A stretch of DNA of 57,795 nucleotides, taken from NCBI RefSeq assembly GCF_000420745.1, contig NZ_ATVN01000020.1, forward strand, positions 1 to 57,795. Direction: 5' to 3'. A model generated the notes under the pieces. The model saw nothing but the letters and a program-made list of their open reading frames with translations, ran no database searches and was not told the origin of the DNA. The stretch is from Pseudorhodobacter ferrugineus DSM 5888. Lineage in GTDB: Bacteria > Pseudomonadota > Alphaproteobacteria > Rhodobacterales > Rhodobacteraceae. Made by a program: the position numbers and the translations under genes. Shown here piece after piece: positions 1-57,795 of the stretch. Each line of letters opens with the position of its first letter. Position 1 is the stretch's first letter.

Positions 1-198
1 GTCCGGTTTAATCCCGATGGCCCAACTGATGACGAGGCCTTTGAGACAATCGATGATAGGAGAAAGATACACCTTTCCAGCGCGGATGTGGAACTCGATG
101 ATGTCTGTCAGCCATTTCTCATTGGGCGCGGAAGCCTGGAAGTCACGGTTGATGATGTTCCCCGGCGCGGGGCTAATCTTTCCCAAGTATGAGCTGTA
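1..198 (-). pseudogene. IS3-family transposase OrfB fragment (partial)
   Basis: The minus strand has an open frame that reads YSSYLGKISPAPGN, then PNEKWLTDIIEFHIRAGKVY and LSPIIDCLKGLVISW. This is the start of the integrase-core (DDE, rve) domain of IS3-family OrfB proteins; the first catalytic Asp lies in the WLTDI motif. The frame has no start codon at its upstream end and abuts the downstream edge of the IS66 element, so the IS66 insertion or a deletion has removed the N-terminal part. The rest runs off the left edge. Identification is by motif only. Confidence 0.75.
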
Positions 199-215
199 AC
201 GTAACCGCCCCATTG

Positions 216-512
216 TTACCCCGGCGATTTAGCTTTGATGCGCGCCGCGAGATCGGTGTCATCCACGAAGTCATCAAGGAACTCATGCCAGGTTTTGTTG
301 GTGATACGAGCGGCGCGGATCATGTCCGTCAGCTTTTCGATCCCGTCATCGGTCAGTGCGGTGACTGTTTCGTCGAGTCCGACGTAAACGCTGACGATGT
401 TTCCATAGGTCAGGTTGTCGTCGTTGTAGATGATCGCTTCAAGAAGTTCGGCATCCTCGCCCAACATTTTGGCGACGTAGTCGATACTGCAGACATGTGT
501 CACCGCAGCCAT
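216..512 (-). CDS. small accessory protein of the IS66 element
   Basis: A 98-residue acidic protein starting MAAVTHVCSIDYVAKML and ending near ARIKAKSPG. Its ATG shares the A of the transposase stop codon (TGATG), so it is probably translated by termination-reinitiation behind tnpC. A longer frame starting at 557 exists but would overlap tnpC by 45 bases, and the TGATG junction favours the shorter start. I recognise no domain. The position immediately after tnpC, inside the presumed element, suggests a passenger or helper ORF of this IS66 type. Its function is unknown. Confidence 0.55.
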   Translation of the reverse strand: MAAVTHVCSIDYVAKMLGEDAELLEAIIYNDDNLTYGNIVSVYVGLDETVTALTDDGIEKLTDMIRAARITNKTWHEFLDDFVDDTDLAARIKAKSPG

Positions 513-1840
513 CAGGCGGCCTGTGAATGGGCAGCGGCCAGCGGCACCCAATTCCACGGCAGCAGTTCATCCAGCCGGTTGATCTTGTGATCGTGGATAC
601 GGTCGAGAATGTCAGCGAGGTAGGCCTGTGGGTCGAGGCCGTTCAGCTTGGCGGTTTCAATGATGGTCATGGCACGTGCGAGGGTTTCCGCGCCGGTATC
701 AGCCCCTGCAAATAGCCAGTTTTTCCGTCCTATTCCAATCGGACGCAGGGCGCGCTCGGCGGGATTGTTATCGATGGCCACACGCCCATCGGTCAGGAAC
801 AGGCTGAAGGCCTCTTGCCGACTGAGGCCGTAGCGGAAGGCCTTGGCCAAGTCGTTCTTGCCTAGAATGCGCAGGAGCTGCTGTTCGGACCAGGCAAAAA
901 AGGCCTCGACCTTTGGTCGGCTCAGCTTTTGCCGCGCCGCATAGCGGACGTCAGCGGGCTGACCGGTGATGTCGCGTTCAATATCGTAGAACTTACCGAT
1001 CCGGTCGAGCGCCTCGCGGGCGATCTCGGACTTGGTCGACGCCCAAAAACCGTGGAAGTCTCGGCGCAGGTGAGCCCAACAGGCCGCTTCGCGCAATCGC
1101 TGCGTGCCATCGGGGCCAGGCTCATAGAGCTTGGCATAACCCTTGTAGCCGTCAGCCTGAAGGATGCCGCGGGCGTTGGACAGATGGCCGAGAACATGCT
1201 CTTCCTTCCAGTCTGGCGCAAAGCGATAGACAGCACCCGGTGGCGATGCCCCCGACCAAGGGCGTTGATCGCGCACATAGGCCCAGATCCGGCCTTGCCT
1301 GACCCCTTTGCCAAGTCCCTTGTCGCGTAATGACCGGTCCAGCACCCGGATCGGCGTGTCATCTGCGTGCAACAGATCGCTGGCCATGATGTCCGCCTCG
1401 ATCCGTTCGATCAGCGGCGACAGGGTCTTCATGGCGCGGCCACACCAGCCCACCAGCGTGCTTTCTGGGATGTCTGCCCCCATGCGTTCGAAGATCTCGT
1501 GTTGGCGATATAACGGAAGGTGGTCGTCGAACTTCGAGACCCGTAGCCCGGCAGGCGCTGCTTGCAGCGCCGAGAGGGGGCACATGCGCCAGCAGGTTCG
1601 GCCCAGCCATACTGCCGGGGATCGGACGGCTGGGTGCTGGTTCCTGCACCATCCGCTCACAACGGCGGCAGGATTTCTTGATCCGGGCGATCTGGATCAC
1701 CTTCATCTGGGCAGCAATCATGTCGAGGAGTTCGCTGACATCCTCACCCACCACGTGCAGATCGCCGCCGCAGTCAGGGCAGCAGGTGCCGGGTTCCAGT
1801 TCACGGCGTTCGCGCGGGGTCGTATTCGTAGCGATACGTG
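512..1840 (-). pseudogene. tnpC: IS66-family transposase TnpC, truncated and frameshifted
   Basis: Two frames join into one IS66 TnpC. The upstream frame carries the zinc-finger-like region (CCPDCGGDLHVVGEDVSE, then CRRCERMVQEPAP and AGPNLLAHV). The downstream frame resumes at VSKFDDHLPLYRQHEIFERM and holds the catalytic core (LLHADDTPIRVLD, ADGYKGYAKLY, and FLTDGRVAIDNNPAERALRP with its Glu), ending at LDELLPWNW. Between AHV and VSKFDD lies about 38 extra bases with a perfect hairpin (1554-1571) that shifts the frame. The N-terminal domain, usually about 150 residues, is nearly absent: only about 55 residues fit before the IS21 terminus at 1880. The element is therefore very probably inactive. 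Confidence 0.8.
1541..1580. repeat. short hairpin insertion inside tnpC
   Basis: Compared with the expected IS66 reading LLAHV-LVSKFDD, about 38 extra bases are present here. They contain the perfect inverted repeat GGCGCTG (1554-1560), loop CTTG, CAGCGCC (1565-1571). The length is not a multiple of three and causes the tnpC frameshift. The exact borders are inferred from protein family expectation, not from an alignment. Confidence 0.45.
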
Positions 1841-1879
1841 AACTTCTCCAAGATAGCCCACGTTTTCGTCCGCACCCCC

Positions 1880-1908
1880 GCCGGGTCAGTTCTCAGTGAC
1901 AATCAACA
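1880..1908 (-). mobile_element. orphan IS21-family terminal repeat
   Basis: These 29 bases are the exact reverse complement of 57439-57467, the outer end of the IS21 element at the right edge. The core is GGGTCAGTTCTCAGTGACA. No istA or istB sequence is attached: the IS66 remnant begins directly on the inner side. This looks like the stump of a second IS21-type copy, or of a deletion event that used one. Confidence 0.7.
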
Positions 1909-2526
1909 TGTTACGGCGTTTGAATGAGTGCTTATCATATTTCACGGGCTTTGTGCGGGGCTTCCGGCTGGGGATACGAGACTTTAGGCCTTTGTTGCCT
2001 TACGTTTTTCGGAACCAAATCAGTGTCATGGCCTCGATCCGCTGCCCGACAGTCGCGTTACGGTTTCGAAAATAAGGGGGCAAGAGGGCACTGCGCTGAT
2101 TTGGCCCTCTCGGGCCATTGCATATGCAATGCCCCGTTTGTCATTTGGGCGCTTTTCTTGAAGCCACCTTTGGAACGTTGGCAATTTGCACTTTGCTCGG
2201 CCAGCAAAGGTTGCTCATAACGCTTTCATGATTTCGGCGTTTGATTCATGCAAGCCTCACGGGCTTACATAAGGGCTGCGAAACTTGGGCCGCACCCCTA
2301 GCGCATTCCACAGAGTCCGCCGCACATCACCAAAGGCAAACCGACGTCACCATATTGCGACGCGCGCCAACCCGTTAGTGTGGTGCGGCAGTCATCTTTA
2401 TGTAAGGCCAAGGCGTTGTCAACTTTGTTGTCCGGAATGGGGGCAAGGCCGCAAAGTCAGTGTGTGCGCAACTCATGTTTGTTGGCGTGCAGATACACAA
2501 GGCCGCAAGGGTCCGGCTGAAAAGGA
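1909..2526. other. intergenic region without a supported gene
   Basis: About 620 bases between the mobile-element remnants and the acyl-CoA synthetase. Frames of 98 residues (1924-2220) and 150 residues (2285-2737) exist, but both are rich in Arg, Cys, Ser and Trp, have no recognisable motif, and the second runs into the acyl-CoA synthetase gene. I see no RNA gene, repeat or clear promoter here. Confidence 0.5.
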
Positions 2527-2544
2527 GGGGGCAGATTGCCCCCC
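2527..2544 (-). terminator. rho-independent terminator after the acyl-CoA synthetase
   Basis: GGGGGCA / TGCCCCC stem (2527-2533 and 2537-2543) with a 3-base loop. Read on the minus strand it is followed by CCTTTTC, and it lies 28 bases past the stop codon of the minus-strand synthetase. Confidence 0.6.
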
Positions 2545-2571
2545 ATTACCAGCCAAGACCAATAGGTCGGA

Positions 2572-4461
2572 TCAGGCCCATTCCCATGGCCGAATGTACT
2601 GCCCCAATACCTCGGTCACGGCTGCGTCACTTACTCCATCGGCCCGCGTGATTTGTGCAACCAAACCGCGCTTCTTATCCTCGACCACGGCGTCGACTTG
2701 CACAGGCAAGTTCGCTGCCGTCAGCGCTTCGTTGTAAACGCGGGTAATGGCAAGACGGCGAAGATCGGGCTTGAACACCTTACCCACCGCTGTTTTCGGC
2801 AATTCGGCCAAAATCTCGATCGTTTTCGGCACAGCGGCGCGTTCGTGGATGTGCTTGCGGGCAAATTCCATCAAGATACCGACCGTCACATCGGCATCCT
2901 TGACCAGTTCGACATAGGCGCAGGGAATTTCACCCGCGTGCAAATCCGGTTGGCCGATAGCGCCCACCATTGCCACGGCTTCATGTCCAGCAAGCGCCTC
3001 TTCAATCTCGGCGGGGTCAATATTGTGGCCACCGCGAATGATCAGATCCTTGGCGCGCCCTGTGATGTAAAGATACCCGTCCGCGTCCATCCGCCCCAGA
3101 TCGCCCGTGCGCAAATACAGGCCCTCGGCAAACAGATCATGGTTCTTATCCTCTTCGGTATAGGTAGAACCGGGAAAGACGCCGGGGTTGGATACGCAAA
3201 TCTCGCCGACCTGATCAATGCCGCAATCGGTTGCCTTGCCTGCCGCATCATGGTGCAGAATTCGAACATGGGTATAGGGCAAGGGAATGCCGACGGAACC
3301 GATTTTCTTGTTCCCTTGTGGTGGGTTACACGACACAAGACACGTGCATTCGGTCAATCCATAGCCTTCGATGATTGCCACCCCCGTGGCTTTTTCGAAC
3401 CTTTTGTACAATTCCAACGGCAAGGGGGCCGACCCCGAAAACGCACCGCGCAAGGTGCTGACATCAGCATTCACGGGGCGCTGCATCAGGGCGGACAGGG
3501 CCGTTGGAACGGTGATCATATAGGTCACTTTCCAGCGTTCAACCAGTTTCCAAAAATTGTCGAAAACCCCGTCGCCGCGATAGCCCGCAGGCGTTGGAAA
3601 CACCACATGCGCGCCGCTGCCGATCATCGACATCAAAATCGGATAAATCGCAAAGACGTGGAACATGGGCAACGGGCAAATCACCACATCGGATTTTTCG
3701 AAAATCAACTGCGACCCAAGCCAGCCATTATAGACCATCCCCGACACCTTGTGCTGCGCCACTTTGGGCATGCCTGTGGTGCCGCCGGTGTGAAAATAGG
3801 CCCCCACGCGGTCGGTCAGAACGTCTTCGAACATCAGTTTGTCAGACGGGTGCTTTGCGCATTCGGCGTTGAAACTCAAAACCGCGGCATTGTGGGACAC
3901 TGGGTTTTTCGGCCGAACCAACGGCACAATCCAGCTTTTGGGCGGGCTCAAATAGCGCGTTAGGTCAATTTCCAACACGGTTTTCACAGCGGGGGCATGG
4001 CGCACCGCTTCGGCCACGCGTTGCGCCACCTCGGTTTTCGGAAAAGATTTCAGCGTAACCACGACCTTGGCCTTGGTTTCGCGCAAGATAGAGCTGATTT
4101 GATCGGCATCGAGCAAGGGATTGATCGGGTTCACAATACCCGCAACCGACGCACCAAGAACCGTAATCGCTGTTTCCGTACAATTGGGCAGCACATAGGC
4201 GACAACGTCATTCGGCCCCACGCCCAGACTGCGGAACATATTTGCGGCTTGGGTCACCTTGGCATGGTACTGCGCCCAAGTCAGGGTTTCGGCGCTGTCC
4301 GTTGGGCCAGATTGCAGCTGAAAGCTGATCGCGGGCTTGTTGGCATGGCCATCGCGCGCGCGGCTTAAATACTGATACATTGACCGCGCGACATCGCGTT
4401 CGGCCCAAGGTTTTTCCGATTCAATCGCATCACGATCCGCAACAGACGCAAAGGCCTTCAT
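2572..4461 (-). CDS. fatty-acyl-CoA synthetase (AMP-forming ligase)
   Basis: A 629-residue member of the ANL superfamily, expected to activate a fatty or other carboxylic acid with ATP and CoA. Visible motifs: the phosphate-binding loop HTGGTTGMPK at about 224-233, GYGLTEC at about 366-372, the adenosine-contacting RTGDLG near Asp454, the hinge GRAKDLIIRGG from about 468, and the catalytic Lys in TAVGKVFKPDL at about 561. All key residues are present. The N-terminus (KPWAERDVARSMYQYL) resembles long acyl-CoA synthetases from Rhodobacterales. It is a stand-alone gene with its own terminator. Substrate chain length cannot be read from the sequence. Confidence 0.88.
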   Translation of the reverse strand: MKAFASVADRDAIESEKPWAERDVARSMYQYLSRARDGHANKPAISFQLQSGPTDSAETLTWAQYHAKVTQAANMFRSLGVGPNDVVAYVLPNCTETAITVLGASVAGIVNPINPLLDADQISSILRETKAKVVVTLKSFPKTEVAQRVAEAVRHAPAVKTVLEIDLTRYLSPPKSWIVPLVRPKNPVSHNAAVLSFNAECAKHPSDKLMFEDVLTDRVGAYFHTGGTTGMPKVAQHKVSGMVYNGWLGSQLIFEKSDVVICPLPMFHVFAIYPILMSMIGSGAHVVFPTPAGYRGDGVFDNFWKLVERWKVTYMITVPTALSALMQRPVNADVSTLRGAFSGSAPLPLELYKRFEKATGVAIIEGYGLTECTCLVSCNPPQGNKKIGSVGIPLPYTHVRILHHDAAGKATDCGIDQVGEICVSNPGVFPGSTYTEEDKNHDLFAEGLYLRTGDLGRMDADGYLYITGRAKDLIIRGGHNIDPAEIEEALAGHEAVAMVGAIGQPDLHAGEIPCAYVELVKDADVTVGILMEFARKHIHERAAVPKTIEILAELPKTAVGKVFKPDLRRLAITRVYNEALTAANLPVQVDAVVEDKKRGLVAQITRADGVSDAAVTEVLGQYIRPWEWA

Positions 4462-4588
4462 TCCTATTCCTCCCCTAAGTGCCCGCGATTTTTATCACTG
4501 GGCTTATTATTTGATCAAAGATGGGGAGTTTTTGTGGTTCTCGCAAGCAAGAGCGGGCGAAAAAACGCAACGTCATAGGCCTAAATGC

Positions 4589-4614
4589 AAAAGAGGCGCA
4601 TGATGCGCCCCTTT
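4589..4614. terminator. bidirectional-type terminator after kbp
   Basis: The inverted repeat GGCGCAT-ATGCGCC (4595-4608) is flanked by AAAAG on one side and CTTTT on the other. It lies 20 bases downstream of the kbp stop codon on the minus strand, so it mainly terminates kbp. Confidence 0.65.
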
Positions 4615-4634
4615 TGTCGTCACGTTGGTCAGAT

Positions 4635-5075
4635 TTACTTTTGCGGAATACGCAGCATCTGGCCAGGATAGATTTTGTCAGGGTGGCTGAGCATCGGGCG
4701 GTTCGCTTCGAAAATCTCATTGTAGCGGTTGGCATTGCCCAAGGTTTTCTTGGCAACCGCAGACAGCGTATCGCCTTTCTTGACCTCGTGGAACACAGGT
4801 GCTGCACCCGCATCCGGCACATCATCTTGCACTTCGCCAACGCCAGCGACGTTGCCAACGGCCAAGATGACCTTTTCTTTGACTTCTTGGCTTACGGCAT
4901 TGCCCGACACGACAACTTTGCCATCAGCACCCACTTTGATATCCAAACCAGTGGTATCAAGGCCAAGATCTTTGACCTCTTGCTTCAGCACGTCTTCTTT
5001 CGGCGTCTCTGCGGCTTCGGCCTTACCACCGAACAGCGACTTGCCTGCGTCTTTTACAAAGCTCCAAACACCCAT
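4635..5075 (-). CDS. kbp: Kbp/YgaU-like BON-LysM protein
   Basis: A 146-residue protein colinear with Escherichia coli Kbp (YgaU), a cytoplasmic potassium-binding protein. The start MGVWSFVKDAGKSLFG matches the family start. A BON domain follows (about 25-90, including GKVVVSGNAVSQEVKEKVIL and AVGNVAGV), then a C-terminal LysM (about 95-145: VKKGDTLSAVAKKTLGNAN, IFEANRPMLSHPDKIYPGQM). There is no signal peptide, in keeping with cytoplasmic Kbp. It is likely linked to potassium sensing or salt stress; that role is inferred from the family. Monocistronic, with its own terminator. Confidence 0.88.
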   Translation of the reverse strand: MGVWSFVKDAGKSLFGGKAEAAETPKEDVLKQEVKDLGLDTTGLDIKVGADGKVVVSGNAVSQEVKEKVILAVGNVAGVGEVQDDVPDAGAAPVFHEVKKGDTLSAVAKKTLGNANRYNEIFEANRPMLSHPDKIYPGQMLRIPQK

Positions 5076-5227
5076 GAACGTCTCCCTTTACCAGTGGGGC
5101 CTGCGGCCCTTTACGCCGTGCAGTATGACGCAGGGACCGTGGCACGCAATGGCGGATTAACGATGCTTGGAGGGAAAAATCCAAAAAATTCCCCCAATGG
5201 CCCGTCTTGCACGCATTTGGCCGCGGC

Positions 5228-7012
5228 CTAGGCCTGCCCGTCGGTGAACTGCAAACGTGCAAGGCGCGCATAAAGGCCGTCTTGCTGAACCAGCTCGTCA
5301 TGGGTGCCCGTGGCCACAATGCGGCCCGCGTCAAAGACCACAATCCGGTCGGCCTTTTTCACCGTGGCAAGGCGGTGGGCGACGACGATGGTGGTGCGGG
5401 TTTTGGACAGCTCATCCACTGCCGCCTGCACAAGCCGTTCGGATTCCGCGTCCAAGGCACTTGTCGCCTCGTCCAGCAACAGCACCGGGGCATCCCGCAA
5501 AATCGCGCGGGCAATCGCGATGCGTTGTTTTTGGCCACCCGACAGCATCACGCCGCGTTCACCGACATAGGTGTCATAGCCTTGCGGCAAGGCGGTCAGG
5601 AAGTCATGGGCGGCGGCGGCTTTTGCTGCGGCCTCAATTTCTGCATCCGTGGCCTCGGGGCGGCCAAAACGGATATTTTCGCGCGCGGTGGCGCCAAAAA
5701 TCACCGGGTCTTGCGGCACAAGCGCGATCGCGCGGCGAAATTCAGAGCGCGTCATATCTTGCAGATTTACACCGTCAAAGGTGATGCGCCCCTTCTGGGG
5801 ATCATAAAACCGCAGGATCAGCTGCAAAATCGTGGTTTTCCCTGCGCCAGACGGACCAACAAGGGCCACCGTTTCGCCCGGTGCCACGGTCAGATCAATA
5901 CCGTCCAAGGCGCTGGTTTCTGGCCGTGCGGGGTATTGAAAATGCACAGCATCAAAGCTGATTTCGCCTTTAACAGGGCGCGGCAGGGCCACGGGGGACA
6001 CAGGGTCTTTGACGCTATCGGTTGTGACCAGTAATTCGACCAAGCGTTCGGTCGCGCCTGCTGCGCGTTGCAATTCCCCCCAAATTTCGGACAAGGCGCC
6101 AACGGCACCGGCCACCATTACGGAGTAAATCAGGAACTGCACCAACTCGCCCGGGCTCATCGCCCCTGCCCGCACATCGCGCGCGCCAATCCACAACACA
6201 CAGACAACGCCGGTGAAGATCAGAAAAATCACGATGACGGTCATCAAGGCCCGTGTGCCGATGCGTTTTTGCGCCGACACAAAGGACTGTTCGGTCAAAT
6301 CGGCGAAGGCCGCGCGCGACGGGTCTTCGTGGGTAAAGGCTTGCACGGCCTGCACCGACAACAGCGCCTCGGATGCGTTGCCCGAGCTGGTGGCGATCAG
6401 ATCTTGGTTTTCGCGGCTAAGTACCCGCAAGCGGCGCCCCAGAACAATAATCGGAATAATCACCGCCGGCACAATCAGCAGCACCAATCCGGTCAGCTTG
6501 GCCGATGTCAGCAGCAAGGCCACCATCCCGCCCAAGAAAATCAACAGGTTGCGCAGGGCAATCGACACAGACGACCCGATCACCGACAAGATCAGCGTGG
6601 TATCTGTTGTTAACCGGCTCAGGACTTCGCCGGTCATCAGGCGTTCAAAGAAGGCGGGGCTCATCCCCATCACCTTGTCAAACAAGGCTTTGCGAATATC
6701 GGCGACAACCCGTTCGCCCAGCCGTGTTACAAGATAATACCGCGCGCCGGTGCCCAGCGCCAAAAGCATGGCAATCATGAGGGCTGCAAAGAAATACTGG
6801 TCTAGCAGGCTGGCATTATCGGCGGCAAAGCCATCAACCACACGACGCACAGCAAGCGGCAAGGCAAGCGACACGCAGGCCGTCAGGATCAGCGCAAGGA
6901 TCGCCCCGATCACCAGCCTGCGGTAGGGTGCCAAGAACGGCACCAAGCCGCGCAACGCGCCCATCTTTTTCGATTTTTCGCGCTCTTCCAAAATTGTCGT
7001 ATTCCGCGCCAT
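5228..7012 (-). CDS. ABC exporter, fused permease and ATPase (MsbA/LmrA type)
   Basis: A 594-residue half-transporter. The N-terminal six-helix domain (about 20-310, including VIGAILALILTACVSLALPL) is followed by a nucleotide-binding domain. This carries Walker A GPSGAGKTT (about 380), the Q-loop in IALVPQDPVIFGATARENI, the signature LSGGQKQR, Walker B VLLLDEATSALD and the H-loop in VVAHRLATV. It should act as a homodimer exporting a lipid or drug-like substrate; the substrate is not evident. An upstream ATG six bases earlier (7018) is an alternative start. Its 5' end faces the divergent haloacid dehalogenase gene. Confidence 0.88.
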   Translation of the reverse strand: MARNTTILEEREKSKKMGALRGLVPFLAPYRRLVIGAILALILTACVSLALPLAVRRVVDGFAADNASLLDQYFFAALMIAMLLALGTGARYYLVTRLGERVVADIRKALFDKVMGMSPAFFERLMTGEVLSRLTTDTTLILSVIGSSVSIALRNLLIFLGGMVALLLTSAKLTGLVLLIVPAVIIPIIVLGRRLRVLSRENQDLIATSSGNASEALLSVQAVQAFTHEDPSRAAFADLTEQSFVSAQKRIGTRALMTVIVIFLIFTGVVCVLWIGARDVRAGAMSPGELVQFLIYSVMVAGAVGALSEIWGELQRAAGATERLVELLVTTDSVKDPVSPVALPRPVKGEISFDAVHFQYPARPETSALDGIDLTVAPGETVALVGPSGAGKTTILQLILRFYDPQKGRITFDGVNLQDMTRSEFRRAIALVPQDPVIFGATARENIRFGRPEATDAEIEAAAKAAAAHDFLTALPQGYDTYVGERGVMLSGGQKQRIAIARAILRDAPVLLLDEATSALDAESERLVQAAVDELSKTRTTIVVAHRLATVKKADRIVVFDAGRIVATGTHDELVQQDGLYARLARLQFTDGQA

Positions 7013-7143
7013 CACCAACCGCCCTTATTTGCAACGCTTCCCTTTAGGCGTTGCAGGCGCAGGTCGCAAGCATCCCATTTGCCGCGCCCCCTTTCGTAAA
7101 CAGTCGTGCTGTGCCAGTTTCAGCAAAACAAAAGGGCTGCACC

Positions 7144-7830
7144 ATGACTATTTCCACCTGCGTTTTCGATGCCTATGGCACCTTGTTTGATGTGGCAGGG
7201 GCCGCGCGCATAGCCGCCGCCGAACCGGGGCAAGAGGTGCTGGCCACCTTATGGCCGCGTCTGGCCGAGGATTGGCGGCGTAAGCAGTTGGAATACACAT
7301 GGCTGCGCGCGATTACCGGCGATCATGTGGATTTCCGGCAGGTTACGGCTGACGGGCTGGATTGGGCGATGGAAGCGGCGGCGCTGTCCGACCCGGCGCT
7401 GCGGGTGCGCTTGATGGCGCTTTATGATGAATTGCCCGCCTACGCCGAGGTGCCCGCGATGCTGCATGGGTTGAAAGCGAAGGGATTTGCCACAGCAATT
7501 TTGTCGAATGGCAGCCCTGACATGCTGGCATCTGCCGTTGCCTCGGCTGGACTCGGTGCCGATCTGGATGCGGTACTGTCGGTGGAAAGCGTTGGGGTTT
7601 TTAAACCTTCAGGCCGGGTCTACGACTTGGTGGGTGGCCACTTCGGCACGCGGCCCGAGCAGGTTTTGTTCGTATCGTCAAACGGGTGGGATGTGTGCTC
7701 CGCCGCCGGTTTCGGGTTTCAAACGGCTTGGGTGAACCGCGCGGGCCTGCCGATGGACCGCTTGCCCGCACAGCCCGCCCATGTTTTGCCCGACCTGACC
7801 ACCATTCCCCAAATCGCAGGTGCCCTATGA
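7144..7830 (+). CDS. haloacid dehalogenase type II (L-2-haloacid dehalogenase family)
   Basis: A 228-residue HAD-superfamily hydrolase that matches L-2-haloacid dehalogenases along its length. Nucleophile Asp9 lies in VFDAYGTLFD with Thr13. DWRRKQLEYTWLR holds the halide-cradle Arg (about 45), SNGS is at about 117, Lys and Tyr are in KPSGRVYDL, and SSNGWD carries the Ser, Asn and Asp of the active site. The family converts L-2-haloacids to D-2-hydroxyacids with inversion, although many members have unknown natural substrates. The ATG at 7144 is preferred over an upstream in-frame start because the protein begins there at the HAD motif. It overlaps the next gene by ATGA. Confidence 0.87.
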   Translation: MTISTCVFDAYGTLFDVAGAARIAAAEPGQEVLATLWPRLAEDWRRKQLEYTWLRAITGDHVDFRQVTADGLDWAMEAAALSDPALRVRLMALYDELPAYAEVPAMLHGLKAKGFATAILSNGSPDMLASAVASAGLGADLDAVLSVESVGVFKPSGRVYDLVGGHFGTRPEQVLFVSSNGWDVCSAAGFGFQTAWVNRAGLPMDRLPAQPAHVLPDLTTIPQIAGAL

Positions 7831-8666
7831 CGCAGTTTTTCACCACATCTGACGGCACGCGCATTGCCTTTCGTGATGAGGGCGAGGGCACGCCGTTGTT
7901 CTGCCTGCCCGGTCTGACCCGCACGATGGGGGACTTTGACTATATGGCCCCACATCTGCCGCCGTGTCGCCTGATCCGGATGGATTATCGCGGGCGCGGG
8001 GCAAGCCAATGGACGGGGGCCGAAACCTATACCGTGCCGCAAGAGGCCAAGGATGCGTTGGAATTGCTGGATCATCTGGGGGTCGCAAAGGCGGCATTGC
8101 TGGGCACATCGCGCGGCGGGCTGATCGCGATGATGCTGGCGGCCACGGCGCCGGATCGTTTGTTGGGGATCTGTTTCAACGACATCGGCCCCGAAATTCA
8201 CAAGCCGGGGTTGGAACGTATTATGGATTACGTCGGGCGCAACCCGCGCGTCAAAACGCATGAGGCGCTGGCCGATGCCTTACCTGCCAATATGCCCGGC
8301 TTTGCCAATGTGACCCACAGCCGCTGGCTCGAGGAAGCGCGCCTGCACTATACTGCCACGCCGGAGGGTTTGAAAATCACCTATGACCCTGCCTTGCGCG
8401 ACAGTTTTCTGGCCGCGTTCAAGGGCCCTGAGGTTGACCTGTGGCCGCTGTTTGACGCCTGCCCCGACATTCCCTTGGCGCTGATCCGTGGGGCAAATTC
8501 GGACCTGCTCACCCAAACTTGCGCGGATGAAATGCGCCGCCGCCGTCCCGCCATGGCCTTCGGCAATGTGCCCGACCGTGCGCATATTCCGTTTCTGGAT
8601 GAGCCCGAAGCGGTTGCGGTTTTGCGCGACTTCTTGGCAGCCGCAATGGCGCAGGCAACCGCCTAG
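7827..8666 (+). CDS. alpha/beta hydrolase
   Basis: A 279-residue alpha/beta hydrolase, translationally coupled to the dehalogenase (ATGA overlap). The oxyanion region is LFCLPGLTRTMGDFD, the strand-beta4 region DYRGRGAS, and the nucleophile elbow GTSRGG; the catalytic His is in PDRAHIPFLDEPEA near the C-terminus. A likely acid is the Asp in ANSDLLT. The closest family style is small esterases or lactonases. Pairing with a haloacid dehalogenase suggests consecutive hydrolytic steps on one substrate, but this is inference. Confidence 0.82.
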   Translation: MTQFFTTSDGTRIAFRDEGEGTPLFCLPGLTRTMGDFDYMAPHLPPCRLIRMDYRGRGASQWTGAETYTVPQEAKDALELLDHLGVAKAALLGTSRGGLIAMMLAATAPDRLLGICFNDIGPEIHKPGLERIMDYVGRNPRVKTHEALADALPANMPGFANVTHSRWLEEARLHYTATPEGLKITYDPALRDSFLAAFKGPEVDLWPLFDACPDIPLALIRGANSDLLTQTCADEMRRRRPAMAFGNVPDRAHIPFLDEPEAVAVLRDFLAAAMAQATA

Positions 8667-8774
8667 GACGCGGATTTGAGGGCCTATACAGGGCGTAAAA
8701 TCATCATCTAAAGATTGACTGTTTTATCTGTAAAGGTCAGCAATACGGCGACATTGCAAAGAAAGCTGGAACAC

Positions 8775-9752
8775 ATGCCAGACATTACCGATATCGAAGC
8801 CGCCGCCCTTCGCCTGAAGGGACATGCGCGCCGCACACCACTGCTGTCCTCGCCCTTTCTGGATGAAATTGCCGGGCGGCGGGTGTTTGTGAAAGCCGAA
8901 TGCTTGCAACACACAGGGTCGTTTAAATTTCGGGGTGCGTGGTCGGCGCTGTCTGCCTTGGCGCCCGGTTTGCGCGCCAAAGGGGTGATTGCTTTTTCGT
9001 CGGGCAACCATGCCCAAGGTGTCGCCCTTGCAGCCAAGTTGCACGATGCGCCAGCCGTGATCATCATGCCAATGGATGCACCTCGGATCAAAATCGAAAA
9101 CACCCGCGCTCTTGGGGCCGAAGTGGTGCTGTATGACCGCGAGACCGAAGACCGTGACGCGATTGGCGACCGCCTTTCAACCGAGCGCGGGCTGACCCTG
9201 ATTAAGCCGTTCGACGACGAAATGGTGATCGCAGGCCAGGGCACCACCGGGCTTGAGATTGCCGAACAAGCGGCTGAGCTGGGAATAACCAAGGCCGATG
9301 TCGTGGTGTGTTGCGGGGGCGGCGGGCTGACCTCGGGGATAGCTTTGGCGCTTGCTGCGCGCAGCACCGGTTTGCGTGCGCGCCCTGCCGAACCCGTTGG
9401 CTTTGACGATGTAACCCGCAGCCTTGCCACTGGCACACGCCAGAAAAACGCCACCATGTCCGGATCGCTGTGTGACGCGATTGTCACCCCCACACCAGGC
9501 GAGATTACGCTTCCCATCATGCAGCGGATGTGTGGCCCCGGCATCGTTGTGACGGATGATGAGGCGCTGCGGGCTATGGCGCTGGCATGGTTGCGGCTGA
9601 AAATCGTGTTGGAACCGGGCGGCGCTGTGGCTTTGGCGGCGGCGCTGTTCCATGGGGAACAGATCACCACACCGGATGTGATATGTGTTGCATCAGGGGG
9701 AAATGTCGATCCCGATATCTTTGCCCGCGCTTTGGCTAGATTGGCCGACTAA
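8775..9752 (+). CDS. threonine/serine dehydratase-like PLP enzyme
   Basis: A 325-residue fold-type II PLP enzyme. The Schiff-base Lys is in GSFKFRGA (about residue 51-58), followed by the SSGNHAQG loop and the glycine-rich phosphate cup CGGGGLTSG. ASGGNVDP near the end is the usual closing motif. There is no C-terminal ACT regulatory domain, so it resembles biodegradative or hydroxyaspartate/serine dehydratases more than biosynthetic IlvA. The ATG at 8775 starts MPDITDIEAAALRL, as in the family; an upstream in-frame start at 8715 would add an unlike 20 residues. Substrate uncertain (Thr, Ser or 3-hydroxyaspartate). Confidence 0.83.
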   Translation: MPDITDIEAAALRLKGHARRTPLLSSPFLDEIAGRRVFVKAECLQHTGSFKFRGAWSALSALAPGLRAKGVIAFSSGNHAQGVALAAKLHDAPAVIIMPMDAPRIKIENTRALGAEVVLYDRETEDRDAIGDRLSTERGLTLIKPFDDEMVIAGQGTTGLEIAEQAAELGITKADVVVCCGGGGLTSGIALALAARSTGLRARPAEPVGFDDVTRSLATGTRQKNATMSGSLCDAIVTPTPGEITLPIMQRMCGPGIVVTDDEALRAMALAWLRLKIVLEPGGAVALAAALFHGEQITTPDVICVASGGNVDPDIFARALARLAD

Positions 9753-9766
9753 TATCTTTTTACGCA

Positions 9767-9788
9767 GGGTTGGGGCATTGCCCAACCC
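9767..9788 (+). terminator. hairpin after the dehydratase gene
   Basis: GGGTTGGG (9767-9774) and CCCAACCC (9781-9788) form an 8-bp stem. A T-run follows about 10 bases later rather than directly, so termination is plausible but not canonical. Confidence 0.4.
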
Positions 9789-9816
9789 GACATGACGATT
9801 TTTTGACAGATAAAAT

Positions 9817-10233
9817 TTGTTTTCAACAATCCTTTTTAACGCCGGCTTGTCGCAATTTTCGCGACGAGCTGGCCCTTTAATTTGGAAACCTCCGATAACG
9901 TCGCCAACGCTTTCCCTTTTGCAACCGGCAAACCTCATCCTGATTTTGGTTGCGGCTTTCGGTTACAGCGCGGCGACTATCCGCATGAAGATGGGATCAT
10001 CCGCGCTAACGGGCCTTGCCGTGTTGGGTATGGCCATCGGGCTTGCCGCAGCCGTTTTCGGGGAAATGCCGGTGTTGCGCGGAACCAATTTGGGGCCTGT
10101 CTATATTGCCATTATCGGGGTCGAGTCCCTGATCGTCATGCTTTACGCGTGGTATATCGGCGAGGCGATGACACTGCGCCAAATCGGCGGCGCGGGTTTG
10201 GTTGTGGTCGGGCTTATGATGGTCAATCACTAA
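9817..10233 (+). CDS. small multi-helix membrane protein (SMR/EamA-like half)
   Basis: Up to 138 residues. From about residue 35 onward it has four hydrophobic segments (NLILILVAAFGYSA, TGLAVLGMAIGLAAAVFG, VYIAIIGVESLIVMLYAWYI and IGGAGLVVVGLMMV), the size and layout of a small multidrug-resistance-type protein. The polar N-terminal 34 residues look unlike a membrane protein. A TTG at 9919, just before the first helix, is a possible true start, giving 104 residues. No ribosome-binding site settles the choice. A TTGACA at 9802 could belong to a promoter. Substrate unknown. Confidence 0.55.
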   Translation: MFSTILFNAGLSQFSRRAGPLIWKPPITSPTLSLLQPANLILILVAAFGYSAATIRMKMGSSALTGLAVLGMAIGLAAAVFGEMPVLRGTNLGPVYIAIIGVESLIVMLYAWYIGEAMTLRQIGGAGLVVVGLMMVNH

Positions 10234-10312
10234 AGACTGGTTGCAAAACAGGGTTGCAGCGCGCGCGCCATTGCCGGACAACAGCGCTTGAAGTTGCCAA
10301 TGGACCCCCGTG

Positions 10313-11113
10313 ATGCACGTGCCGATGTCTTATGCCCAATGCGGCGATCACCAGATTGCCTATCGTGACCAAGGGGCACAGACAGGCCCCGCAGTTGTGT
10401 TTGCGCATGCGATGGGGCTAGACCACAGCGTTTGGGATGCCATCATCCCCTATCTGCCGCAAACCCTGCGGATCATCCGCTATGATTTGCGCGGGCATGG
10501 CGCATCCGCAACCCCGCCTGCGCCCTATTCGATGGGCGCCTTGGTGCGCGATGCCGAGGGTCTGCTGGACAATCTGAATATCCGCGACTGTGTGTTTGTC
10601 GGCAGTTCCATCGGCGGGATGGTGGCCCAAGGGCTTGCCGTCAAACGTTTGGACCAAATCCGCGCGCTGGTGATCGCCAATAGCGTGACCAAAATGGGCA
10701 CCAAGGACACATGGGCACGGCTGATTGAGGCAACAAAAGCCGATGGGATCGAGGCGCGCCACGAGGCTGATCTGGCGCAAACCTTCTCCCGTGATTTTCG
10801 CGAAACTGCAGCGATTGCGCCTTGGGCCACGCTCCTTCGCACACAGCGGTTAGAGGGTTTTTTGGGCTGTGCCGCCGCCATTGCGGGCACCGATTTTTAC
10901 ACCACCACGGCCAGTTTGCACCTGCCCGCCTTGATAATCGCCAGCAGCCATGACGCGGTAACCCCTGCCGATATGGTCCGCGAATTGGCTGAACTTATCC
11001 CATCTGCCCGCTTCCATTTGATCCGTAAGGCAGGGCACTTGCCCATGATCGAACAACCCGCAGAGTTTGCAAGCGCGCTGACATCCTTTCTTGGGTCCAT
11101 AGGGCATGGTTGA
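10313..11113 (+). CDS. alpha/beta hydrolase, PcaD-like (3-oxoadipate enol-lactonase type)
   Basis: A 266-residue alpha/beta hydrolase with VVFAHAMGLDHSVWD (oxyanion loop), YDLRGHGAS, the nucleophile elbow GSSIGG, an acid in SSHDAVTPA and His in KAGHLPMIEQP. This pattern is that of 3-oxoadipate enol-lactonases and related lactonases, yet no protocatechuate genes are nearby, so pcaD function is not claimed. Possible starts are GTG 10310, ATG 10313 and ATG 10325. It opens a run of same-strand genes continuing through 14387. Confidence 0.8.
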   Translation: MHVPMSYAQCGDHQIAYRDQGAQTGPAVVFAHAMGLDHSVWDAIIPYLPQTLRIIRYDLRGHGASATPPAPYSMGALVRDAEGLLDNLNIRDCVFVGSSIGGMVAQGLAVKRLDQIRALVIANSVTKMGTKDTWARLIEATKADGIEARHEADLAQTFSRDFRETAAIAPWATLLRTQRLEGFLGCAAAIAGTDFYTTTASLHLPALIIASSHDAVTPADMVRELAELIPSARFHLIRKAGHLPMIEQPAEFASALTSFLGSIGHG

Positions 11114-11179
11114 TTGTGGTTGACCCTTGGCTCCAATCCGGCAAACGTGCCCTTCGCACTGGATACAGGAACGCCCCCG

Positions 11180-11851
11180 ATGCAGACCATCCTTCTGATC
11201 CACGGCTCGTGCCACGGGGCATGGTGCTGGCGCGATACATTGCCCCACCTGCCGGACACCCGCGCCATCGACTTGCCAGGCCATGGCCAAGACAGCACCC
11301 CCATCGACCAGATCACCCTTGATCTATATGTCGAGGCAATTCTTGATGCGATCACGGTGCCTACGGTTTTGGTCGGGCATTCCATGGCGGGCTATCCGAT
11401 AACCGCCGCCGCCTTACGCGCGCCCGAAAAGATCGCACGGCTGGTCTACGTTTGCGCCTATGTGCCGCAGTCGGGGCAAAGCCTTGCCGATATGCGCCGC
11501 GCAGGGCCAAGCCAACCCTTGCTGGAGGCGATTGAAACCAGCGCAGACCGTAAATCGTTTTCGTTCCGCCCCGAAATGGTTGCCGACAAACTGTATCACG
11601 ATTGCCTGCCCGAGGTGGTGCGTTACGCTCAGGCACATCTTGGGCCGCAGGCCATTTTGCCGCAAAGCACGCCGCTTTTCTTTGATACCGTGACGGTTCC
11701 AAAGCGCTATATCCTGTGCCGCGATGACCGCGCGATCCCGCCCGACTATCAGGCCACAATGTCCCAAGGTTGGGATGACGTCAGACACCTCAACAGCAGC
11801 CATTCGCCGTTTTTCTCAACCCCCCAAGCGCTTGCAAAGGCCATTTTGTGA
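11180..11851 (+). CDS. alpha/beta hydrolase, esterase/hydroxynitrile-lyase type
   Basis: A 223-residue protein starting MQTILLIHGSCHGAWCW, the signature opening of the plant-type methylesterase/hydroxynitrile-lyase family also found in bacteria. The nucleophile elbow is GHSMAG; the acid is likely the Asp in CRDDRAIP and the His the one in NSSHSPFFSTP. The LYVEAIL and LVYVCAYVPQSGQS segments fit the same family. Upstream in-frame TTG starts exist, but the ATG begins exactly at the core fold. It overlaps the MFS gene by GTGA, indicating coupling. Confidence 0.8.
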   Translation: MQTILLIHGSCHGAWCWRDTLPHLPDTRAIDLPGHGQDSTPIDQITLDLYVEAILDAITVPTVLVGHSMAGYPITAAALRAPEKIARLVYVCAYVPQSGQSLADMRRAGPSQPLLEAIETSADRKSFSFRPEMVADKLYHDCLPEVVRYAQAHLGPQAILPQSTPLFFDTVTVPKRYILCRDDRAIPPDYQATMSQGWDDVRHLNSSHSPFFSTPQALAKAIL

Positions 11852-13071
11852 CACCCACACCCCGCCTCGCGCTCAGCTTTATTCTGATGACCGTCACGCT
11901 CGATGCCATCGGCATTGGCCTGATTTTCCCTGTGATGCCTGATTTGATTGAAGACGTAACTGGCGGCACTCTGGCAACTGCGGCTTTGTGGGGCGGCCTG
12001 TTGACCACGTCCTTTGCTGTGATGCAGTTTATCTTTGGCCCCGTGATCGGGTCGCTGTCGGATTGGTATGGCCGCCGCCCTGTCCTGCTCGTCTCGCTCG
12101 GGGTTATGGCATTCGCCTATCTGTGCATGGCCTTGGCCCCCAGCATTTGGCTTTTGGTGCTCGCCCGCGTATTGGCGGGTATTGCAGCCGCGACCCATTC
12201 CACCGCCACGGCATTTATCGCCGATATCACACCAGCCCAAGACAGAGGCCGCCGCTTTGGCCTGATTGGGGCCTGCTTTGGCATAGGGTTTGTGCTGGGA
12301 CCATTGATCGGCGGCTTGGTCGCAACCCTTGATACCCGCGCACCGTTTTATGCCGCCGGTGCAATGGCCCTTGCCAATCTGATCCTCGGGCTGATCGTCC
12401 TGCCCGAAACTGTGACCGACCGGACCCGCCGCCCCTTCACATGGGCGCGTGGCAACCCAATCGGGGCGTTACGTGCCGTCAGCAAACTGCCCGGCCTGAA
12501 ACGCCCCCTGATCACCTTTCTGATCGTCGCCCTTGCGATGAATGTCTATCCCGCGATCTGGGCGTTCTTTGGTAAGGCCCGCTTTGACTGGGACACCGAA
12601 ACCATCGGCTATTCGCTGGCGCTTTACGGGCTCAGCTACGGGATCGGTCAAGCCTTCCTTGTGGGACCACTCATCAAACGGTTTGGCGAACACCGCGCCG
12701 CCCATATTGGCATGTGGATTGACGTTATCACGCTCACCGCACTCGGGCTTGTCACCTCTGGCGCGATTGCTCTGTTGTTAACCCCGATCACCGCCCTTGG
12801 TGGTGTGGTCACACCAGCGCTCCAAGCCATCCTGTCGCGCGATACGCCCGACAATGCCCAAGGCGAATTGCAAGGCGTGCTGTCCTCCCTGAACGCCATT
12901 GCAATGATCGTGGCGCCCTTGGTGATGACGTCCACCTTTGCCGCCTTCACAGCACCTGACGCCCCCATCTTCGCCCCTGGAGCGCCGTTCCTGCTCGCCG
13001 CCCTCCTTATGGTCGCAGCCATCGCTCTTCATGTCGCGAAACCGCTGGAAACCCATAAAAACAGCGCCTAG
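11848..13071 (+). CDS. MFS transporter, TetA-like drug/proton antiporter family
   Basis: A 407-residue major facilitator with 12 predicted membrane helices. It begins at a GTG overlapping the upstream stop. GLIFPVMPDLIEDV matches the helix-1 region of tetracycline/H+ antiporters, and loop 2-3 has GSLSDWYGRRPVLL, the MFS motif A (GxLaDrfGrRp). Motif C lies near GIGFVLGPLIGG. It is expected to export a small molecule; the coupled hydrolase suggests detoxification or product export. The actual substrate is unknown. Confidence 0.85.
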   Translation: MTPTPRLALSFILMTVTLDAIGIGLIFPVMPDLIEDVTGGTLATAALWGGLLTTSFAVMQFIFGPVIGSLSDWYGRRPVLLVSLGVMAFAYLCMALAPSIWLLVLARVLAGIAAATHSTATAFIADITPAQDRGRRFGLIGACFGIGFVLGPLIGGLVATLDTRAPFYAAGAMALANLILGLIVLPETVTDRTRRPFTWARGNPIGALRAVSKLPGLKRPLITFLIVALAMNVYPAIWAFFGKARFDWDTETIGYSLALYGLSYGIGQAFLVGPLIKRFGEHRAAHIGMWIDVITLTALGLVTSGAIALLLTPITALGGVVTPALQAILSRDTPDNAQGELQGVLSSLNAIAMIVAPLVMTSTFAAFTAPDAPIFAPGAPFLLAALLMVAAIALHVAKPLETHKNSA

Positions 13072-13073
13072 GC

Positions 13074-13124
13074 TTCATCTTGGACCAAATACCTCACGGG
13101 GGTCCGGGGGCGTGAAGCCCCCGG
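13074..13124. repeat. dispersed 21-bp motif plus GC hairpin (copy 1)
   Basis: Directly after the MFS stop codon comes a copy of the intergenic motif CATCTTGGNNCAAATACC (13074-13094). It is followed by a perfect stem CCGGGGGC / GCCCCCGG (13104-13111, 13117-13124) with loop GTGAA. Related copies lie at 18942, 45946 and, degenerate, 52838. The hairpin may double as a transcription terminator. Confidence 0.6.
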
Positions 13125-13151
13125 CACGTGCTACAATCGGAAAGCCCACCA

Positions 13152-14387
13152 ATGCGCCTGCAATCGCTCGAAATCTTTACCGTCGCCCCCCCAGCCCCCG
13201 GATGGGGCGGCCGCTATTGGATATTCACCAAGCTGACCACCGCTTGCGGCATCACAGGCATTGGCGAATGTTATGCCTCGACCGTGGGCCCCAAGGCGAT
13301 GCACGCGGTTATCGAAGATGTCTTTGCCCGCCACATGGAAGGCGAAAACCCTGAAAACATCGAGCTGATGTTTCGCCGCGCCTATTCCTCGGGATTCACC
13401 CAGCGCCCTGACCCCACCGTGATCGGCGCGTTTTCAGGGCTGGAAATGGCCTGTTGGGATATTGTCGGCAAAGCACGCAACAGGCCGGTCTGGGCGATGT
13501 TGGGTGGCAAAATGAATGCCCGTATTCGGTCCTACACCTATCTTTACCCCGAACCGGGCAAGGAAAGCGCCGATTTCTGGGTGTCCCCCGATGCCGCAGC
13601 CGAGGCGGCGATCCGCTTTGTCGACCTTGGGTTCACAGCCGTGAAATTCGACCCCGCAGGCCCCTATACCATTCGCGGCGGGCACCATCCGGCAATGTCC
13701 GACATCACCCGCTCGGTTGCGTTTTGCAAAGCCATCCGCGAGGCCGTGGGCGACCGCGCCGACCTTTTGTTCGGCACCCACGGCCAATTCACCACCCCGG
13801 GCGCCATCCGGTTAGGGCAGGCTTTGGAACCCTATTCCCCCCTTTGGTACGAGGAACCGATCCCGCCGGACAACCTTTTGGAATTCGCCGAGGTCGCCAA
13901 ACATGTCCGCATCCCGCTGGCCACGGGCGAACGGATGACGACCAAAGCCGAGTTTGGCGCGCTGTTGCGGCATGGCGGGGTCAAGATCCTGCAACCCGCT
14001 TTGGGGCGCGTCGGCGGAATTTGGGAGGCCAAGAAAATCGCGGCCATGGCCGAAGTTTTCAACGCCGAAATGGCCCCGCATCTTTATGCAGGCCCCGTGG
14101 AATGGGCGGCGAATATCCATCTTGCCACGTCCATCCCGAACCTGCTGATCGCAGAAACCATTGAAACAGGTGGCAGTTTTCACCTAGCCCTGATCAAGAA
14201 TTCGATCAAATGGGAACGCGGCTACATCATCCCGCCCGAAGGTCCCGGCCTTGGGATTGACTTCGACGAAGACCTTGCCCGCGCCCATCCCTACACCGGC
14301 ACCCGCCTGCATCTGGAGATGCAAGAAGCGCCGTGTGACTATTCCAACGGCAACCGCTTTGAAGGCGGCGCGCCAAGCAGTACCTAA
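13152..14387 (+). CDS. enolase-superfamily dehydratase (mandelate racemase/galactonate dehydratase group)
   Basis: A 411-residue member of the mandelate racemase/muconate-lactonizing group. The N-terminal capping domain (about 1-120) is followed by the barrel, with TAVKFDPAGPY, then YEEPIPPDN (metal-binding Glu), ATGERMTTKAEF, LQPALGRVGGIWEAKKIAAM and a C-terminal catalytic His in MAPHLYAGPVEWAAN. This resembles sugar-acid dehydratases that make 2-keto-3-deoxy acids. The ATG at 13152 follows GGAAAG. There is no adjacent KDG kinase or aldolase, so the substrate is open. Confidence 0.82.
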   Translation: MRLQSLEIFTVAPPAPGWGGRYWIFTKLTTACGITGIGECYASTVGPKAMHAVIEDVFARHMEGENPENIELMFRRAYSSGFTQRPDPTVIGAFSGLEMACWDIVGKARNRPVWAMLGGKMNARIRSYTYLYPEPGKESADFWVSPDAAAEAAIRFVDLGFTAVKFDPAGPYTIRGGHHPAMSDITRSVAFCKAIREAVGDRADLLFGTHGQFTTPGAIRLGQALEPYSPLWYEEPIPPDNLLEFAEVAKHVRIPLATGERMTTKAEFGALLRHGGVKILQPALGRVGGIWEAKKIAAMAEVFNAEMAPHLYAGPVEWAANIHLATSIPNLLIAETIETGGSFHLALIKNSIKWERGYIIPPEGPGLGIDFDEDLARAHPYTGTRLHLEMQEAPCDYSNGNRFEGGAPSST

Positions 14388-14412
14388 CTTTCCATTCCTG
14401 CGCGCACAGGCT

Positions 14413-14443
14413 AGTCTGAACCTCGTTCAATGAGGTTCAGACT
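14413..14443. promoter_or_regulatory. TetR operator and perfect inverted repeat before tetR
   Basis: A perfect 12-bp inverted repeat (AGTCTGAACCTC and its complement, 7-base spacer) ends exactly at the ATG of the TetR gene. Inside it, 14417-14429 reads TGAACCTCGTTCA, the same TGAAC-N3-GTTCA palindrome that occurs three times before pspA. It is therefore very likely an autoregulatory operator; because it touches the start codon it leaves no room for a ribosome-binding site, suggesting a leaderless or poorly translated tetR message. Confidence 0.75.
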
Positions 14444-15061
14444 ATGCCCGACACTGCCAAAAAGCCCAGCAAAGCCGATCTGCGACGCGAAGATCTGCGC
14501 GCCCGCCTGATTGATATTGCCGAGACGCGGATACGGGACGAGGGCCTGCCTGCGATCAAAGCCCGCGAATTGGCACGTGAAGCGGATTGTGCCGTTGGTG
14601 CGATCTATAACGTGTTCCCTGACCTGAATGGTTTGATTATGGCGGTGAATGGCCGCACGTTTCAGTCTTTGGGCAAAGTGGTTGCGGCCTCGGTCGCGGC
14701 GGCCCCACAGAACGCGCCGCAGGCTGAATTGATCACCATGTCGCATGCCTATTTGCGATTCGCTGCCGAAAATACGAACCTGTGGCGCGCCCTGTTTGAC
14801 CTTGAAATGTCGACAGAAATGGATGTTCCGCAGTGGTATCTGGCCGAATTGGGCAAGCTGTTTGCCCTGATCGCGGCCCCATTGGCGCGGGTTTTTCCCA
14901 ACTATACGCGGCATGAATTGGAATTGATGACCCGTGCTTTGTTCTCATCCGTGCATGGAATCGTTCTTTTGGGCCTGCAAAAGCGAATTTCGGGTGTTCC
15001 GCTGGACAAAATCGAAGACATGATCGCGATTTTGCTGTCGAACGTAACGTCACAAGCATAA
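14444..15061 (+). CDS. TetR-family repressor of the pspA module
   Basis: A 205-residue TetR regulator. The N-terminal helix-turn-helix lies at about 20-65 (LIDIAETRIRDEGLPAIKAR, ELAREADCAVGAIYNVFPD), followed by an all-helical ligand/dimerisation domain with the WRALFDLEMS and LMTRALFSSVHGIVLLGL segments typical of the WHG-type C-terminal domain. The matching palindromes before its own start and before the downstream pspA gene indicate that it represses both. The inducer is unknown; envelope or membrane stress is inferred from the target genes. Confidence 0.88.
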   Translation: MPDTAKKPSKADLRREDLRARLIDIAETRIRDEGLPAIKARELAREADCAVGAIYNVFPDLNGLIMAVNGRTFQSLGKVVAASVAAAPQNAPQAELITMSHAYLRFAAENTNLWRALFDLEMSTEMDVPQWYLAELGKLFALIAAPLARVFPNYTRHELELMTRALFSSVHGIVLLGLQKRISGVPLDKIEDMIAILLSNVTSQA

Positions 15062-15065
15062 TTCC

Positions 15066-15135
15066 TGAACATCGTTCAAAATTAATATTGAACAGCGTTC
15101 AGATATCGGTACGTTCAATTCATGAACAAGGTTCA
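15066..15135 (+). promoter_or_regulatory. three TetR operators before pspA
   Basis: Three palindromes of the form TGAAC-N3-GTTCA: TGAACATCGTTCA (15066-15078), TGAACAGCGTTCA (15089-15101) and TGAACAAGGTTCA (15123-15135). Start-to-start spacings are 23 and 34 bases, about two and three helical turns. A fourth copy precedes tetR. The array sits where the pspA promoter must be, so bound repressor would block transcription. Confidence 0.8.
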
Positions 15136-15163
15136 ACATGAACCACATGAAAAGGAGCGACTG

Positions 15164-15835
15164 ATGTTTGGAACCCTACGCACCCTGATCCTTGGCGCCA
15201 ATGCCCGCGCCGAAGAAACCATCCGCGACACTTACGCAATCGAACTTATCGACCAGAAAATCCGCGAGGCCGATGAAGGCTTGCGCGCGGCCAAGGGTAC
15301 TTTGGCAAGTTTAATTCAACGTCAACGCAGCGAAGAGCGGCTGCTGGCGACGCTGGATCAGCGCATCGCGGACATGACCCGCCGTGCCACCGAAGCCTTG
15401 GAACAAGGCCGCGAAGACCTTGCCACCCCAGCCGCCGATGCGCTGGCCCAGATGGAAAACGAACGTGTTTTGCGGGTCGAAACCGTGCTGCGGCTGGAGA
15501 CGAAAACCGTGCGCCTGCGCCAATCGGTTGAAGCAGGGCACCGCAGGATTATCGATTTGAAACAAGGCGCTACGACTGCCCGCGCCATTCGCCGCGAACA
15601 AGCCTTGATCAAGAAACTGCCCAATGGCGAGGCGTCTGCGATTGAAGAGGCCGAGGCGCTGATTACCCGTGTCACCAATGCCGACGACCCGTTCGAGAGG
15701 TCGGATATTCTGCGCGGCATCAACCGTGAATTGTCGCATGACGGGCTGGCCGACCGGATGGCCGATGCAGGGTTTGGCCCGTCCACCCGCGTCACCGCTG
15801 CCGATGTTCTGGCCCGCCTGAAAGCCAAAGCCTGA
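15164..15835 (+). CDS. pspA: PspA/IM30-family membrane-stress protein
   Basis: A 223-residue, highly charged, mostly helical protein of the PspA/Vipp1 type, starting MFGTLRTLILGANARAEETI. Long coiled-coil segments span about 20-150 (ELIDQKIREADEGLRAAKGT, EQGREDLATPAADALAQMEN). The family binds stressed membranes from the cytoplasmic side as ESCRT-III-like oligomers. An in-frame ATG at 15122 lies inside an operator, whereas the ATG at 15164 has AAGGAG at 15152-15157 at ideal spacing, so 15164 is chosen. Tight coupling to TetR and YiaA suggests a self-contained stress operon. Confidence 0.85.
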   Translation: MFGTLRTLILGANARAEETIRDTYAIELIDQKIREADEGLRAAKGTLASLIQRQRSEERLLATLDQRIADMTRRATEALEQGREDLATPAADALAQMENERVLRVETVLRLETKTVRLRQSVEAGHRRIIDLKQGATTARAIRREQALIKKLPNGEASAIEEAEALITRVTNADDPFERSDILRGINRELSHDGLADRMADAGFGPSTRVTAADVLARLKAKA

Positions 15836-15858
15836 CCCAAAACGACCGTACAGTTTGC

Positions 15859-15888
15859 GTATGTCATCCGTATGCCATGCGTACATAC
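15859..15888. repeat. 30-bp palindromic element, copy A
   Basis: It begins GTATGTCATCCGTAT and ends GTACATAC, and is nearly self-complementary at its ends (GTATGT / ACATAC). A second copy of identical length with five differences lies at 51789-51818. It sits between pspA and the yiaA-like gene, 61 bases before the latter's start. It could be a regulator-binding site or a repeat; function unknown. Confidence 0.5.
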
Positions 15889-15948
15889 ATCCTGAAATCC
15901 GCCTGACCTGATCGGGCACATCAAATACCCACATAAAGGAACTTTATC

Positions 15949-16221
15949 ATGTCTGCACAAAAATCCGATACATCTGCCATCATGTTCTTTAACGGCGTTG
16001 GCGTGGCCATTGCCTACGGCATGCTTGCCCTGTCGATCTGGTTGGCCCCTGTGGATCTGTCGACCAAAGGCTATTGGGGTCTTGGGATCCTGCTTTTGAC
16101 GCTGTCTTTGGTGAACTTTGTCAAATACCGCTTTGACACGAAAATCGCCGAGGACCGTTTGGCGCGGTTGGAAGATGCCAAGAACGAAAAGCTGATGGCG
16201 GAGTATATTGGGGAAAAGTGA
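15949..16221 (+). CDS. YiaA/YiaB-type two-helix inner-membrane protein
   Basis: A 90-residue protein with two hydrophobic helices (VGVAIAYGMLALSIWLAP and YWGLGILLLTLSLVNFVKY) joined by the DLSTKGYWGLG turn seen in YiaA/YiaB proteins, then a charged C-terminal tail. AAAGGA lies just before the ATG. It follows pspA by 113 bases on the same strand and is closed by a strong terminator, so it is probably the last gene of the TetR-controlled unit. Its family is found repeatedly with pspA genes; the molecular role is not known. Confidence 0.82.
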   Translation: MSAQKSDTSAIMFFNGVGVAIAYGMLALSIWLAPVDLSTKGYWGLGILLLTLSLVNFVKYRFDTKIAEDRLARLEDAKNEKLMAEYIGEK

Positions 16222-16252
16222 GCGTTTGGCTTTTGGCCAGATTTGAGATGCG

Positions 16253-16283
16253 AAAAGGCCCCGCAGCGCGTGCGGGGCCTTTT
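16253..16283. terminator. strong bidirectional terminator
   Basis: A perfect 12-bp inverted repeat AAAAGGCCCCGC / GCGGGGCCTTTT with a 7-base loop. It lies between the convergent yiaA-like gene and the demethylase gene and has T-runs on both strands. Confidence 0.9.
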
Positions 16284-16303
16284 TGCTGTTCTGGCGGTTC
16301 GCG

Positions 16304-18802
16304 TTAACCGTTGATACGGATCCGTTCGTTGGCGGGATCGAACGGGCTGTCTTCGACCACCACAGCGTCCCATTCTTTCAGCAGCATTTTTACCTTTAGC
16401 TTGGTGCCAACGGCGGCCAAATCGGGCGTGACATAGCCCATGCCGATTTGTTTGTTGAACGCGACCGACCAGCCGCCGGAGGTGAGGCGGCCCACTTTTT
16501 TGCCGTTCACAAAAATCGCCTCTTTGCCCCACGGGTCGGCATCCTCTGGGCCGTCGATCAGGACGGTCACGCATTTGGCACGGATGCCTGTGTCGATCAT
16601 GGCCTGTTTGCCTTGGAAGTCTTTGGAGAGGTCGATGAAACGGTCAAGCCCTGCCTCCATCGGCGTGGCATCACGGCCAAGTTCGGTGCCGAAAGCGCGG
16701 TAAGATTTTTCCTGACGCAGCCAGTTTTGGGCGCGGGCACCGACGAGTTTCATGCCATGTTTCTCGCCCGCTTTTAGCAGGAGATCCCACAGGTAGCGGT
16801 TCATCTCAATCGGGTGGTGGAGTTCCCAGCCGAGTTCGCCCGTATAGGCCACGCGGATCGCGTTGACGGGGCACATGCCGAGTTCGAGCTTGCGCGCGGT
16901 CAGCCATGGGAAGCGTTTGTTTGAAAGAACCGTGTCAGCATCGGCATCCTTGACGATTTCACGCAGGATTTTGCGGGCGTTGGGGCCAGCGATGGCGAAG
17001 ACGCCCCATTGGGTGGTGACGTCGTTGATTTCCACATGCGCGCCGCCTGCCGCGATGAAATCTTCGGCGGATTTGCGCATATAATCGGCGTCATAGCTGG
17101 TCCATGCGCCAGCGGACACGAGGTAATAGTCATTTTCCGCATTGCGAACGATGGTGTATTCGGTGCGGGTGGTGCCTGTTGGCGTCAGCGCATAGGTCAG
17201 GTTGATGCGGCCAATGCTGGGCAATTTGTTGCAGGTGAACCAGTCGAGGAAGGCCGTGGCCCCTGCCCCGCGCACGGTGTGTTTGGTGAAGGCGGAGGCG
17301 TCGATGAGGCCAGCGGTATCGCGCAGGGCCGTTGCCTCGGCCTTGGCGTATTGCCACCAGTCGCCACGGCGGAAGCTGCGGGAATTATGGTCGAAATCGG
17401 CAGGGGCGTCCAGCGGGCCGTAATAGTTGGGGCGCTCCCAGCCGTTCACGAAACCCATTTGCGCGCCCAAAGCGATTTGTTTGTCGTAAACGGGGGTGGT
17501 GCGTAGGGGGCGGCAGGCCTCGCGTTCCTCATCGGGGTGGTGGAGGATGAAGACGTGGTCGTAACATTCTTCATTCTTGCGGGCGGCGTATTCGGTGGTC
17601 ATCCAACTGCCATAGCGGCGCGGGTCGAGGGAGGCCATGTCAATCTCGGCCTCGCCTTGCGTCATCAGTTGGGCGAGGTAATAGCCGGTGCCGCCAGCGG
17701 CGGTGATACCGAAGGAAAAGCCTTCGGCGATCCACATGTTGCGCAGGCCGGGCACGGGGCCGACCAGCGGGTTACCATCGGGGGTATAGCAGATCGGGCC
17801 GTTGAAATCATCTTTCAAACCAACGGGTTCGCTGGATGGCAGGCGGTGGATGAAGTCCATGTATTCCTGTTCGATCCGGTCCAAGGCAAGGGGGAACAGA
17901 TCGGCGCGGAAGCTGTCGGGGACGCCGTATTCGAAACGCGCAGGTGCGCCTTTTTCATAGGGGCCAAGGATCCAGCCGCCACGTTCTTCGCGGACGTACC
18001 ATTTCGCATCGGCGTCGCGCAGCACGGGGTGTTCGGGGTTGTTTTTGCGGTATTCGACCAGCATCGGGTCGGGTTCGGTGACGATGAACTGGTGTTCCAC
18101 CGGGATCGCGGGAATTTTGATGCCCAGCAGGCGGGCGGTGCGTTGGGCGTGGTTGCCGGTGGCGGTGACGACATGTTCGGCGTGAATCTCAAACGTTTCT
18201 TCGGATGGGATCAGGTTGCCGCCTTTATCAACCATCTTGGTGCAAGACACGATCCATTCGGTACCGGTCCAGCGGTAGGCATCAACTTGGATTTTACGCT
18301 CGATCGTCGCGCCATGTTGGCGGGCCCCTTTGGCCATAGCTTGGGTCACATCGGCAGGGTTGATGTAGCCGTCTTGTGGGTGGAAAAGTGCACCCACAAG
18401 ATCATCAGTGCGCACCAGTGGCCAGCGTTCCTTGATCTGCGCGGGCGTCATGAATTCGTGGTAAACATCGGCGCTGTCGGCAACGGCGGAATAGAGCATG
18501 TATTCATCCATGCGGGCCTGATGTTGGGCCATGCGCAGGTTGCCAACCACGGCGAAACCGGCGTTCAGGCCTGTTTCTGCCTCCAATGATTTATAGAAAT
18601 CAACGGAATATTTGTGGATATGGGTCGTGGCGTAGGACATGTTGAACAAGGGCAAAAGGCCCGCCGCGTGCCATGTGGAGCCGGAGGTGAGTTCATCGCG
18701 TTCGACCAGCATCGTGTCCCAGCCCGCCTTGGCCAGATGATAGGCGATCCCGTTTCCGACGGCACCACCGCCGACGACCAAAGCTTTGACATGCGTTTTC
18801 AT
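16304..18802 (-). CDS. dimethylglycine/sarcosine dehydrogenase-like FAD demethylase
   Basis: An 832-residue fusion. The N-terminal FAD-binding oxidoreductase domain (about 1-420) starts KALVVGGGAVGNGIAYHLAK, with LTSGSTWHAAG (FAD contact) and GFSFGITAAGGTGYYLA. It is followed by a GcvT/YgfZ-type folate-binding aminomethyltransferase domain (about 430-830; for example VRGAGATAFLDWFTCNK, VAYTGELGWELHHP and ELGRDATPMEAGLDRFID). This architecture is that of dimethylglycine and sarcosine dehydrogenases, which oxidatively demethylate N-methylglycines and pass the C1 unit to tetrahydrofolate. Roseobacters use such enzymes on choline and glycine betaine. The precise amine substrate is uncertain. Single gene, own terminator. 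Confidence 0.87.
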   Translation of the reverse strand: MKTHVKALVVGGGAVGNGIAYHLAKAGWDTMLVERDELTSGSTWHAAGLLPLFNMSYATTHIHKYSVDFYKSLEAETGLNAGFAVVGNLRMAQHQARMDEYMLYSAVADSADVYHEFMTPAQIKERWPLVRTDDLVGALFHPQDGYINPADVTQAMAKGARQHGATIERKIQVDAYRWTGTEWIVSCTKMVDKGGNLIPSEETFEIHAEHVVTATGNHAQRTARLLGIKIPAIPVEHQFIVTEPDPMLVEYRKNNPEHPVLRDADAKWYVREERGGWILGPYEKGAPARFEYGVPDSFRADLFPLALDRIEQEYMDFIHRLPSSEPVGLKDDFNGPICYTPDGNPLVGPVPGLRNMWIAEGFSFGITAAGGTGYYLAQLMTQGEAEIDMASLDPRRYGSWMTTEYAARKNEECYDHVFILHHPDEEREACRPLRTTPVYDKQIALGAQMGFVNGWERPNYYGPLDAPADFDHNSRSFRRGDWWQYAKAEATALRDTAGLIDASAFTKHTVRGAGATAFLDWFTCNKLPSIGRINLTYALTPTGTTRTEYTIVRNAENDYYLVSAGAWTSYDADYMRKSAEDFIAAGGAHVEINDVTTQWGVFAIAGPNARKILREIVKDADADTVLSNKRFPWLTARKLELGMCPVNAIRVAYTGELGWELHHPIEMNRYLWDLLLKAGEKHGMKLVGARAQNWLRQEKSYRAFGTELGRDATPMEAGLDRFIDLSKDFQGKQAMIDTGIRAKCVTVLIDGPEDADPWGKEAIFVNGKKVGRLTSGGWSVAFNKQIGMGYVTPDLAAVGTKLKVKMLLKEWDAVVVEDSPFDPANERIRING

Positions 18803-18941
18803 GAGGCGACTCCCTGAGCGCGAATTTTGCCCATATGTGCCCGATTGTGAGGTGGCTGGGCAATATGGCCCGACCGATTGCAGATAAAAACGACATTGGC
18901 CGCGTTCTGATGGGGTTTGGCGTGGGGCGCGGGCGGGATTT

Positions 18942-18962
18942 AGGTATTTGGGCCAAGATGAA
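18942..18962 (-). repeat. dispersed 21-bp motif (copy 2)
   Basis: The minus strand reads CATCTTGGCCCAAATACC with flanking TT and T, matching copy 1 at 13074 except for one base and copy 3 at 45946. It lies in the 182-base gap between the demethylase gene and the hypothetical gene. Confidence 0.65.
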
Positions 18963-18984
18963 ATGGGGGATGGACTGTCTGGGC

Positions 18985-19539
18985 CTAACGTTCCTTCGGG
19001 TGACTGCGCGCCAAACGCAGCATTTTATCTAGGTCTTGAAGATATGAGGCCAATTCTTCGGCGCCTTCGCCTTTTCCCAAAACGGGCGACCAGAGTTGAA
19101 TGTAGACACGCAATGGAGGAGGAATATTGTCGCCGTTTGCGGGTCGCAGCGTGAGGACATCACAAAGCTCCGGCCTGCACCGCATGAAGACATAACTTTC
19201 TGCCAATATAGGTTTCTTGGAGACGAGCATCTTGTCATAATAGGAATCGGCCAACCGCCAAAATGACGGGCTGAAATCGGTTCTCAGCGCCTCTGGAATT
19301 TGCGGTGGGTCAATTTCAGGAAGCGTAGCTGTTTCGTCGTTGTAAACGTAATAGCGCAGTGAATCGAGCAATGAGTATTTACTCGATCCCAAGCGAAACG
19401 GGTATAGGTATGGATAGACCCACATAAGGTTGGAATACCGGTTTCGTTCAGCCGCCTCATCCATCCCAAACCATTGAAACAATTCGCCACAACATTTGCT
19501 AAACTGAATTCCGAGATTGCTGAATTTGCGCCTTGGCAT
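18985..19539 (-). CDS. hypothetical protein, unrecognised
   Basis: A 184-residue protein rich in Tyr, Leu and Pro (MWVYPYLYPFRLGSSKYSLL, DSLRYYVYNDETATLPEID). No membrane helix or known motif is seen. The frame stays open upstream of the ATG for about 22 codons (DPKKERLELFGG) without a better start, and ends at a stop near 19606. It could therefore be the continuation of the secreted ORF just upstream after a frameshift. Base composition is less GC-rich than in the neighbours, which hints at transfer. Confidence 0.5.
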   Translation of the reverse strand: MPRRKFSNLGIQFSKCCGELFQWFGMDEAAERNRYSNLMWVYPYLYPFRLGSSKYSLLDSLRYYVYNDETATLPEIDPPQIPEALRTDFSPSFWRLADSYYDKMLVSKKPILAESYVFMRCRPELCDVLTLRPANGDNIPPPLRVYIQLWSPVLGKGEGAEELASYLQDLDKMLRLARSHPKER

Positions 19540-19619
19540 ATCAGGCGTTTCTTCCAGATTTCCGCCAAACAGCTCCAGCCGCTCTTTCTTGGGGTCAATT
19601 GTCTGTCAATCAGGATAGG

Positions 19620-19835
19620 TCAGTCTGCGCATTGGAAAGTAGTATACTGCCCGCCAAAACTTGCTGTGAGATGATCCATCGGAAAGTCTGCGCAGGCATG
19701 CTCTTGGCACATATCTTGCCACTTGTTGTAGCGTTCCGGATCGGCTGTGACAGGTTGCGCGAGGGCCTGCAGGGTGATGAGCATTCCCGCGAGGAGCGTT
19801 GCACAGGCTGACAAGGTTTTGGGGCGTTGTGGCAT
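19620..19835 (-). CDS. small secreted hypothetical protein, possibly a gene fragment
   Basis: 71 residues with a plausible signal peptide (KTLSACATLLAGMLITLQAL, cleavage near ALAQ-PV) and a short mature part containing three Cys (RYNKWQDMCQEHACADFPMD, QYTTFQCAD). It ends 80 bases upstream of the start of the next hypothetical gene on the same strand, with intervening frames open on either side of the stop. It may be the N-terminus of a larger exported protein broken by a frameshift. No family recognised. Confidence 0.45.
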   Translation of the reverse strand: MPQRPKTLSACATLLAGMLITLQALAQPVTADPERYNKWQDMCQEHACADFPMDHLTASFGGQYTTFQCAD

Positions 19836-19886
19836 GTTTGGGGGGCCGTTCTTCGAGGTCGCGCACCACAGGTTGCGAGAGGAGGT

Positions 19887-20678
19887 TTAGCGGGATTTCA
19901 GGGGGGCGATGACCACCGATGCGGTGAAGATCAGGGCGGCGACGGCGATGATCGAGGGGCCAGCGGGGGTGTCGAAATGCAAGGACAGTTGCAGGCCTGC
20001 CAGCACCGAGACTGCGCCGATTATGACGGCCAGCAGCGCCATGACCTCGGGGCTGCGGGACAGGCTGCGGGCGCTGGCTGCGGGGATGATGAGCATGGCG
20101 GAGATGAGGAGGGCGCCGACGATTTTGAGGGCGACGGCGACGGTGATGGCAAGTGCTACGGTCAGGGCAAGGCGTTCACGGTCGGGGTTGAGGCCGGAGG
20201 CGTGGGCGAGATCTTCGGACAGGGTTGTGGTGAGCAGCGCTTGCCAGCGCCAGAGGAGCAAGGCTGTGATGACGGCGGCCCCAGCCCAGACATAGGCGAG
20301 GTCGGTTCTGGACACAGCAAGGATGTCACCGAACAACAGGCCCGACAGATCGGCGCGCACACCCGGTACAAAGCTGATGGCGACAAGGCCGAAGGCCAGC
20401 GCAGAGTGTGCCAGCACGCCAAGCGTGGTATCGACCGCCCAGCCGCGCGCCGACAGCGCCGAGACGGTCAACGCCATGGCCAGCGCTACGAACATCGTGC
20501 CAAGCCCGATGGGCAGCGACAGCGCCAGTGCCAGCGCCACGCCAAGGATCGCCGCGTGGCTGGTCGCATCGCCGAAATAGGCCATGCGCCGCCAGACGAC
20601 AAAAGCGCCAAGCGGGCCAGTGGCCACGGCCACGCCGATGCCTGCAAGGGCGGCGCGGGTTAGGAAATCATCAAGCAT
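19887..20678 (-). CDS. znuB: zinc ABC transporter permease ZnuB
   Basis: A 263-residue integral membrane protein of the ABC-3 (ZnuB/MntB) family with about eight hydrophobic segments (GVAVATGPLGAFVVWRRMAY, FGDATSHAAILGVALALALS, VGALLISAMLIIPAASAR). It forms the channel for periplasmic zinc delivered by ZnuA and powered by ZnuC. The ATG at 20678 begins MLDDFLTRAALAG and overlaps the end of znuC by 8 bases. Last gene of the zur-znuC-znuB transcript. Confidence 0.93.
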   Translation of the reverse strand: MLDDFLTRAALAGIGVAVATGPLGAFVVWRRMAYFGDATSHAAILGVALALALSLPIGLGTMFVALAMALTVSALSARGWAVDTTLGVLAHSALAFGLVAISFVPGVRADLSGLLFGDILAVSRTDLAYVWAGAAVITALLLWRWQALLTTTLSEDLAHASGLNPDRERLALTVALAITVAVALKIVGALLISAMLIIPAASARSLSRSPEVMALLAVIIGAVSVLAGLQLSLHFDTPAGPSIIAVAALIFTASVVIAPLKSR

Positions 20679-21474
20679 GTTTGTGCGGCTCTTTTTGGGT
20701 TTCGGTGTGGTGGCTGTGCCCGTGGTCATGACCGCAGTTGGGGCCGTGTACATGCGTCAGGCTGGGCCCGTGGCTGTGGTCATGGTCGTGACGGTAGAGC
20801 GCCAGCGCGCCTTGGGTGCCAAAGCCGAACAGGGCGCGGTATTCGGGGGCATCGCGCACCACATCCGGCGTGCCTTCGCAGCAGATATGGCCGTTCAGGC
20901 AGATCACGCGGTCGGATGCGGCCATGACGACGTGCAGGTCGTGGCTGACGAGCAAGACTGCGGCACCGGTATCACGGCGGACATCGGCGATGAGTTGGTA
21001 AAACGCCGCCTCACCCGGTTGGTCAAGGCCTTGGGTGGGTTCGTCGAGGATCAGGATGTCGGGTTCATTGAGCAAGGCGCGGGCGAGGAGGACGCGTTGA
21101 AGCTGGCCCCCCGAAAGGTCCGCGAGTTGGCGGTTTTCAACGCCCGCCACGCCGCAGCGGGCAAGAACCGCCGTGGCCTGCGCATCGGTGCAGCGCTGGG
21201 GGAGCGAGAGGAACCGCCGCGCGGTCATCGGGATGGGGCGGTCGATGTGCAGGCGTTGCGGGACATAGCCGATGCGCAGGTTTGGCGCGCGGTTGAGGGT
21301 GCCTGCGGCCAGCGGTTGAATGCCCAGAATGGCGCGTAGAAGGGTGGATTTTCCCGAGCCGTTGGGGCCAACAATGGTAACGATTTCAGCGGGTTGAACA
21401 GCCAAAGAGACGCCGGACAATATATCTGTGCTGCCAAAGCGGACGGTGATGTTTTGGGCGGCAATCAGGGTCAT
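20671..21474 (-). CDS. znuC: zinc ABC transporter ATPase ZnuC
   Basis: A 267-residue ABC ATPase: Walker A GPNGSGKST, signature LSGGQLQR, Walker B ILILDEPTQGLD, H-loop LLVSHDLHVV. After the ATPase core a tail of about 45 residues is extremely His-rich (YRHDHDHSHG, HVHGPNCGHDHGHSHH), a likely zinc-binding or regulatory extension. The start is set at the ATG overlapping the zur stop (ATGA); an upstream ATG at 21498 would lie inside zur. Confidence 0.92.
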   Translation of the reverse strand: MTLIAAQNITVRFGSTDILSGVSLAVQPAEIVTIVGPNGSGKSTLLRAILGIQPLAAGTLNRAPNLRIGYVPQRLHIDRPIPMTARRFLSLPQRCTDAQATAVLARCGVAGVENRQLADLSGGQLQRVLLARALLNEPDILILDEPTQGLDQPGEAAFYQLIADVRRDTGAAVLLVSHDLHVVMAASDRVICLNGHICCEGTPDVVRDAPEYRALFGFGTQGALALYRHDHDHSHGPSLTHVHGPNCGHDHGHSHHTETQKEPHKHA

Positions 21475-21953
21475 GCGGCGACCTTGCATTTGGGGCAAAG
21501 ACCCAATGCCTCGATGCTGGTGCGTTCTACGGTAAAGCCTGCCGCATGGGCTGCGGCATCCAATGCGGCGCGGACGGGTTCGGCGGCGGTTTCGGCCAGC
21601 GCGTTGCAGCCGCGGCAGATCAGGAACACGGGCGCGTGGTCGGTTTCGGGGTGCATACAGGCGGCAAAGGCGTTGAGGCGGCGGACCTTGTGGGCCAGCC
21701 CGTGTTCGACCAGAAATTCCAGCGCGCGGTAGGCGACGGGCGGCTGTTTGCCAAAGCCCGCCTCGGCCAACTTGTCCAGCACCTCATACGCACCAAGGGC
21801 GCGGTGTTCGGCCAGCAGGATTTGCAGGGTTTGGCGGCGCACGGGCGTGAGGCGTTGTTTGCGCAGGGCAAGAATGCCTTCGGCGCGGGCAAGGCCATCG
21901 GTGGTGCAATGGCTGTGATCGTGGGTGTCGAACGCGTTGGGTTGGTTTGGCAT
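21471..21953 (-). CDS. zur: zinc uptake regulator Zur (Fur family)
   Basis: A 160-residue Fur-type repressor. A winged helix spans about 25-85 (RLTPVRRQTLQILL, AYEVLDKLAEAGFGKQPPVA, YRALEFLVEHGLAHKV) and the dimer/metal domain has CMHPETDHAPVFLICRGCN and a final CPKCK, giving the CxxC pairs that hold structural zinc. The N-terminus carries THDHSHC. An ATG at 21968 touches the operator and lacks room for a ribosome site; the ATG at 21953 has AGAGG four bases upstream and is preferred. Confidence 0.92.
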   Translation of the reverse strand: MPNQPNAFDTHDHSHCTTDGLARAEGILALRKQRLTPVRRQTLQILLAEHRALGAYEVLDKLAEAGFGKQPPVAYRALEFLVEHGLAHKVRRLNAFAACMHPETDHAPVFLICRGCNALAETAAEPVRAALDAAAHAAGFTVERTSIEALGLCPKCKVAA

Positions 21954-21968
21954 TTCGCCTCTTGACAT

Positions 21969-22003
21969 GTTATAGCATAACGTATTTTAGGTTATAGCAT
22001 AAC
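21969..22003. promoter_or_regulatory. two tandem Zur boxes
   Basis: GTTATAGCATAAC occurs at 21969-21981 and again at 21991-22003, each a GTTAT / ATAAC palindrome, with starts 22 bases apart (two helical turns on the same face). They lie between divergent zur-znuCB and znuA. Fur-family regulators bind AT-rich palindromes of this kind, so Zur with zinc should repress both transcripts. Confidence 0.85.
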
Positions 22004-22044
22004 ATAAGCCGCTTGGCGCGGTACTACAAGACAGGAGTTTTTCG

Positions 22045-23007
22045 ATGCGTACCTTAATAACATGTGCAGCGGCCGTGCTGATTGGCCAATCAGCATTGGC
22101 CGACGCCCCCAAGGTGGTAACAGACTTTGGCCCCGTGCATTCCTTGGTGTCGATGGTGATGGGCGATTTGGGCGCGCCCGAGGTTTTGCTGCCGATGGGC
22201 GGCAATGCGCATGATTTCCAGTTGCGCCCAAGTCAGGCGCAAAGTTTGGCAGCGGCGGATCTGATCATTTGGGTTGGGCCCGAGATGACGCCGTGGCTGG
22301 GCCGCGCAATGGACGGTTTGGGCAAAGGCGAAGGCTTGGCGCTGTTGGACGCGCCGGGGACGCTGACGCGCAGCTTTGCCGAGACGGCCGAAATGGCCGA
22401 GGGCGATGCGGATGAGCATAAGGGCCATGACCACGCGGATGAGGCCAAGGATGAACATGCAGAGGAGCATGAGCATTCGCATGACGGGGTGGATCCGCAT
22501 GCGTGGTTGAACCCGCAGAACGCGCAAATCTGGTTGGGCCTGATTGCCGAGGCATTGGCCGCTGCAGACCCAGCACAGGCCGCTGTCTATCGGGCAAACG
22601 CTGTCGCGGCGCAGGCCAAAGTTGACGGGATCGAGGCTGAGGCGCGCGCAATGCTTGCGCCCGTAGAGGGGAAGGCCTTTGCGACCAACCACGCCGCCTA
22701 TGGCTATTTCGTGGATCATTTCGGCCTGAAATTTGCAGGCAGCCTGCGCGAGAGTGATGCAGCGGCATCGGGTGCGGCGCATATTGCGGCCTTGCAAAAG
22801 ACGTTGCAGGAGGATGGCGTGGTCTGTCTGTTCCCCGAGGCCAATCACAGCGCCGAAAGCGTGGCGCAGATGGCCGAGGCAACGGGTGTGCGGATCGGTG
22901 CGCCGCTGGACCCCGAAGGCACGGCGATTGCCCCCGGTGCTGATTTGTACGGTGCCCTGCTGCTGGGGTTGGCCAAGTCGCTGGCCGATTGCATGGTCGC
23001 GCAATAG
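22045..23007 (+). CDS. znuA: periplasmic zinc-binding protein ZnuA
   Basis: A 320-residue cluster A-I solute-binding protein with a signal peptide (MRTLITCAAAVLIGQSALAD). Zinc ligands are visible: His in GGNAHDFQLRPSQ (about 56), a His/Asp/Glu-rich loop (about 125-150, HKGHDHADEAKDEHAEEHEH), His in DPHAWLNPQN, His in NHAAYGYFVDHFGL and a C-terminal Asp in GADLYGALL. It captures periplasmic zinc for ZnuBC. CAGGAG precedes the start, and the divergent promoter carries the Zur boxes. Confidence 0.93.
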   Translation: MRTLITCAAAVLIGQSALADAPKVVTDFGPVHSLVSMVMGDLGAPEVLLPMGGNAHDFQLRPSQAQSLAAADLIIWVGPEMTPWLGRAMDGLGKGEGLALLDAPGTLTRSFAETAEMAEGDADEHKGHDHADEAKDEHAEEHEHSHDGVDPHAWLNPQNAQIWLGLIAEALAAADPAQAAVYRANAVAAQAKVDGIEAEARAMLAPVEGKAFATNHAAYGYFVDHFGLKFAGSLRESDAAASGAAHIAALQKTLQEDGVVCLFPEANHSAESVAQMAEATGVRIGAPLDPEGTAIAPGADLYGALLLGLAKSLADCMVAQ

Positions 23008-23008
23008 G

Positions 23009-25201
23009 TCAGTCAGTCACCCGCAGCATGGCGGGGCCTGCATCTGTGTAACCAATAATCGCCGCGGGTTCGCCTGCGGCGATTAGCGTTTTCAGAATGG
23101 TTTGTGCGTGGTCCTGCGGCACGGTCGCCAGCAAACCGCCTGCGGTTTGCGGATCATAGAGCAAGGCGGTGCGGGGGCCGATGGGCGCAGCGATTTGCCC
23201 CAAGCACAGCGCGCGGTTGGCGGGCGCGATCGAGGAGGCATAGCCTTGGTCGGCCAAGGCCTGCGCGCCCGCAAGCAGTGGGACGGCGTTCAGGTCAATC
23301 GTGGCCGACAGCCCCGCCCCTTGCAGCATTTCCAACAGGTGCCCCGCAAGGCCAAAGCCGGTGACATCGGTCATGGCGGTGGCGTGGGGGGACAGGATTT
23401 GGGACGCCGTGGCAAGCGGGTGCTGCATGGAGGCAAAGCAAGCTGTGACCACCTCGCCCAGCATCCTGTCATCCAAGCGTGCGGTGGCCATTTCGGCGGC
23501 AAGGATGGTGCCGGTGCCGATGGGTTTGGTCAGGATAATCGCATCGCCAACCTGCGCGCCGGTTTTGCGGATGGGGGTGTCGGCCAGACCCGTGATCGAA
23601 AACCCGATGGTCAGTTCGGCCCCGATCGAGGTGTGACCGCCAAGGATATCAGCCCCCGCTGCGCCAAACACATCGGCAGCAGCGGTTAGAATTTCGGCCA
23701 GCATGTCAGCCTGAAGCGCCGCGCCAAGGCGGGGCAACGTGATTTGTGACAGGGCCGATTGCGGATGTGCGCCCATCGCCCAAATGTCGCCCAGCGCGTG
23801 AATGGCGGTGATCCGTGCCATCAAAGCGGCATCATGGGTGAAGGCGCGCAGATGGTCGGTGGTCAGGACTTGGACACCTTTGGCCAGTTGCAAAATACCC
23901 GCATCATCGCCCGGACCGGACAGGACATCGGGGCGCGTTGGGGCGGGCAGGTTTTGAAGGGCAGTGCCCAAGGTGGCCCCCGCAACCTTGGCACCGCAAC
24001 CGCCACACAGGGGCTTTTCGCCCAAGGCATCGGCCAGACCCGCCACGGCGTCTTTGGGCAGCGCAGGCAGGGGCATGGTTGGGTAATCGGCAAATTTCGC
24101 CATGAATTTGCGGTCGATCCCGTCTTTCCAGCGCCACAGCCATGCGCCCTCAAACCGCAGGCCGAGCTTATCGGCCACGGCGTGTTTTCGGCCTGTCGAG
24201 ATAAGTTTGAGATAGTCGCGCTGGGGCTGATACTGGCGCAAGGGCGCACCGGACAGCGCTGCACGCAGGTTGTGAAACAGGAAAGGCGCTTGGCGCACCG
24301 CGAAAACGCCCGCTTTGGGGCGCGGGGCATAGGCCATATGGGCGCAGTCACCTGTGGCAAAGATCGCGGGATCCGAGCTTTGCAGGCTGGGCGAGATGGT
24401 GACAAAGCCGTTGTGCAAGGTCAGGCCGGTATCTGCCAACCACGCCTGTGGCTGCGCGCCTGCGACCGACAGGGTGAAATCGGATGGCAGGGTTTGGCCA
24501 TTGGTCAAGGTTACGCTGTGCGGGGCGATGGTGCTGGGTTCAACGCCGGTCAGCAAGGTCACACCGTAATGCGCAAGCTGGGCCAAAAGGGCGGCGCGCG
24601 CGCCTGCGCCGATATTCGGCAAGACGGTATCTGCCCGTTCCAGCAAGGTAATGTAGGGAGTGCGCCCGCTGGTTTGCAAACGGTGGGCCGAGGCCAAGGC
24701 AAGTTCGACCCCGCCCACCCCTGCCCCGATGATGACCAATTGCGGCGCTTGCGGGGCCGATTTTACAAAGGTTTCCCAGCGTTCGGCATAGCCGCCAAGC
24801 GGTTTGGCAGCGACGGCATTATCATCAAAGCCCGCCAGATCGGGCAGGTTTGACGCGATGCCGATGTCGATAGAGGCAACATCATAGTGCAAGCGGCGGC
24901 CATTTTGCAAAATCACCTGCTGGGCGGTGCGGTCCAGCCCCACAGCGCGGCCCATGACCACACGCGCGCCTGCGAAACGGCCAAGGCGCACAAGGTCGAT
25001 CATCATCTCGGCCCGTGTGTAATGGCCTGCGATATGGCCGGGCAGCATGCCGGTATAGGGGGCGACGGGGCCGGGGTTGATAACCGTGACGCGGGTGCCC
25101 GGCTGGGGGGTCATCCCCCATTTGCGCAAGACAAGCGCATGGGCGTGGCCGCCGCCGATCAGCACGAGATCTTTCAGTTGGGGCCATGTTTGGGCGTGCA
25201 T
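23009..25201 (-). CDS. selD: selenide,water dikinase SelD fused to an NADH-dehydrogenase-like domain
   Basis: A 730-residue fusion. Residues about 1-370 are a pyridine-nucleotide-disulfide oxidoreductase domain (LVLIGGGHAHALVLR, VIIGAGVGGVELALASA, FATGDCAHM). Residues about 390-730 are SelD, making selenophosphate from selenide and ATP: CGAK within LCGGCGAKVAG supplies the catalytic Cys and Lys, followed by GPGDDAGI, LTTDHLRAF, GAHPQSALSQITLP and MTDVTGFGLAGHLLEM. A Cys, not Sec, is at the active position. The oxidoreductase half may supply or reduce the selenium substrate. The ATG at 25201 starts MHAQTWPQLKDLVL; longer frames upstream look non-coding. Confidence 0.9.
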   Translation of the reverse strand: MHAQTWPQLKDLVLIGGGHAHALVLRKWGMTPQPGTRVTVINPGPVAPYTGMLPGHIAGHYTRAEMMIDLVRLGRFAGARVVMGRAVGLDRTAQQVILQNGRRLHYDVASIDIGIASNLPDLAGFDDNAVAAKPLGGYAERWETFVKSAPQAPQLVIIGAGVGGVELALASAHRLQTSGRTPYITLLERADTVLPNIGAGARAALLAQLAHYGVTLLTGVEPSTIAPHSVTLTNGQTLPSDFTLSVAGAQPQAWLADTGLTLHNGFVTISPSLQSSDPAIFATGDCAHMAYAPRPKAGVFAVRQAPFLFHNLRAALSGAPLRQYQPQRDYLKLISTGRKHAVADKLGLRFEGAWLWRWKDGIDRKFMAKFADYPTMPLPALPKDAVAGLADALGEKPLCGGCGAKVAGATLGTALQNLPAPTRPDVLSGPGDDAGILQLAKGVQVLTTDHLRAFTHDAALMARITAIHALGDIWAMGAHPQSALSQITLPRLGAALQADMLAEILTAAADVFGAAGADILGGHTSIGAELTIGFSITGLADTPIRKTGAQVGDAIILTKPIGTGTILAAEMATARLDDRMLGEVVTACFASMQHPLATASQILSPHATAMTDVTGFGLAGHLLEMLQGAGLSATIDLNAVPLLAGAQALADQGYASSIAPANRALCLGQIAAPIGPRTALLYDPQTAGGLLATVPQDHAQTILKTLIAAGEPAAIIGYTDAGPAMLRVTD

Positions 25202-25382
25202 TTTGGGGTTCGCTTTTGGGGTCGGGGTTTGAAGGCGGCGTTCGGCTTTGGGGGCGACCCTACCCCTGCGCCGCAGAAATTGCGATAGGGCACGGGGCCA
25301 CAGTTGCGTGACGGGTGTGTCGCGCGCTAGGCTGGTTGGCAGCCTGCCTTTAGGCCCGCGAACCCGAACAAGGAACACCCCG

Positions 25383-26678
25383 ATGGCCCGTCAGGCCAAC
25401 CGCCTTAGTGTCACCCAAAAGCTGCGGTTGAACGGATCGCTTGCCGCGTCAATCCGCGTGTTGCGCTTTGATGCGTCGGGGTTGACGCGCTATCTGGAAG
25501 AACAAGCCAGCACGAACCCGCATCTGGTGATTGCCCCTTCGCCTGTTGACCCCGCGCAATGGTTGCCGCGCTGGACCACCGCCTTTGCCGCGCAGGGGGT
25601 CAGCAGATATGACGGACCGGACAGCGGTGCGCTGTTGCAGGCCCCCACGCTGGGGCTGATTGCCCATGTCACGCGCGAAATTGAACAGTCGGTGACCAGT
25701 GCAAGCGACCGCAATATTGCCTTTGCGTTGATGCAGGCGTTGGAGCCGTCGGGGTGGTTGGGGCGCAACGTTGATGCCATCGCTGCCGAAGCGGGGTTTA
25801 GCGCGGCGGACGGATTGCGCGTGTTGCAAAGGTTGCAAGGGATTGAACCCACGGGGCTTTTCGCGCGCAATTTGGCGGAATGCCTGCGCTTGCAGGCCGA
25901 GGAGGCAGAGTGCCTTGACCCCGTGATGGCCTGCGTGTTGGAGCATCTGGATATGCTTGCCTCGGGCGAGATTGAGCGGCTTGCCACGCTGTGCGGTGTA
26001 GGGCCGCCCGAAATTATGCTGCGGTTGCGGCGGATTCGCGGGTTTGACCCCAAGCCCGGGGCGCAGTTCGGCCAGAATGCAGCCCCTGTGCGCGAACCTG
26101 ATTTGATGGTGACGCGCGGCCCGACGGGGTGGATGGTCAGCCTGAACCGTTCGGCCTTGCCGGATGTGCAGATCAATGATGATGCAGAGGGCGGGGCTGG
26201 CAGTTTGACCGCCGCGCGGGATGTGCAGCGCATTGTGGCCAGCCGCAACCACACCTTGTTGCGCATTTCGCAAGATATTTTGAAGCGGCAAGAAGACATA
26301 ATCACCCAAGGATTTGTTGCGCTGAAGCCAATGACGATGCAAGAGATCGCCGATGGGTTGGATTTGCATGTCAGCACGATAAGCCGCGCGGTGGCGGGTG
26401 TGTCTGTCGATGGCCCGCGTGGCACGGTTTGGATACGCGCGATGTTCACGGCGGGTTTGGGAGATGGGACAGGCGGGGTAGCGGGGGGGGCGATCCGCGC
26501 GCGGTTGCTGAACCTGATCCGCGCCGAGGACCCGAAGCATGTGCAAAGCGATCAGGTCCTGGCCGAGGCGCTTTCGCAGCCGGACGCGCCTGTCGCGCGC
26601 CGAACGATCGCCAAATACCGCGCCTTGTTGAACATTCCGCCTGCGCATCAGCGGCGCAAGCAGGCGAACAGGGTTTAA
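25383..26678 (+). CDS. rpoN: RNA polymerase sigma-54 factor, divergent paralogue
   Basis: A 431-residue sigma-54. The core-binding region covers about 90-260 (PTGLFARNLAECLRLQA, GFDPKPGAQF), a helix-turn-helix lies in MTMQEIADGLDLHVSTISRA, and the C-terminal RpoN box is ARRTIAKYR followed by LLNIPPAHQRRKQ. Region I lacks the usual Gln-rich MTPQLQQAIRLLQ stretch; here it reads VTQKLRLNGSLAASIRVLRF. The protein is shorter than typical RpoN (about 480-500). Rhodobacter species carry several specialised rpoN copies, and this one may be such a paralogue. The ATG at 25383 was chosen as the family start. Confidence 0.85.
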   Translation: MARQANRLSVTQKLRLNGSLAASIRVLRFDASGLTRYLEEQASTNPHLVIAPSPVDPAQWLPRWTTAFAAQGVSRYDGPDSGALLQAPTLGLIAHVTREIEQSVTSASDRNIAFALMQALEPSGWLGRNVDAIAAEAGFSAADGLRVLQRLQGIEPTGLFARNLAECLRLQAEEAECLDPVMACVLEHLDMLASGEIERLATLCGVGPPEIMLRLRRIRGFDPKPGAQFGQNAAPVREPDLMVTRGPTGWMVSLNRSALPDVQINDDAEGGAGSLTAARDVQRIVASRNHTLLRISQDILKRQEDIITQGFVALKPMTMQEIADGLDLHVSTISRAVAGVSVDGPRGTVWIRAMFTAGLGDGTGGVAGGAIRARLLNLIRAEDPKHVQSDQVLAEALSQPDAPVARRTIAKYRALLNIPPAHQRRKQANRV

Positions 26679-26795
26679 GACAGTCATTTTGCACAGTTGC
26701 GGCAGATTTGGTCGGTTGCGGCTGGCCAAAGGGTCAGAATCCGTCCTAAATCGCACAGGTCCGGGATGACGGGCGGCAGAGGACATAAGCGCGAC

Positions 26796-28850
26796 ATGGG
26801 TCTTTTTCTGGGTGTTGATACGGGCGGAACCTATACGGATGCCGTGATCTTGAACAGCGAAACGGATCAGGTGATGGGCAAGGCCAAGTCCCTGACCACG
26901 CGCAAGGATTTGTCGCAGGGGATTGGCCGCGCGGTCGATGCCGCACTTGCGGCAGCACAGGTGGCCCCGCAGGATGTGGCGATGGTGTCGCTGTCGACGA
27001 CCCTGGCGACCAATGCGCTGGTCGAGGGGCAAGGCGGGCGTGTCGCGCTGGTGTTCATCGGGTTTGATGACGGCGATCTGGAACGCGGCGGGTTGCGTGA
27101 GGCGCTGGGTGGCGATCCGGTTATCCGGATTGCGGGCGGGCATGGCCATGCGGGGCAGGAGTTTGCGCCGCTGGACCTTGCGGGGCTGCAACTGGCGCTG
27201 GTCGATCACGGGGTCATGGGCTTTGCCGTGGCGTCGCGGTTTGCCACCCGCAACCCCGCGCATGAACTGGCCGCGCGTGAGATGATCCGGCGCATCACGG
27301 GGCGGCCTGTGACCTGTTCGCATGAATTGTCGGCCAATCTGAACGGGCCGAAACGGGCGTTGACGGCGGTGCTGAATGCGCGGTTGATCGGGATGATCGA
27401 CCGTTTGGTGACGGCTTGCGAAAGCCACAACACCAAGCGCGGGATTACCGCCCCCTTGATGGTGGTGCGCGGTGACGGGGCGCTGATTTCGGCGGCAATG
27501 GTGCGTGAACGGCCGATCGAGACGATTCTGTCCGGCCCTGCCGCGTCGATTGTGGGGGCACGCTGGTTGACGGGGGCCGATGATGCGCTGGTGTCGGATA
27601 TTGGCGGGACGACCACGGATGTGGCGCTGCTAAAGGACGGATTGCCCGAGATTGACCCCTTGGGCGCGCGGGTGGGCGGATACCGCACGATGGTTGAGGC
27701 GGTGGCGATGCGGACCACGGGCCTTGGGGGGGACAGCGAGGCGCATTTGATTACGGAAGGGTTGGACGGCGGGTTCACCCTTGGGCCACGGCGGTTGATC
27801 CCTGTGTCGCTGCTGGCGGTCGATCACGGGCCGATGGTGCATGACGCGCTGGACCGCGCGCTGTCACAAGACGCGGTGGGCGAACATGACGGGCGGTTCG
27901 TGGTGCCGATGGGATTTGAGGCGAACGGGCTGACGGCGCGCGAGGCAGGGTTGCTGGCGCGGATCACCCAGCCGATGCCACTGGCCGCCGCGTTTACATC
28001 GCGGCTGGAGGTGGCGGCGATGGACCGACTAGTCGCGCGCGGGTTGGTGATGCTGGCAGGGGTTACGCCATCGGATGCCAGCCATGTGCTGGGCGGGCTG
28101 ACGGATTGGGACGGGGTGGCGGCGGAAAAGGCCGTGCGATTGCTGGCAAAACGGCGCAACGGGCGCGGTGAACGGGTGGCACCGGATGCGCCAACGCTTG
28201 CGCAAGCGATTGTGGATCAGTTGACCGAACAAACCGCGACTTGCCTGTTGGAAGCGGCGTTTGGCGAAGACCCTGCCTTTGCGGGCGAGGATGGCGCTGT
28301 GTTGGCCCAGCACCCGCTGTTGCGGGCGGGATTGGCCCAACATCGCGGGATTATTGAGGTTTCCGCGCGGATTGGCGTGCCTGTCATCGGGCTTGGGGCG
28401 TCTGCGCCCTATTACTATGGCGCGGTTGGGGTGCGGTTGGGGGCCAAGATGATCTTGCCCGAACATGCCGGCGTGGCCAATGCGATTGGCGCGGTGGTCG
28501 GCCAAATCAGCCAACGCGCGACAGGTGTGGTATCATCAGCGGGTGAAGGGCAGTTCACCGCACACTTGGCTTACGGCCCCGAACGGTTCACCACCAAAGA
28601 GGCCGCGATGGGCGCGATGTTGGCGGCATTGACCGACGATGCAGCGGCGCGCGCGCGGCTGGCGGGGGCGGATGAGTTGCTGATCACAACCACCAAGGAT
28701 GTGCGTGAGGCCGAGGTGGAAGGGCGTGCGATGTTTATCGAGGCCACAATCAGCGTTACCGCATCGGGGCGGCCACGGGTGGCCCATGCGACCGAGGCTG
28801 TGGTGGACGGCGAGGTCGGTGTGCGCGGGACGGTTTACGGGGCTGTGTAA
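26796..28850 (+). CDS. hydantoinase/oxoprolinase family protein (HyuA-like)
   Basis: A 684-residue protein of the HyuA family, an actin-like ATPase fold. It opens FLGVDTGGTYTDAVIL (phosphate 1 motif), then SLSTTLATNALVEGQGGRVA, and mid-protein has ISGPA-like ILSGPAASIVGA followed by VSDIGGTTTDVALL. HyuA subunits hydrolyse cyclic amides (5-oxoproline, hydantoins) or carboxylate ketones using ATP, normally with a HyuB partner. No hyuB gene is adjacent, so either the partner is elsewhere or this stand-alone group has another role. The ATG at 26796 begins at the motif; earlier in-frame ATGs give a basic, unlike N-terminus. Confidence 0.82.
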   Translation: MGLFLGVDTGGTYTDAVILNSETDQVMGKAKSLTTRKDLSQGIGRAVDAALAAAQVAPQDVAMVSLSTTLATNALVEGQGGRVALVFIGFDDGDLERGGLREALGGDPVIRIAGGHGHAGQEFAPLDLAGLQLALVDHGVMGFAVASRFATRNPAHELAAREMIRRITGRPVTCSHELSANLNGPKRALTAVLNARLIGMIDRLVTACESHNTKRGITAPLMVVRGDGALISAAMVRERPIETILSGPAASIVGARWLTGADDALVSDIGGTTTDVALLKDGLPEIDPLGARVGGYRTMVEAVAMRTTGLGGDSEAHLITEGLDGGFTLGPRRLIPVSLLAVDHGPMVHDALDRALSQDAVGEHDGRFVVPMGFEANGLTAREAGLLARITQPMPLAAAFTSRLEVAAMDRLVARGLVMLAGVTPSDASHVLGGLTDWDGVAAEKAVRLLAKRRNGRGERVAPDAPTLAQAIVDQLTEQTATCLLEAAFGEDPAFAGEDGAVLAQHPLLRAGLAQHRGIIEVSARIGVPVIGLGASAPYYYGAVGVRLGAKMILPEHAGVANAIGAVVGQISQRATGVVSSAGEGQFTAHLAYGPERFTTKEAAMGAMLAALTDDAAARARLAGADELLITTTKDVREAEVEGRAMFIEATISVTASGRPRVAHATEAVVDGEVGVRGTVYGAV

Positions 28851-28966
28851 AATCGGGTGCCGAATTGGGGCGGCCCGAATTAGGGGGCAATTGCTGCGAC
28901 GTGCAGGAAACCCGCCGATTCCCTCTTGACGCCCCGCGCCCACCCCCTTAACCACCCGCCTTAAGT

Positions 28967-29043
<77 letters not shown>

Positions 29044-29168
29044 CTTACCCCCTTTTCGAATTGCAGTTTGGCGGTGTTGCGCCGATGGGTCTGCGCCTGC
29101 AATTTTGGCAGGATGAAAGCGGGGATAATATCGGCTAGTGTCCGTGGCATGATGGTAGCGGGTCACGC

Positions 29169-30515
29169 ATGATGGATATACCGACACTTGCCGCGTTCCG
29201 GTTTGGATATGGCTTGCCTGCGGGGGCGGCCACGGCCGATGCTGTGCTGGCAGGATTGTTTGCACCGGATGATATGGCCGCGCGACACCAGACGATCGGG
29301 CTTGGCGATGCCCTGCCCCTGATGGCGCGGGCGCATGAGGCACGAAAAATGTTGCGCCAAGATGCGACACAGCGCGCTGCCTATAGAACCGCCATACGCG
29401 AGGTGACGGCTGCCGCCGAGGCCGGTGTGCGGGCGCAGTTTGCGCGCTGTCTGGATGCACCGATTGGGTTTCGCGAGCGGCTGACCGCCTTTTGGGCCGA
29501 TCATTTCACCACCAAGGCGCGGTCGGCTGCCGAACGCCCCCTGCCCGGGACGCTGGTGCATGATGCGCTGCGCCCGCATGTGACGGGGCGGTTTGCGGAT
29601 ATGCTGATTGCGGCCACCTTGCACCCTGCGATGCTGGTGTTTTTGGACCAGTCGGCATCTGTCGGACCCTTGTCGCCGGTGGGTAAACGGCGCAATCGCG
29701 GGGTGAATGAAAACCTTGCGCGCGAGGTGATGGAGCTGCACAGCCTTGGCGTGACAGCCGATTACGGGCAAGCCGATGTGCGGCAAATGGCCTTGCTGTT
29801 GACGGGATTGGACAGCAATTTGCGCGACGGTTTTGTGTTCCACCCCGACCGCGCCGAACCGGGGGCCGAGGTGGTTTTGGGGACATCTTATGGCGGTGAC
29901 GGGCTGGACCCGATCAAGGCCGCGCTGACCGACCTTGCCCGCCACCCCGCAACGGCGGCGCATATTGCGGGAAAACTGGCGGTGCATTTTGTGTCGGATG
30001 CGCCCGACCCCGATTTGGTGCGCGCGATGACCGCGACCTATCTGGAAACGGACGGCGACTTGCTGGCAGTTTATGGCTCGATGCTGAACCATCCGTCGGC
30101 ATGGGTGCCGGAGTTGATGAAAGCGCGACAACCGGTTGAATTTGTGCTGGCGGCATTGCGCTCGCTGGGCATGACGGGGGATGATTTACAGCGCATGGGC
30201 AGCGGGCCGTTTTCGCGGATGATTTTAAAGCCGATGGGCCGGATGGGGCAGGATTGGCAACAGCCCGTGGGGCCGGATGGTTGGGCCGAAGAGGCCGAGG
30301 CCTGGATCACGCCGCAGGGGTTAAGTGCGCGGATCACTTGGGCGATGGAGGTGCCGGGGCGGCTGGTGCGGCCGATGCCCGATCCGGTGGCGTTTGCCCG
30401 CCGCGCGCTGGGGTCTGCGGCAGACGAGCGGGTGCTGTGGGCCGTGGCACGGGCGGAATCGACGCGCGAAGGGGTGGGGCTGGTCCTTGCCGCGCCCGCG
30501 TTTAACCGGAGGTAG
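29169..30515 (+). CDS. DUF1800 domain-containing protein
   Basis: A 448-residue protein of the DUF1800 family. Typical motifs are AAFRFGYGLP at the start, ERLTAFWADHFTT (about 100-113), PAMLVFLDQ, NENLAREVMELHSLGV (about 178-193) and VRQMALLLTG. The family pairs with DUF1501 proteins in two-gene operons, as here (next start 4 bases on). It is likely exported or envelope-associated, although no clear signal peptide is visible. Biochemical function is unknown; proposals for other members involve polysaccharide or cell-surface processes. Confidence 0.85.
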   Translation: MMDIPTLAAFRFGYGLPAGAATADAVLAGLFAPDDMAARHQTIGLGDALPLMARAHEARKMLRQDATQRAAYRTAIREVTAAAEAGVRAQFARCLDAPIGFRERLTAFWADHFTTKARSAAERPLPGTLVHDALRPHVTGRFADMLIAATLHPAMLVFLDQSASVGPLSPVGKRRNRGVNENLAREVMELHSLGVTADYGQADVRQMALLLTGLDSNLRDGFVFHPDRAEPGAEVVLGTSYGGDGLDPIKAALTDLARHPATAAHIAGKLAVHFVSDAPDPDLVRAMTATYLETDGDLLAVYGSMLNHPSAWVPELMKARQPVEFVLAALRSLGMTGDDLQRMGSGPFSRMILKPMGRMGQDWQQPVGPDGWAEEAEAWITPQGLSARITWAMEVPGRLVRPMPDPVAFARRALGSAADERVLWAVARAESTREGVGLVLAAPAFNRR

Positions 30516-30519
30516 GGCT

Positions 30520-31728
30520 GTGGACAGACGCCAGTTTTTGCGCGGAATGACGGTGGCGGGGTGTTCGGCAGCGGCGCATCCGCTTTTGACCTCGGTTACT
30601 TTGGCGACGGGGCGCGGTTTGGGGGAAAACCGGCTTGTGGTGGTCATTTTGCGCGGGGCGATGGACGGGTTGGATGTGGTACAGCCTGTGGGCGACCGTG
30701 ATTTCGCGGGGCTGCGGCCGGATTTGCCCGCCAGTGCGATGATGTTAAGCGGACCATTCGCGCTGCACCCTGCGCTGGGCGGGCTGCAAGGGTTGTGGCA
30801 GGCGGGGCAGCTGGGGTTTGTACAGGCAACATCAACGCCTTACCGCGACAAACGCAGCCATTTTGACGGGCAATCGCTGCTGGAAGCGGGCACAGGCATG
30901 GATGTGGCATTGGGCGCGCAGCGCGATGGGTGGTTGAACCGGATGCTGCAAACGGTGCCTGGATTATCGGCGGAAACCGCCTATGCGGTGGGACGAGAGG
31001 CGTTGCCGTTGCTGGCGGGGCGGGGCCCAAGCCGCGCCTGGACGCCGGATGTCAGCCTTGTGCTGTCGTCGCAGGCGCAGGGGTTGCTGGACCATATTTA
31101 CCACGAAGATGATTTGTTCCGCGAGGCGGGGATGGAGGCTTTGGAGCTGTCGTCCGAGCTGTCGGGCCGTGCGCCGCGCGCCGCGCGCGAAGTGTCGGGT
31201 GGCAAGGGATTGGGCGAGGACCGCGCGTGGCCCGATATCGACGGGTTGGTCGATTTTGCTGCTGGCCGGTTGGTGGGTGACACGCGGATCGCGGCGTTCT
31301 CATTGGCAGGATGGGATACGCACCGCAACCAGAACGGCGCAATTGCGCGGCCCTTGTCGCGGTTGCAGCGGGTTATTTTGCGGATGCAGGCGCAGATGGG
31401 GGCCGATGTTTGGGGCCGAACGACCCTGATTGCGATGACCGAATTTGGCCGCACCGTGCGGCAAAATGGAACGGGCGGAACCGATCACGGCACAGGCGGC
31501 GCGATGGTGCTGGCGGGCGGTGCGCTGCGCGGCGGGTCGGTTTATGGTGATTGGCCCGGGCTGTCTGAGGCTGCCCTCTATGACCGCCGTGACCTGATGC
31601 CGACGTCGGACGTGCGGGCCTGGGCTGCGTGGTCCATGCGCGGGCTGTTCGGGCTGGAGCGCGCTGTGTTGGAACGCGCTGTGTTTCCGGGGCTGGATAT
31701 GGGGGCGGACCCCAAGTTGATTTTATAG
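30520..31728 (+). CDS. DUF1501 domain-containing protein, Tat-exported
   Basis: A 402-residue protein starting at GTG (30520) with GGAGG 8 bases upstream. VDRRQFLRGMTVAGCSAAAH is a twin-arginine-type signal (RRQFLRG). The body has VVVILRGAMDGLDVV, FVQATSTPYRDKRSHFDGQ, FSLAGWDTHRNQNG and IAMTEFGRTVRQNGTGGTDH, the sulfatase/alkaline-phosphatase-like DUF1501 pattern with conserved Asp and His metal-ligand candidates. Translated directly after the DUF1800 gene. The ATG-based alternative in another frame is a shadow. Confidence 0.85.
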   Translation: MDRRQFLRGMTVAGCSAAAHPLLTSVTLATGRGLGENRLVVVILRGAMDGLDVVQPVGDRDFAGLRPDLPASAMMLSGPFALHPALGGLQGLWQAGQLGFVQATSTPYRDKRSHFDGQSLLEAGTGMDVALGAQRDGWLNRMLQTVPGLSAETAYAVGREALPLLAGRGPSRAWTPDVSLVLSSQAQGLLDHIYHEDDLFREAGMEALELSSELSGRAPRAAREVSGGKGLGEDRAWPDIDGLVDFAAGRLVGDTRIAAFSLAGWDTHRNQNGAIARPLSRLQRVILRMQAQMGADVWGRTTLIAMTEFGRTVRQNGTGGTDHGTGGAMVLAGGALRGGSVYGDWPGLSEAALYDRRDLMPTSDVRAWAAWSMRGLFGLERAVLERAVFPGLDMGADPKLIL

Positions 31729-31825
31729 CCGTATCCAACGGTCAGGTGGCGCAGATGGCTATTGTCGTTTGGGCGCCTGCGCCGCATAACGATGGCACCT
31801 TTCCTGTGTACGGGGCGCGCATTTC

Positions 31826-32527
31826 ATGACCAAAGACCTTTCAAATTGGGTGCCGCCAGCGGCCCCTGCGGGGGCCATGCTGACAGGGCCGCATGTGGTG
31901 TTGGAGCGGTTGGATGCCGATTTGCACGCGGCCGATTTGCACCGCGCCTTTACCGGCCATGATGCGCTGTGGGATTATATGCCTTACGGGCCGTTTACAT
32001 CTGCAGCAGCCTATCACCGTTGGGCCAAGGAAATGGCGGCGCTGGACGACCCGCATTTTTATGTGTTGCGCAATGTGGCCACGGGCCATTGCGGCGGGAT
32101 TGCCAGTTATTTGCGCATTACCCCTGCGGCGGGATCAATCGAGGTGGGGCATATCTGCATCAGCCCCGAACTGCAAAAATCGGTTCATGCGACCGAGGCG
32201 ATGTTTTTGATGATGCAATGGGCGTTTGATGCGGGCTATCGGCGGTACGAATGGAAATGCAACGCGGCCAACATGGCGTCACGCCGCGCGGCACAGCGGT
32301 TCGGGTTTTCCTATGAAGGGATTTTCCGGCAAGCGGCCGTGATTAAAGGACGCAACCGTGACACCGCGTGGTTTTCGGTGATCGACAGCGAATGGCCAGC
32401 GCTGCGCGAGGCGTTTTTGGCTTGGCTTGCCCCGTCGAATTTTGGCCCAAACGGCCAGCAGCGTGAAAGCCTGAGCGACTTGACGCGGTTGGTGCGGGCC
32501 AATGATGACCCGGGTTTGCGCGGCTGA
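31826..32527 (+). CDS. GNAT acetyltransferase (RimJ/RimL-like)
   Basis: A 233-residue protein of the RimJ/RimL-type N-acetyltransferase group. The strand-4 and acetyl-CoA region reads GSIEVGHICISPELQKSVHA, then EAMFLMMQWAFDAGYRRYEW and KCNAANMASRRAAQRFGFSY, and EGIFRQAAVIKGRNRDTAWF closes the fold. The substrate (a protein N-terminus or small molecule) is unknown. Nearest neighbours are on either strand, so it is probably monocistronic. Confidence 0.82.
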   Translation: MTKDLSNWVPPAAPAGAMLTGPHVVLERLDADLHAADLHRAFTGHDALWDYMPYGPFTSAAAYHRWAKEMAALDDPHFYVLRNVATGHCGGIASYLRITPAAGSIEVGHICISPELQKSVHATEAMFLMMQWAFDAGYRRYEWKCNAANMASRRAAQRFGFSYEGIFRQAAVIKGRNRDTAWFSVIDSEWPALREAFLAWLAPSNFGPNGQQRESLSDLTRLVRANDDPGLRG

Positions 32528-32529
32528 CC

Positions 32530-33282
32530 CTATAACGGGTCGCTTGGATTTGCGGCAAAAGGATCGCCGAGCGAGCGGATTCTTTGCTGCAAGATATGGC
32601 CCAAGCCTGCCAATGCCGCATCCGAGGTTTGGGCCTGTGCGGCAGCCCCTTCAAGCGCCGTATCGTGGCAACTGCGGGCAATACCGCGGATGAAATTCAT
32701 GACATAGCTTTTCGGGCCAAGAACGCCATTTGCGACCATGTCGGCAGCATGGATCAGATCATCTTGCAACGCTTGGGTGTCGGGGTGGATGGTTTGTTTT
32801 GCCAGCGGTGCGGGTGGCGGTACCTGCCCTGTCAGATGTTGCAAAACCGCGCTTTGAAACCCTGCCAGACTGTCCAACGGCTTTTCCAAGAACCCCGCAG
32901 CCCCTGCACGCATGGCACCTGACCAACCATCGGGGTCGCCGCTGGTCGCCAAGACGACACATGCGCCTGCGTCGTGCTTCGTAAGCTCGCGGATAAGATC
33001 GACACCGTTACCATCAGGCAAGCCAAGATCGACCAGCACCACATCGGGGCGGTAGACAGCCAGATGGCGGCGCGCGGCAGCCAGTGTTTCGGCACGGCGC
33101 AATCGCACGCCACTGCGCTGGCACAAAAGGCGCAACGCCTCAGACGCGAAACGGCTGTCTTCGACCGCAAGCATAGTGACGCCAGACAAAGGCAACAGGT
33201 TTGCAGGACGGATTGCGGCAAAGCCAGGCCCTGCGGGCAGCGAGAACGGGAGCGGAGATGGCATATTTAGATCCTTCGCCAT
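32530..33282 (-). CDS. single-domain response regulator with a C-terminal extension
   Basis: A 250-residue protein. Residues about 35-150 form a receiver domain: VTMLAVEDSRFASEALRLL (acidic pocket ED), VVLVDLGLPDGNGVDLI (phospho-acceptor Asp), ATSGDP and GFLEKPL (Lys). No DNA-binding or catalytic domain follows, only about 95 mostly helical residues (DTQALQDDLIHAADMVANGV). It may be a phosphorelay intermediate or bind a partner protein. No sensor kinase is adjacent. An alternative start is the ATG at 33264. Confidence 0.78.
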   Translation of the reverse strand: MAKDLNMPSPLPFSLPAGPGFAAIRPANLLPLSGVTMLAVEDSRFASEALRLLCQRSGVRLRRAETLAAARRHLAVYRPDVVLVDLGLPDGNGVDLIRELTKHDAGACVVLATSGDPDGWSGAMRAGAAGFLEKPLDSLAGFQSAVLQHLTGQVPPPAPLAKQTIHPDTQALQDDLIHAADMVANGVLGPKSYVMNFIRGIARSCHDTALEGAAAQAQTSDAALAGLGHILQQRIRSLGDPFAANPSDPL

Positions 33283-33446
33283 TGGGAAACCACCCGCTTA
33301 TCTGACGCCCAAACCCCCTAAGGATTGGTGAATCAATCCCAAAAAAAACGACTTTGGTCACAAGGTTTCCTGCGGCAGTCCGCCCTCTTGCCCTGCGCCC
33401 GCACAAACCGCATAAAGCGAGGACATTCGTCACCACGGAGCCCCCT

Positions 33447-33851
33447 ATGATTGGACGACTAAACCATGTTGCCATAGCTGTGCCCGATCTGGACGCGGCT
33501 GCGGCGCAGTATCGCAACACGCTGGGGGCCACTGTGGGCCCTGCACAAGATGAACCCGCCCACGGGGTGACGGTGGTGTTTATCACCTTGCCCAACACCA
33601 AAATCGAGTTGCTGTATCCCTTGGGGGAAAACTCGCCCATCAACGGGTTTTTGGAAAAAAACCCGAGCGGCGGGATTCACCATATCTGCTATGAGGTGGA
33701 TGATATTCTGGCCGCGCGTGATCATCTGCTAGCCAGCGGCGCGCGGGTTTTGGGCAGCGGAGAGCCAAAGATTGGCGCACATGGCAAGCCTGTGCTATTC
33801 CTGCACCCCAAGGATTTTAACGGCTGTCTGGTCGAACTGGAGCAAGTATGA
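33447..33851 (+). CDS. mce: methylmalonyl-CoA epimerase
   Basis: A 134-residue vicinal-oxygen-chelate protein. Metal ligands are visible: His in GRLNHVAIAVPDLDAA (residue 7), His in GGIHHICYEVDD and Glu in GCLVELEQV at the end; NTKIELLYPLGENSPI is typical of the family. It interconverts (2S)- and (2R)-methylmalonyl-CoA in propionate catabolism. The ATG at 33447 is at the conserved start. It overlaps the DUF1467 gene by ATGA, a pairing common in Rhodobacterales. Confidence 0.9.
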   Translation: MIGRLNHVAIAVPDLDAAAAQYRNTLGATVGPAQDEPAHGVTVVFITLPNTKIELLYPLGENSPINGFLEKNPSGGIHHICYEVDDILAARDHLLASGARVLGSGEPKIGAHGKPVLFLHPKDFNGCLVELEQV

Positions 33852-34132
33852 GCATTTCCGCCGCCATCGTTATGTTTGCCGTGTGTTGGTTCATGACGTT
33901 TTTCGTCGTGTTACCGCTGCGGTTCAAATCGCAAGGAGATCTAGGGGTTGTCGTGCCCGGAACGCCCGCCAGCGCGCCTGCCGGATTTGTGGTGAAGCGC
34001 AAAGCATGGATCACCACCATTGCCGCCACCGTGATCTGGCTGATCTTGTGCGCCATCATCCTGTCGGGCAAAATTTCGGTGCGCGATTTCGACTTTATGG
34101 ACCGGATGCCACCCGCGACGACGCTGAACTGA
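33848..34132 (+). CDS. DUF1467 family membrane protein
   Basis: A 94-residue protein with two transmembrane helices (AAIVMFAVCWFMTFFVVLPL and TIAATVIWLILCAIIL) separated by a loop holding RFKSQGDLGVVVPGTPASAP, the hallmark of DUF1467. Translationally coupled to methylmalonyl-CoA epimerase. Function unknown. It converges on the CysZ-like gene with no spacer. Confidence 0.85.
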   Translation: MSISAAIVMFAVCWFMTFFVVLPLRFKSQGDLGVVVPGTPASAPAGFVVKRKAWITTIAATVIWLILCAIILSGKISVRDFDFMDRMPPATTLN

Positions 34133-34846
34133 TTATCGTTGCTGTTCCATCGCGTGCAAGCGGTGGAACAGATGGGTAAAGGTTGCGGCGCCCAACACCG
34201 GGATCAGCAGGTTGACGAAGGGGATGGATAAGGGGGCGGCCATCAGCCCGCCTGCCCACCACACCGTCAGCCAATGGCGTTTGCGCAGCGCTTTTGCGGC
34301 CTGTCGCCCCATGCGCCGTGCCGCGATCAGAGTGAAATATTCACGGCCCAGCAACAGCCCGTTCACCGCCCAAAACACCACAGGGATGAACGGCCCCGCA
34401 AAAGCGTAGAGGATCAGCGCCAGCACGTTGACGGTGACCAGTAGGGCAAAGAAATTCAGCGTATCAATGGCCGCATCGCCAAAGCCTTGCTTTTGCGCGG
34501 GGCCAAGGGCGGGATAATGCGCATCCTCGACCGCTTGGGCCACGTCATCGAGGAACAGTGAGGTAAAGGCCGAGGCGACGGGCATCATCAGGAAAACCGA
34601 GAGCACGATCATCAGCAGTGCCGAGCCCCAGCTGAGGAGCGTGTCGACGCCCGCGACGGGGCCGACAAAGGGGATAGTGATGCTGTCAGGGACAAAGGCT
34701 TGGATGGCCGCAAGGAAGCCCGCGTAAACGCCTATGAGCAGCGCCAGCGTTAGGCCCAAGCCCCACAAAAGGACGCGGCGAAAGCGGGGGGCGGAAAGTT
34801 GGCCGAGCGCCTTGAGGAAATCGGAAAAGATCACTGGGCCACCCAT
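34133..34846 (-). CDS. EI24/CysZ-like integral membrane protein
   Basis: A 237-residue protein with about four long hydrophobic segments (LLWGLGLTLALLIGVYAGFL, LLMIVLSVFLMMPVASAFTS, LLVTVNVLALILYAFAGPFI) and the EI24-family features FLDDVAQAVEDAHYP and VFWAVNGLLLGREYF. The family includes the sulfate transporter CysZ, but nothing nearby concerns sulfur assimilation, so transport of sulfate is not claimed. Its start overlaps the end of the nitroreductase gene by 16 bases. Confidence 0.8.
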   Translation of the reverse strand: MGGPVIFSDFLKALGQLSAPRFRRVLLWGLGLTLALLIGVYAGFLAAIQAFVPDSITIPFVGPVAGVDTLLSWGSALLMIVLSVFLMMPVASAFTSLFLDDVAQAVEDAHYPALGPAQKQGFGDAAIDTLNFFALLVTVNVLALILYAFAGPFIPVVFWAVNGLLLGREYFTLIAARRMGRQAAKALRKRHWLTVWWAGGLMAAPLSIPFVNLLIPVLGAATFTHLFHRLHAMEQQR

Positions 34847-35409
34847 TCGACCACTGCGCCAAGGTCGGGGCGCGGGCGTTCGGGGGGCATGTTGGTGGGG
34901 GTGCCGATGTGGATGATGCCTGCGACGGTTTCATGGGGGGCTGTACCAAAGGCGGCATTGGTGAAACCTGCGTCATGTGACGGCCAACCCGACAACCAGT
35001 TCGCGCCCCAACCAGCGGCCAGTGCCGCGTTCAGTAAGGACAGGCACACGGCACCGGCGGAATAGACCTGTTCGACGGCGGGGATTTTATCGGAGGGTTT
35101 GGGGCTGGAAATAACGGCAACCGCAAGGTTTCCGGTTTCGAACTGCGCCGATCCCTTGGCGGTTTTTTCGGCGTCATAACCCAATGTGGCAGCGCGGGCC
35201 GTGGCAAGGGTTGCAATCCGCGCCAAAGCGCCTTTTTCCAGCACCAAAAGCCGCCAGGGTTCCAGCTTGCCATGATCGGGCACGCGCAAGGCGGCGGTGA
35301 GCAATGGCATCAGCGCCGCGCGGTTGGGCACAGGTAGGCCCAGCATTTTGGCAGGCACCGAGCGGCGGGTTTGCAGGAAATTGGTTGCTGTGATGTCTGT
35401 CTGTGCCAT
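34831..35409 (-). CDS. nitroreductase family protein (YdjA-like)
   Basis: A 192-residue FMN-dependent nitroreductase-fold protein. RRSVPAKML near the start binds the FMN phosphate, LRVPDHGKLEPWRLLVLE follows, and the C-terminal half has NAALAAGWGANWLSGWPSH and GIIHIGTPTNMPPERPRPDL. Short members of this kind resemble YdjA. The physiological substrate is unknown. It is the promoter-proximal gene of a two-gene overlap with the CysZ-like gene. Confidence 0.86.
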   Translation of the reverse strand: MAQTDITATNFLQTRRSVPAKMLGLPVPNRAALMPLLTAALRVPDHGKLEPWRLLVLEKGALARIATLATARAATLGYDAEKTAKGSAQFETGNLAVAVISSPKPSDKIPAVEQVYSAGAVCLSLLNAALAAGWGANWLSGWPSHDAGFTNAAFGTAPHETVAGIIHIGTPTNMPPERPRPDLGAVVEWVAQ

Positions 35410-35484
35410 GTGCCGCCCTTTACTTTGCCCCCTTGATGTCGGGGTTTACGGGCGGCAGGTCAAGGGGCTGCTGTGCCTAGGCCG

Positions 35485-36171
35485 TTAGCCCAGCGCATAG
35501 CCCGCCCCGCGCACGGTGCGCACAGGGTCATCGCCGCCGTGTTGGCACAAGGCTTTGCGCAAGCGGCCGACATGCACGTCTACCGTGCGGGTATCGACGT
35601 AAATATCGCGGCCCCAAACGCGGTCAAGCAGTTGATCGCGCGCAAACACACGGCCCGGTTTTTCCATAAAGGTGGACAGCAACCGAAATTCGGTCGGGCC
35701 GAGTTTCAGCACCTTGTCACCTCGGTAAACACGGTGGGTTTCGGCATCCAGCCTAATATCTTGATATTCCAGCACGATGCCCATCGTGGCGGGGCGCGCG
35801 CGGCGCAGGTTTGCCCGCACCCGCGCCATAAGTTCGACCACCGAATAGGGTTTGACGACGTAGTCATCCGCCCCTGTTTCCAGCCCCCGCACGCGGTCCA
35901 CTTCCTCGGCGCGGGCGGATAGCATGATAACGGCAATGGCGCGGGTTTCGGGGGCAGCTTTCAAGCGGCGGCACACCTCTATCCCCGACACAAGCGGCAG
36001 CATCCAATCCAGCACGATCAGGTCGGGGGGGGATTCGGCGACCAGCATCAAGGCTTCTTCGCCATCCGCGGCTTGGATCACGGTAAAGCCTTCGGCCGCA
36101 AGGTTATAGGCCAGCACTTCGCGTTGGGCGGGTTCATCCTCGACCAGTAAAACGGTGGGCTTTTCGGCCAT
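35485..36171 (-). CDS. phoB: phosphate regulon response regulator PhoB
   Basis: A 228-residue OmpR-type regulator. The receiver domain (1-120) has VLLVEDEPAQREV, LIVLDWMLPLVSG (phospho-Asp about 53) and ADDYVVKPYS (Lys). The winged helix (130-228) has LKLGPTEFRLLSTFMEKPGR and VDVHVGRLRKAL. With phosphate limitation, PhoB-P activates pst from Pho boxes such as 41466-41483. It overlaps the last base of phoU. No phoR kinase gene is adjacent in the window. Confidence 0.93.
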   Translation of the reverse strand: MAEKPTVLLVEDEPAQREVLAYNLAAEGFTVIQAADGEEALMLVAESPPDLIVLDWMLPLVSGIEVCRRLKAAPETRAIAVIMLSARAEEVDRVRGLETGADDYVVKPYSVVELMARVRANLRRARPATMGIVLEYQDIRLDAETHRVYRGDKVLKLGPTEFRLLSTFMEKPGRVFARDQLLDRVWGRDIYVDTRTVDVHVGRLRKALCQHGGDDPVRTVRGAGYALG

Positions 36172-36887
36172 CAGCTTTGCACCCCTTTAACGCTGGTTGT
36201 CATGTCGGCCTTTGGGCGGGCCTCTTCGGGCAGCGCGCCTGTGACCAGATAGATCACCTGTTCGGCGATGCCCGTGGCATGGTCGCCCACCCGTTCGATG
36301 TTTTTGGCGATGAAATGCAGGTGCATGCAGGCACTGATATTGCGCGGATCTTCCATCATATGCGTCAGAAATTCGCGAAACAGGGCGTTATACATCTGGT
36401 CCACCTCGGCGTCACGGGCGCGCACGTTGGCGGCCAGTTCAACATCGCGCTGGATCAGGCTGTCGAGCGCGTCTTTCAGCTGCGATTCCACGGCCTTGGC
36501 CATACGGCGGATTGCCCCTGCGGCCCCGCCGATTTGGGGCATTTGCGACAGAACGACCGAGCGTTTGGCGAGGTTTTTGGCATAATCGCCGCAGCGTTCC
36601 AAGGACGCCGCGATTTTCATCACCGTCAGCACGGTGCGCAGATCGCCTGCCGTGGGGGCGCGCAGGGCGATAATGCGCGCGGCCTCAACGTTAATCTGTT
36701 CTTCCAGCGCGTCGATGGCTTTGTCACCGGCGCGGATGGCGGCGGCGAGTTCATCATCGCGGGTCTCTAAGGCCACGGCGGCGTCGAGCAAAGCCGCCTC
36801 GACCAGCCCGCCCATTTTCAGAACCAGCGCTTGCACGGCCTCTAGGTCGCGGTCAAAGGCGCGGGCGATATGGGGGTCTTTTTGCAT
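36171..36887 (-). CDS. phoU: phosphate signalling protein PhoU
   Basis: A 238-residue all-helical protein with two three-helix PhoU repeats, each with a metal-binding ExxxD-type motif: RCGDYAKNLAKRSVVLS in the first and IERVGDHATGIAEQVIYL in the second. It couples PstSCAB transport state to PhoR/PhoB and limits phosphate uptake. It lies 32 bases after pstB and immediately before phoB, the usual alphaproteobacterial order. Confidence 0.94.
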   Translation of the reverse strand: MQKDPHIARAFDRDLEAVQALVLKMGGLVEAALLDAAVALETRDDELAAAIRAGDKAIDALEEQINVEAARIIALRAPTAGDLRTVLTVMKIAASLERCGDYAKNLAKRSVVLSQMPQIGGAAGAIRRMAKAVESQLKDALDSLIQRDVELAANVRARDAEVDQMYNALFREFLTHMMEDPRNISACMHLHFIAKNIERVGDHATGIAEQVIYLVTGALPEEARPKADMTTSVKGVQS

Positions 36888-36919
36888 GGTATCTATCCTT
36901 TAACCAATTCAGCCCAAAT

Positions 36920-37717
36920 TTAACCGATGCGGCCCGTGATATAGCTTTCGGTGCGCGGGTCTTTGGGGGCCGTGAAAATCTGGCCCGTTTCGCCGTATTC
37001 CACGAGGTTTCCAAGGTGGAAAAACGCGGTGCGCTGGCTGACGCGGGCGGCTTGTTGCATAGAATGGGTGACGATCACCACGGAAAACTGGCTGCGGAGT
37101 TCGTCAATCAATTCTTCAACCTGTGCGGTGGCGATGGGGTCAAGCGCCGAACAGGGTTCATCCATCAGCAACACCTCGGGGCTGGTGGCGATGGCGCGCG
37201 CGATGCACAGGCGCTGTTGCTGGCCACCCGACAGGCCGGTGCCGGGGGATTGAAGGCGGTCTTTTACCTCATCCCAGATCGCGGCGCGGCGGAGCGATGT
37301 CTCAACCACCTCATCCAGCTCGGCCTTATTGCGGGTCAGGCCGTGGATTTTGGGGCCATAGGCCACATTGTCATAGATCGACTTGGGGAACGGGTTTGGT
37401 TTTTGGAACACCATGCCGACCTTGGCGCGCAGTTGCACGGAATCGACCTTTGGGTCATAGATATCTTCGCCGTCCAGCAATATGGTGCCTTTGACGCGGC
37501 AGATATCAATCGTGTCATTCATCCGATTCAAGCAGCGCAGAAAGGTGGATTTGCCGCAACCCGACGGGCCGATAAAGGCGGTCACAGTTTTATCAAGGAT
37601 GTCCACATCCACCGCTTTGATTGCATGGGTGTCGCCGTAAAACACATCCACACCACGGGCGGTCATTTTGTTGGTTTGGGCGGTCACATCAATCTCCAAA
37701 TATCGCATGTCATCCAT
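36920..37717 (-). CDS. pstB: phosphate ABC transporter ATPase PstB
   Basis: A 265-residue ATPase: Walker [18 protein letters not shown] (typical PstB), Q-loop [18 protein letters not shown], signature LSGGQQQR, Walker [15 protein letters not shown]-loop [12 protein letters not shown], and ending [10 protein letters not shown]. The ATG at 37717 follows GGGG, whereas the longer start at 37744 lies within pstA. It powers phosphate import by PstSCA. Confidence 0.94.
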
Positions 37718-37727
37718 TTGTATCCCC

Positions 37728-39062
37728 TTACCAGCGGCGTTCAAAGCGGCGGCGCAGGATAATCGCCACGGCGTTCATGATCAGCAAAAACACCAACAGC
37801 ACGATAATCGCCCCCGAGGCACGTTCAAAAAACGCGGGGTCGGCGCGTTGGGTCCAGTTGAACACCTGCACCGGCAGCGCGGTCGAGGGTTCGCCAAACA
37901 ACCCATCGGCAGCGGAATACGCGGCGGGATATTCGCGCACAAAGGCGACCATGCCGATCAGCAAAAGCGGCGCGGTTTCGCCCAAAGCTTGCGCCAACCC
38001 GATGATGGCACCGGTCAGGATACCGGGGGCTGCAAGGGGCAGTACGTGGTGGAACACCGCCTGCATCTTTGATGCCCCCACGCCCAGCGCCGCATCGCGA
38101 ATAGAGGGCGGTACGGATTTAAGCGCAGCACGGGTGGAAATGATAATGGTCGGCAAGGTCATCAGCGTCAGCACCAGCCCGCCCACGATAGGGGCCGAGG
38201 CACGCAGGCCGCCAAAGTTGATGAAAATCGCAAGGCCAAGGATGCCGAACACGATGGAAGGGACGGCGGCGAGGTTGGAGATATTCACCTCGATCAGATC
38301 GGTCCAGCGGTTTTTCGGCGCAAATTCTTCAAGGTAGATCGAGGCCGCGACACCGATGGGCAGTGCCAGTACCAAAACCACGATCATCATATAGGCCGAG
38401 CCAAGGATGGCCACGCCCAAGCCCGCTGCCTCGGGGCGTTGGTCAGATGCGTCGGGGGCGGTGATAAAGGCGGGGTTGAGTTTCGTCACAAGGATGCCTT
38501 TGTCCTTGAGCGCATCGGCAAGGCGAAGCTGGGCGGGGGTGACATTGCTGTCAAGTTCGGCGCTGGCAAGGCTGACGCGGCCTTTGTAATAGCCATCAAT
38601 CCGGCCCGAGGCGAGGACGGTGATTTCAACCGTTTGCCCCACCAGTGACGGGTCGGCCAGCACGCGGTCACGCAACTGTGCAGATGCCTCTTTTGAAATC
38701 ATGGCATCTACATCTTTTGCGGTAAGCCCTTCAATTTCAATACCATTTGCGGCGATCACATCTTTCAAACCCTTGGCCAGAATGGGGCCATAGGTCAGGG
38801 TTGTGACCTTTTTCATCACGTCCAAATCACGGGTGCCGGATTTATCGAGCTTGGATTCGGGCAGTTCCACCGTCAGCATAATCTCGGTTTGGCGAAAGGC
38901 CGAAAGACCGTTGCCAAGGATCGAGGTGACAAGGACAATCAGCGCCAACACGCCCACGGCAATGGCGGTCAGGCCATAAGCCTTGAACCGCGCCTCGGCG
39001 GCGTTGCGGCGTTTGGTGCGGGCGTCTTGCACCAAAAGCGACCCTTTGCGGGGGGTGTTCAT
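37728..39062 (-). CDS. pstA: phosphate ABC transporter permease PstA (long form)
   Basis: 444 residues. One N-terminal helix is followed by a roughly 150-residue non-membrane insert (about 60-210, DUF3333-like) and then the binding-protein-dependent permease domain ([34 protein letters not shown]). Escherichia coli PstA is about 296 residues; the inserted domain is usual in alphaproteobacteria. The EAA-type loop is in [19 protein letters not shown]. Start overlaps the pstC stop by ATGA. Confidence 0.93.
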
Positions 39063-40315
39063 TCGTATTGCTCCCGGTATTTTCGCACGATGATAAGGGC
39101 CGCGACATTCAGGCCAAGGGTCATGGTGAACAGCGTCAGGCCCAGCGCAAAGGCGACCAGCGTTTCTGGCGCGGCGAAATCGGTGTCACCGGTCAGCTGG
39201 CTGACAATTTTCACGGTGACGGTTGTCATCGCCTCAAACGGGTTAACCATTTCGCCGAGGCCTTGGTTCAGGCGGGCGGCGGCGGCCCCTGCCCCCAAGA
39301 CCACGATCATCGTTTCGCCAATCGCGCGGCTGGTGGCAAGCAGCACCGCGCCGACGATACCGGGAAGGGCAGCGGGGATGACAACGTGTCGGATGGTTTC
39401 GGATTTGGTGGCACCAAGGCCAAGGCTGCCATCGCGCATCGCTTGGGGGACCGCGTTGATGATGTCATCCGACAGCGACGACACAAAGGGGATCAGCATT
39501 ACCCCCATGACCAACCCTGCGGTCAGGACCGAGGAGCCGGAGGAGCCGAGGCCCATGGGCAAGGCCAGCCAATCACGGATCATCGGGCCCACGGTGATCA
39601 GGGCGAACAGGCCGTAAACGATGGTCGGGATGCCCGCCAGAATTTCGATCATCGGCTTGGCCACAGCGCGTAGTTTGGGGCCGGCATACTCCGACAGGTA
39701 GATCGCAGCAAACAGGCCAACGGGGACGGCAAAGAGGAGTGCGATGACGGAGATATAAAGCGTACCCCACAAGAGCGGCAGGATGCCGAGGGCGGAATTG
39801 CCGCGAAAATCGGGGGCCCAAGTGGTGCCGAACAGAAATTCGGTCCAAGTGTATTGGCCAAAGAAATTTACGGTTTCGAACAGCATCGAAAAGACAATAG
39901 CCACGGTGGTCAGAATGGCCACGGACGCGGCGGCAATCAGTAGGATCATCACCCAAGATTCAGCCGCGACACGGGCGCGAAATTCGGGGCGGGTGCGGTA
40001 AATCGCATGGGCAAGGCCCGCGCCTGCGGCCAGCACCGCCAGCGTTGGGACAAGGTTGGGCAAGCGCGTGACCAAATCAGCCCAGAGGCCAAACATATCA
40101 TTTTTCAGGGAAATTCGGGTCAGGATAGAGCCTGCCAGAAACACCGCAAAGCCAGGGATCAAGGCGGCATAGGCGGCGTTCTGGCCGTAAAATCCGGGCA
40201 GAGAGGCAAGTTTCCGGCTGTCACCCCCTGCCATGCCGACAGCACGTTTGCGGGCGATCACATAGCCTGCAATCGCAAAGGCCAGAACCGAAATCAGCAT
40301 CATCAAGGGCGACAT
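39059..40315 (-). CDS. pstC: phosphate ABC transporter permease PstC (long form)
   Basis: A 418-residue permease, longer than the enterobacterial protein (about 320), with two extra N-terminal helices (LMMLISVLAFAIAGYVIARK, AAYALIPGFAVFLAG-like). Core motifs are FLFGTTWAPDF, IYLSEYAGPKLR, EILAGIPTIVYGLFAL, SLGLGATKSETIRHVVIPAA and AIGETMIVVLGAG. The start is placed at the ATG at 40315; the upstream TTG (40333) is less likely. It follows pstS after a hairpin. Confidence 0.92.
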   Translation of the reverse strand: MSPLMMLISVLAFAIAGYVIARKRAVGMAGGDSRKLASLPGFYGQNAAYAALIPGFAVFLAGSILTRISLKNDMFGLWADLVTRLPNLVPTLAVLAAGAGLAHAIYRTRPEFRARVAAESWVMILLIAAASVAILTTVAIVFSMLFETVNFFGQYTWTEFLFGTTWAPDFRGNSALGILPLLWGTLYISVIALLFAVPVGLFAAIYLSEYAGPKLRAVAKPMIEILAGIPTIVYGLFALITVGPMIRDWLALPMGLGSSGSSVLTAGLVMGVMLIPFVSSLSDDIINAVPQAMRDGSLGLGATKSETIRHVVIPAALPGIVGAVLLATSRAIGETMIVVLGAGAAAARLNQGLGEMVNPFEAMTTVTVKIVSQLTGDTDFAAPETLVAFALGLTLFTMTLGLNVAALIIVRKYREQYE

Positions 40316-40341
40316 AGGCGGGTCCGTCTGCAAAGGAAAAG

Positions 40342-40366
40342 GGGCAGCCCGTAATCCGGACTGCCC
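40342..40366 (-). terminator. hairpin between pstS and pstC (attenuator or mRNA stabiliser)
   Basis: On the minus strand GGGCAG-T-CCG / CGG-G-CTGCCC with loop ATTA-like bases is followed by CTTTTCC. A second small stem (CCCTG / CAGGG) lies just after the pstS stop. Such hairpins usually lower pstCAB relative to pstS, fitting the high demand for the binding protein. Confidence 0.6.
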
Positions 40367-40379
40367 TGTTTTTCAGGGC

Positions 40380-41387
40380 TTAGTTGCCTGCGGCGGCAAC
40401 GGCGGCTTGAGTATCGGCCAGTGCTGGATCCGAGACCAACCCGTAAGCGGCCAGCGGGCCATCGGGGCCTGCCAGCTCATCCGACACAAAGAATTCAGCG
40501 TATTCTTTCAGGCCCGGGATCACGCCGATATGCTGGGATTTCACATAGAAATACAGCGGGCGCGACACGGGGTAATCGCCGCTGGCCACGGTTTCGGTCG
40601 ACGGGATAACCCCGCCCATCGTGGCCACTTGCAGCTTGTCCGTGTTGTTTTCAAAGAACGACAGACCGAACACGCCGATCCCGTTCTTGTTGCTTTCAAT
40701 CCGTGCCAGCGTTTCGGTGTAATCACCATCAATATCAACCGCGCGGCCATCGGTGCGCAGGGCGGAACAGGCCTTTTCATCGCCACGCTCGGCTTTGACA
40801 ATGTCAGCAGCGCCGGTGGTTTTGCAGCCAGCGATGACGACTTTCTCTTCAAACACTTCACGGGTGCCGTGCTTGGTGCCTGGTACGAAAGCCATGATTT
40901 CCTGCTCGGGCAGTGCTGGGTTCACTTCGTTCCACATTGTGTAAGGGTTGGCGACGATCTTGCCATCGACAACGATTTCGGCAGCCATGGCTTTGTACCA
41001 ATCTTCTGGCGTGAAAGCGAAAGCGTTGCCTGCGATATCGGACGCAAACACGATGCCATCATAGCCAAAGCGCACTTCCAAAATGTCGGTCACGCCGTTG
41101 GTTTTGCACACTTCAACTTCGCTGTCCTTCATTGGACGCGAGGCGTTGGCCACATCAATTGTACCTTCACCGACACCTTCGCAGAACTTTTTCAGACCAG
41201 CCGAAGAACCGCCGGATTCGACAACAGGTGTCGGGAAATCGGTGTTTTCGCCAAAGGCTTCGGCCACGATGGTGGCATAGGGCAGCACGGTCGAGGACCC
41301 TGCGACCTGCACCTGATCGCGTGCAACGGCGGCGGTGGCGGAAAGGGCGGCGATGGCGATTGCCGAGGTGAGCATTGCGGTTTTCAT
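40380..41387 (-). CDS. pstS: periplasmic phosphate-binding protein PstS
   Basis: A 335-residue protein with a signal peptide (AMLTSAIAIAALSATAAVAR). Phosphate-site motifs: AGSSTVLPYA (about 29-38), VESGGSSAGLKKFC, DVANASRPMKDSE, FVPGTKHGTREVFEEKV. It binds periplasmic phosphate with high affinity and hands it to PstCA. First gene of pstSCAB-phoU-phoB, with a Pho box about 80 bases upstream. Confidence 0.94.
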   Translation of the reverse strand: MKTAMLTSAIAIAALSATAAVARDQVQVAGSSTVLPYATIVAEAFGENTDFPTPVVESGGSSAGLKKFCEGVGEGTIDVANASRPMKDSEVEVCKTNGVTDILEVRFGYDGIVFASDIAGNAFAFTPEDWYKAMAAEIVVDGKIVANPYTMWNEVNPALPEQEIMAFVPGTKHGTREVFEEKVVIAGCKTTGAADIVKAERGDEKACSALRTDGRAVDIDGDYTETLARIESNKNGIGVFGLSFFENNTDKLQVATMGGVIPSTETVASGDYPVSRPLYFYVKSQHIGVIPGLKEYAEFFVSDELAGPDGPLAAYGLVSDPALADTQAAVAAAGN

Positions 41388-41443
41388 AGACGTCTCCTGT
41401 CAAATGGCAGCCTGTTTGGCTTGAGCGATGCCTAACGGCGGGC

Positions 41444-41483
41444 TGTGACAGCTATGCGAAACCTTTGTAACAAGGGTATGACA
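41444..41483 (-). promoter_or_regulatory. Pho box upstream of pstS
   Basis: On the minus strand, direct repeats start exactly 11 bases apart: TGTCATA (41483-41477), TGTTACA (41472-41466), a degenerate unit at 41461, and TGTCACA (41450-41444). The 11-bp period and the CTGTCA-type units are those of PhoB-binding sites. Confidence 0.8.
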
Positions 41484-41628
41484 TAGAAGGGTGGGCGCAT
41501 GGCGGTTATGCGATTAAGTTATTGATTTATAACGGGTATGATATGGCGCGCAAATTAAGGATTTTGACACAAACACCACAAATCTCTGGCGGTGTCGTCA
41601 TCATGCTGCGTTCTAAAGCTGCCGATTC

Positions 41629-42495
41629 TTACTTGGCCTGCGCGATTCGGGCGGCTTGTTCGGCCCAATGTAGGTGGTTCAAAACACCACCATCGCGGCG
41701 CAGGTCATGGATGGCGGCAAGGGACAGCTCGGCCACGGCCCAGCCGGGGGCGTTCAGCGGGGTTTCAACAAAAATCCCGTTGGAGGGAAAGCCGCGGTCG
41801 GGTGGGCCATAAATCGCGGCGGACCCGATGTTTTCATCGACCGCAGGGCAAAAATCACAATCGCCCACAGTGGGCGCATGGACCACGATGCACTGGTTTT
41901 CCAACGCCCGCGCCATGGACCCAACCCGCACCCGCGTAAAGCCTGCGAAACTGTCGGTGCAGGACGGGGCGAGGAGGATTTCGGCCCCCGCCTCGACCAT
42001 CGCGCGGGCGAGCAAGGGGAATTCGCTGTCATAACAGATGACGATGCCGATTTTGCCGATGGGCGTGTCGAATACGGGCAGGCCTGCGCCTGCCACGACA
42101 TCCCATGTCTCGCGTTCAAACCGTGTCATGATTTGTTTGTCTTGATAACCGATTATGCCGTTCGGGCCATAGAATGTGGCGCGGTTTACAGGGCGTTTTC
42201 CTGCGAAATAGGGGGCGGACGCACCAAGGATATAGACACCATGTTGTGCGGCAAGCTGGCTGTGAAGCGCATCAACTGCTGCACCGTGGCGCGCGACCTC
42301 ATGCAGCGCCGCCTCAATATCGGCGGCCACATCACGGCCACCAAGGCTTGCCAGTTCCATCGCGCCGTATTCGGGGAACACCAGCAAATCCGCCCCCTGC
42401 CCCGCCGCATCGGCGACCCAAGCTGTGATTTTAGCGGCGTATTCGGCAAAGCTGTTGAAATAGGTCAAGGGATAGGCGGCGGCAGCGATTTTCAT
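41629..42495 (-). CDS. carbon-nitrogen hydrolase (nitrilase superfamily)
   Basis: A 288-residue nitrilase-fold amidohydrolase with a complete triad: Glu in LLVFPEYGAMEL (about 42), Lys in YQDKQIMTRFERE (about 119) and Cys in IVICYDSEFPL (about 154). LLAPSCTDSFAGFTRVRVGS is the usual strand after the Cys. It probably hydrolyses a small amide; the substrate is unknown. It sits 12 bases after a GNAT acetyltransferase gene, so acylation and deacylation of related compounds is possible. Confidence 0.86.
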   Translation of the reverse strand: MKIAAAAYPLTYFNSFAEYAAKITAWVADAAGQGADLLVFPEYGAMELASLGGRDVAADIEAALHEVARHGAAVDALHSQLAAQHGVYILGASAPYFAGKRPVNRATFYGPNGIIGYQDKQIMTRFERETWDVVAGAGLPVFDTPIGKIGIVICYDSEFPLLARAMVEAGAEILLAPSCTDSFAGFTRVRVGSMARALENQCIVVHAPTVGDCDFCPAVDENIGSAAIYGPPDRGFPSNGIFVETPLNAPGWAVAELSLAAIHDLRRDGGVLNHLHWAEQAARIAQAK

Positions 42496-42507
42496 GTAAA
42501 AATCCTT

Positions 42508-43092
42508 TTATAACAGTCGCATCCAAAATTGGAGCGGTTTGCGGATGGGGGCGGTTTCGCCCACATCCGTCCAGTCAAATTCGGCCACAACACCCGGCAA
42601 GGGCGCATAGCCACGGCCCCGCCAGAATGCATGATTTGACCGCGCAGTGGCGGGGCGCAGCGGGTGGTCATCAGGGCGCATCACGGCGCAAAACGCCATA
42701 TGGCTGCGGCCCAAGGCACGGGCGTGCGCCTCTCGGTGGTCGAAAAACCCGTGACCTATGCCTTGGCCACGATAGGCGGGCAGCAGGACGGATTCGGCGC
42801 AATAGAAAATTTGGGACAGCGGGATGTTCAGACCTGCGAAAGCGGCGGAAAATTCAGCCGCGTGATCTTCCATCGGGGTGCCGGTGGCGGCACCGATCAG
42901 CGCCGTGCCATCGAACGCACCGACCAGAATGGCGTTGGGGCTGGTGCGATAGGTTTCCAGATAGCGGCGTTCATAGTCAAGGCTGCCATCATAAAGATAG
43001 GGCCAGTCGCGAAACACCGCGATGCGCAAGGCGGCGACATCGTCAAGCGCCGCATCCAATGCCGCGCCGGTCAAGGTGCGAAGCTGGGTCAC
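42508..43092 (-). CDS. GNAT acetyltransferase
   Basis: A 194-residue GNAT protein. The acetyl-CoA loop is in VLLPAYRGQGIGHGFFDHRE (RGQGIG, motif A), preceded by NAILVGAFDGTALIGAATGT and followed by the strand MAFCAVMRPDDHP. FWRGRGYAPLPG is motif B. Its start overlaps the SnoaL-like gene by ATGA. Substrate unknown. Confidence 0.82.
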   Translation of the reverse strand: MTQLRTLTGAALDAALDDVAALRIAVFRDWPYLYDGSLDYERRYLETYRTSPNAILVGAFDGTALIGAATGTPMEDHAAEFSAAFAGLNIPLSQIFYCAESVLLPAYRGQGIGHGFFDHREAHARALGRSHMAFCAVMRPDDHPLRPATARSNHAFWRGRGYAPLPGVVAEFDWTDVGETAPIRKPLQFWMRLL

Positions 43093-43484
43093 GAGACTTG
43101 GGCGATCCAGTCGTTGAGGTTGTAAAACGTGGTAATGCGGGCGATTTTGCCGCCTTTCAGGTCAAAAAACGCGCCTGCGGGCAGGATATAGGTTTGGCCG
43201 TTCGCCTGCGGCAGGCCCGGATCGGTTTGCAGATAGGTGCCGTGGACCACAAATTCCGCTGCCCCGCGGCTACCGTCTTCACTGGCAAAAACCACAATAT
43301 CGCGCAATTCCTCGCGGTAGCTGACACCCATATGGCTGCAAAATTCGGCAAATTTTTCGCGGCCGTGGCGGATGCCGCCCTCATTGACGCGGTGTTCCAC
43401 ATCATCAGTTACACAGGCCAACATGCCAGCCGCATCACCTGCGTTAAACGCGGAATAATAGCGTGAAATCAGATCTTTGCTCAT
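43089..43484 (-). CDS. SnoaL/ketosteroid-isomerase-like protein
   Basis: A 131-residue NTF2-fold protein: RYYSAFNAGDAAGMLACVTD (typical first helix and strand), then HGREKFAEFCSHM, RGAAEFVVHGTYL and AGAFFDLKGGKIARITTFYN. The fold hosts isomerases, cyclases and binding proteins; no specific chemistry can be assigned. It is coupled on both sides (ATGA overlaps) to the phosphatase and GNAT genes. Confidence 0.82.
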   Translation of the reverse strand: MSKDLISRYYSAFNAGDAAGMLACVTDDVEHRVNEGGIRHGREKFAEFCSHMGVSYREELRDIVVFASEDGSRGAAEFVVHGTYLQTDPGLPQANGQTYILPAGAFFDLKGGKIARITTFYNLNDWIAQVS

Positions 43485-43945
43485 GGGTTTTCCTCTATTG
43501 GCGGGCCGAACCGGTCCAACATTCTGGCACGGATCTGGTCGCGTGACTGCCGATATGCGGCAAGTTTCGCCTCGCGTGCGTCACCTAGGCCCGTGGGGTC
43601 AAGGATCGGCCAATATTCGATATCCAGATGGTGAAAGCGGGTCAATTCCAGCGCCATGCGTTGGCTGGCGGGCGACAGGGCGATGATGAGATCAAACTGC
43701 GACAGGTCATCGCCCCATTCCTGCATTTCCTCGAAAGACCGGCTGCGGTGGCGCGAAATTTCGATCCCCAGTTCCTGACAAACGGCGATGGAAAAGCCAT
43801 CAATCTCCATATCATTTTTCACGCCAGCCGATTGCACATAGGCCTTTTGGCCGTACATCTTTTTCATCAACCCCTCGGCCATGGGCGACCGGACAGCGTT
43901 GTGATCGCAGCAAAACAGCACCGATTGGGGGAAAGCCGCCACCAT
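43481..43945 (-). CDS. low-molecular-weight protein-tyrosine-phosphatase family protein
   Basis: 154 residues. The phosphate loop is CCDHNAVRSPMAEG, giving the C-x5-R signature, and the general acid Asp lies in YWPILDPTG. The fold is shared by LMW tyrosine phosphatases and thioredoxin-coupled arsenate reductases; the extra Cys next to the P-loop does not decide between them. The ATG at 43945 shares its A with the UPF0262 stop (TGATG), so this start is preferred over 43966. Confidence 0.84.
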   Translation of the reverse strand: MVAAFPQSVLFCCDHNAVRSPMAEGLMKKMYGQKAYVQSAGVKNDMEIDGFSIAVCQELGIEISRHRSRSFEEMQEWGDDLSQFDLIIALSPASQRMALELTRFHHLDIEYWPILDPTGLGDAREAKLAAYRQSRDQIRARMLDRFGPPIEENP

Positions 43946-44421
43946 CACCCCCAGTGCAAAACGCAAATCAGGGTGAACAAGCGGCGGGCGGTGTCTATGT
44001 CGACGGCGGCTTTGCCGTCCAGCCGCTCTTGCAGCACGCGCGCGCCTTCGTTGTGGATGCCCCGCCGTGCCATATCAATCGCCTCGATCTGGCTGGGCGG
44101 CAGGCGTTTGACCGCCTCGAAATAGCTTTCGCAGATCTGGAAATAGTCTTTGACCACTTGCCGAAACGGGCCCAACGACAGGTGAAACTCGCCCACCTTT
44201 TCGGCAGTTTCGGTGGTGATATCAAACACCAAACGTCCCTCACGGATGGCCAATCCCAGCCGGTAAGGGCCATCGGACACGGATTTGCCATCGCGTTTGG
44301 GCAAGGCAAAGCTGTTCTCTTCAAGCAGATCAAAGATCGCGACTTTGCGCTCCTGCTCGATCTCGGGCGTGGGGGCTGCAAGGCCGGTTTCGTCAATTTC
44401 GATGTGGCATATGCGGGTCAT
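43945..44421 (-). CDS. UPF0262 family protein
   Basis: A 158-residue soluble protein matching the UPF0262 family of alphaproteobacteria: ICHIEIDETGLAAPTPEIEQ at the start, REGRLVFDITTE in the middle, LGPFRQVVKDYFQICESYFE and IEAIDMARRGIHNEGARVL toward the end. Function unknown. Usually found between hisD and an LMW phosphatase gene, as here. Confidence 0.9.
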   Translation of the reverse strand: MTRICHIEIDETGLAAPTPEIEQERKVAIFDLLEENSFALPKRDGKSVSDGPYRLGLAIREGRLVFDITTETAEKVGEFHLSLGPFRQVVKDYFQICESYFEAVKRLPPSQIEAIDMARRGIHNEGARVLQERLDGKAAVDIDTARRLFTLICVLHWG

Positions 44422-44508
44422 CGGATCATTTCCATGGCAGGTAAGGCTAATTGATGGCCTGTTGCGCGGATGGGTGCAAGGGGGCCAATGCTGGGGCCAG
44501 TACTAGGG

Positions 44509-45810
44509 TTAATCGTTCAACCGATCCAGCCGTGCCTGCACCGATAGGCCATGCGCTTGCAGGCTCTCGGACTTTGCCAGCCGCACGGCAGCGGGGCCAA
44601 TCGCGCGCAAGGCGGCAGGCGTCATTTGCGCCAGCGTGGTGCGTTTCATGAAATCAAGCACCGAAAGCCCGCTGGAAAACCGGGCCGAGCGCGCCGTGGG
44701 CAACACGTGGTTGGGACCGCCGACATAATCGCCAATCGCCTCGGGGGTGTATTGGCCCAAGAATATCGCCCCCGCATGGGTGATTTGCTGCGACAGGCCT
44801 TCGGGATCGGCCACGCACAGCTCCAGATGTTCGGGTGCCATGCGGTTTGACAGGGTAGCAGCTTCGGCCAGATCGCGGGTCACGATTACGACGCCATTGT
44901 CGCGCCAACTGGCCCCCGCAATCGCGCGGCGTTCCAGCGTTTCAAGACGTTTTTCAACGGCTTGCGTCACAGCCGCGGCAAAAGCCGCATCATCCGTGAT
45001 CAAAATGCTCTGCGCGCTTTCATCATGTTCGGCCTGCGACAACAGGTCCAGCGCGATCCAGTCAGGGTCATTATCGCGGTCGGCGATTACCAAAATCTCT
45101 GATGGCCCAGCGATCATATCAATACCCACACGCCCAAACACCCGCCGCTTGGCTGCCGCCACAAAGGCATTGCCGGGGCCGGTGATTTTATCGACCGGCG
45201 CAATGGTTTTTGTGCCATACGCGAGCGCCGCAATCGCCTGCGCGCCGCCAATGCGGTAAATCTCATCCACGCCGGAAATTTGGGCCGCAAGCAAAACCAA
45301 CGGGTTCACCACCCCGTCCGGCGTGGGGCAGCAAATGACAAGGCGTTCCACGCCCGCCACCTGCGCAGGAATGGCGTTCATCAAAACAGACGACGGATAG
45401 CTCGCCAGCCCGCCCGGCACATACAATCCCGCCGCCGAAACCGGCGTCCAACGCCAGCCCAAACGCGCGCCGGTAGCGTCTTCCCACATGGCGTCTTCGG
45501 GTTTCTGGCGGTCGTGATAGGCGCGGATACGCTCCGCTGCCAGTTCAAGGGCGGCACGATCTTCGGGGGAAACCTTGGCGCATTCCGCGTCAATCTCGGC
45601 AGCGGTAAAGCGCATGGTTTCGGCCGTTAACGCCAAGCGGTCAAAGCGCTCTGTCAGCTCCAACACAGCCCCATCGCCCCGCGCCCGCACATCGGCGATG
45701 ATGCCTGCAACGACATCATCCACGTCCACACTGTCTTCGCGCTTGGCCCCCAAAAGGGCGGCAAATCGCGTTTCAAAATCCATATCAGTGGTAGACAAAA
45801 AGAAAGGCAT
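44509..45810 (-). CDS. hisD: histidinol dehydrogenase
   Basis: A 433-residue enzyme catalysing the last two steps of histidine synthesis (histidinol to histidine, NAD- and zinc-dependent). Motifs: VPGGLASYPSSVLMNAIPAQ, KITGPGNAFVAAAKR, GPSEILVIAD, DLLSQAEHDESAQ (zinc/catalytic Gln and His) and MAPEHLEL (catalytic Glu-His). Near-normal length. The longer frame from 45900 is rejected because MPFFLSTTDMDFE is the family start. Confidence 0.93.
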   Translation of the reverse strand: MPFFLSTTDMDFETRFAALLGAKREDSVDVDDVVAGIIADVRARGDGAVLELTERFDRLALTAETMRFTAAEIDAECAKVSPEDRAALELAAERIRAYHDRQKPEDAMWEDATGARLGWRWTPVSAAGLYVPGGLASYPSSVLMNAIPAQVAGVERLVICCPTPDGVVNPLVLLAAQISGVDEIYRIGGAQAIAALAYGTKTIAPVDKITGPGNAFVAAAKRRVFGRVGIDMIAGPSEILVIADRDNDPDWIALDLLSQAEHDESAQSILITDDAAFAAAVTQAVEKRLETLERRAIAGASWRDNGVVIVTRDLAEAATLSNRMAPEHLELCVADPEGLSQQITHAGAIFLGQYTPEAIGDYVGGPNHVLPTARSARFSSGLSVLDFMKRTTLAQMTPAALRAIGPAAVRLAKSESLQAHGLSVQARLDRLND

Positions 45811-45945
45811 GACGTGCCCTTTCGATGGTGTGGGTGGTTTCCGGTCGGCGTTCGGTACCGACTTAGCGCGCCACGCCTGCCACCTCAAGCCCGCACCCAA
45901 TCACAGAAACATCCGAACCAGCCCGCAAAACGCTCATCGCCCACA

Positions 45946-46035
45946 TTCATCTTGGCTCAAATACCTAACGCGTCTCAACAGACCCATCGCCAAGGGGGGT
46001 GAATGCGCCTCAAGGCGCAGGGGGGCTACGCCCCC
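45946..46035. repeat. dispersed 21-bp motif (copy 3) with two GC hairpins
   Basis: The motif CATCTTGGCTCAAATACC occupies 45946-45966 with its flanks. It is followed by hairpins TGCGCCT / AGGCGCA (46004-46019) and GGGGGC / GCCCCC (46021-46035). Located between hisD and the end of the DUF2948 gene, it resembles copy 1 in being a motif followed by a GC stem. Confidence 0.6.
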
Positions 46036-46041
46036 GCCCCC

Positions 46042-46515
46042 TTACCGATGCTCGGGCATCTTACGTGATGGCGCGAGGTACGGCCTTGTCACATCGCGCG
46101 CCGTGACGTTCAGGCTTTCAACCTCCAACGCGACCTCACCGTCTCCGGCCAAGGTCAGAACCACACGCCCCATGCCATCCTCGCGCGGCTCAAAGGCTAC
46201 AGACAACAAGGACAACACCGTATCCGCCTCATGCTGATGCACACCTTGTGACTTCACACTCAGCACATCATTGAACACCAGCAAGCAGCGCACGCGCTCA
46301 TAGGCGCGCCCTGCGCGTTCGGCGGCGGCACCGTCTTCCCAACGGAAACGGTTCAAAAGCAGGGCAAATTCGCGCCGCTTGGCGACATAGCGCATATCCG
46401 ACGCCACCAACACCGCGTCTTGCACCAGCGCGGACAGGATGCCCAGATCTTCGGCATCCGTGGCAAATAGCGCTAGTGGCGCGTCCGATCCCTCTTCAAA
46501 CTTTGCATCGCTCAT
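46042..46515 (-). CDS. DUF2948 family protein
   Basis: A 157-residue protein. [40 protein letters not shown] and [16 protein letters not shown] are the family hallmarks. No membrane helix or signal. It overlaps the murA stop by ATGA (start 46515; the frame from 46545 would sit further inside murA). Function unknown; linked to murA in many Rhodobacterales. Confidence 0.85.
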
Positions 46516-47780
46516 GTCGCGATACGTTCGATATGCGCGCCACACGCGCCCAGCTTTTCCTCAACCCGCTCATAGCCGCGATCAAGGTGATAGACGCGGC
46601 TGACCACGGTTTCGCCTTCGGCCGCCATTGCCGCCAAAATCAGGCTAACGGAGGCACGCAAATCGGTCGCCATAACCCGTGCGCCTTTCAGCTTGTCCAC
46701 GCCCGTCACCGTGGCATGACCGCCGTGTACATCAATCTTGGCGCCCATGCGGATCAATTCGGGCGCATGCATAAAGCGGTTTTCAAAGATCTTTTCTTCC
46801 AAAACGCTTTTGCCATTGGCGGTACACAGCAGCGCCATCATCTGCGCCTGCAAATCGGTGGGAAAGCCCGGGAAAGGCTCGGTCGTTACATCCACAGCGT
46901 TCACGCGACCGTTCTTGCGCTTTACCTTCAAGCCGCGCTCGGTTTCTTCCACCGACACGCCAGCCGCGTCCAGTTTTTCGCAAAACGCGCCAACAAGGTC
47001 GATGCGCCCGCCCAAACATTCCACTTCGCCACCACAAATCGCAGGGGCCAGCATATAGGTGCCAAGTTCGATCCGGTCGGTGACAACGGGGTGCGTGGCA
47101 CCGTTCAATCTGTCCACGCCTTGAATGGTAATTGTGCTGGTGCCCTCGCCGTCAATCTGCGCGCCCATGCGGCGCAGGCATTGGGCAAGGTCCACAATCT
47201 CCGGCTCGCGCGCGGCATTCTTGATCACGGTTGTGCCCTTGGCCAAAGTCGCAGCCAACAGCGCATTTTCAGTCGCCCCAACCGACACCAGCGGGAAATC
47301 AATGACCCCGCCGCGCAGCCGCCCGCCCATCGCCTTGGCATGGACATAACCGTCCCGCAGCTCCAGCTCGGCGCCCAGTGCCTCCAGCGCTTGCAGGTGC
47401 AAATCGACAGGCCGCGCGCCAATCGCACAGCCACCCGGCAGCGACACAATCGCATGGCCATCACGCGCCAGCATCGGCCCCAGCACCAAAATCGACGCCC
47501 GCATTTTGCGCACGATGTCATAATCGGCGGTGTGATTGTGGATGTTATGGCTGCTCATCGCCAAGACCTGACCACCCTGAAGGCTGGCCACTTCAGCCCC
47601 CAATGACCCCAAAAGCTCGGTCATCGTGCGAATATCGGACAAGCGCGGCGCGTTGGTCAGCGTCAGCGGCTCTTCTGTCAGCAATGTTGCGGGCATCAGC
47701 GTCAGACACGCGTTCTTTGCCCCCGCGATCGGGATCACCCCGTTCAACTCACCACCGCCGCGTACCAGAATCGAATCCAT
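46512..47780 (-). CDS. murA: UDP-N-acetylglucosamine 1-carboxyvinyltransferase
   Basis: A 422-residue MurA, the first committed step of peptidoglycan synthesis: phosphoenolpyruvate plus UDP-GlcNAc. It starts [20 protein letters not shown] with Lys22 in AGAKNACL; the catalytic Cys lies in [15 protein letters not shown] (about 116); the Asp site is in [17 protein letters not shown]. Cys rather than Asp at the active site predicts fosfomycin sensitivity of the enzyme. Normal length. Confidence 0.95.
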
Positions 47781-47972
47781 TTACTGCCCCTGACTTTTGT
47801 CGTTGTCTGTGTTTGTGCCTTGGCCCATCCGGGCCTTTGCCTGCATTTTGCGCCGCGCCATATTGGCCTTGAGCGCTGCCTTCTGGCGCGCTTCCCGCAA
47901 TTCGGCACCGGTTTTTTGGCGCTTTTCGCCAGTCGTACCGGTACCGCCAATGTTCGGTTTTTCGCTATTCAT
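47781..47972 (-). CDS. small basic hypothetical protein upstream of murA
   Basis: A 63-residue, very charged peptide (GEKRQKTGAELREARQKAAL, KANMARRKMQAKAR). Its stop codon is adjacent to the murA start, so it is probably the first gene of murA-DUF2948. No domain is recognised and it may be partly disordered. The position and clean frame support a real gene. Confidence 0.65.
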   Translation of the reverse strand: MNSEKPNIGGTGTTGEKRQKTGAELREARQKAALKANMARRKMQAKARMGQGTNTDNDKSQGQ

Positions 47973-48083
47973 GGCCCCTCCTTACAACGCAAAGCAAAAA
48001 GGGTCCAGATTACCCTTGCACCATCTGTTTTTTCCGACTAATCAGCCGCCACGCCAACCCAATACCTAAGGTTCGCGCCAGAT

Positions 48084-48158
48084 GCTGTGGTAGCTCAGTG
48101 GTAGAGCACACCCTTGGTAAGGGTGAGGTCGAGAGTTCAATCCTCTCTCACAGCACCA
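48084..48158 (+). tRNA. tRNA-Thr (GGT)
   Basis: A 75-base cloverleaf with encoded CCA: acceptor GCTGTGG / TCACAGC, D-arm AGCTCAGTGGTAGAGC, anticodon stem-loop CCCTTGGTAAGGG (anticodon GGT) and T-arm GAGAG / CTCTC around GTTCAAT. An integrase gene fragment begins 83 bases after its 3' end, in the same orientation, so its 3' end is a likely phage/island attachment site. Confidence 0.95.
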
Positions 48159-48240
48159 TATTTTTTCCTTCTATATCAAAAAGACACGCGCTATCAGTGG
48201 TTTGGATTGGACTCGGTTCTACACCACTATGGTTTTACAA

Positions 48241-48647
48241 ATGCCCCGACCTTACAAACACCCCAAAACAGGAGTCTTCTATTTCCGGCAGAAAACACCT
48301 GCAGACCTCCGCCAAAAGTTCGGAAAAGCGGAAGTCAGCTGGACGCTAGCGACGAAGGTCGAGAGCGAAGCAATCATTCGCAATGCCGAGGCCGTCTTGA
48401 AGCAAGCCAAAGTCTGGCAGTCTCTACGCGCCACGCCCAGCGCACTGCCCCACAAGCAAATCATGGCACTTGTTGGCGAGTACCGCAGACAACTCGATAC
48501 TATGTTGAACGAGGAACCCGGTGAAGTCGGTATATGGGATTCCGTCTTGAAGCTTCAAACCGCAAACGGCGCAGACCCGATTGCTCTTGAAAAATGGCAA
48601 GGCAAGGAAGCCGACGCGCTTCTTCTTGCCGCAGGGCTAGAGGCCCC
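48241..48647 (+). pseudogene. site-specific integrase, N-terminal fragment
   Basis: MPRPYKHPKTGVFYFRQKTP opens like the arm-binding domain (DUF6538 type) of phage-like tyrosine recombinases, continuing DLRQKFGKAEVSWTLATKVE and EAIIRNAEAVLKQAK. After about 135 residues the similarity ends and the frame runs into antisense IS3 sequence. The catalytic domain is missing, so the integrase is dead. Its place next to tRNA-Thr is classic for an integrated island. Family assignment is from the N-terminal domain alone. Confidence 0.65.
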
Positions 48648-49118
48648 GATCGTTGTTTTCATGGCCTTTCCTCGAACGATTCCGCGTAAACCCATACCTT
48701 TCATGAGGCGAGCAACGATGCAGCGCGCCACGGCTTCACCTTCACGGCACAGCTGTCGCCAGGCTTTACGGGCACCGTAAACCTCCCAGTTGGCATCCCA
48801 GACGCATCGGATTTTGAGCCGCAACACCGTATCCCGCTGCTGGCGTGCCGAGGCCTTAGACGGATCGGCGCGCACAACGAGGCAGGCGTAGTAAGTGGAT
48901 GGGGCAATCAGCAGCACCCTGCAGATCGACTCGACTCCATGGACCACGCGATGATCTTCCCCTCTCGCGCATGTAAACATACGCTGCCGGGCAGCGGGGC
49001 CAATCGCAGCGACTGCCGCAGACTGCGTTTCATAGGAGCATTGATGCTCCAGCACCATGCGGACGGCGCGCGCCCGCACCTCAGGTGAATAACGATTTGA
49101 TATCTTACTCTTTTCCAT
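48645..49118 (-). pseudogene. IS3-family transposase remnant (OrfA-OrfB fused by deletion)
   Basis: The frame begins MEKSKISNRYSPEVRARAVR and continues MVLEHQCSYETQSAAVAAIG (OrfA helix-turn-helix). It then jumps to OrfB-like sequence: CRVLLIAPSTYYACL, RCVWDANWEVYGARKAWRQL, CIVARLMKGMGLRGIVRGK. The rest of OrfA, the frameshift zone and the DDE domain are missing. It interrupts the integrase gene from the opposite strand near 48645. Not functional. Confidence 0.75.
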
Positions 49119-49245
49119 AGCCCTCATCCTTAGTCAGGTTGAAGGTCTCCGGCAAACAAGGGACTATTCACATCAGGCCCAGCGGTCAGACCTGCCACGC
49201 ACAAGGGCGAGACACATGCCCCCGCACCGCAGGGGCTCTTGGCAA

Positions 49246-49938
49246 TTACACCCGCGCAGCCTCAAACGCGGCCCAAGCCGCCTCAAATGCGGCAAAGTCA
49301 AAGCCCGGCGCGCGGGCGGGATTAAGGACAAGGCGCTCGGTGCTTTGCATTTTCGCAATGGCAGCTGCAAGTTGGCCAATCACATCAGGCGGAATCACAA
49401 CTGCGCCGTGGCGGTCGGCGTGGATCAGATCGCCAGTCCGCACATCCATACCCATGATGCGGATGGGCTGGTTCACGCTGCGAACATGCACAAATCCGTG
49501 GCTGGGACCGATGCTGCCCGCGACGACAGGGAAATCCGGTGCCATGTCACCAAGGTCGCGCATCACCCCGTTGGTCAGCGCGCCCGACATGCCAAACCCT
49601 TTGTGGATGGTCGTGTTTACCTCACCCCAAAAAGCGCCGATGGCATTGGGGCCATCAAGATCTTCGACCACTGCAACCGAGGGCTTAGGGGCCTCAGCCA
49701 TCGCTTTGTAATAGGCCATACGGCGAGTGCGGATGGTTGCGGCATCCTCGGTTGGCGGAGCAAGAGCGGCGATCTGGGCGGTGACGGCATAGCCAACCAT
49801 TACGCCTTTCGGGTCGCTGGCCTGCATCGTGCCGCGGGTAAAAGCGTTAAAGCCGCGCTTGCCTTGGGCCACCTCTATTGCATTGCAAACGGTAGGGGTG
49901 TCGACGCTGCGAAGCAGGTTTAGCAGTTGAGTATCCAT
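49246..49938 (-). CDS. RraA-like protein (HMG/CHA aldolase or decarboxylase family)
   Basis: A 230-residue member of the RraA/HMG-aldolase fold. DTPTVCNAIEVAQGKRG is the conserved first helix. AFWGEVNTTIHKGFGMSGAL, TNGVMRDL (Arg-Asp active-site pair) and DLIHADRHGAVVIPPDV (DxxHxD-type metal region) are the family hallmarks. Relatives cleave 4-carboxy-4-hydroxy-2-oxoadipate or decarboxylate oxaloacetate. The ATG shares its A with the hydrolase stop (TAATG). Last gene of the operon, so it may perform the terminal cleavage to central metabolites (inference). Confidence 0.83.
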   Translation of the reverse strand: MDTQLLNLLRSVDTPTVCNAIEVAQGKRGFNAFTRGTMQASDPKGVMVGYAVTAQIAALAPPTEDAATIRTRRMAYYKAMAEAPKPSVAVVEDLDGPNAIGAFWGEVNTTIHKGFGMSGALTNGVMRDLGDMAPDFPVVAGSIGPSHGFVHVRSVNQPIRIMGMDVRTGDLIHADRHGAVVIPPDVIGQLAAAIAKMQSTERLVLNPARAPGFDFAAFEAAWAAFEAARV

Positions 49939-50627
49939 TAGGCCTCCAGCCATCGGCGCAGGGCCGCTGTGGTTTCATCGGGTTGTTCAAGGGTGGGCAA
50001 ATGCCCTGCGTTTTCAACGACATGCAGGGTGGATTGGGGGATGAGTTCGTGCATGCGTTCATGCCGTTCAACGGGGCAAAGTATGTCTTGGCGGCCGCAG
50101 AGGATAAGGGTGGGAACGGTGACCCGGGCAAGGGTTTCTTGCTGGTCGGGACGGTCGCGCAGGGCAAGCGATTGGTTAACAAATACCTGTGGGCCAAGGG
50201 CAAGGGCCATGTCCATGCACAGGTCCAGAATGGCCGCGCGGTTGGGGCCGTCGGTCAGGTAATTCGGCTTCATCTCATCGCGCATCACCGCGTCGAGCCC
50301 ACCCGCGTGAACCGATGCTATTTGAGGCGCGCGGCGGGCCTGAACCTCGGGCAGTTCAGCGCGTGAATTGGTATCGAGCAGCGCCAAATGTGTAACGCGA
50401 TCAGGGGCTTGGGCCATGATTTCCATTGCCACGATCCCGCCCATCGACAGGCCCGCAAGGGCAAAACGCGGGGGGGCATCCGCCAAGATTTGGGCCGCTA
50501 AAGCCTGCACCGTATCGGCCCCCGTCAGGGGGGCCAGATGCAAGGGCCGTGCTCCGAATGCTGCGATTTGCGGGCCAAAAAGACGCCCGTCGCACATCAT
50601 GCCGGGAAGGAGGACAAGCGGGGTCAT
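49938..50627 (-). CDS. alpha/beta hydrolase
   Basis: A 229-residue alpha/beta hydrolase: LVLLPGMMCDGRLFGPQ (oxyanion loop), nucleophile elbow LAGLSMGGIVAMEI, acid in CGRQDILCPVE, His in VENAGHLPTLEQP. All triad members are present. It overlaps the MetE-like gene by ATGA and the RraA gene by TAATG. An ester, lactone or C-C bond substrate in the pathway is likely; not identified. Confidence 0.84.
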   Translation of the reverse strand: MTPLVLLPGMMCDGRLFGPQIAAFGARPLHLAPLTGADTVQALAAQILADAPPRFALAGLSMGGIVAMEIMAQAPDRVTHLALLDTNSRAELPEVQARRAPQIASVHAGGLDAVMRDEMKPNYLTDGPNRAAILDLCMDMALALGPQVFVNQSLALRDRPDQQETLARVTVPTLILCGRQDILCPVERHERMHELIPQSTLHVVENAGHLPTLEQPDETTAALRRWLEA

Positions 50628-51751
50628 TTTGACGCGAGCGCCGCCCCTTCGGCCAAGGCGGACAGCTTGGCATAGGCGACATCGGGGTCGACCGAGCCAA
50701 AGCCAGCGAAGGTGCCAAAGCCGCAGTCAGACCCTGCGATCACACGGTCTTGGCCGACAATATTCGTAAATCTTTCAAGACGTTGCGCCACAAGTTCGGG
50801 GTGTTCGACGAAATTCGTCGTCGTATCGACCACGCCCGGAAACAGCACTTTACCATCGGGAATATCGGCTGCCCGATCGCGGAACACGGCCCATTCATGC
50901 CCGTGACGCGGGTTCGAGGTTTCGAACAACAAATACTGCGCATCCACCGACATCAGCGTGTCGAACATTTTCGACATCGGAATATCGCAGACATGCGGGC
51001 CTTCATAATTACCCCAGCAAATGTGAATACGGACCTTTTCGGCGGGAATGCCGGATAAAGCGTGATTCAGCGCCTCCACATGGCTGTTCGCGACTTTGAC
51101 AAACTCAGCATCGCTGAGATCGGTAAACAACATATGACGCGACAGGGCGAGATCGGGGCAATCGAGCTGCAAATCAAGGCCGGATGCGACGATGGTTTCA
51201 TATTCCGCCTTCATCGCATCGGCGAGGGCTGCCAGATAGGCCTCACGGCTTTTATAAAAGGAATTCTGCAAAAACAACGAGATAACACCCGGGCTGGCGG
51301 CGTTCATAAAGCCGCGTTTGGCGCCGTGTTGGGCCATCGCGGCCTTTAGGTTCGCGATGTCTTTTTCCAGCTCGCCTTGGCCTTTTGACCGCACCTCACC
51401 CACGCACATGGGGCGCGCATATTTGGGGGTGCCGCCATCATTTGCCAATCTTTCCAAGAACTTGGGGAACAGTTTCAGGTCGGCGGGCGCATTGCGCGGG
51501 CTATCGCCATCAAAGCCGGTGTAGCGGTCTTTGACATAGGTGGCGTAGCTAATCTTGGATGTTTCCCCGTCCGAGACGATATCCACCCCTGCATCCACTT
51601 GTTTTTTAACGGTTTCCGACACGGCGCGGGTCATCGCCGCATCAAAATCGACTGGCGCAAACGGCGTGTTGCGTTCACGGGCAAAGATGAAATCCACCAC
51701 TTCCTGCGTGCGGGGAAGAGAGCCGACATGGGTTGTCAAAATGGCGGTCAT
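50624..51751 (-). CDS. MetE-like zinc-dependent thiol/alkyl-transferase family protein
   Basis: A 375-residue protein of the cobalamin-independent methionine synthase C-terminal (UROD/MetE-like) superfamily. ILTTHVGSLPRTQEVVDFIF and GVDIVSDGETSKISYATYV are at the start; the zinc site is His-x-Cys in IHICWGNYEGPH plus Cys in VIAGSDCGFGTFAGFG. It lacks the N-terminal half of true MetE (about 750 residues). Stand-alone proteins of this size include epoxyalkane:coenzyme M transferase and other thiol-activating catabolic enzymes. The operon context argues for catabolic group transfer, not methionine synthesis. Confidence 0.83.
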   Translation of the reverse strand: MTAILTTHVGSLPRTQEVVDFIFARERNTPFAPVDFDAAMTRAVSETVKKQVDAGVDIVSDGETSKISYATYVKDRYTGFDGDSPRNAPADLKLFPKFLERLANDGGTPKYARPMCVGEVRSKGQGELEKDIANLKAAMAQHGAKRGFMNAASPGVISLFLQNSFYKSREAYLAALADAMKAEYETIVASGLDLQLDCPDLALSRHMLFTDLSDAEFVKVANSHVEALNHALSGIPAEKVRIHICWGNYEGPHVCDIPMSKMFDTLMSVDAQYLLFETSNPRHGHEWAVFRDRAADIPDGKVLFPGVVDTTTNFVEHPELVAQRLERFTNIVGQDRVIAGSDCGFGTFAGFGSVDPDVAYAKLSALAEGAALASK

Positions 51752-51781
51752 GGTCAGAAATCCTTGTCAAAAACGGTGTAT

Positions 51782-51825
51782 GCAACCCGTATGTTATCCG
51801 TATTACATCTGTACATACGGGTTGC
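51782..51825. repeat. perfect 13-bp inverted repeat containing palindromic element copy B
   Basis: GCAACCCGTATGT (51782-51794) pairs perfectly with ACATACGGGTTGC (51813-51825) across an 18-base loop. The inner 30 bases (51789-51818) match the element at 15859-15888 with five differences. It sits between bicupin and MetE-like genes, 30 bases before the latter's start, so it could be an operator, an mRNA-processing hairpin or a mobile repeat. Confidence 0.6.
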
Positions 51826-51844
51826 TTTCAGGTTTGGGCGGCGA

Positions 51845-52810
51845 TCAGCCTTTCCAAGTGGGGCCAGCGGGATCGGACGTGGCGACGACGTGGTACATCG
51901 ACGCCTCGCCAGTCATAGACGGCACGGCGGTGTGGGCCAAGTTGGCGGGCACCGACATTGTGTCGCCCGGCGCAAGGGTGGCAGAGCCGTCCGCCCACGT
52001 CACCCGCCAATGGCCGCGCATCGGCATCAGGACAGATGGGTGAGGATGGCTGTGCATGTCCTCGCTGGCGGAGGCGCGGGTGACGAAGCTGACCTCAAAC
52101 CCCGGTTTGTCACGCAGCTTGCCGTTTTCGCCGATCACAATGGCGGGTTTGCGGTCGGCCATCGCGTAAAGATCCCAATAACGGGCGACGTAATGGGGCA
52201 CGACATCATGTGTGGTGGGTTCGGGATAGGCCTTGAGTTCGTCTTCGGTCAGCAGCGGCATGGGGGCCACGCCTTCGGGCAAGGTCTGGCCCTTTTTGGT
52301 GTCATAAAGCTTGCCGTTTTGGCCAAGAACAAGCCCGTGGCCCGCCGCATCCTGAATGACCTGCGGTGCCCAGATCACGCCACCGCCGGCATCATCGCCG
52401 CCCAGAACGGCCATGATCATCCCGTAATCGGTGCCGATGTTTTCAAAGCCACGGAAAATGCCGGTGGGGATGTTGATGATATCGCCTTCTTCCAGCACCA
52501 CCTCGCCTGCGTTGCCGTGACGGCCCCAGAAAAACCGCCAGCGGCCTTTGAGGGCAAAGAACACCTCGGCGGTGCGGTGGGAGTGCAAGCTGTTGCGGCA
52601 TTTTGGCGGTTGGCCAGCGGCCCCGATGTTGAAGCCGTGCGGGATGGCGATATGCACGTGCTGATCGGGGCTTTCCGACACGCCGCCGCCGATGATGGTG
52701 AAGTTTTCCTTTTGGTTGCTGCCCGGAGTGTGGGCATCAATAAAGGCGGTTTTGCAAGGGTGCAGATCGCCGTAGCGAACAATGCGGGATTCCATGTCTT
52801 GCAGCGTCAT
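51845..52810 (-). CDS. bicupin protein
   Basis: A 321-residue protein with two cupin barrels. The first (about 75-160) has CRNSLHSHRTAEVFFALKGR then GDIINIPTGIFRGFEN; the second (about 235-315) has EDMHSHPHPSVLMPMRGHWR then PGDTMSVPANLAHTAVP. His pairs in both could bind metal. Gentisate-type dioxygenases and other ring-cleaving or isomerising enzymes have this layout, but ligands are incomplete by eye. The ATG at 52810 has AAGGAG upstream. It is separated from the SnoaL gene by a 75-base gap, so it may have its own promoter or processing site. Confidence 0.8.
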   Translation of the reverse strand: MTLQDMESRIVRYGDLHPCKTAFIDAHTPGSNQKENFTIIGGGVSESPDQHVHIAIPHGFNIGAAGQPPKCRNSLHSHRTAEVFFALKGRWRFFWGRHGNAGEVVLEEGDIINIPTGIFRGFENIGTDYGMIMAVLGGDDAGGGVIWAPQVIQDAAGHGLVLGQNGKLYDTKKGQTLPEGVAPMPLLTEDELKAYPEPTTHDVVPHYVARYWDLYAMADRKPAIVIGENGKLRDKPGFEVSFVTRASASEDMHSHPHPSVLMPMRGHWRVTWADGSATLAPGDTMSVPANLAHTAVPSMTGEASMYHVVATSDPAGPTWKG

Positions 52811-52837
52811 CTTCTGTCTCCTTAAGCCACTTTGGGC

Positions 52838-52859
52838 TTCATCTTTGCAAAAAATACTC
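52838..52859. repeat. dispersed motif, degenerate copy 4
   Basis: CATCTTTGCAAAAAATACT has the CATCTT and AATAC parts of the motif at 13074 with changes between. Intergenic, just upstream of the bicupin start. Confidence 0.4.
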
Positions 52860-52885
52860 AATTCCGGCGCGCGTTAGGGGGTGCG

Positions 52886-53854
52886 TTATCCAGCATGCAG
52901 ATGGATCTGTTTCCAGATTGCCACCTCATCAATCAGGGTGAATTCGCGGCGCAGGCCCCACTCGCCCCACTCGGCATGGGTGATGCCCATCACATGGACT
53001 TCGGCCCCCGTGGGCGCGCCGAAATAGCCGTTGCCGGAATGCTTGCCGGTCAGTGACCAGCGCACGGCGGCGCGGTTTGGGGTGCCGGGATCGTTGCGGC
53101 CGATTTGATGGTGAACCTCAAACGTTGCCGCGGGAAAGGAAGACCGCAGGCGCATCCACTGGGTCTCTGGGAACGCCCACGACCAACCGCCTTGGGTGCC
53201 CCAATGTTCGGTGCGCACGGCGCGGTCGTATTCCGCGCGAATGACGGTGAAATCCTTGTCCATGATGCGGGTCAGGATATCGGCAAGCCGCTGGCCCCAT
53301 TCATTTTCATTGCCACGGCCTGTGTAGGGGCCTTGCACGTCGTGGCTGGGGTGGAACGGGCGGATGGCTTTGTCCGGGCCACCCTCACCCAAGATTTGCA
53401 GGCGGGCGTAATCGGACGGATCAAAGCCCAATTGGCGGGCAATTCCGCCGACATCGCGCACCAACCATTCATCGTTGATCTGGTCGTTTATCGCTGCGCA
53501 ATCGGCCATCGCACGGATGGTAAAGCGTTTGCCCGTGGGGGGGCCAAATGCGCCATGCCCGGTATGTGTGCCCGTGGTGACGATGCGGTGTGACGACAGA
53601 AAGCCCGTGTCGGCATCACCCGACCAAATCACATCTTCACCCAGCAATTGACGGTCGGGGAATTCGGCGAGGGTCGCAAGCGTGCCGTCGATCACGCCTT
53701 GATTGCCGCGCGCAAGGCCGGATGGAAAACGCATCGGGATATCGGGGGCATAATAGTGGTGGAGGGTGGCAAGGCCGCGATCTTCCCAAATCTCTTGCGT
53801 GATTTTCAGTATATAGTCGGGAAGGTTGCGGAACTGATTGGAAAAGCCCTTCAT
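52886..53854 (-). CDS. double-SnoaL-domain protein (paralogue 1)
   Basis: A 322-residue protein with two tandem SnoaL/NTF2-type domains (about 1-150 and 170-320). It shares with the next gene upstream TLATLAEFPDR, LLGEDVIW, FLSSHR, DEWLVRD, WGQRLADILTRIM and IDEVAIWKQI. SnoaL proteins are cyclases, hydrolases or isomerases of polyketide-like compounds; double-domain versions are rarely characterised. Start overlaps the upstream paralogue by ATGA. Confidence 0.75.
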   Translation of the reverse strand: MKGFSNQFRNLPDYILKITQEIWEDRGLATLHHYYAPDIPMRFPSGLARGNQGVIDGTLATLAEFPDRQLLGEDVIWSGDADTGFLSSHRIVTTGTHTGHGAFGPPTGKRFTIRAMADCAAINDQINDEWLVRDVGGIARQLGFDPSDYARLQILGEGGPDKAIRPFHPSHDVQGPYTGRGNENEWGQRLADILTRIMDKDFTVIRAEYDRAVRTEHWGTQGGWSWAFPETQWMRLRSSFPAATFEVHHQIGRNDPGTPNRAAVRWSLTGKHSGNGYFGAPTGAEVHVMGITHAEWGEWGLRREFTLIDEVAIWKQIHLHAG

Positions 53855-54864
53855 GGGTGGTCACCTGTGGCCAATAGAATCTGTTTCCAGATCGCGGTTT
53901 CGTCGATCAGCGCGTATTCGCGCCGGATGGCGGCCTTACCGGTTTGGCCGTAGGGGCCGTATTCGGCGTGGCAAATGCCCATGATATAGATCTGCGCCCC
54001 TGTGGGCCTGCCAAAGCGACCCCAGCCAGAATGCGTACCATGCAGCGACCAGCGAAGCGCCGCGCGGGGTGGTAGCAAAGGATCCTCTCGGCCAATTACA
54101 TGGTCGATTTTGAAGCTGGCGGTTGGAAACGCCGCGCGCAGACCCATCCAGAACCGATCGGCACCGTGCCAACCCAGAGCGTCCTGCCCACCGGGATAGT
54201 GCAGGTTTGCAGCACGGTCATAGGCCTGTGGGATCACGTCCATTTCGGCGGCCATGATTCGCGTCAGAGTGTCGGCATAGCGCTGCCCCCATTGATCTGT
54301 ATTGCCTTGGCGCGAGTATGGCCCTGCCACATCATTGGCGGGGGTCATCGGTTTCACGCAATTTTCTGCGCCACCCTCGCGCGCAATTTGGTCGCGGGTC
54401 CAATCTTTGGGGTCATATCCCATTTGCCGCACAATCGACGATTGGTCACGCACCAGCCATTCGTCATACACTGCCCCATCGCGGATCGCGCAATCGGCCA
54501 GAATGCGGTAGCGCAGGTTCGCCCCTGTCGCGGCGCCGTATGCGCCTGCGTAACTATGGGTCATAGTACAAATCAAGCGGTGCGAGGACAAAAAGGCATC
54601 GGACGTGGCAGTCGCACCCGCTGGGTCGTCACACCAAATCACATCCTCGCCCAGCAGTTCGCGATCGGGGAATTCGGCCAGCGTGGCCATAGTGGCGGCG
54701 ATGACGTTGGAATTATCGACCACCACCGAAGCAGGGGAGCGCACGATCAAGCCGGGTGCGTAAAGGGTTCGCAGGCTGCCGATTTGGCGCTGTTCCCAAA
54801 TCGCATGTGTAATGCCGTTGATATAATGTGGCACGTCACGCCATTTCGGGTCAAAGCCTTTCAT
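53851..54864 (-). CDS. double-SnoaL-domain protein (paralogue 2)
   Basis: A 337-residue paralogue of the neighbouring gene (shared motifs ATMATLAEFPDRELLGEDVI, DEWLVRD, WGQRYADTLTRIM, LRWSLHGTHSG, IDETAIWKQI). Two tandem SnoaL-like domains. The pair may form a heteromer or act on successive intermediates. It starts 2 bases after the lacI stop region, in the same operon. Catalytic residues cannot be named with confidence. Confidence 0.75.
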   Translation of the reverse strand: MKGFDPKWRDVPHYINGITHAIWEQRQIGSLRTLYAPGLIVRSPASVVVDNSNVIAATMATLAEFPDRELLGEDVIWCDDPAGATATSDAFLSSHRLICTMTHSYAGAYGAATGANLRYRILADCAIRDGAVYDEWLVRDQSSIVRQMGYDPKDWTRDQIAREGGAENCVKPMTPANDVAGPYSRQGNTDQWGQRYADTLTRIMAAEMDVIPQAYDRAANLHYPGGQDALGWHGADRFWMGLRAAFPTASFKIDHVIGREDPLLPPRAALRWSLHGTHSGWGRFGRPTGAQIYIMGICHAEYGPYGQTGKAAIRREYALIDETAIWKQILLATGDHP

Positions 54865-54866
54865 GC

Positions 54867-55880
54867 CTAATGTCCTTTCGGTAAGCGGGCTGAGGAACGC
54901 AGGATCAGCGGGCCATCGATTTCAATCTTTTGCGGGGCGCGGGTGGGGTCGTTTATTTGCGCCAGCAGCGTGTCAACGGTCGCATCGACCATGCGGTTCA
55001 GCGGTTGGCGGACGGTTGTAAGATCATAAGCGCCCCATGCCGCCAATGGCACATCATCATAGCCGATGATCGACACGTCCGTGCCCACGCGCAGACCGCT
55101 GGAACGGAGCTGATCAATCACGGCAAAGGCCATGTGGTCGTTGCCGACAAAAATCGCATCGGGAGGGGTGGGGCTGTCGATCATGTCTTTCGCGGCTTGT
55201 GCTGCGATGATGCGGTCAAACATGCCATCAACAAGGGCATGTGGGGCGGCCCCGCCTTCGGCCAGTCCTTCGACAAAGCCGCGTTGGCGATCGCGTCCGG
55301 TGCTCGACCCTTGCCAGCCTGCGATATGGGCGATGCGGCTGTGACCACCTGCCAGCAAAAACGCGGCCACCTTGCGCCCGCCTTCGACATTGGCCGAGGT
55401 GACCGAAGACAGCCCTGCCCCCGGCTGGCCACGGTTGAACATGACCACAGGAATGCCCGCCGCGGCACAGCGTTCGGTCAGGTTTGACGACATCGCGACC
55501 GAGGCCGTGATGATGCCATCCACCTGATAATCCATAAGATCATGCACTACCCGTTCAATCCCGTCTTGGGAATTCGAGGCGGTAAAGACCAAAATGTGGT
55601 AGCCTTTGGCCTGTAGCGCGTTGGACAGACGTTCCAGCGCCAACGGGTAGAATTGATTATCCAGATAGGCCACGACCAAGCCGATGATCCGGCTTTTGCC
55701 CGTAATCATCGCACGGGCCAAAGGGTTGGGGCGATAGCCCAATTGTTCGGCGGCGGCGCGGACCTTGGCGATGGTTGCCTTGCTGGCCGATGCGCCGGGG
55801 GTAAAGACGCGGCTGACCGCTGATTGGCTTACGCCTGCAAGGCGGGCCACGTCTTGACTGGTGATCTTTGTCTCACCCAT
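54867..55880 (-). CDS. LacI-family transcriptional regulator
   Basis: A 337-residue LacI/GalR regulator. The N-terminal helix-turn-helix and hinge read ITSQDVARLAGVSQSAVSRV, TIAKVRAAAEQLGYRPNPLA, then a periplasmic-binding-protein-like effector domain (IIGLVVAYLDNQFYPLALER, DAIFVGNDHMAFAVIDQL, SIIGYDDVPLA). The start codon overlaps the SDR stop (TGATG), so it is encoded inside the operon it presumably controls. Effector unknown, likely the pathway substrate. Confidence 0.9.
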   Translation of the reverse strand: MGETKITSQDVARLAGVSQSAVSRVFTPGASASKATIAKVRAAAEQLGYRPNPLARAMITGKSRIIGLVVAYLDNQFYPLALERLSNALQAKGYHILVFTASNSQDGIERVVHDLMDYQVDGIITASVAMSSNLTERCAAAGIPVVMFNRGQPGAGLSSVTSANVEGGRKVAAFLLAGGHSRIAHIAGWQGSSTGRDRQRGFVEGLAEGGAAPHALVDGMFDRIIAAQAAKDMIDSPTPPDAIFVGNDHMAFAVIDQLRSSGLRVGTDVSIIGYDDVPLAAWGAYDLTTVRQPLNRMVDATVDTLLAQINDPTRAPQKIEIDGPLILRSSARLPKGH

Positions 55881-56644
55881 CAGTCTGCCGTCCAACCTCC
55901 GTCGATGAGCAGGCTGGAGCCTGTCACCAATGCGGAGGCGTCAGACGCGAGATAAATGACACCGCCCATAATGTCGGTGACTTCCCCCACGCGGCCCAGT
56001 TTGATTTTTTCCTCGATCCATTTGCGGCGTTCGGGGATGGCCAAGGTTTGTTCGGCCAATGGCGTGCGGATGAAGGTGGGGCAGATGGTGTTGACGCGAA
56101 TGCGGGCGGAGCCCCATTCGATCGCCATGGATTTGGTGAACCCTTCAACCGCGTGTTTGGTGGCGCAATAGACGCCGCGATCTATGCCGCCGACATGGGC
56201 CATCTGGCTGGAGATATTGATCAGGCTGCCGGGTTTTTGGGCCGCCAGCAGGCCGCGCGCCACCGCGCGGGTCAGGAAATAGGCGCCGCGCACGTTCAGG
56301 TCGGTGACTTGGTTGTAATCTTCCAGCGTGGTATCGACGGCGGGGGAGTGGCGGGCGAGGCCTGCGGAATTGACCAGAATGTCAAAGGGACCATGTTCGG
56401 CGATCTGGGAGTCCGTGGTGGCAACATCGGCGACATCCATTGCCAGCACATGCGTGACCCAGCCTTCGGCGGCCATTTCGGCCTGAAGCGCATGGAGTTT
56501 ATCAAGCCCCCGCGCGGCCAGCCACACTTCGGCCCCCGCCTCGGCCAGTGCCACGGCGCAGCCTTCGCCGATACCCGACGACGCACCTGTGACAAGGGCG
56601 CGTTTGCCGGTTAGGCGGAAAGAGGGCGTGCGGGGAAGGGTCAT
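55880..56644 (-). CDS. short-chain dehydrogenase/reductase
   Basis: A 254-residue classical SDR: RALVTGASSGIGEG (NAD(P) loop TGxxxGIG), ILVNSAGLARHSP, INISSQMAHVGGIDRGVYCATKHA (catalytic Ser, Tyr and Lys with YxxxK), and PTFIRTPLAEQ after it. It ends GSSLLIDGGWTAD. Oxidation of an alcohol or reduction of a ketone in the pathway. It overlaps the upstream SnoaL gene by ATGA; a longer frame from 56890 is a read-through artefact. Confidence 0.9.
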   Translation of the reverse strand: MTLPRTPSFRLTGKRALVTGASSGIGEGCAVALAEAGAEVWLAARGLDKLHALQAEMAAEGWVTHVLAMDVADVATTDSQIAEHGPFDILVNSAGLARHSPAVDTTLEDYNQVTDLNVRGAYFLTRAVARGLLAAQKPGSLINISSQMAHVGGIDRGVYCATKHAVEGFTKSMAIEWGSARIRVNTICPTFIRTPLAEQTLAIPERRKWIEEKIKLGRVGEVTDIMGGVIYLASDASALVTGSSLLIDGGWTAD

Positions 56645-57438
56645 GCGGGCAATCCTGAGCTGATGTTCACGGGGCCCAGATTGCGGGCCTTGTTGAACAT
56701 CTGCAAGCGCGCAAAGACATCGACGCCAAGTTGGGCGTACATATCCAAAAGGTCGACCAGCACCCAGTTTTCGCGGATCAGGCCCCCTTCCATGCGCCAG
56801 AAATCGAGCGAGCGCAGGGTGATTTGTTGGCCTGTGGGCGGGATGCCCATCCAACCGTCTTGGGTAATCGTCAGGCGCATATTGGGCCAACCGGTTTCAC
56901 AGGTGTAGTCGCCTTGGGCGATCCAATGGCTGTGCAGCCCTTCGGGGTCAAGGCCACGGTCGGGCATGGCCTGAAGGAAGGGAATTTGGTGCCAATGGCG
57001 AAAGCCGGAAATACCGCGTGCCGTGCCAATGCCTGCGGGGCCGTACCAGTTAAAGCGCGGGTGCCAAAAGCGGGGAAGGTCCATCGCGTCGGGCGGTTCT
57101 TTGGGGTGGCGACACAGGGCTGTCAGCATATCAAGGACGTGCTGCATCGTGGCTGCGCCGTCACCATCGGCGGTTAGGCCGTCCTGAGTCATGGGCGCAG
57201 GGGTGCAGAGGTATTTGCCAAGCTGCGGGACCATCGGCCAGACGCCTGCTTGCATCATCACCTCGGGGATGTCCCAGATCGCCTGCATTTCGACGATTTT
57301 GCCGTCTTTGATGCGGAAAAATTCGTGGTAGCGCATATGGGTAAGGTGGCCCGTAGGCGGAATGGACAGCCAAGGGGCGGTGAAGGTGCCCATGAAATTG
57401 CCGCAGGTGCCGATCCAATCCTGCCCTTCGGGCGTGGT
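56641..57438 (-). pseudogene. double-SnoaL-domain protein, 5' end removed by IS21
   Basis: About 265 residues remain, in frame up to the IS21 end (TPEGQDWIGTCGNFMGTFTA just inside the junction, no start codon). The C-terminal part of a first SnoaL domain (MRYHEFFRIKDGKIVEMQAI) and a complete second domain (HPRFNWYGPAGIGTARGISG, LRSLDFWRMEGGLIRENWVL, VDLLDMYAQLGVDVFARL) are visible. Third SnoaL protein of the operon. The missing N-terminus and operon promoter should lie on the far side of the element. Confidence 0.8.
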
Positions 57439-57498
57439 TGTTGATTGTCACTGAGAACTGACCCGGCAACAGCAAAAATTGTCACTGAGAACTGACCC
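57439..57498 (+). mobile_element. IS21-family left end with two terminal repeats
   Basis: TGTCACTGAGAACTGACCC occurs twice: inside 57439-57467 (outer) and at 57480-57498. Repeated copies of the terminal sequence are a feature of IS21 elements. The outer 29 bases have an exact inverted copy at 1880-1908. istA follows. Confidence 0.8.
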
Positions 57499-57551
57499 AT
57501 GTGCAACCTTGCCTCAGCTTGAATCAGCTGGGGGCACTTGGAGTGATAGAC

Positions 57552-57795
57552 ATGAGTTTTTTAAAAGTTATCCGGGGATGGGCGCTGCGAGAGAAGATGC
57601 CCATTCGCGAGATCGCGCGGCGCACGGGCATCTCGCGCAACACGATCAAGAAGTATTTGCGGGAGGGGATTGTTGAGCCAGCGTTTCAGACGCCGGATCG
57701 TCCGAGCAAGCTGGATCCGTATGTCACTCAGCTGACAGCATGGCTTGTTTCGGATCAGCGCAAATCACGCAAAGAGCGCCGGACTGCGAAGCTGA
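57552..57795 (+). CDS. istA: IS21-family transposase IstA (partial, runs off the window)
   Basis: 81 codons from ATG 57552: MSFLKVIRGWALREKMPIRE, IARRTGISRNTIKKYLREG. This is the N-terminal helix-turn-helix of IstA, followed by PSKLDPYVTQLTAWL and RKSRKERRTAKL. The DDE domain and istB lie beyond the right edge. The frame is clean, so this element may be intact. Confidence 0.88.
   Translation, partial: MSFLKVIRGWALREKMPIREIARRTGISRNTIKKYLREGIVEPAFQTPDRPSKLDPYVTQLTAWLVSDQRKSRKERRTAKL

Follow-up and report, generated by a model that had tools for sequence, protein, structure and literature searches.

What nine consecutive minus-strand genes at the end of a Pseudorhodobacter ferrugineus contig do together, and whether this genome still holds the whole system, is the question raised by the window, i.e. 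the entire 57,795-base stretch of DNA analysed. The preliminary description named nine gene families here, and all nine were matched by Pfam (Table 1). Its three SnoaL proteins belong to that family (PF07366, 71.1, 44.7 and 75.3 bits against a cut-off of 28.4), but the third gene is only a fragment. Its statement that almost all genes are joined by overlaps was too strong, as five of the eight junctions overlap and three are gapped. The overlaps read in the sequence are ATGA for SnoaL3/SDR, SnoaL2/SnoaL1 and MetE/hydrolase, TGATG for SDR/LacI and TAATG for hydrolase/RraA, from which the RraA start was set at 49938; the gaps are 2 bases for LacI/SnoaL2, 75 for SnoaL1/bicupin and 93 for bicupin/MetE. 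The tRNA-Thr gene probably served as the attachment site of an island, and the PF20172 remnant is presumably that of an integrase.

Table 1. Features called towards the end of the window.
Feature	Position	Strand	Basis
tRNA-Thr (GGT)	48084..48158	+	ARAGORN
Presumed phage-type integrase N-terminus remnant, DUF6538 domain	48202..48780	+	Pfam PF20172, 51.2 bits
Transposase-like remnant, IS3-like by eye	48555..49127	-	Pfam HTH_21, 50.8 bits
RraA-like aldolase/decarboxylase, 230 aa	49246..49938	-	Pfam RraA-like, 71.6 bits
Alpha/beta hydrolase, PcaD/BioH/MenH group, 229 aa	49938..50627	-	Profile matches
MetE-like protein with conserved Zn ligand positions, 375 aa	50624..51751	-	Pfam Meth_synt_2, 52.4 bits
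Bicupin, 321 aa, first cupin HxHxxxE	51845..52810	-	Pfam, alignment and model
Tandem SnoaL protein 1, 322 aa	52886..53854	-	Pfam
Tandem SnoaL protein 2, modelled as two NTF2-like halves, 337 aa	53851..54864	-	Pfam and model
LacI-family regulator, 337 aa	54867..55880	-	Pfam and further profiles
Short-chain dehydrogenase (SDR), 254 aa	55880..56644	-	Pfam and further profiles
SnoaL protein 3, 5'-truncated, about 84 N-terminal residues missing	56641..57441	-	Pfam and full-length relative
End of an insertion element present in many copies; by eye, the start of an IS21-like istA	57442..57795	+	Own-genome matches

Relatives, one of them in the same genus, carry a fuller operon that starts with a sugar-type ABC importer, often a small SnoaL protein, a HisD-like enzyme, a SnoaL protein and the SDR, and continues with LacI, SnoaL, bicupin, MetE-like protein, hydrolase and RraA (the SDR being usable by position, not by identity, in this gene-order comparison). 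The bicupin is present in 124 of 295 sampled genomes (genera) of the family. The preliminary description had allowed for the families never co-occurring elsewhere, and the neighbourhood search showed the opposite: SDR, LacI, double SnoaL, bicupin and MetE-like genes stand together in 59 of 80 loci, and in 54 with the HisD-like gene as well, the 80 having the highest scores among at least 571 relatives and therefore leaning to close kin, with matches taken on the bicupin strand only except for two divergent families. All eight families were found in only 16 of the 80 loci at E ≤ 1e-15, a threshold that undercounts the hydrolase, and 27 of the 80 are cut short. This co-occurrence is more than chance. 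A set of 120 loci, not independent as at least six of the additional 40 are identical at the tested stretch to loci among the 80, was reduced to 104 by removing 16 with short downstream sequence; hydrolase and RraA both lie near the bicupin in 43 of these and neither does in 19. MetE-like and hydrolase genes are both present in 54, MetE-like alone in 28, hydrolase alone in eight and neither in 14, so that their use as alternatives is unsupported; they tend to co-occur (Fisher p 0.015, for loci that are not independent). In operons of Rhodobacteraceae the MetE-like gene is added, often with a SAM-dependent methyltransferase, and related gene sets are found in rhizobia, sphingomonads, enterobacteria and a Deinococcus. 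Among the matches listed in the open-access literature the operon was not described (subscription journals and preprints lay mostly outside this scope), and the open-access literature searched yielded no characterised pathway that closely resembles it. Next to the Ruegeria operon lies a gene for a fuconolactonase-like amidohydrolase.

The first operon genes in relatives are preceded by a palindrome, TGCANNCGNNTGCA, which resembles an operator. Across the 80 loci, 49 of 54 such sites fall within 400 bases upstream of ugpC, the importer binding protein gene (SBP) or HisD, with about 1.7 sites expected in all from base composition; at least one operator was found in 22 of the 46 loci with ugpC, and two in 16 (the RraA query of this survey was that of Ruegeria). 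Together with the conserved neighbourhood, this supports the earlier proposal of a LacI-controlled catabolic operon.

The P. ferrugineus copy is truncated. Followed upstream, the SnoaL3 frame is closed by a stop codon at the element edge, at about 57442, and a full-length relative pairs with it from residue 85 of 350, so that an insertion element stands in place of roughly the first 84 codons. This element, in which Pfam recognises only helix-turn-helix domains, has 31 matches in its own genome, 13 of them at least 93 bases long (window copy included), and the contig, which constitutes the whole window, stops inside it. Queries with the congener's own HisD and binding proteins found neither the operon HisD-like gene nor the importer binding protein in the P. 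ferrugineus genome, while the positive control in the congener was found. Matches to MalF of 24-30% identity were taken as other importers, and a separate, canonical histidinol dehydrogenase is encoded at 44518-45744. The nine genes are the downstream half of the conserved operon, and this genome appears to have lost the other half, unless an assembly gap conceals it. Since the element end occupies the place that the upstream half has in relatives, the pathway is most likely incomplete here. A still functional window copy, transcribed from the insertion element or from internal starts and fed with an intermediate by another importer and dehydrogenase, is decidedly unlikely: the other eight genes are open with no internal stops and the second half of SnoaL3 is kept, but the operon HisD and binding protein are absent from the genome and the operator survey found no palindrome in the window. 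Both the truncation and the upstream half (importer, HisD-like gene and, in many relatives, a small SnoaL) had escaped the preliminary description.

On balance, the window genes are best read as the downstream part of a LacI-controlled operon whose fuller form imports a small molecule and breaks it down stepwise. We infer the catabolic role, each reaction and the order of reactions from the gene families and their arrangement. The ABC importer would take up a sugar-like small molecule, and the HisD-like enzyme, dependent on NAD and Zn, would oxidise a hydroxymethyl group beside a hydroxyl-bearing carbon to a carboxylate. The oxidised compound would be adjusted by the SDR and SnoaL-type proteins and opened by the metal-binding bicupin, and the hydrolase would act on the bicupin product; the RraA-like aldolase, elsewhere an HpcH-like one, may then split a 4-hydroxy-2-oxo acid to central metabolites. 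The MetE-like thiol methyltransferase of the Rhodobacteraceae probably deals with a methyl group. This pathway is favoured by the conserved order, the importer genes, the operator pairs, the alignment of the HisD-like catalytic positions with HpsN, the quercetin dioxygenases heading the bicupin model's matches and a bicupin-hydrolase-aldolase trio with exchangeable aldolases, the HpcH version being nearest to solved aldolases for hydroxyketoacids; against it count an Arg for a His in the bicupin, a weak fold match, an RraA score below the LigK cut-off and the many loci without hydrolase or RraA near the bicupin. The spread of the bicupin and the related sets in distant bacteria point to an abundant natural compound; the gene set brings together a third HisD-type specificity motif, the recurrent trio with its interchangeable aldolases and an association of MetE-like and SnoaL genes.

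Quercetinase-type cupin dioxygenases carry HxHxxxE in the first cupin and a later His ligand. HxHxxxE is kept in all seven bicupin homologues compared, but the later His, usually the fourth ligand, is Arg in 7/7, and the bicupin thus lacks the quercetinase ligand set. Its model (moderate, pLDDT 79, residues 18-52 low) has quercetin dioxygenases as top Foldseek matches, with oxalate decarboxylases and seed vicilins matched as well, the fold match being weak (TM ~0.48). The RraA-like protein belongs to its superfamily (PF03737, 71.6 bits against a cut-off of 24.5) but falls far below the LigK/PcmE type of 4-carboxy-4-hydroxy-2-oxoadipate (CHA) aldolase (TIGR02798, 33.5 of 304.5 bits), and is 31% identical to Croceicoccus LigK over 84 residues. 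In Novosphingobium, Thioclava, Klebsiella, Salinivibrio and Deinococcus, RraA is swapped for an HpcH-type aldolase, nearest to solved hydroxyketoacid and 4-hydroxy-2-oxoheptanedioate aldolases, and the trio is kept. The same logic of ring opening, alpha/beta hydrolase and RraA-type aldolase is seen in the 3-O-methylgallate/gallate route, which uses LigAB or DesZ, the methyl esterase DesC or MgaC, and the CHA aldolase LigK, and whose clusters in Croceicoccus and Novosphingobium hold relatives of the MetE-like protein and the hydrolase (PMC12314914, PMC6888825). The operon differs in having a bicupin and not LigAB, in its additional HisD and sugar importer, and in that no tautomerase or hydratase is named in the annotated operons; hydrolase identity is only 34-36%, and this within a very large superfamily.

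The HisD-like enzyme of relatives is nearest to the sulfopropanediol 3-dehydrogenase HpsN, at 384 bits, whereas its best match among histidinol dehydrogenases reaches 242 bits. It is of the same fold family as HpsN, and in the one sequence aligned (L153) the catalytic Glu-His, the metal Asp and next Lys, and the Q/H metal-ligand region align. The Lys after G-D is kept in 66/66 operon HisD sequences, and on these grounds dihydroxypropanesulfonate (DHPS) or another sulfonate might be proposed as substrate. However, HpsN is marked by G-R-Y-A/S-H, its His binding the sulfonate, and HisD by G-S-A-P-L, while all 66 operon sequences have G-K-F-P-M, i.e. neither motif (PMC11382572). G-K-F-P-M makes a third HisD-type specificity motif. 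Nor do the operon annotations examined name a sulfolyase-type gene; a sulfonate is very improbable, and DHPS was rejected on the HpsN motif. HisD relatives on Rhizobium pRL8 and a Salmonella plasmid have no bicupin, hydrolase or aldolase annotated nearby, and that of Natrinema has no SnoaL and no bicupin in its context; the Cupriavidus record carries no annotation at the corresponding place. SnoaL proteins are familiar chiefly as cyclases of polyketides, and the SnoaL/IdmH/Lsd19-type folds could suggest a cluster for secondary-metabolite biosynthesis. The epoxide hydrolases Lsd19 and MonBI/MonBII, top Foldseek matches of the tandem SnoaL, share its two NTF2-like halves but only ~11-13% identity, with poor whole-chain superposition (TM ~0.3), and the single-domain IdmH fits one half better. 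No polyketide synthase gene was seen in the annotated relatives looked at, an importer is present and LacI operators lie at it, and biosynthesis, hardly credible on this evidence, was rejected.

A sugar-acid pathway with neither ring nor dioxygenase is unlikely but deserves more weight. The bicupin would here be a KduI-like isomerase and the SDR a KduD-like dehydrogenase, while the hydrolase would act as a lactonase and 2-keto-3-deoxy sugar acids would be the substrates of the aldolase. The importers are of sugar type, the SDR comes close to the models for KduD and gluconate 5-dehydrogenase (though below their cut-offs), distant bicupin-hydrolase-HpcH clusters occur with the tetronate genes otnK/otnC/otnI, and the amidohydrolase gene beside the Ruegeria operon would fit. 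The tetronate-linked clusters seen (L158, L160, L177) have, however, no adjoining HisD, SDR or SnoaL, the bicupin model matches dioxygenases first and not KduI among its best 50, and the MetE-like and several SnoaL proteins are left unexplained. A more specific form of the preferred pathway, for which we hold out rather little expectation, is that the intact operon is dedicated to mycosporine-type sunscreens and gadusols, as the features of their ring fit each enzyme on paper. This ring bears hydroxyl and hydroxymethyl groups at C5, a methoxy group at C2 and oxygen or nitrogen at C1 and C3. The SnoaL proteins would strip the amino acid, HisD would turn CH2OH into COOH, and the methyl group would be taken by the MetE-like protein or removed later by the hydrolase as a methyl ester. 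Opening between C2 and C3 by the bicupin would, on paper, give 4-carboxy-4-hydroxy-2-oxoadipate, which the RraA-like protein could split to pyruvate and oxaloacetate like LigK in gallate breakdown. If true, this would be a gene-level recycling route for abundant algal and fungal UV screens; no mycosporine catabolism genes were described among the matches listed in the open-access literature, with subscription journals and preprints mostly outside that scope.

The Zn ligands of MetE-like thiol transferases are His-x-Cys, Glu and Cys, and the corresponding positions H243, C245, E277 and C343 are invariant in 13/13 MetE-like sequences. These positions and Meth_synt_2 are in common with the family of cobalamin-independent methionine synthase and epoxyalkane:CoM transferase. 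In contrast to methionine synthase, the protein lies far under the NCBIfam equivalog cut-offs (best 87.8 of 406 bits) and is linked to SnoaL/NTF2 genes. Relatives in sphingomonads adjoin O-demethylation genes or sit in methoxy-aromatic clusters, and with the invariant ligands they support, in outline, the earlier suggestion that the protein handles a methyl or alkyl group. Outside the operon, nine records were opened from 30 with less than 60% identity; SnoaL/NTF2 genes are absent nearby in four (two haloarchaea and two actinobacteria) and present in five (three sphingomonads, Halobellus and Pantoea), the association of MetE-like and SnoaL genes thereby reaching a haloarchaeon.

Bicupin homologues were found in 124 of 295 genomes of the family (one per genus, the own genome counted), four of the 124 giving weaker matches only (E about 1e-33 to 1e-51), and in 25/398 of the phylum sample. 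Gene families were counted at E ≤ 1e-15 in the 80 best loci of at least 571 relatives, 27 of these loci being cut short. The bicupin occurs in all 80, together with the tandem SnoaL proteins (77), LacI (76) and SDR (67), followed in frequency by HisD-like (66), MetE-like (62), SnoaL3 (59), RraA (53) and hydrolase (42). The sugar-type importer is represented by ugpC (46), MalF (42), MalG (42) and SBP (33), and further families by a small SnoaL (42), a SAM methyltransferase (17) and an amidase (8). The gene set is real and widespread, and its role appears to be catabolic. In a second count with a looser threshold, covering 104 loci with at least 5.5 kb downstream, the MetE-like gene is present in 82, the hydrolase in 62 and the SAM methyltransferase in 26, 25 of which also hold the MetE-like gene, the methyltransferase then lying between it and the bicupin.

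Coordinates of the gene block, its flanking element and loci in other genomes (L-numbers)
Location	Coordinates	Strand	Content
Window	49246-57441	minus	RraA-like, alpha/beta hydrolase, MetE-like, bicupin, two tandem SnoaL, LacI, SDR, third SnoaL
Window	57442-57795		Insertion element
L153	14963-15565		SAM-dependent methyltransferase, placed between the bicupin and MetE-like genes
L158	10001-15351		Bicupin-hydrolase-HpcH trio with tetronate genes otnK, otnC, otnI
L160	7299-12596		Same trio with otnK, otnC, otnI
L177			Same trio with otnK, otnC, otnI
L189, Salmonella plasmid	8799-11308		HisD relative with LacI regulator and MFS transporter
L193, Roseomonas plasmid	6151-9908		DAO-type amine oxidase and ester cyclase near HisD relative
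L209, Halobellus (haloarchaeal) plasmid	2744-9137		Five consecutive ester cyclase genes, then MetE-like gene

The window is the entire contig of 57795 bases, and its copy of the operon is truncated. Five of the eight junctions within the nine-gene block overlap. On one flank are a tRNA-Thr and what is left of an integrase and a transposase, and the block was probably inserted at this tRNA gene; the other flank is the insertion element. The third SnoaL gene begins within its own frame, which is open upstream to a stop at the edge of this element, and a full-length relative aligns with it from residue 85 onward only. In a congener (G677) the order continues beyond SnoaL3 with the HisD-like gene and ugpC, next to which come a pair of operator-like palindromes and, in divergent orientation, SBP-MalF-MalG. 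With the congener's own HisD-like and binding proteins as queries, both recovered at 100% in the congener as positive control, the window's genome (estimated 99.98% complete) gave no match to the binding protein, and the operon HisD-like was not found, the sole match being the canonical HisD of histidine synthesis at 40%. Within the genus the bicupin is present in 3/9 genomes, the own genome counted. The insertion element has 31 matches in its own genome, 13 of at least 93 bases including that in the window, and many lie at contig ends; this multi-copy element interrupts the assembly at many contigs. By Pfam it has solely helix-turn-helix domains, and by eye it is IS21-like.

The palindrome TGCANNCGNNTGCA occurs at 54 sites in the 80 loci, about 1.7 being expected from base composition. 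It is a fitted motif originally chosen from those same upstream regions, and the evidence is its placement: 49 of the 54 sites precede ugpC, SBP or HisD at a distance of no more than 400 bases, three lie in genes and two elsewhere. At least one upstream site was found in 22 of the 46 loci with ugpC, and 16 have two such sites, spaced by about 120-160 bases. The LacI of the operon presumably binds this palindrome, of which a search of the window found none.

Against HpsN, the sulfopropanediol (DHPS) 3-dehydrogenase, the HisD-like enzyme of a Ruegeria copy reaches 384 bits, versus 242 against the best histidinol dehydrogenase. According to PMC11382572, the HpsN motif G-R-Y-A/S-H contains the sulfonate-binding His. 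At this position the operon enzymes read G-K-F-P-M in 66/66, and a Lys follows the metal Asp in all 66; in more distant clusters the motif is GKYPL, GRYPL or GRFPL. The substrate is probably neither DHPS nor histidinol, and the enzyme would oxidise a CH2OH adjoining a hydroxyl-bearing carbon. The gene context of L193 hints at an N-substituted substrate at that locus.

The bicupin keeps HxHxxxE in 7/7 homologues, but an Arg stands at the position normally taken by a further His. The top matches of its model (pLDDT 79) are quercetin dioxygenases; below them come oxalate decarboxylases, 3-hydroxyanthranilate and salicylate dioxygenases and vicilins, at TM about 0.48. The tandem SnoaL model (pLDDT 95.7) is similar to Lsd19, MonB and IdmH. 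Bicupin, hydrolase and aldolase remain together while much else varies between clusters, the aldolase being RraA in Rhodobacteraceae, Martelella, Roseibium and Sinorhizobium, and HpcH in Novosphingobium, Thioclava, Klebsiella, Salinivibrio, Deinococcus and several further genomes. A Deinococcus plasmid combines this trio with importer, three ester cyclases, two HisD, SDR and LacI, without the MetE-like gene. Neither HisD nor SnoaL lies beside the tetronate-linked trio (L158, L160, L177), which may represent a second substrate class.

Mycosporines and gadusols would bring a C(OH)-CH2OH carbon and a methoxy group, together with a ring that on opening at C2-C3 would, on paper and by our own derivation, give 4-carboxy-4-hydroxy-2-oxoadipate, the substrate of the aldolase LigK. 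The trio shares its logic with 3-O-methylgallate breakdown. In that route, according to PMC12314914 and PMC6888825, ring opening precedes the removal of a methyl ester by an alpha/beta hydrolase (DesC, MgaC), and the product is split by LigK. The operon hydrolase is 34-36% identical to hydrolases beside sphingomonad O-demethylation genes, that of the Klebsiella cluster being equally close; in a superfamily of this size such identity is weak evidence. That mycosporines or gadusols are the substrate of the intact operon is considered unlikely because some clusters lack the MetE-like gene, the RraA-like protein scores far under the LigK cut-off, and trio variants are linked to tetronate genes. 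Among the matches listed in open-licence PMC literature, neither a description of the operon nor mycosporine catabolism genes were found.

The MetE-like proteins keep the Zn ligand positions in 13/13. No SnoaL/NTF2 neighbour was seen in 4/9 of the contexts inspected. MetE-like relatives of three sphingomonads adjoin an NTF2-like gene with a GcvT-type gene nearby, and two of these clusters have metF, purU, folD and ligA/ligB-type genes annotated, with ligK in Croceicoccus. Four of the five Halobellus ester cyclases are 42-48% identical to SnoaL3.
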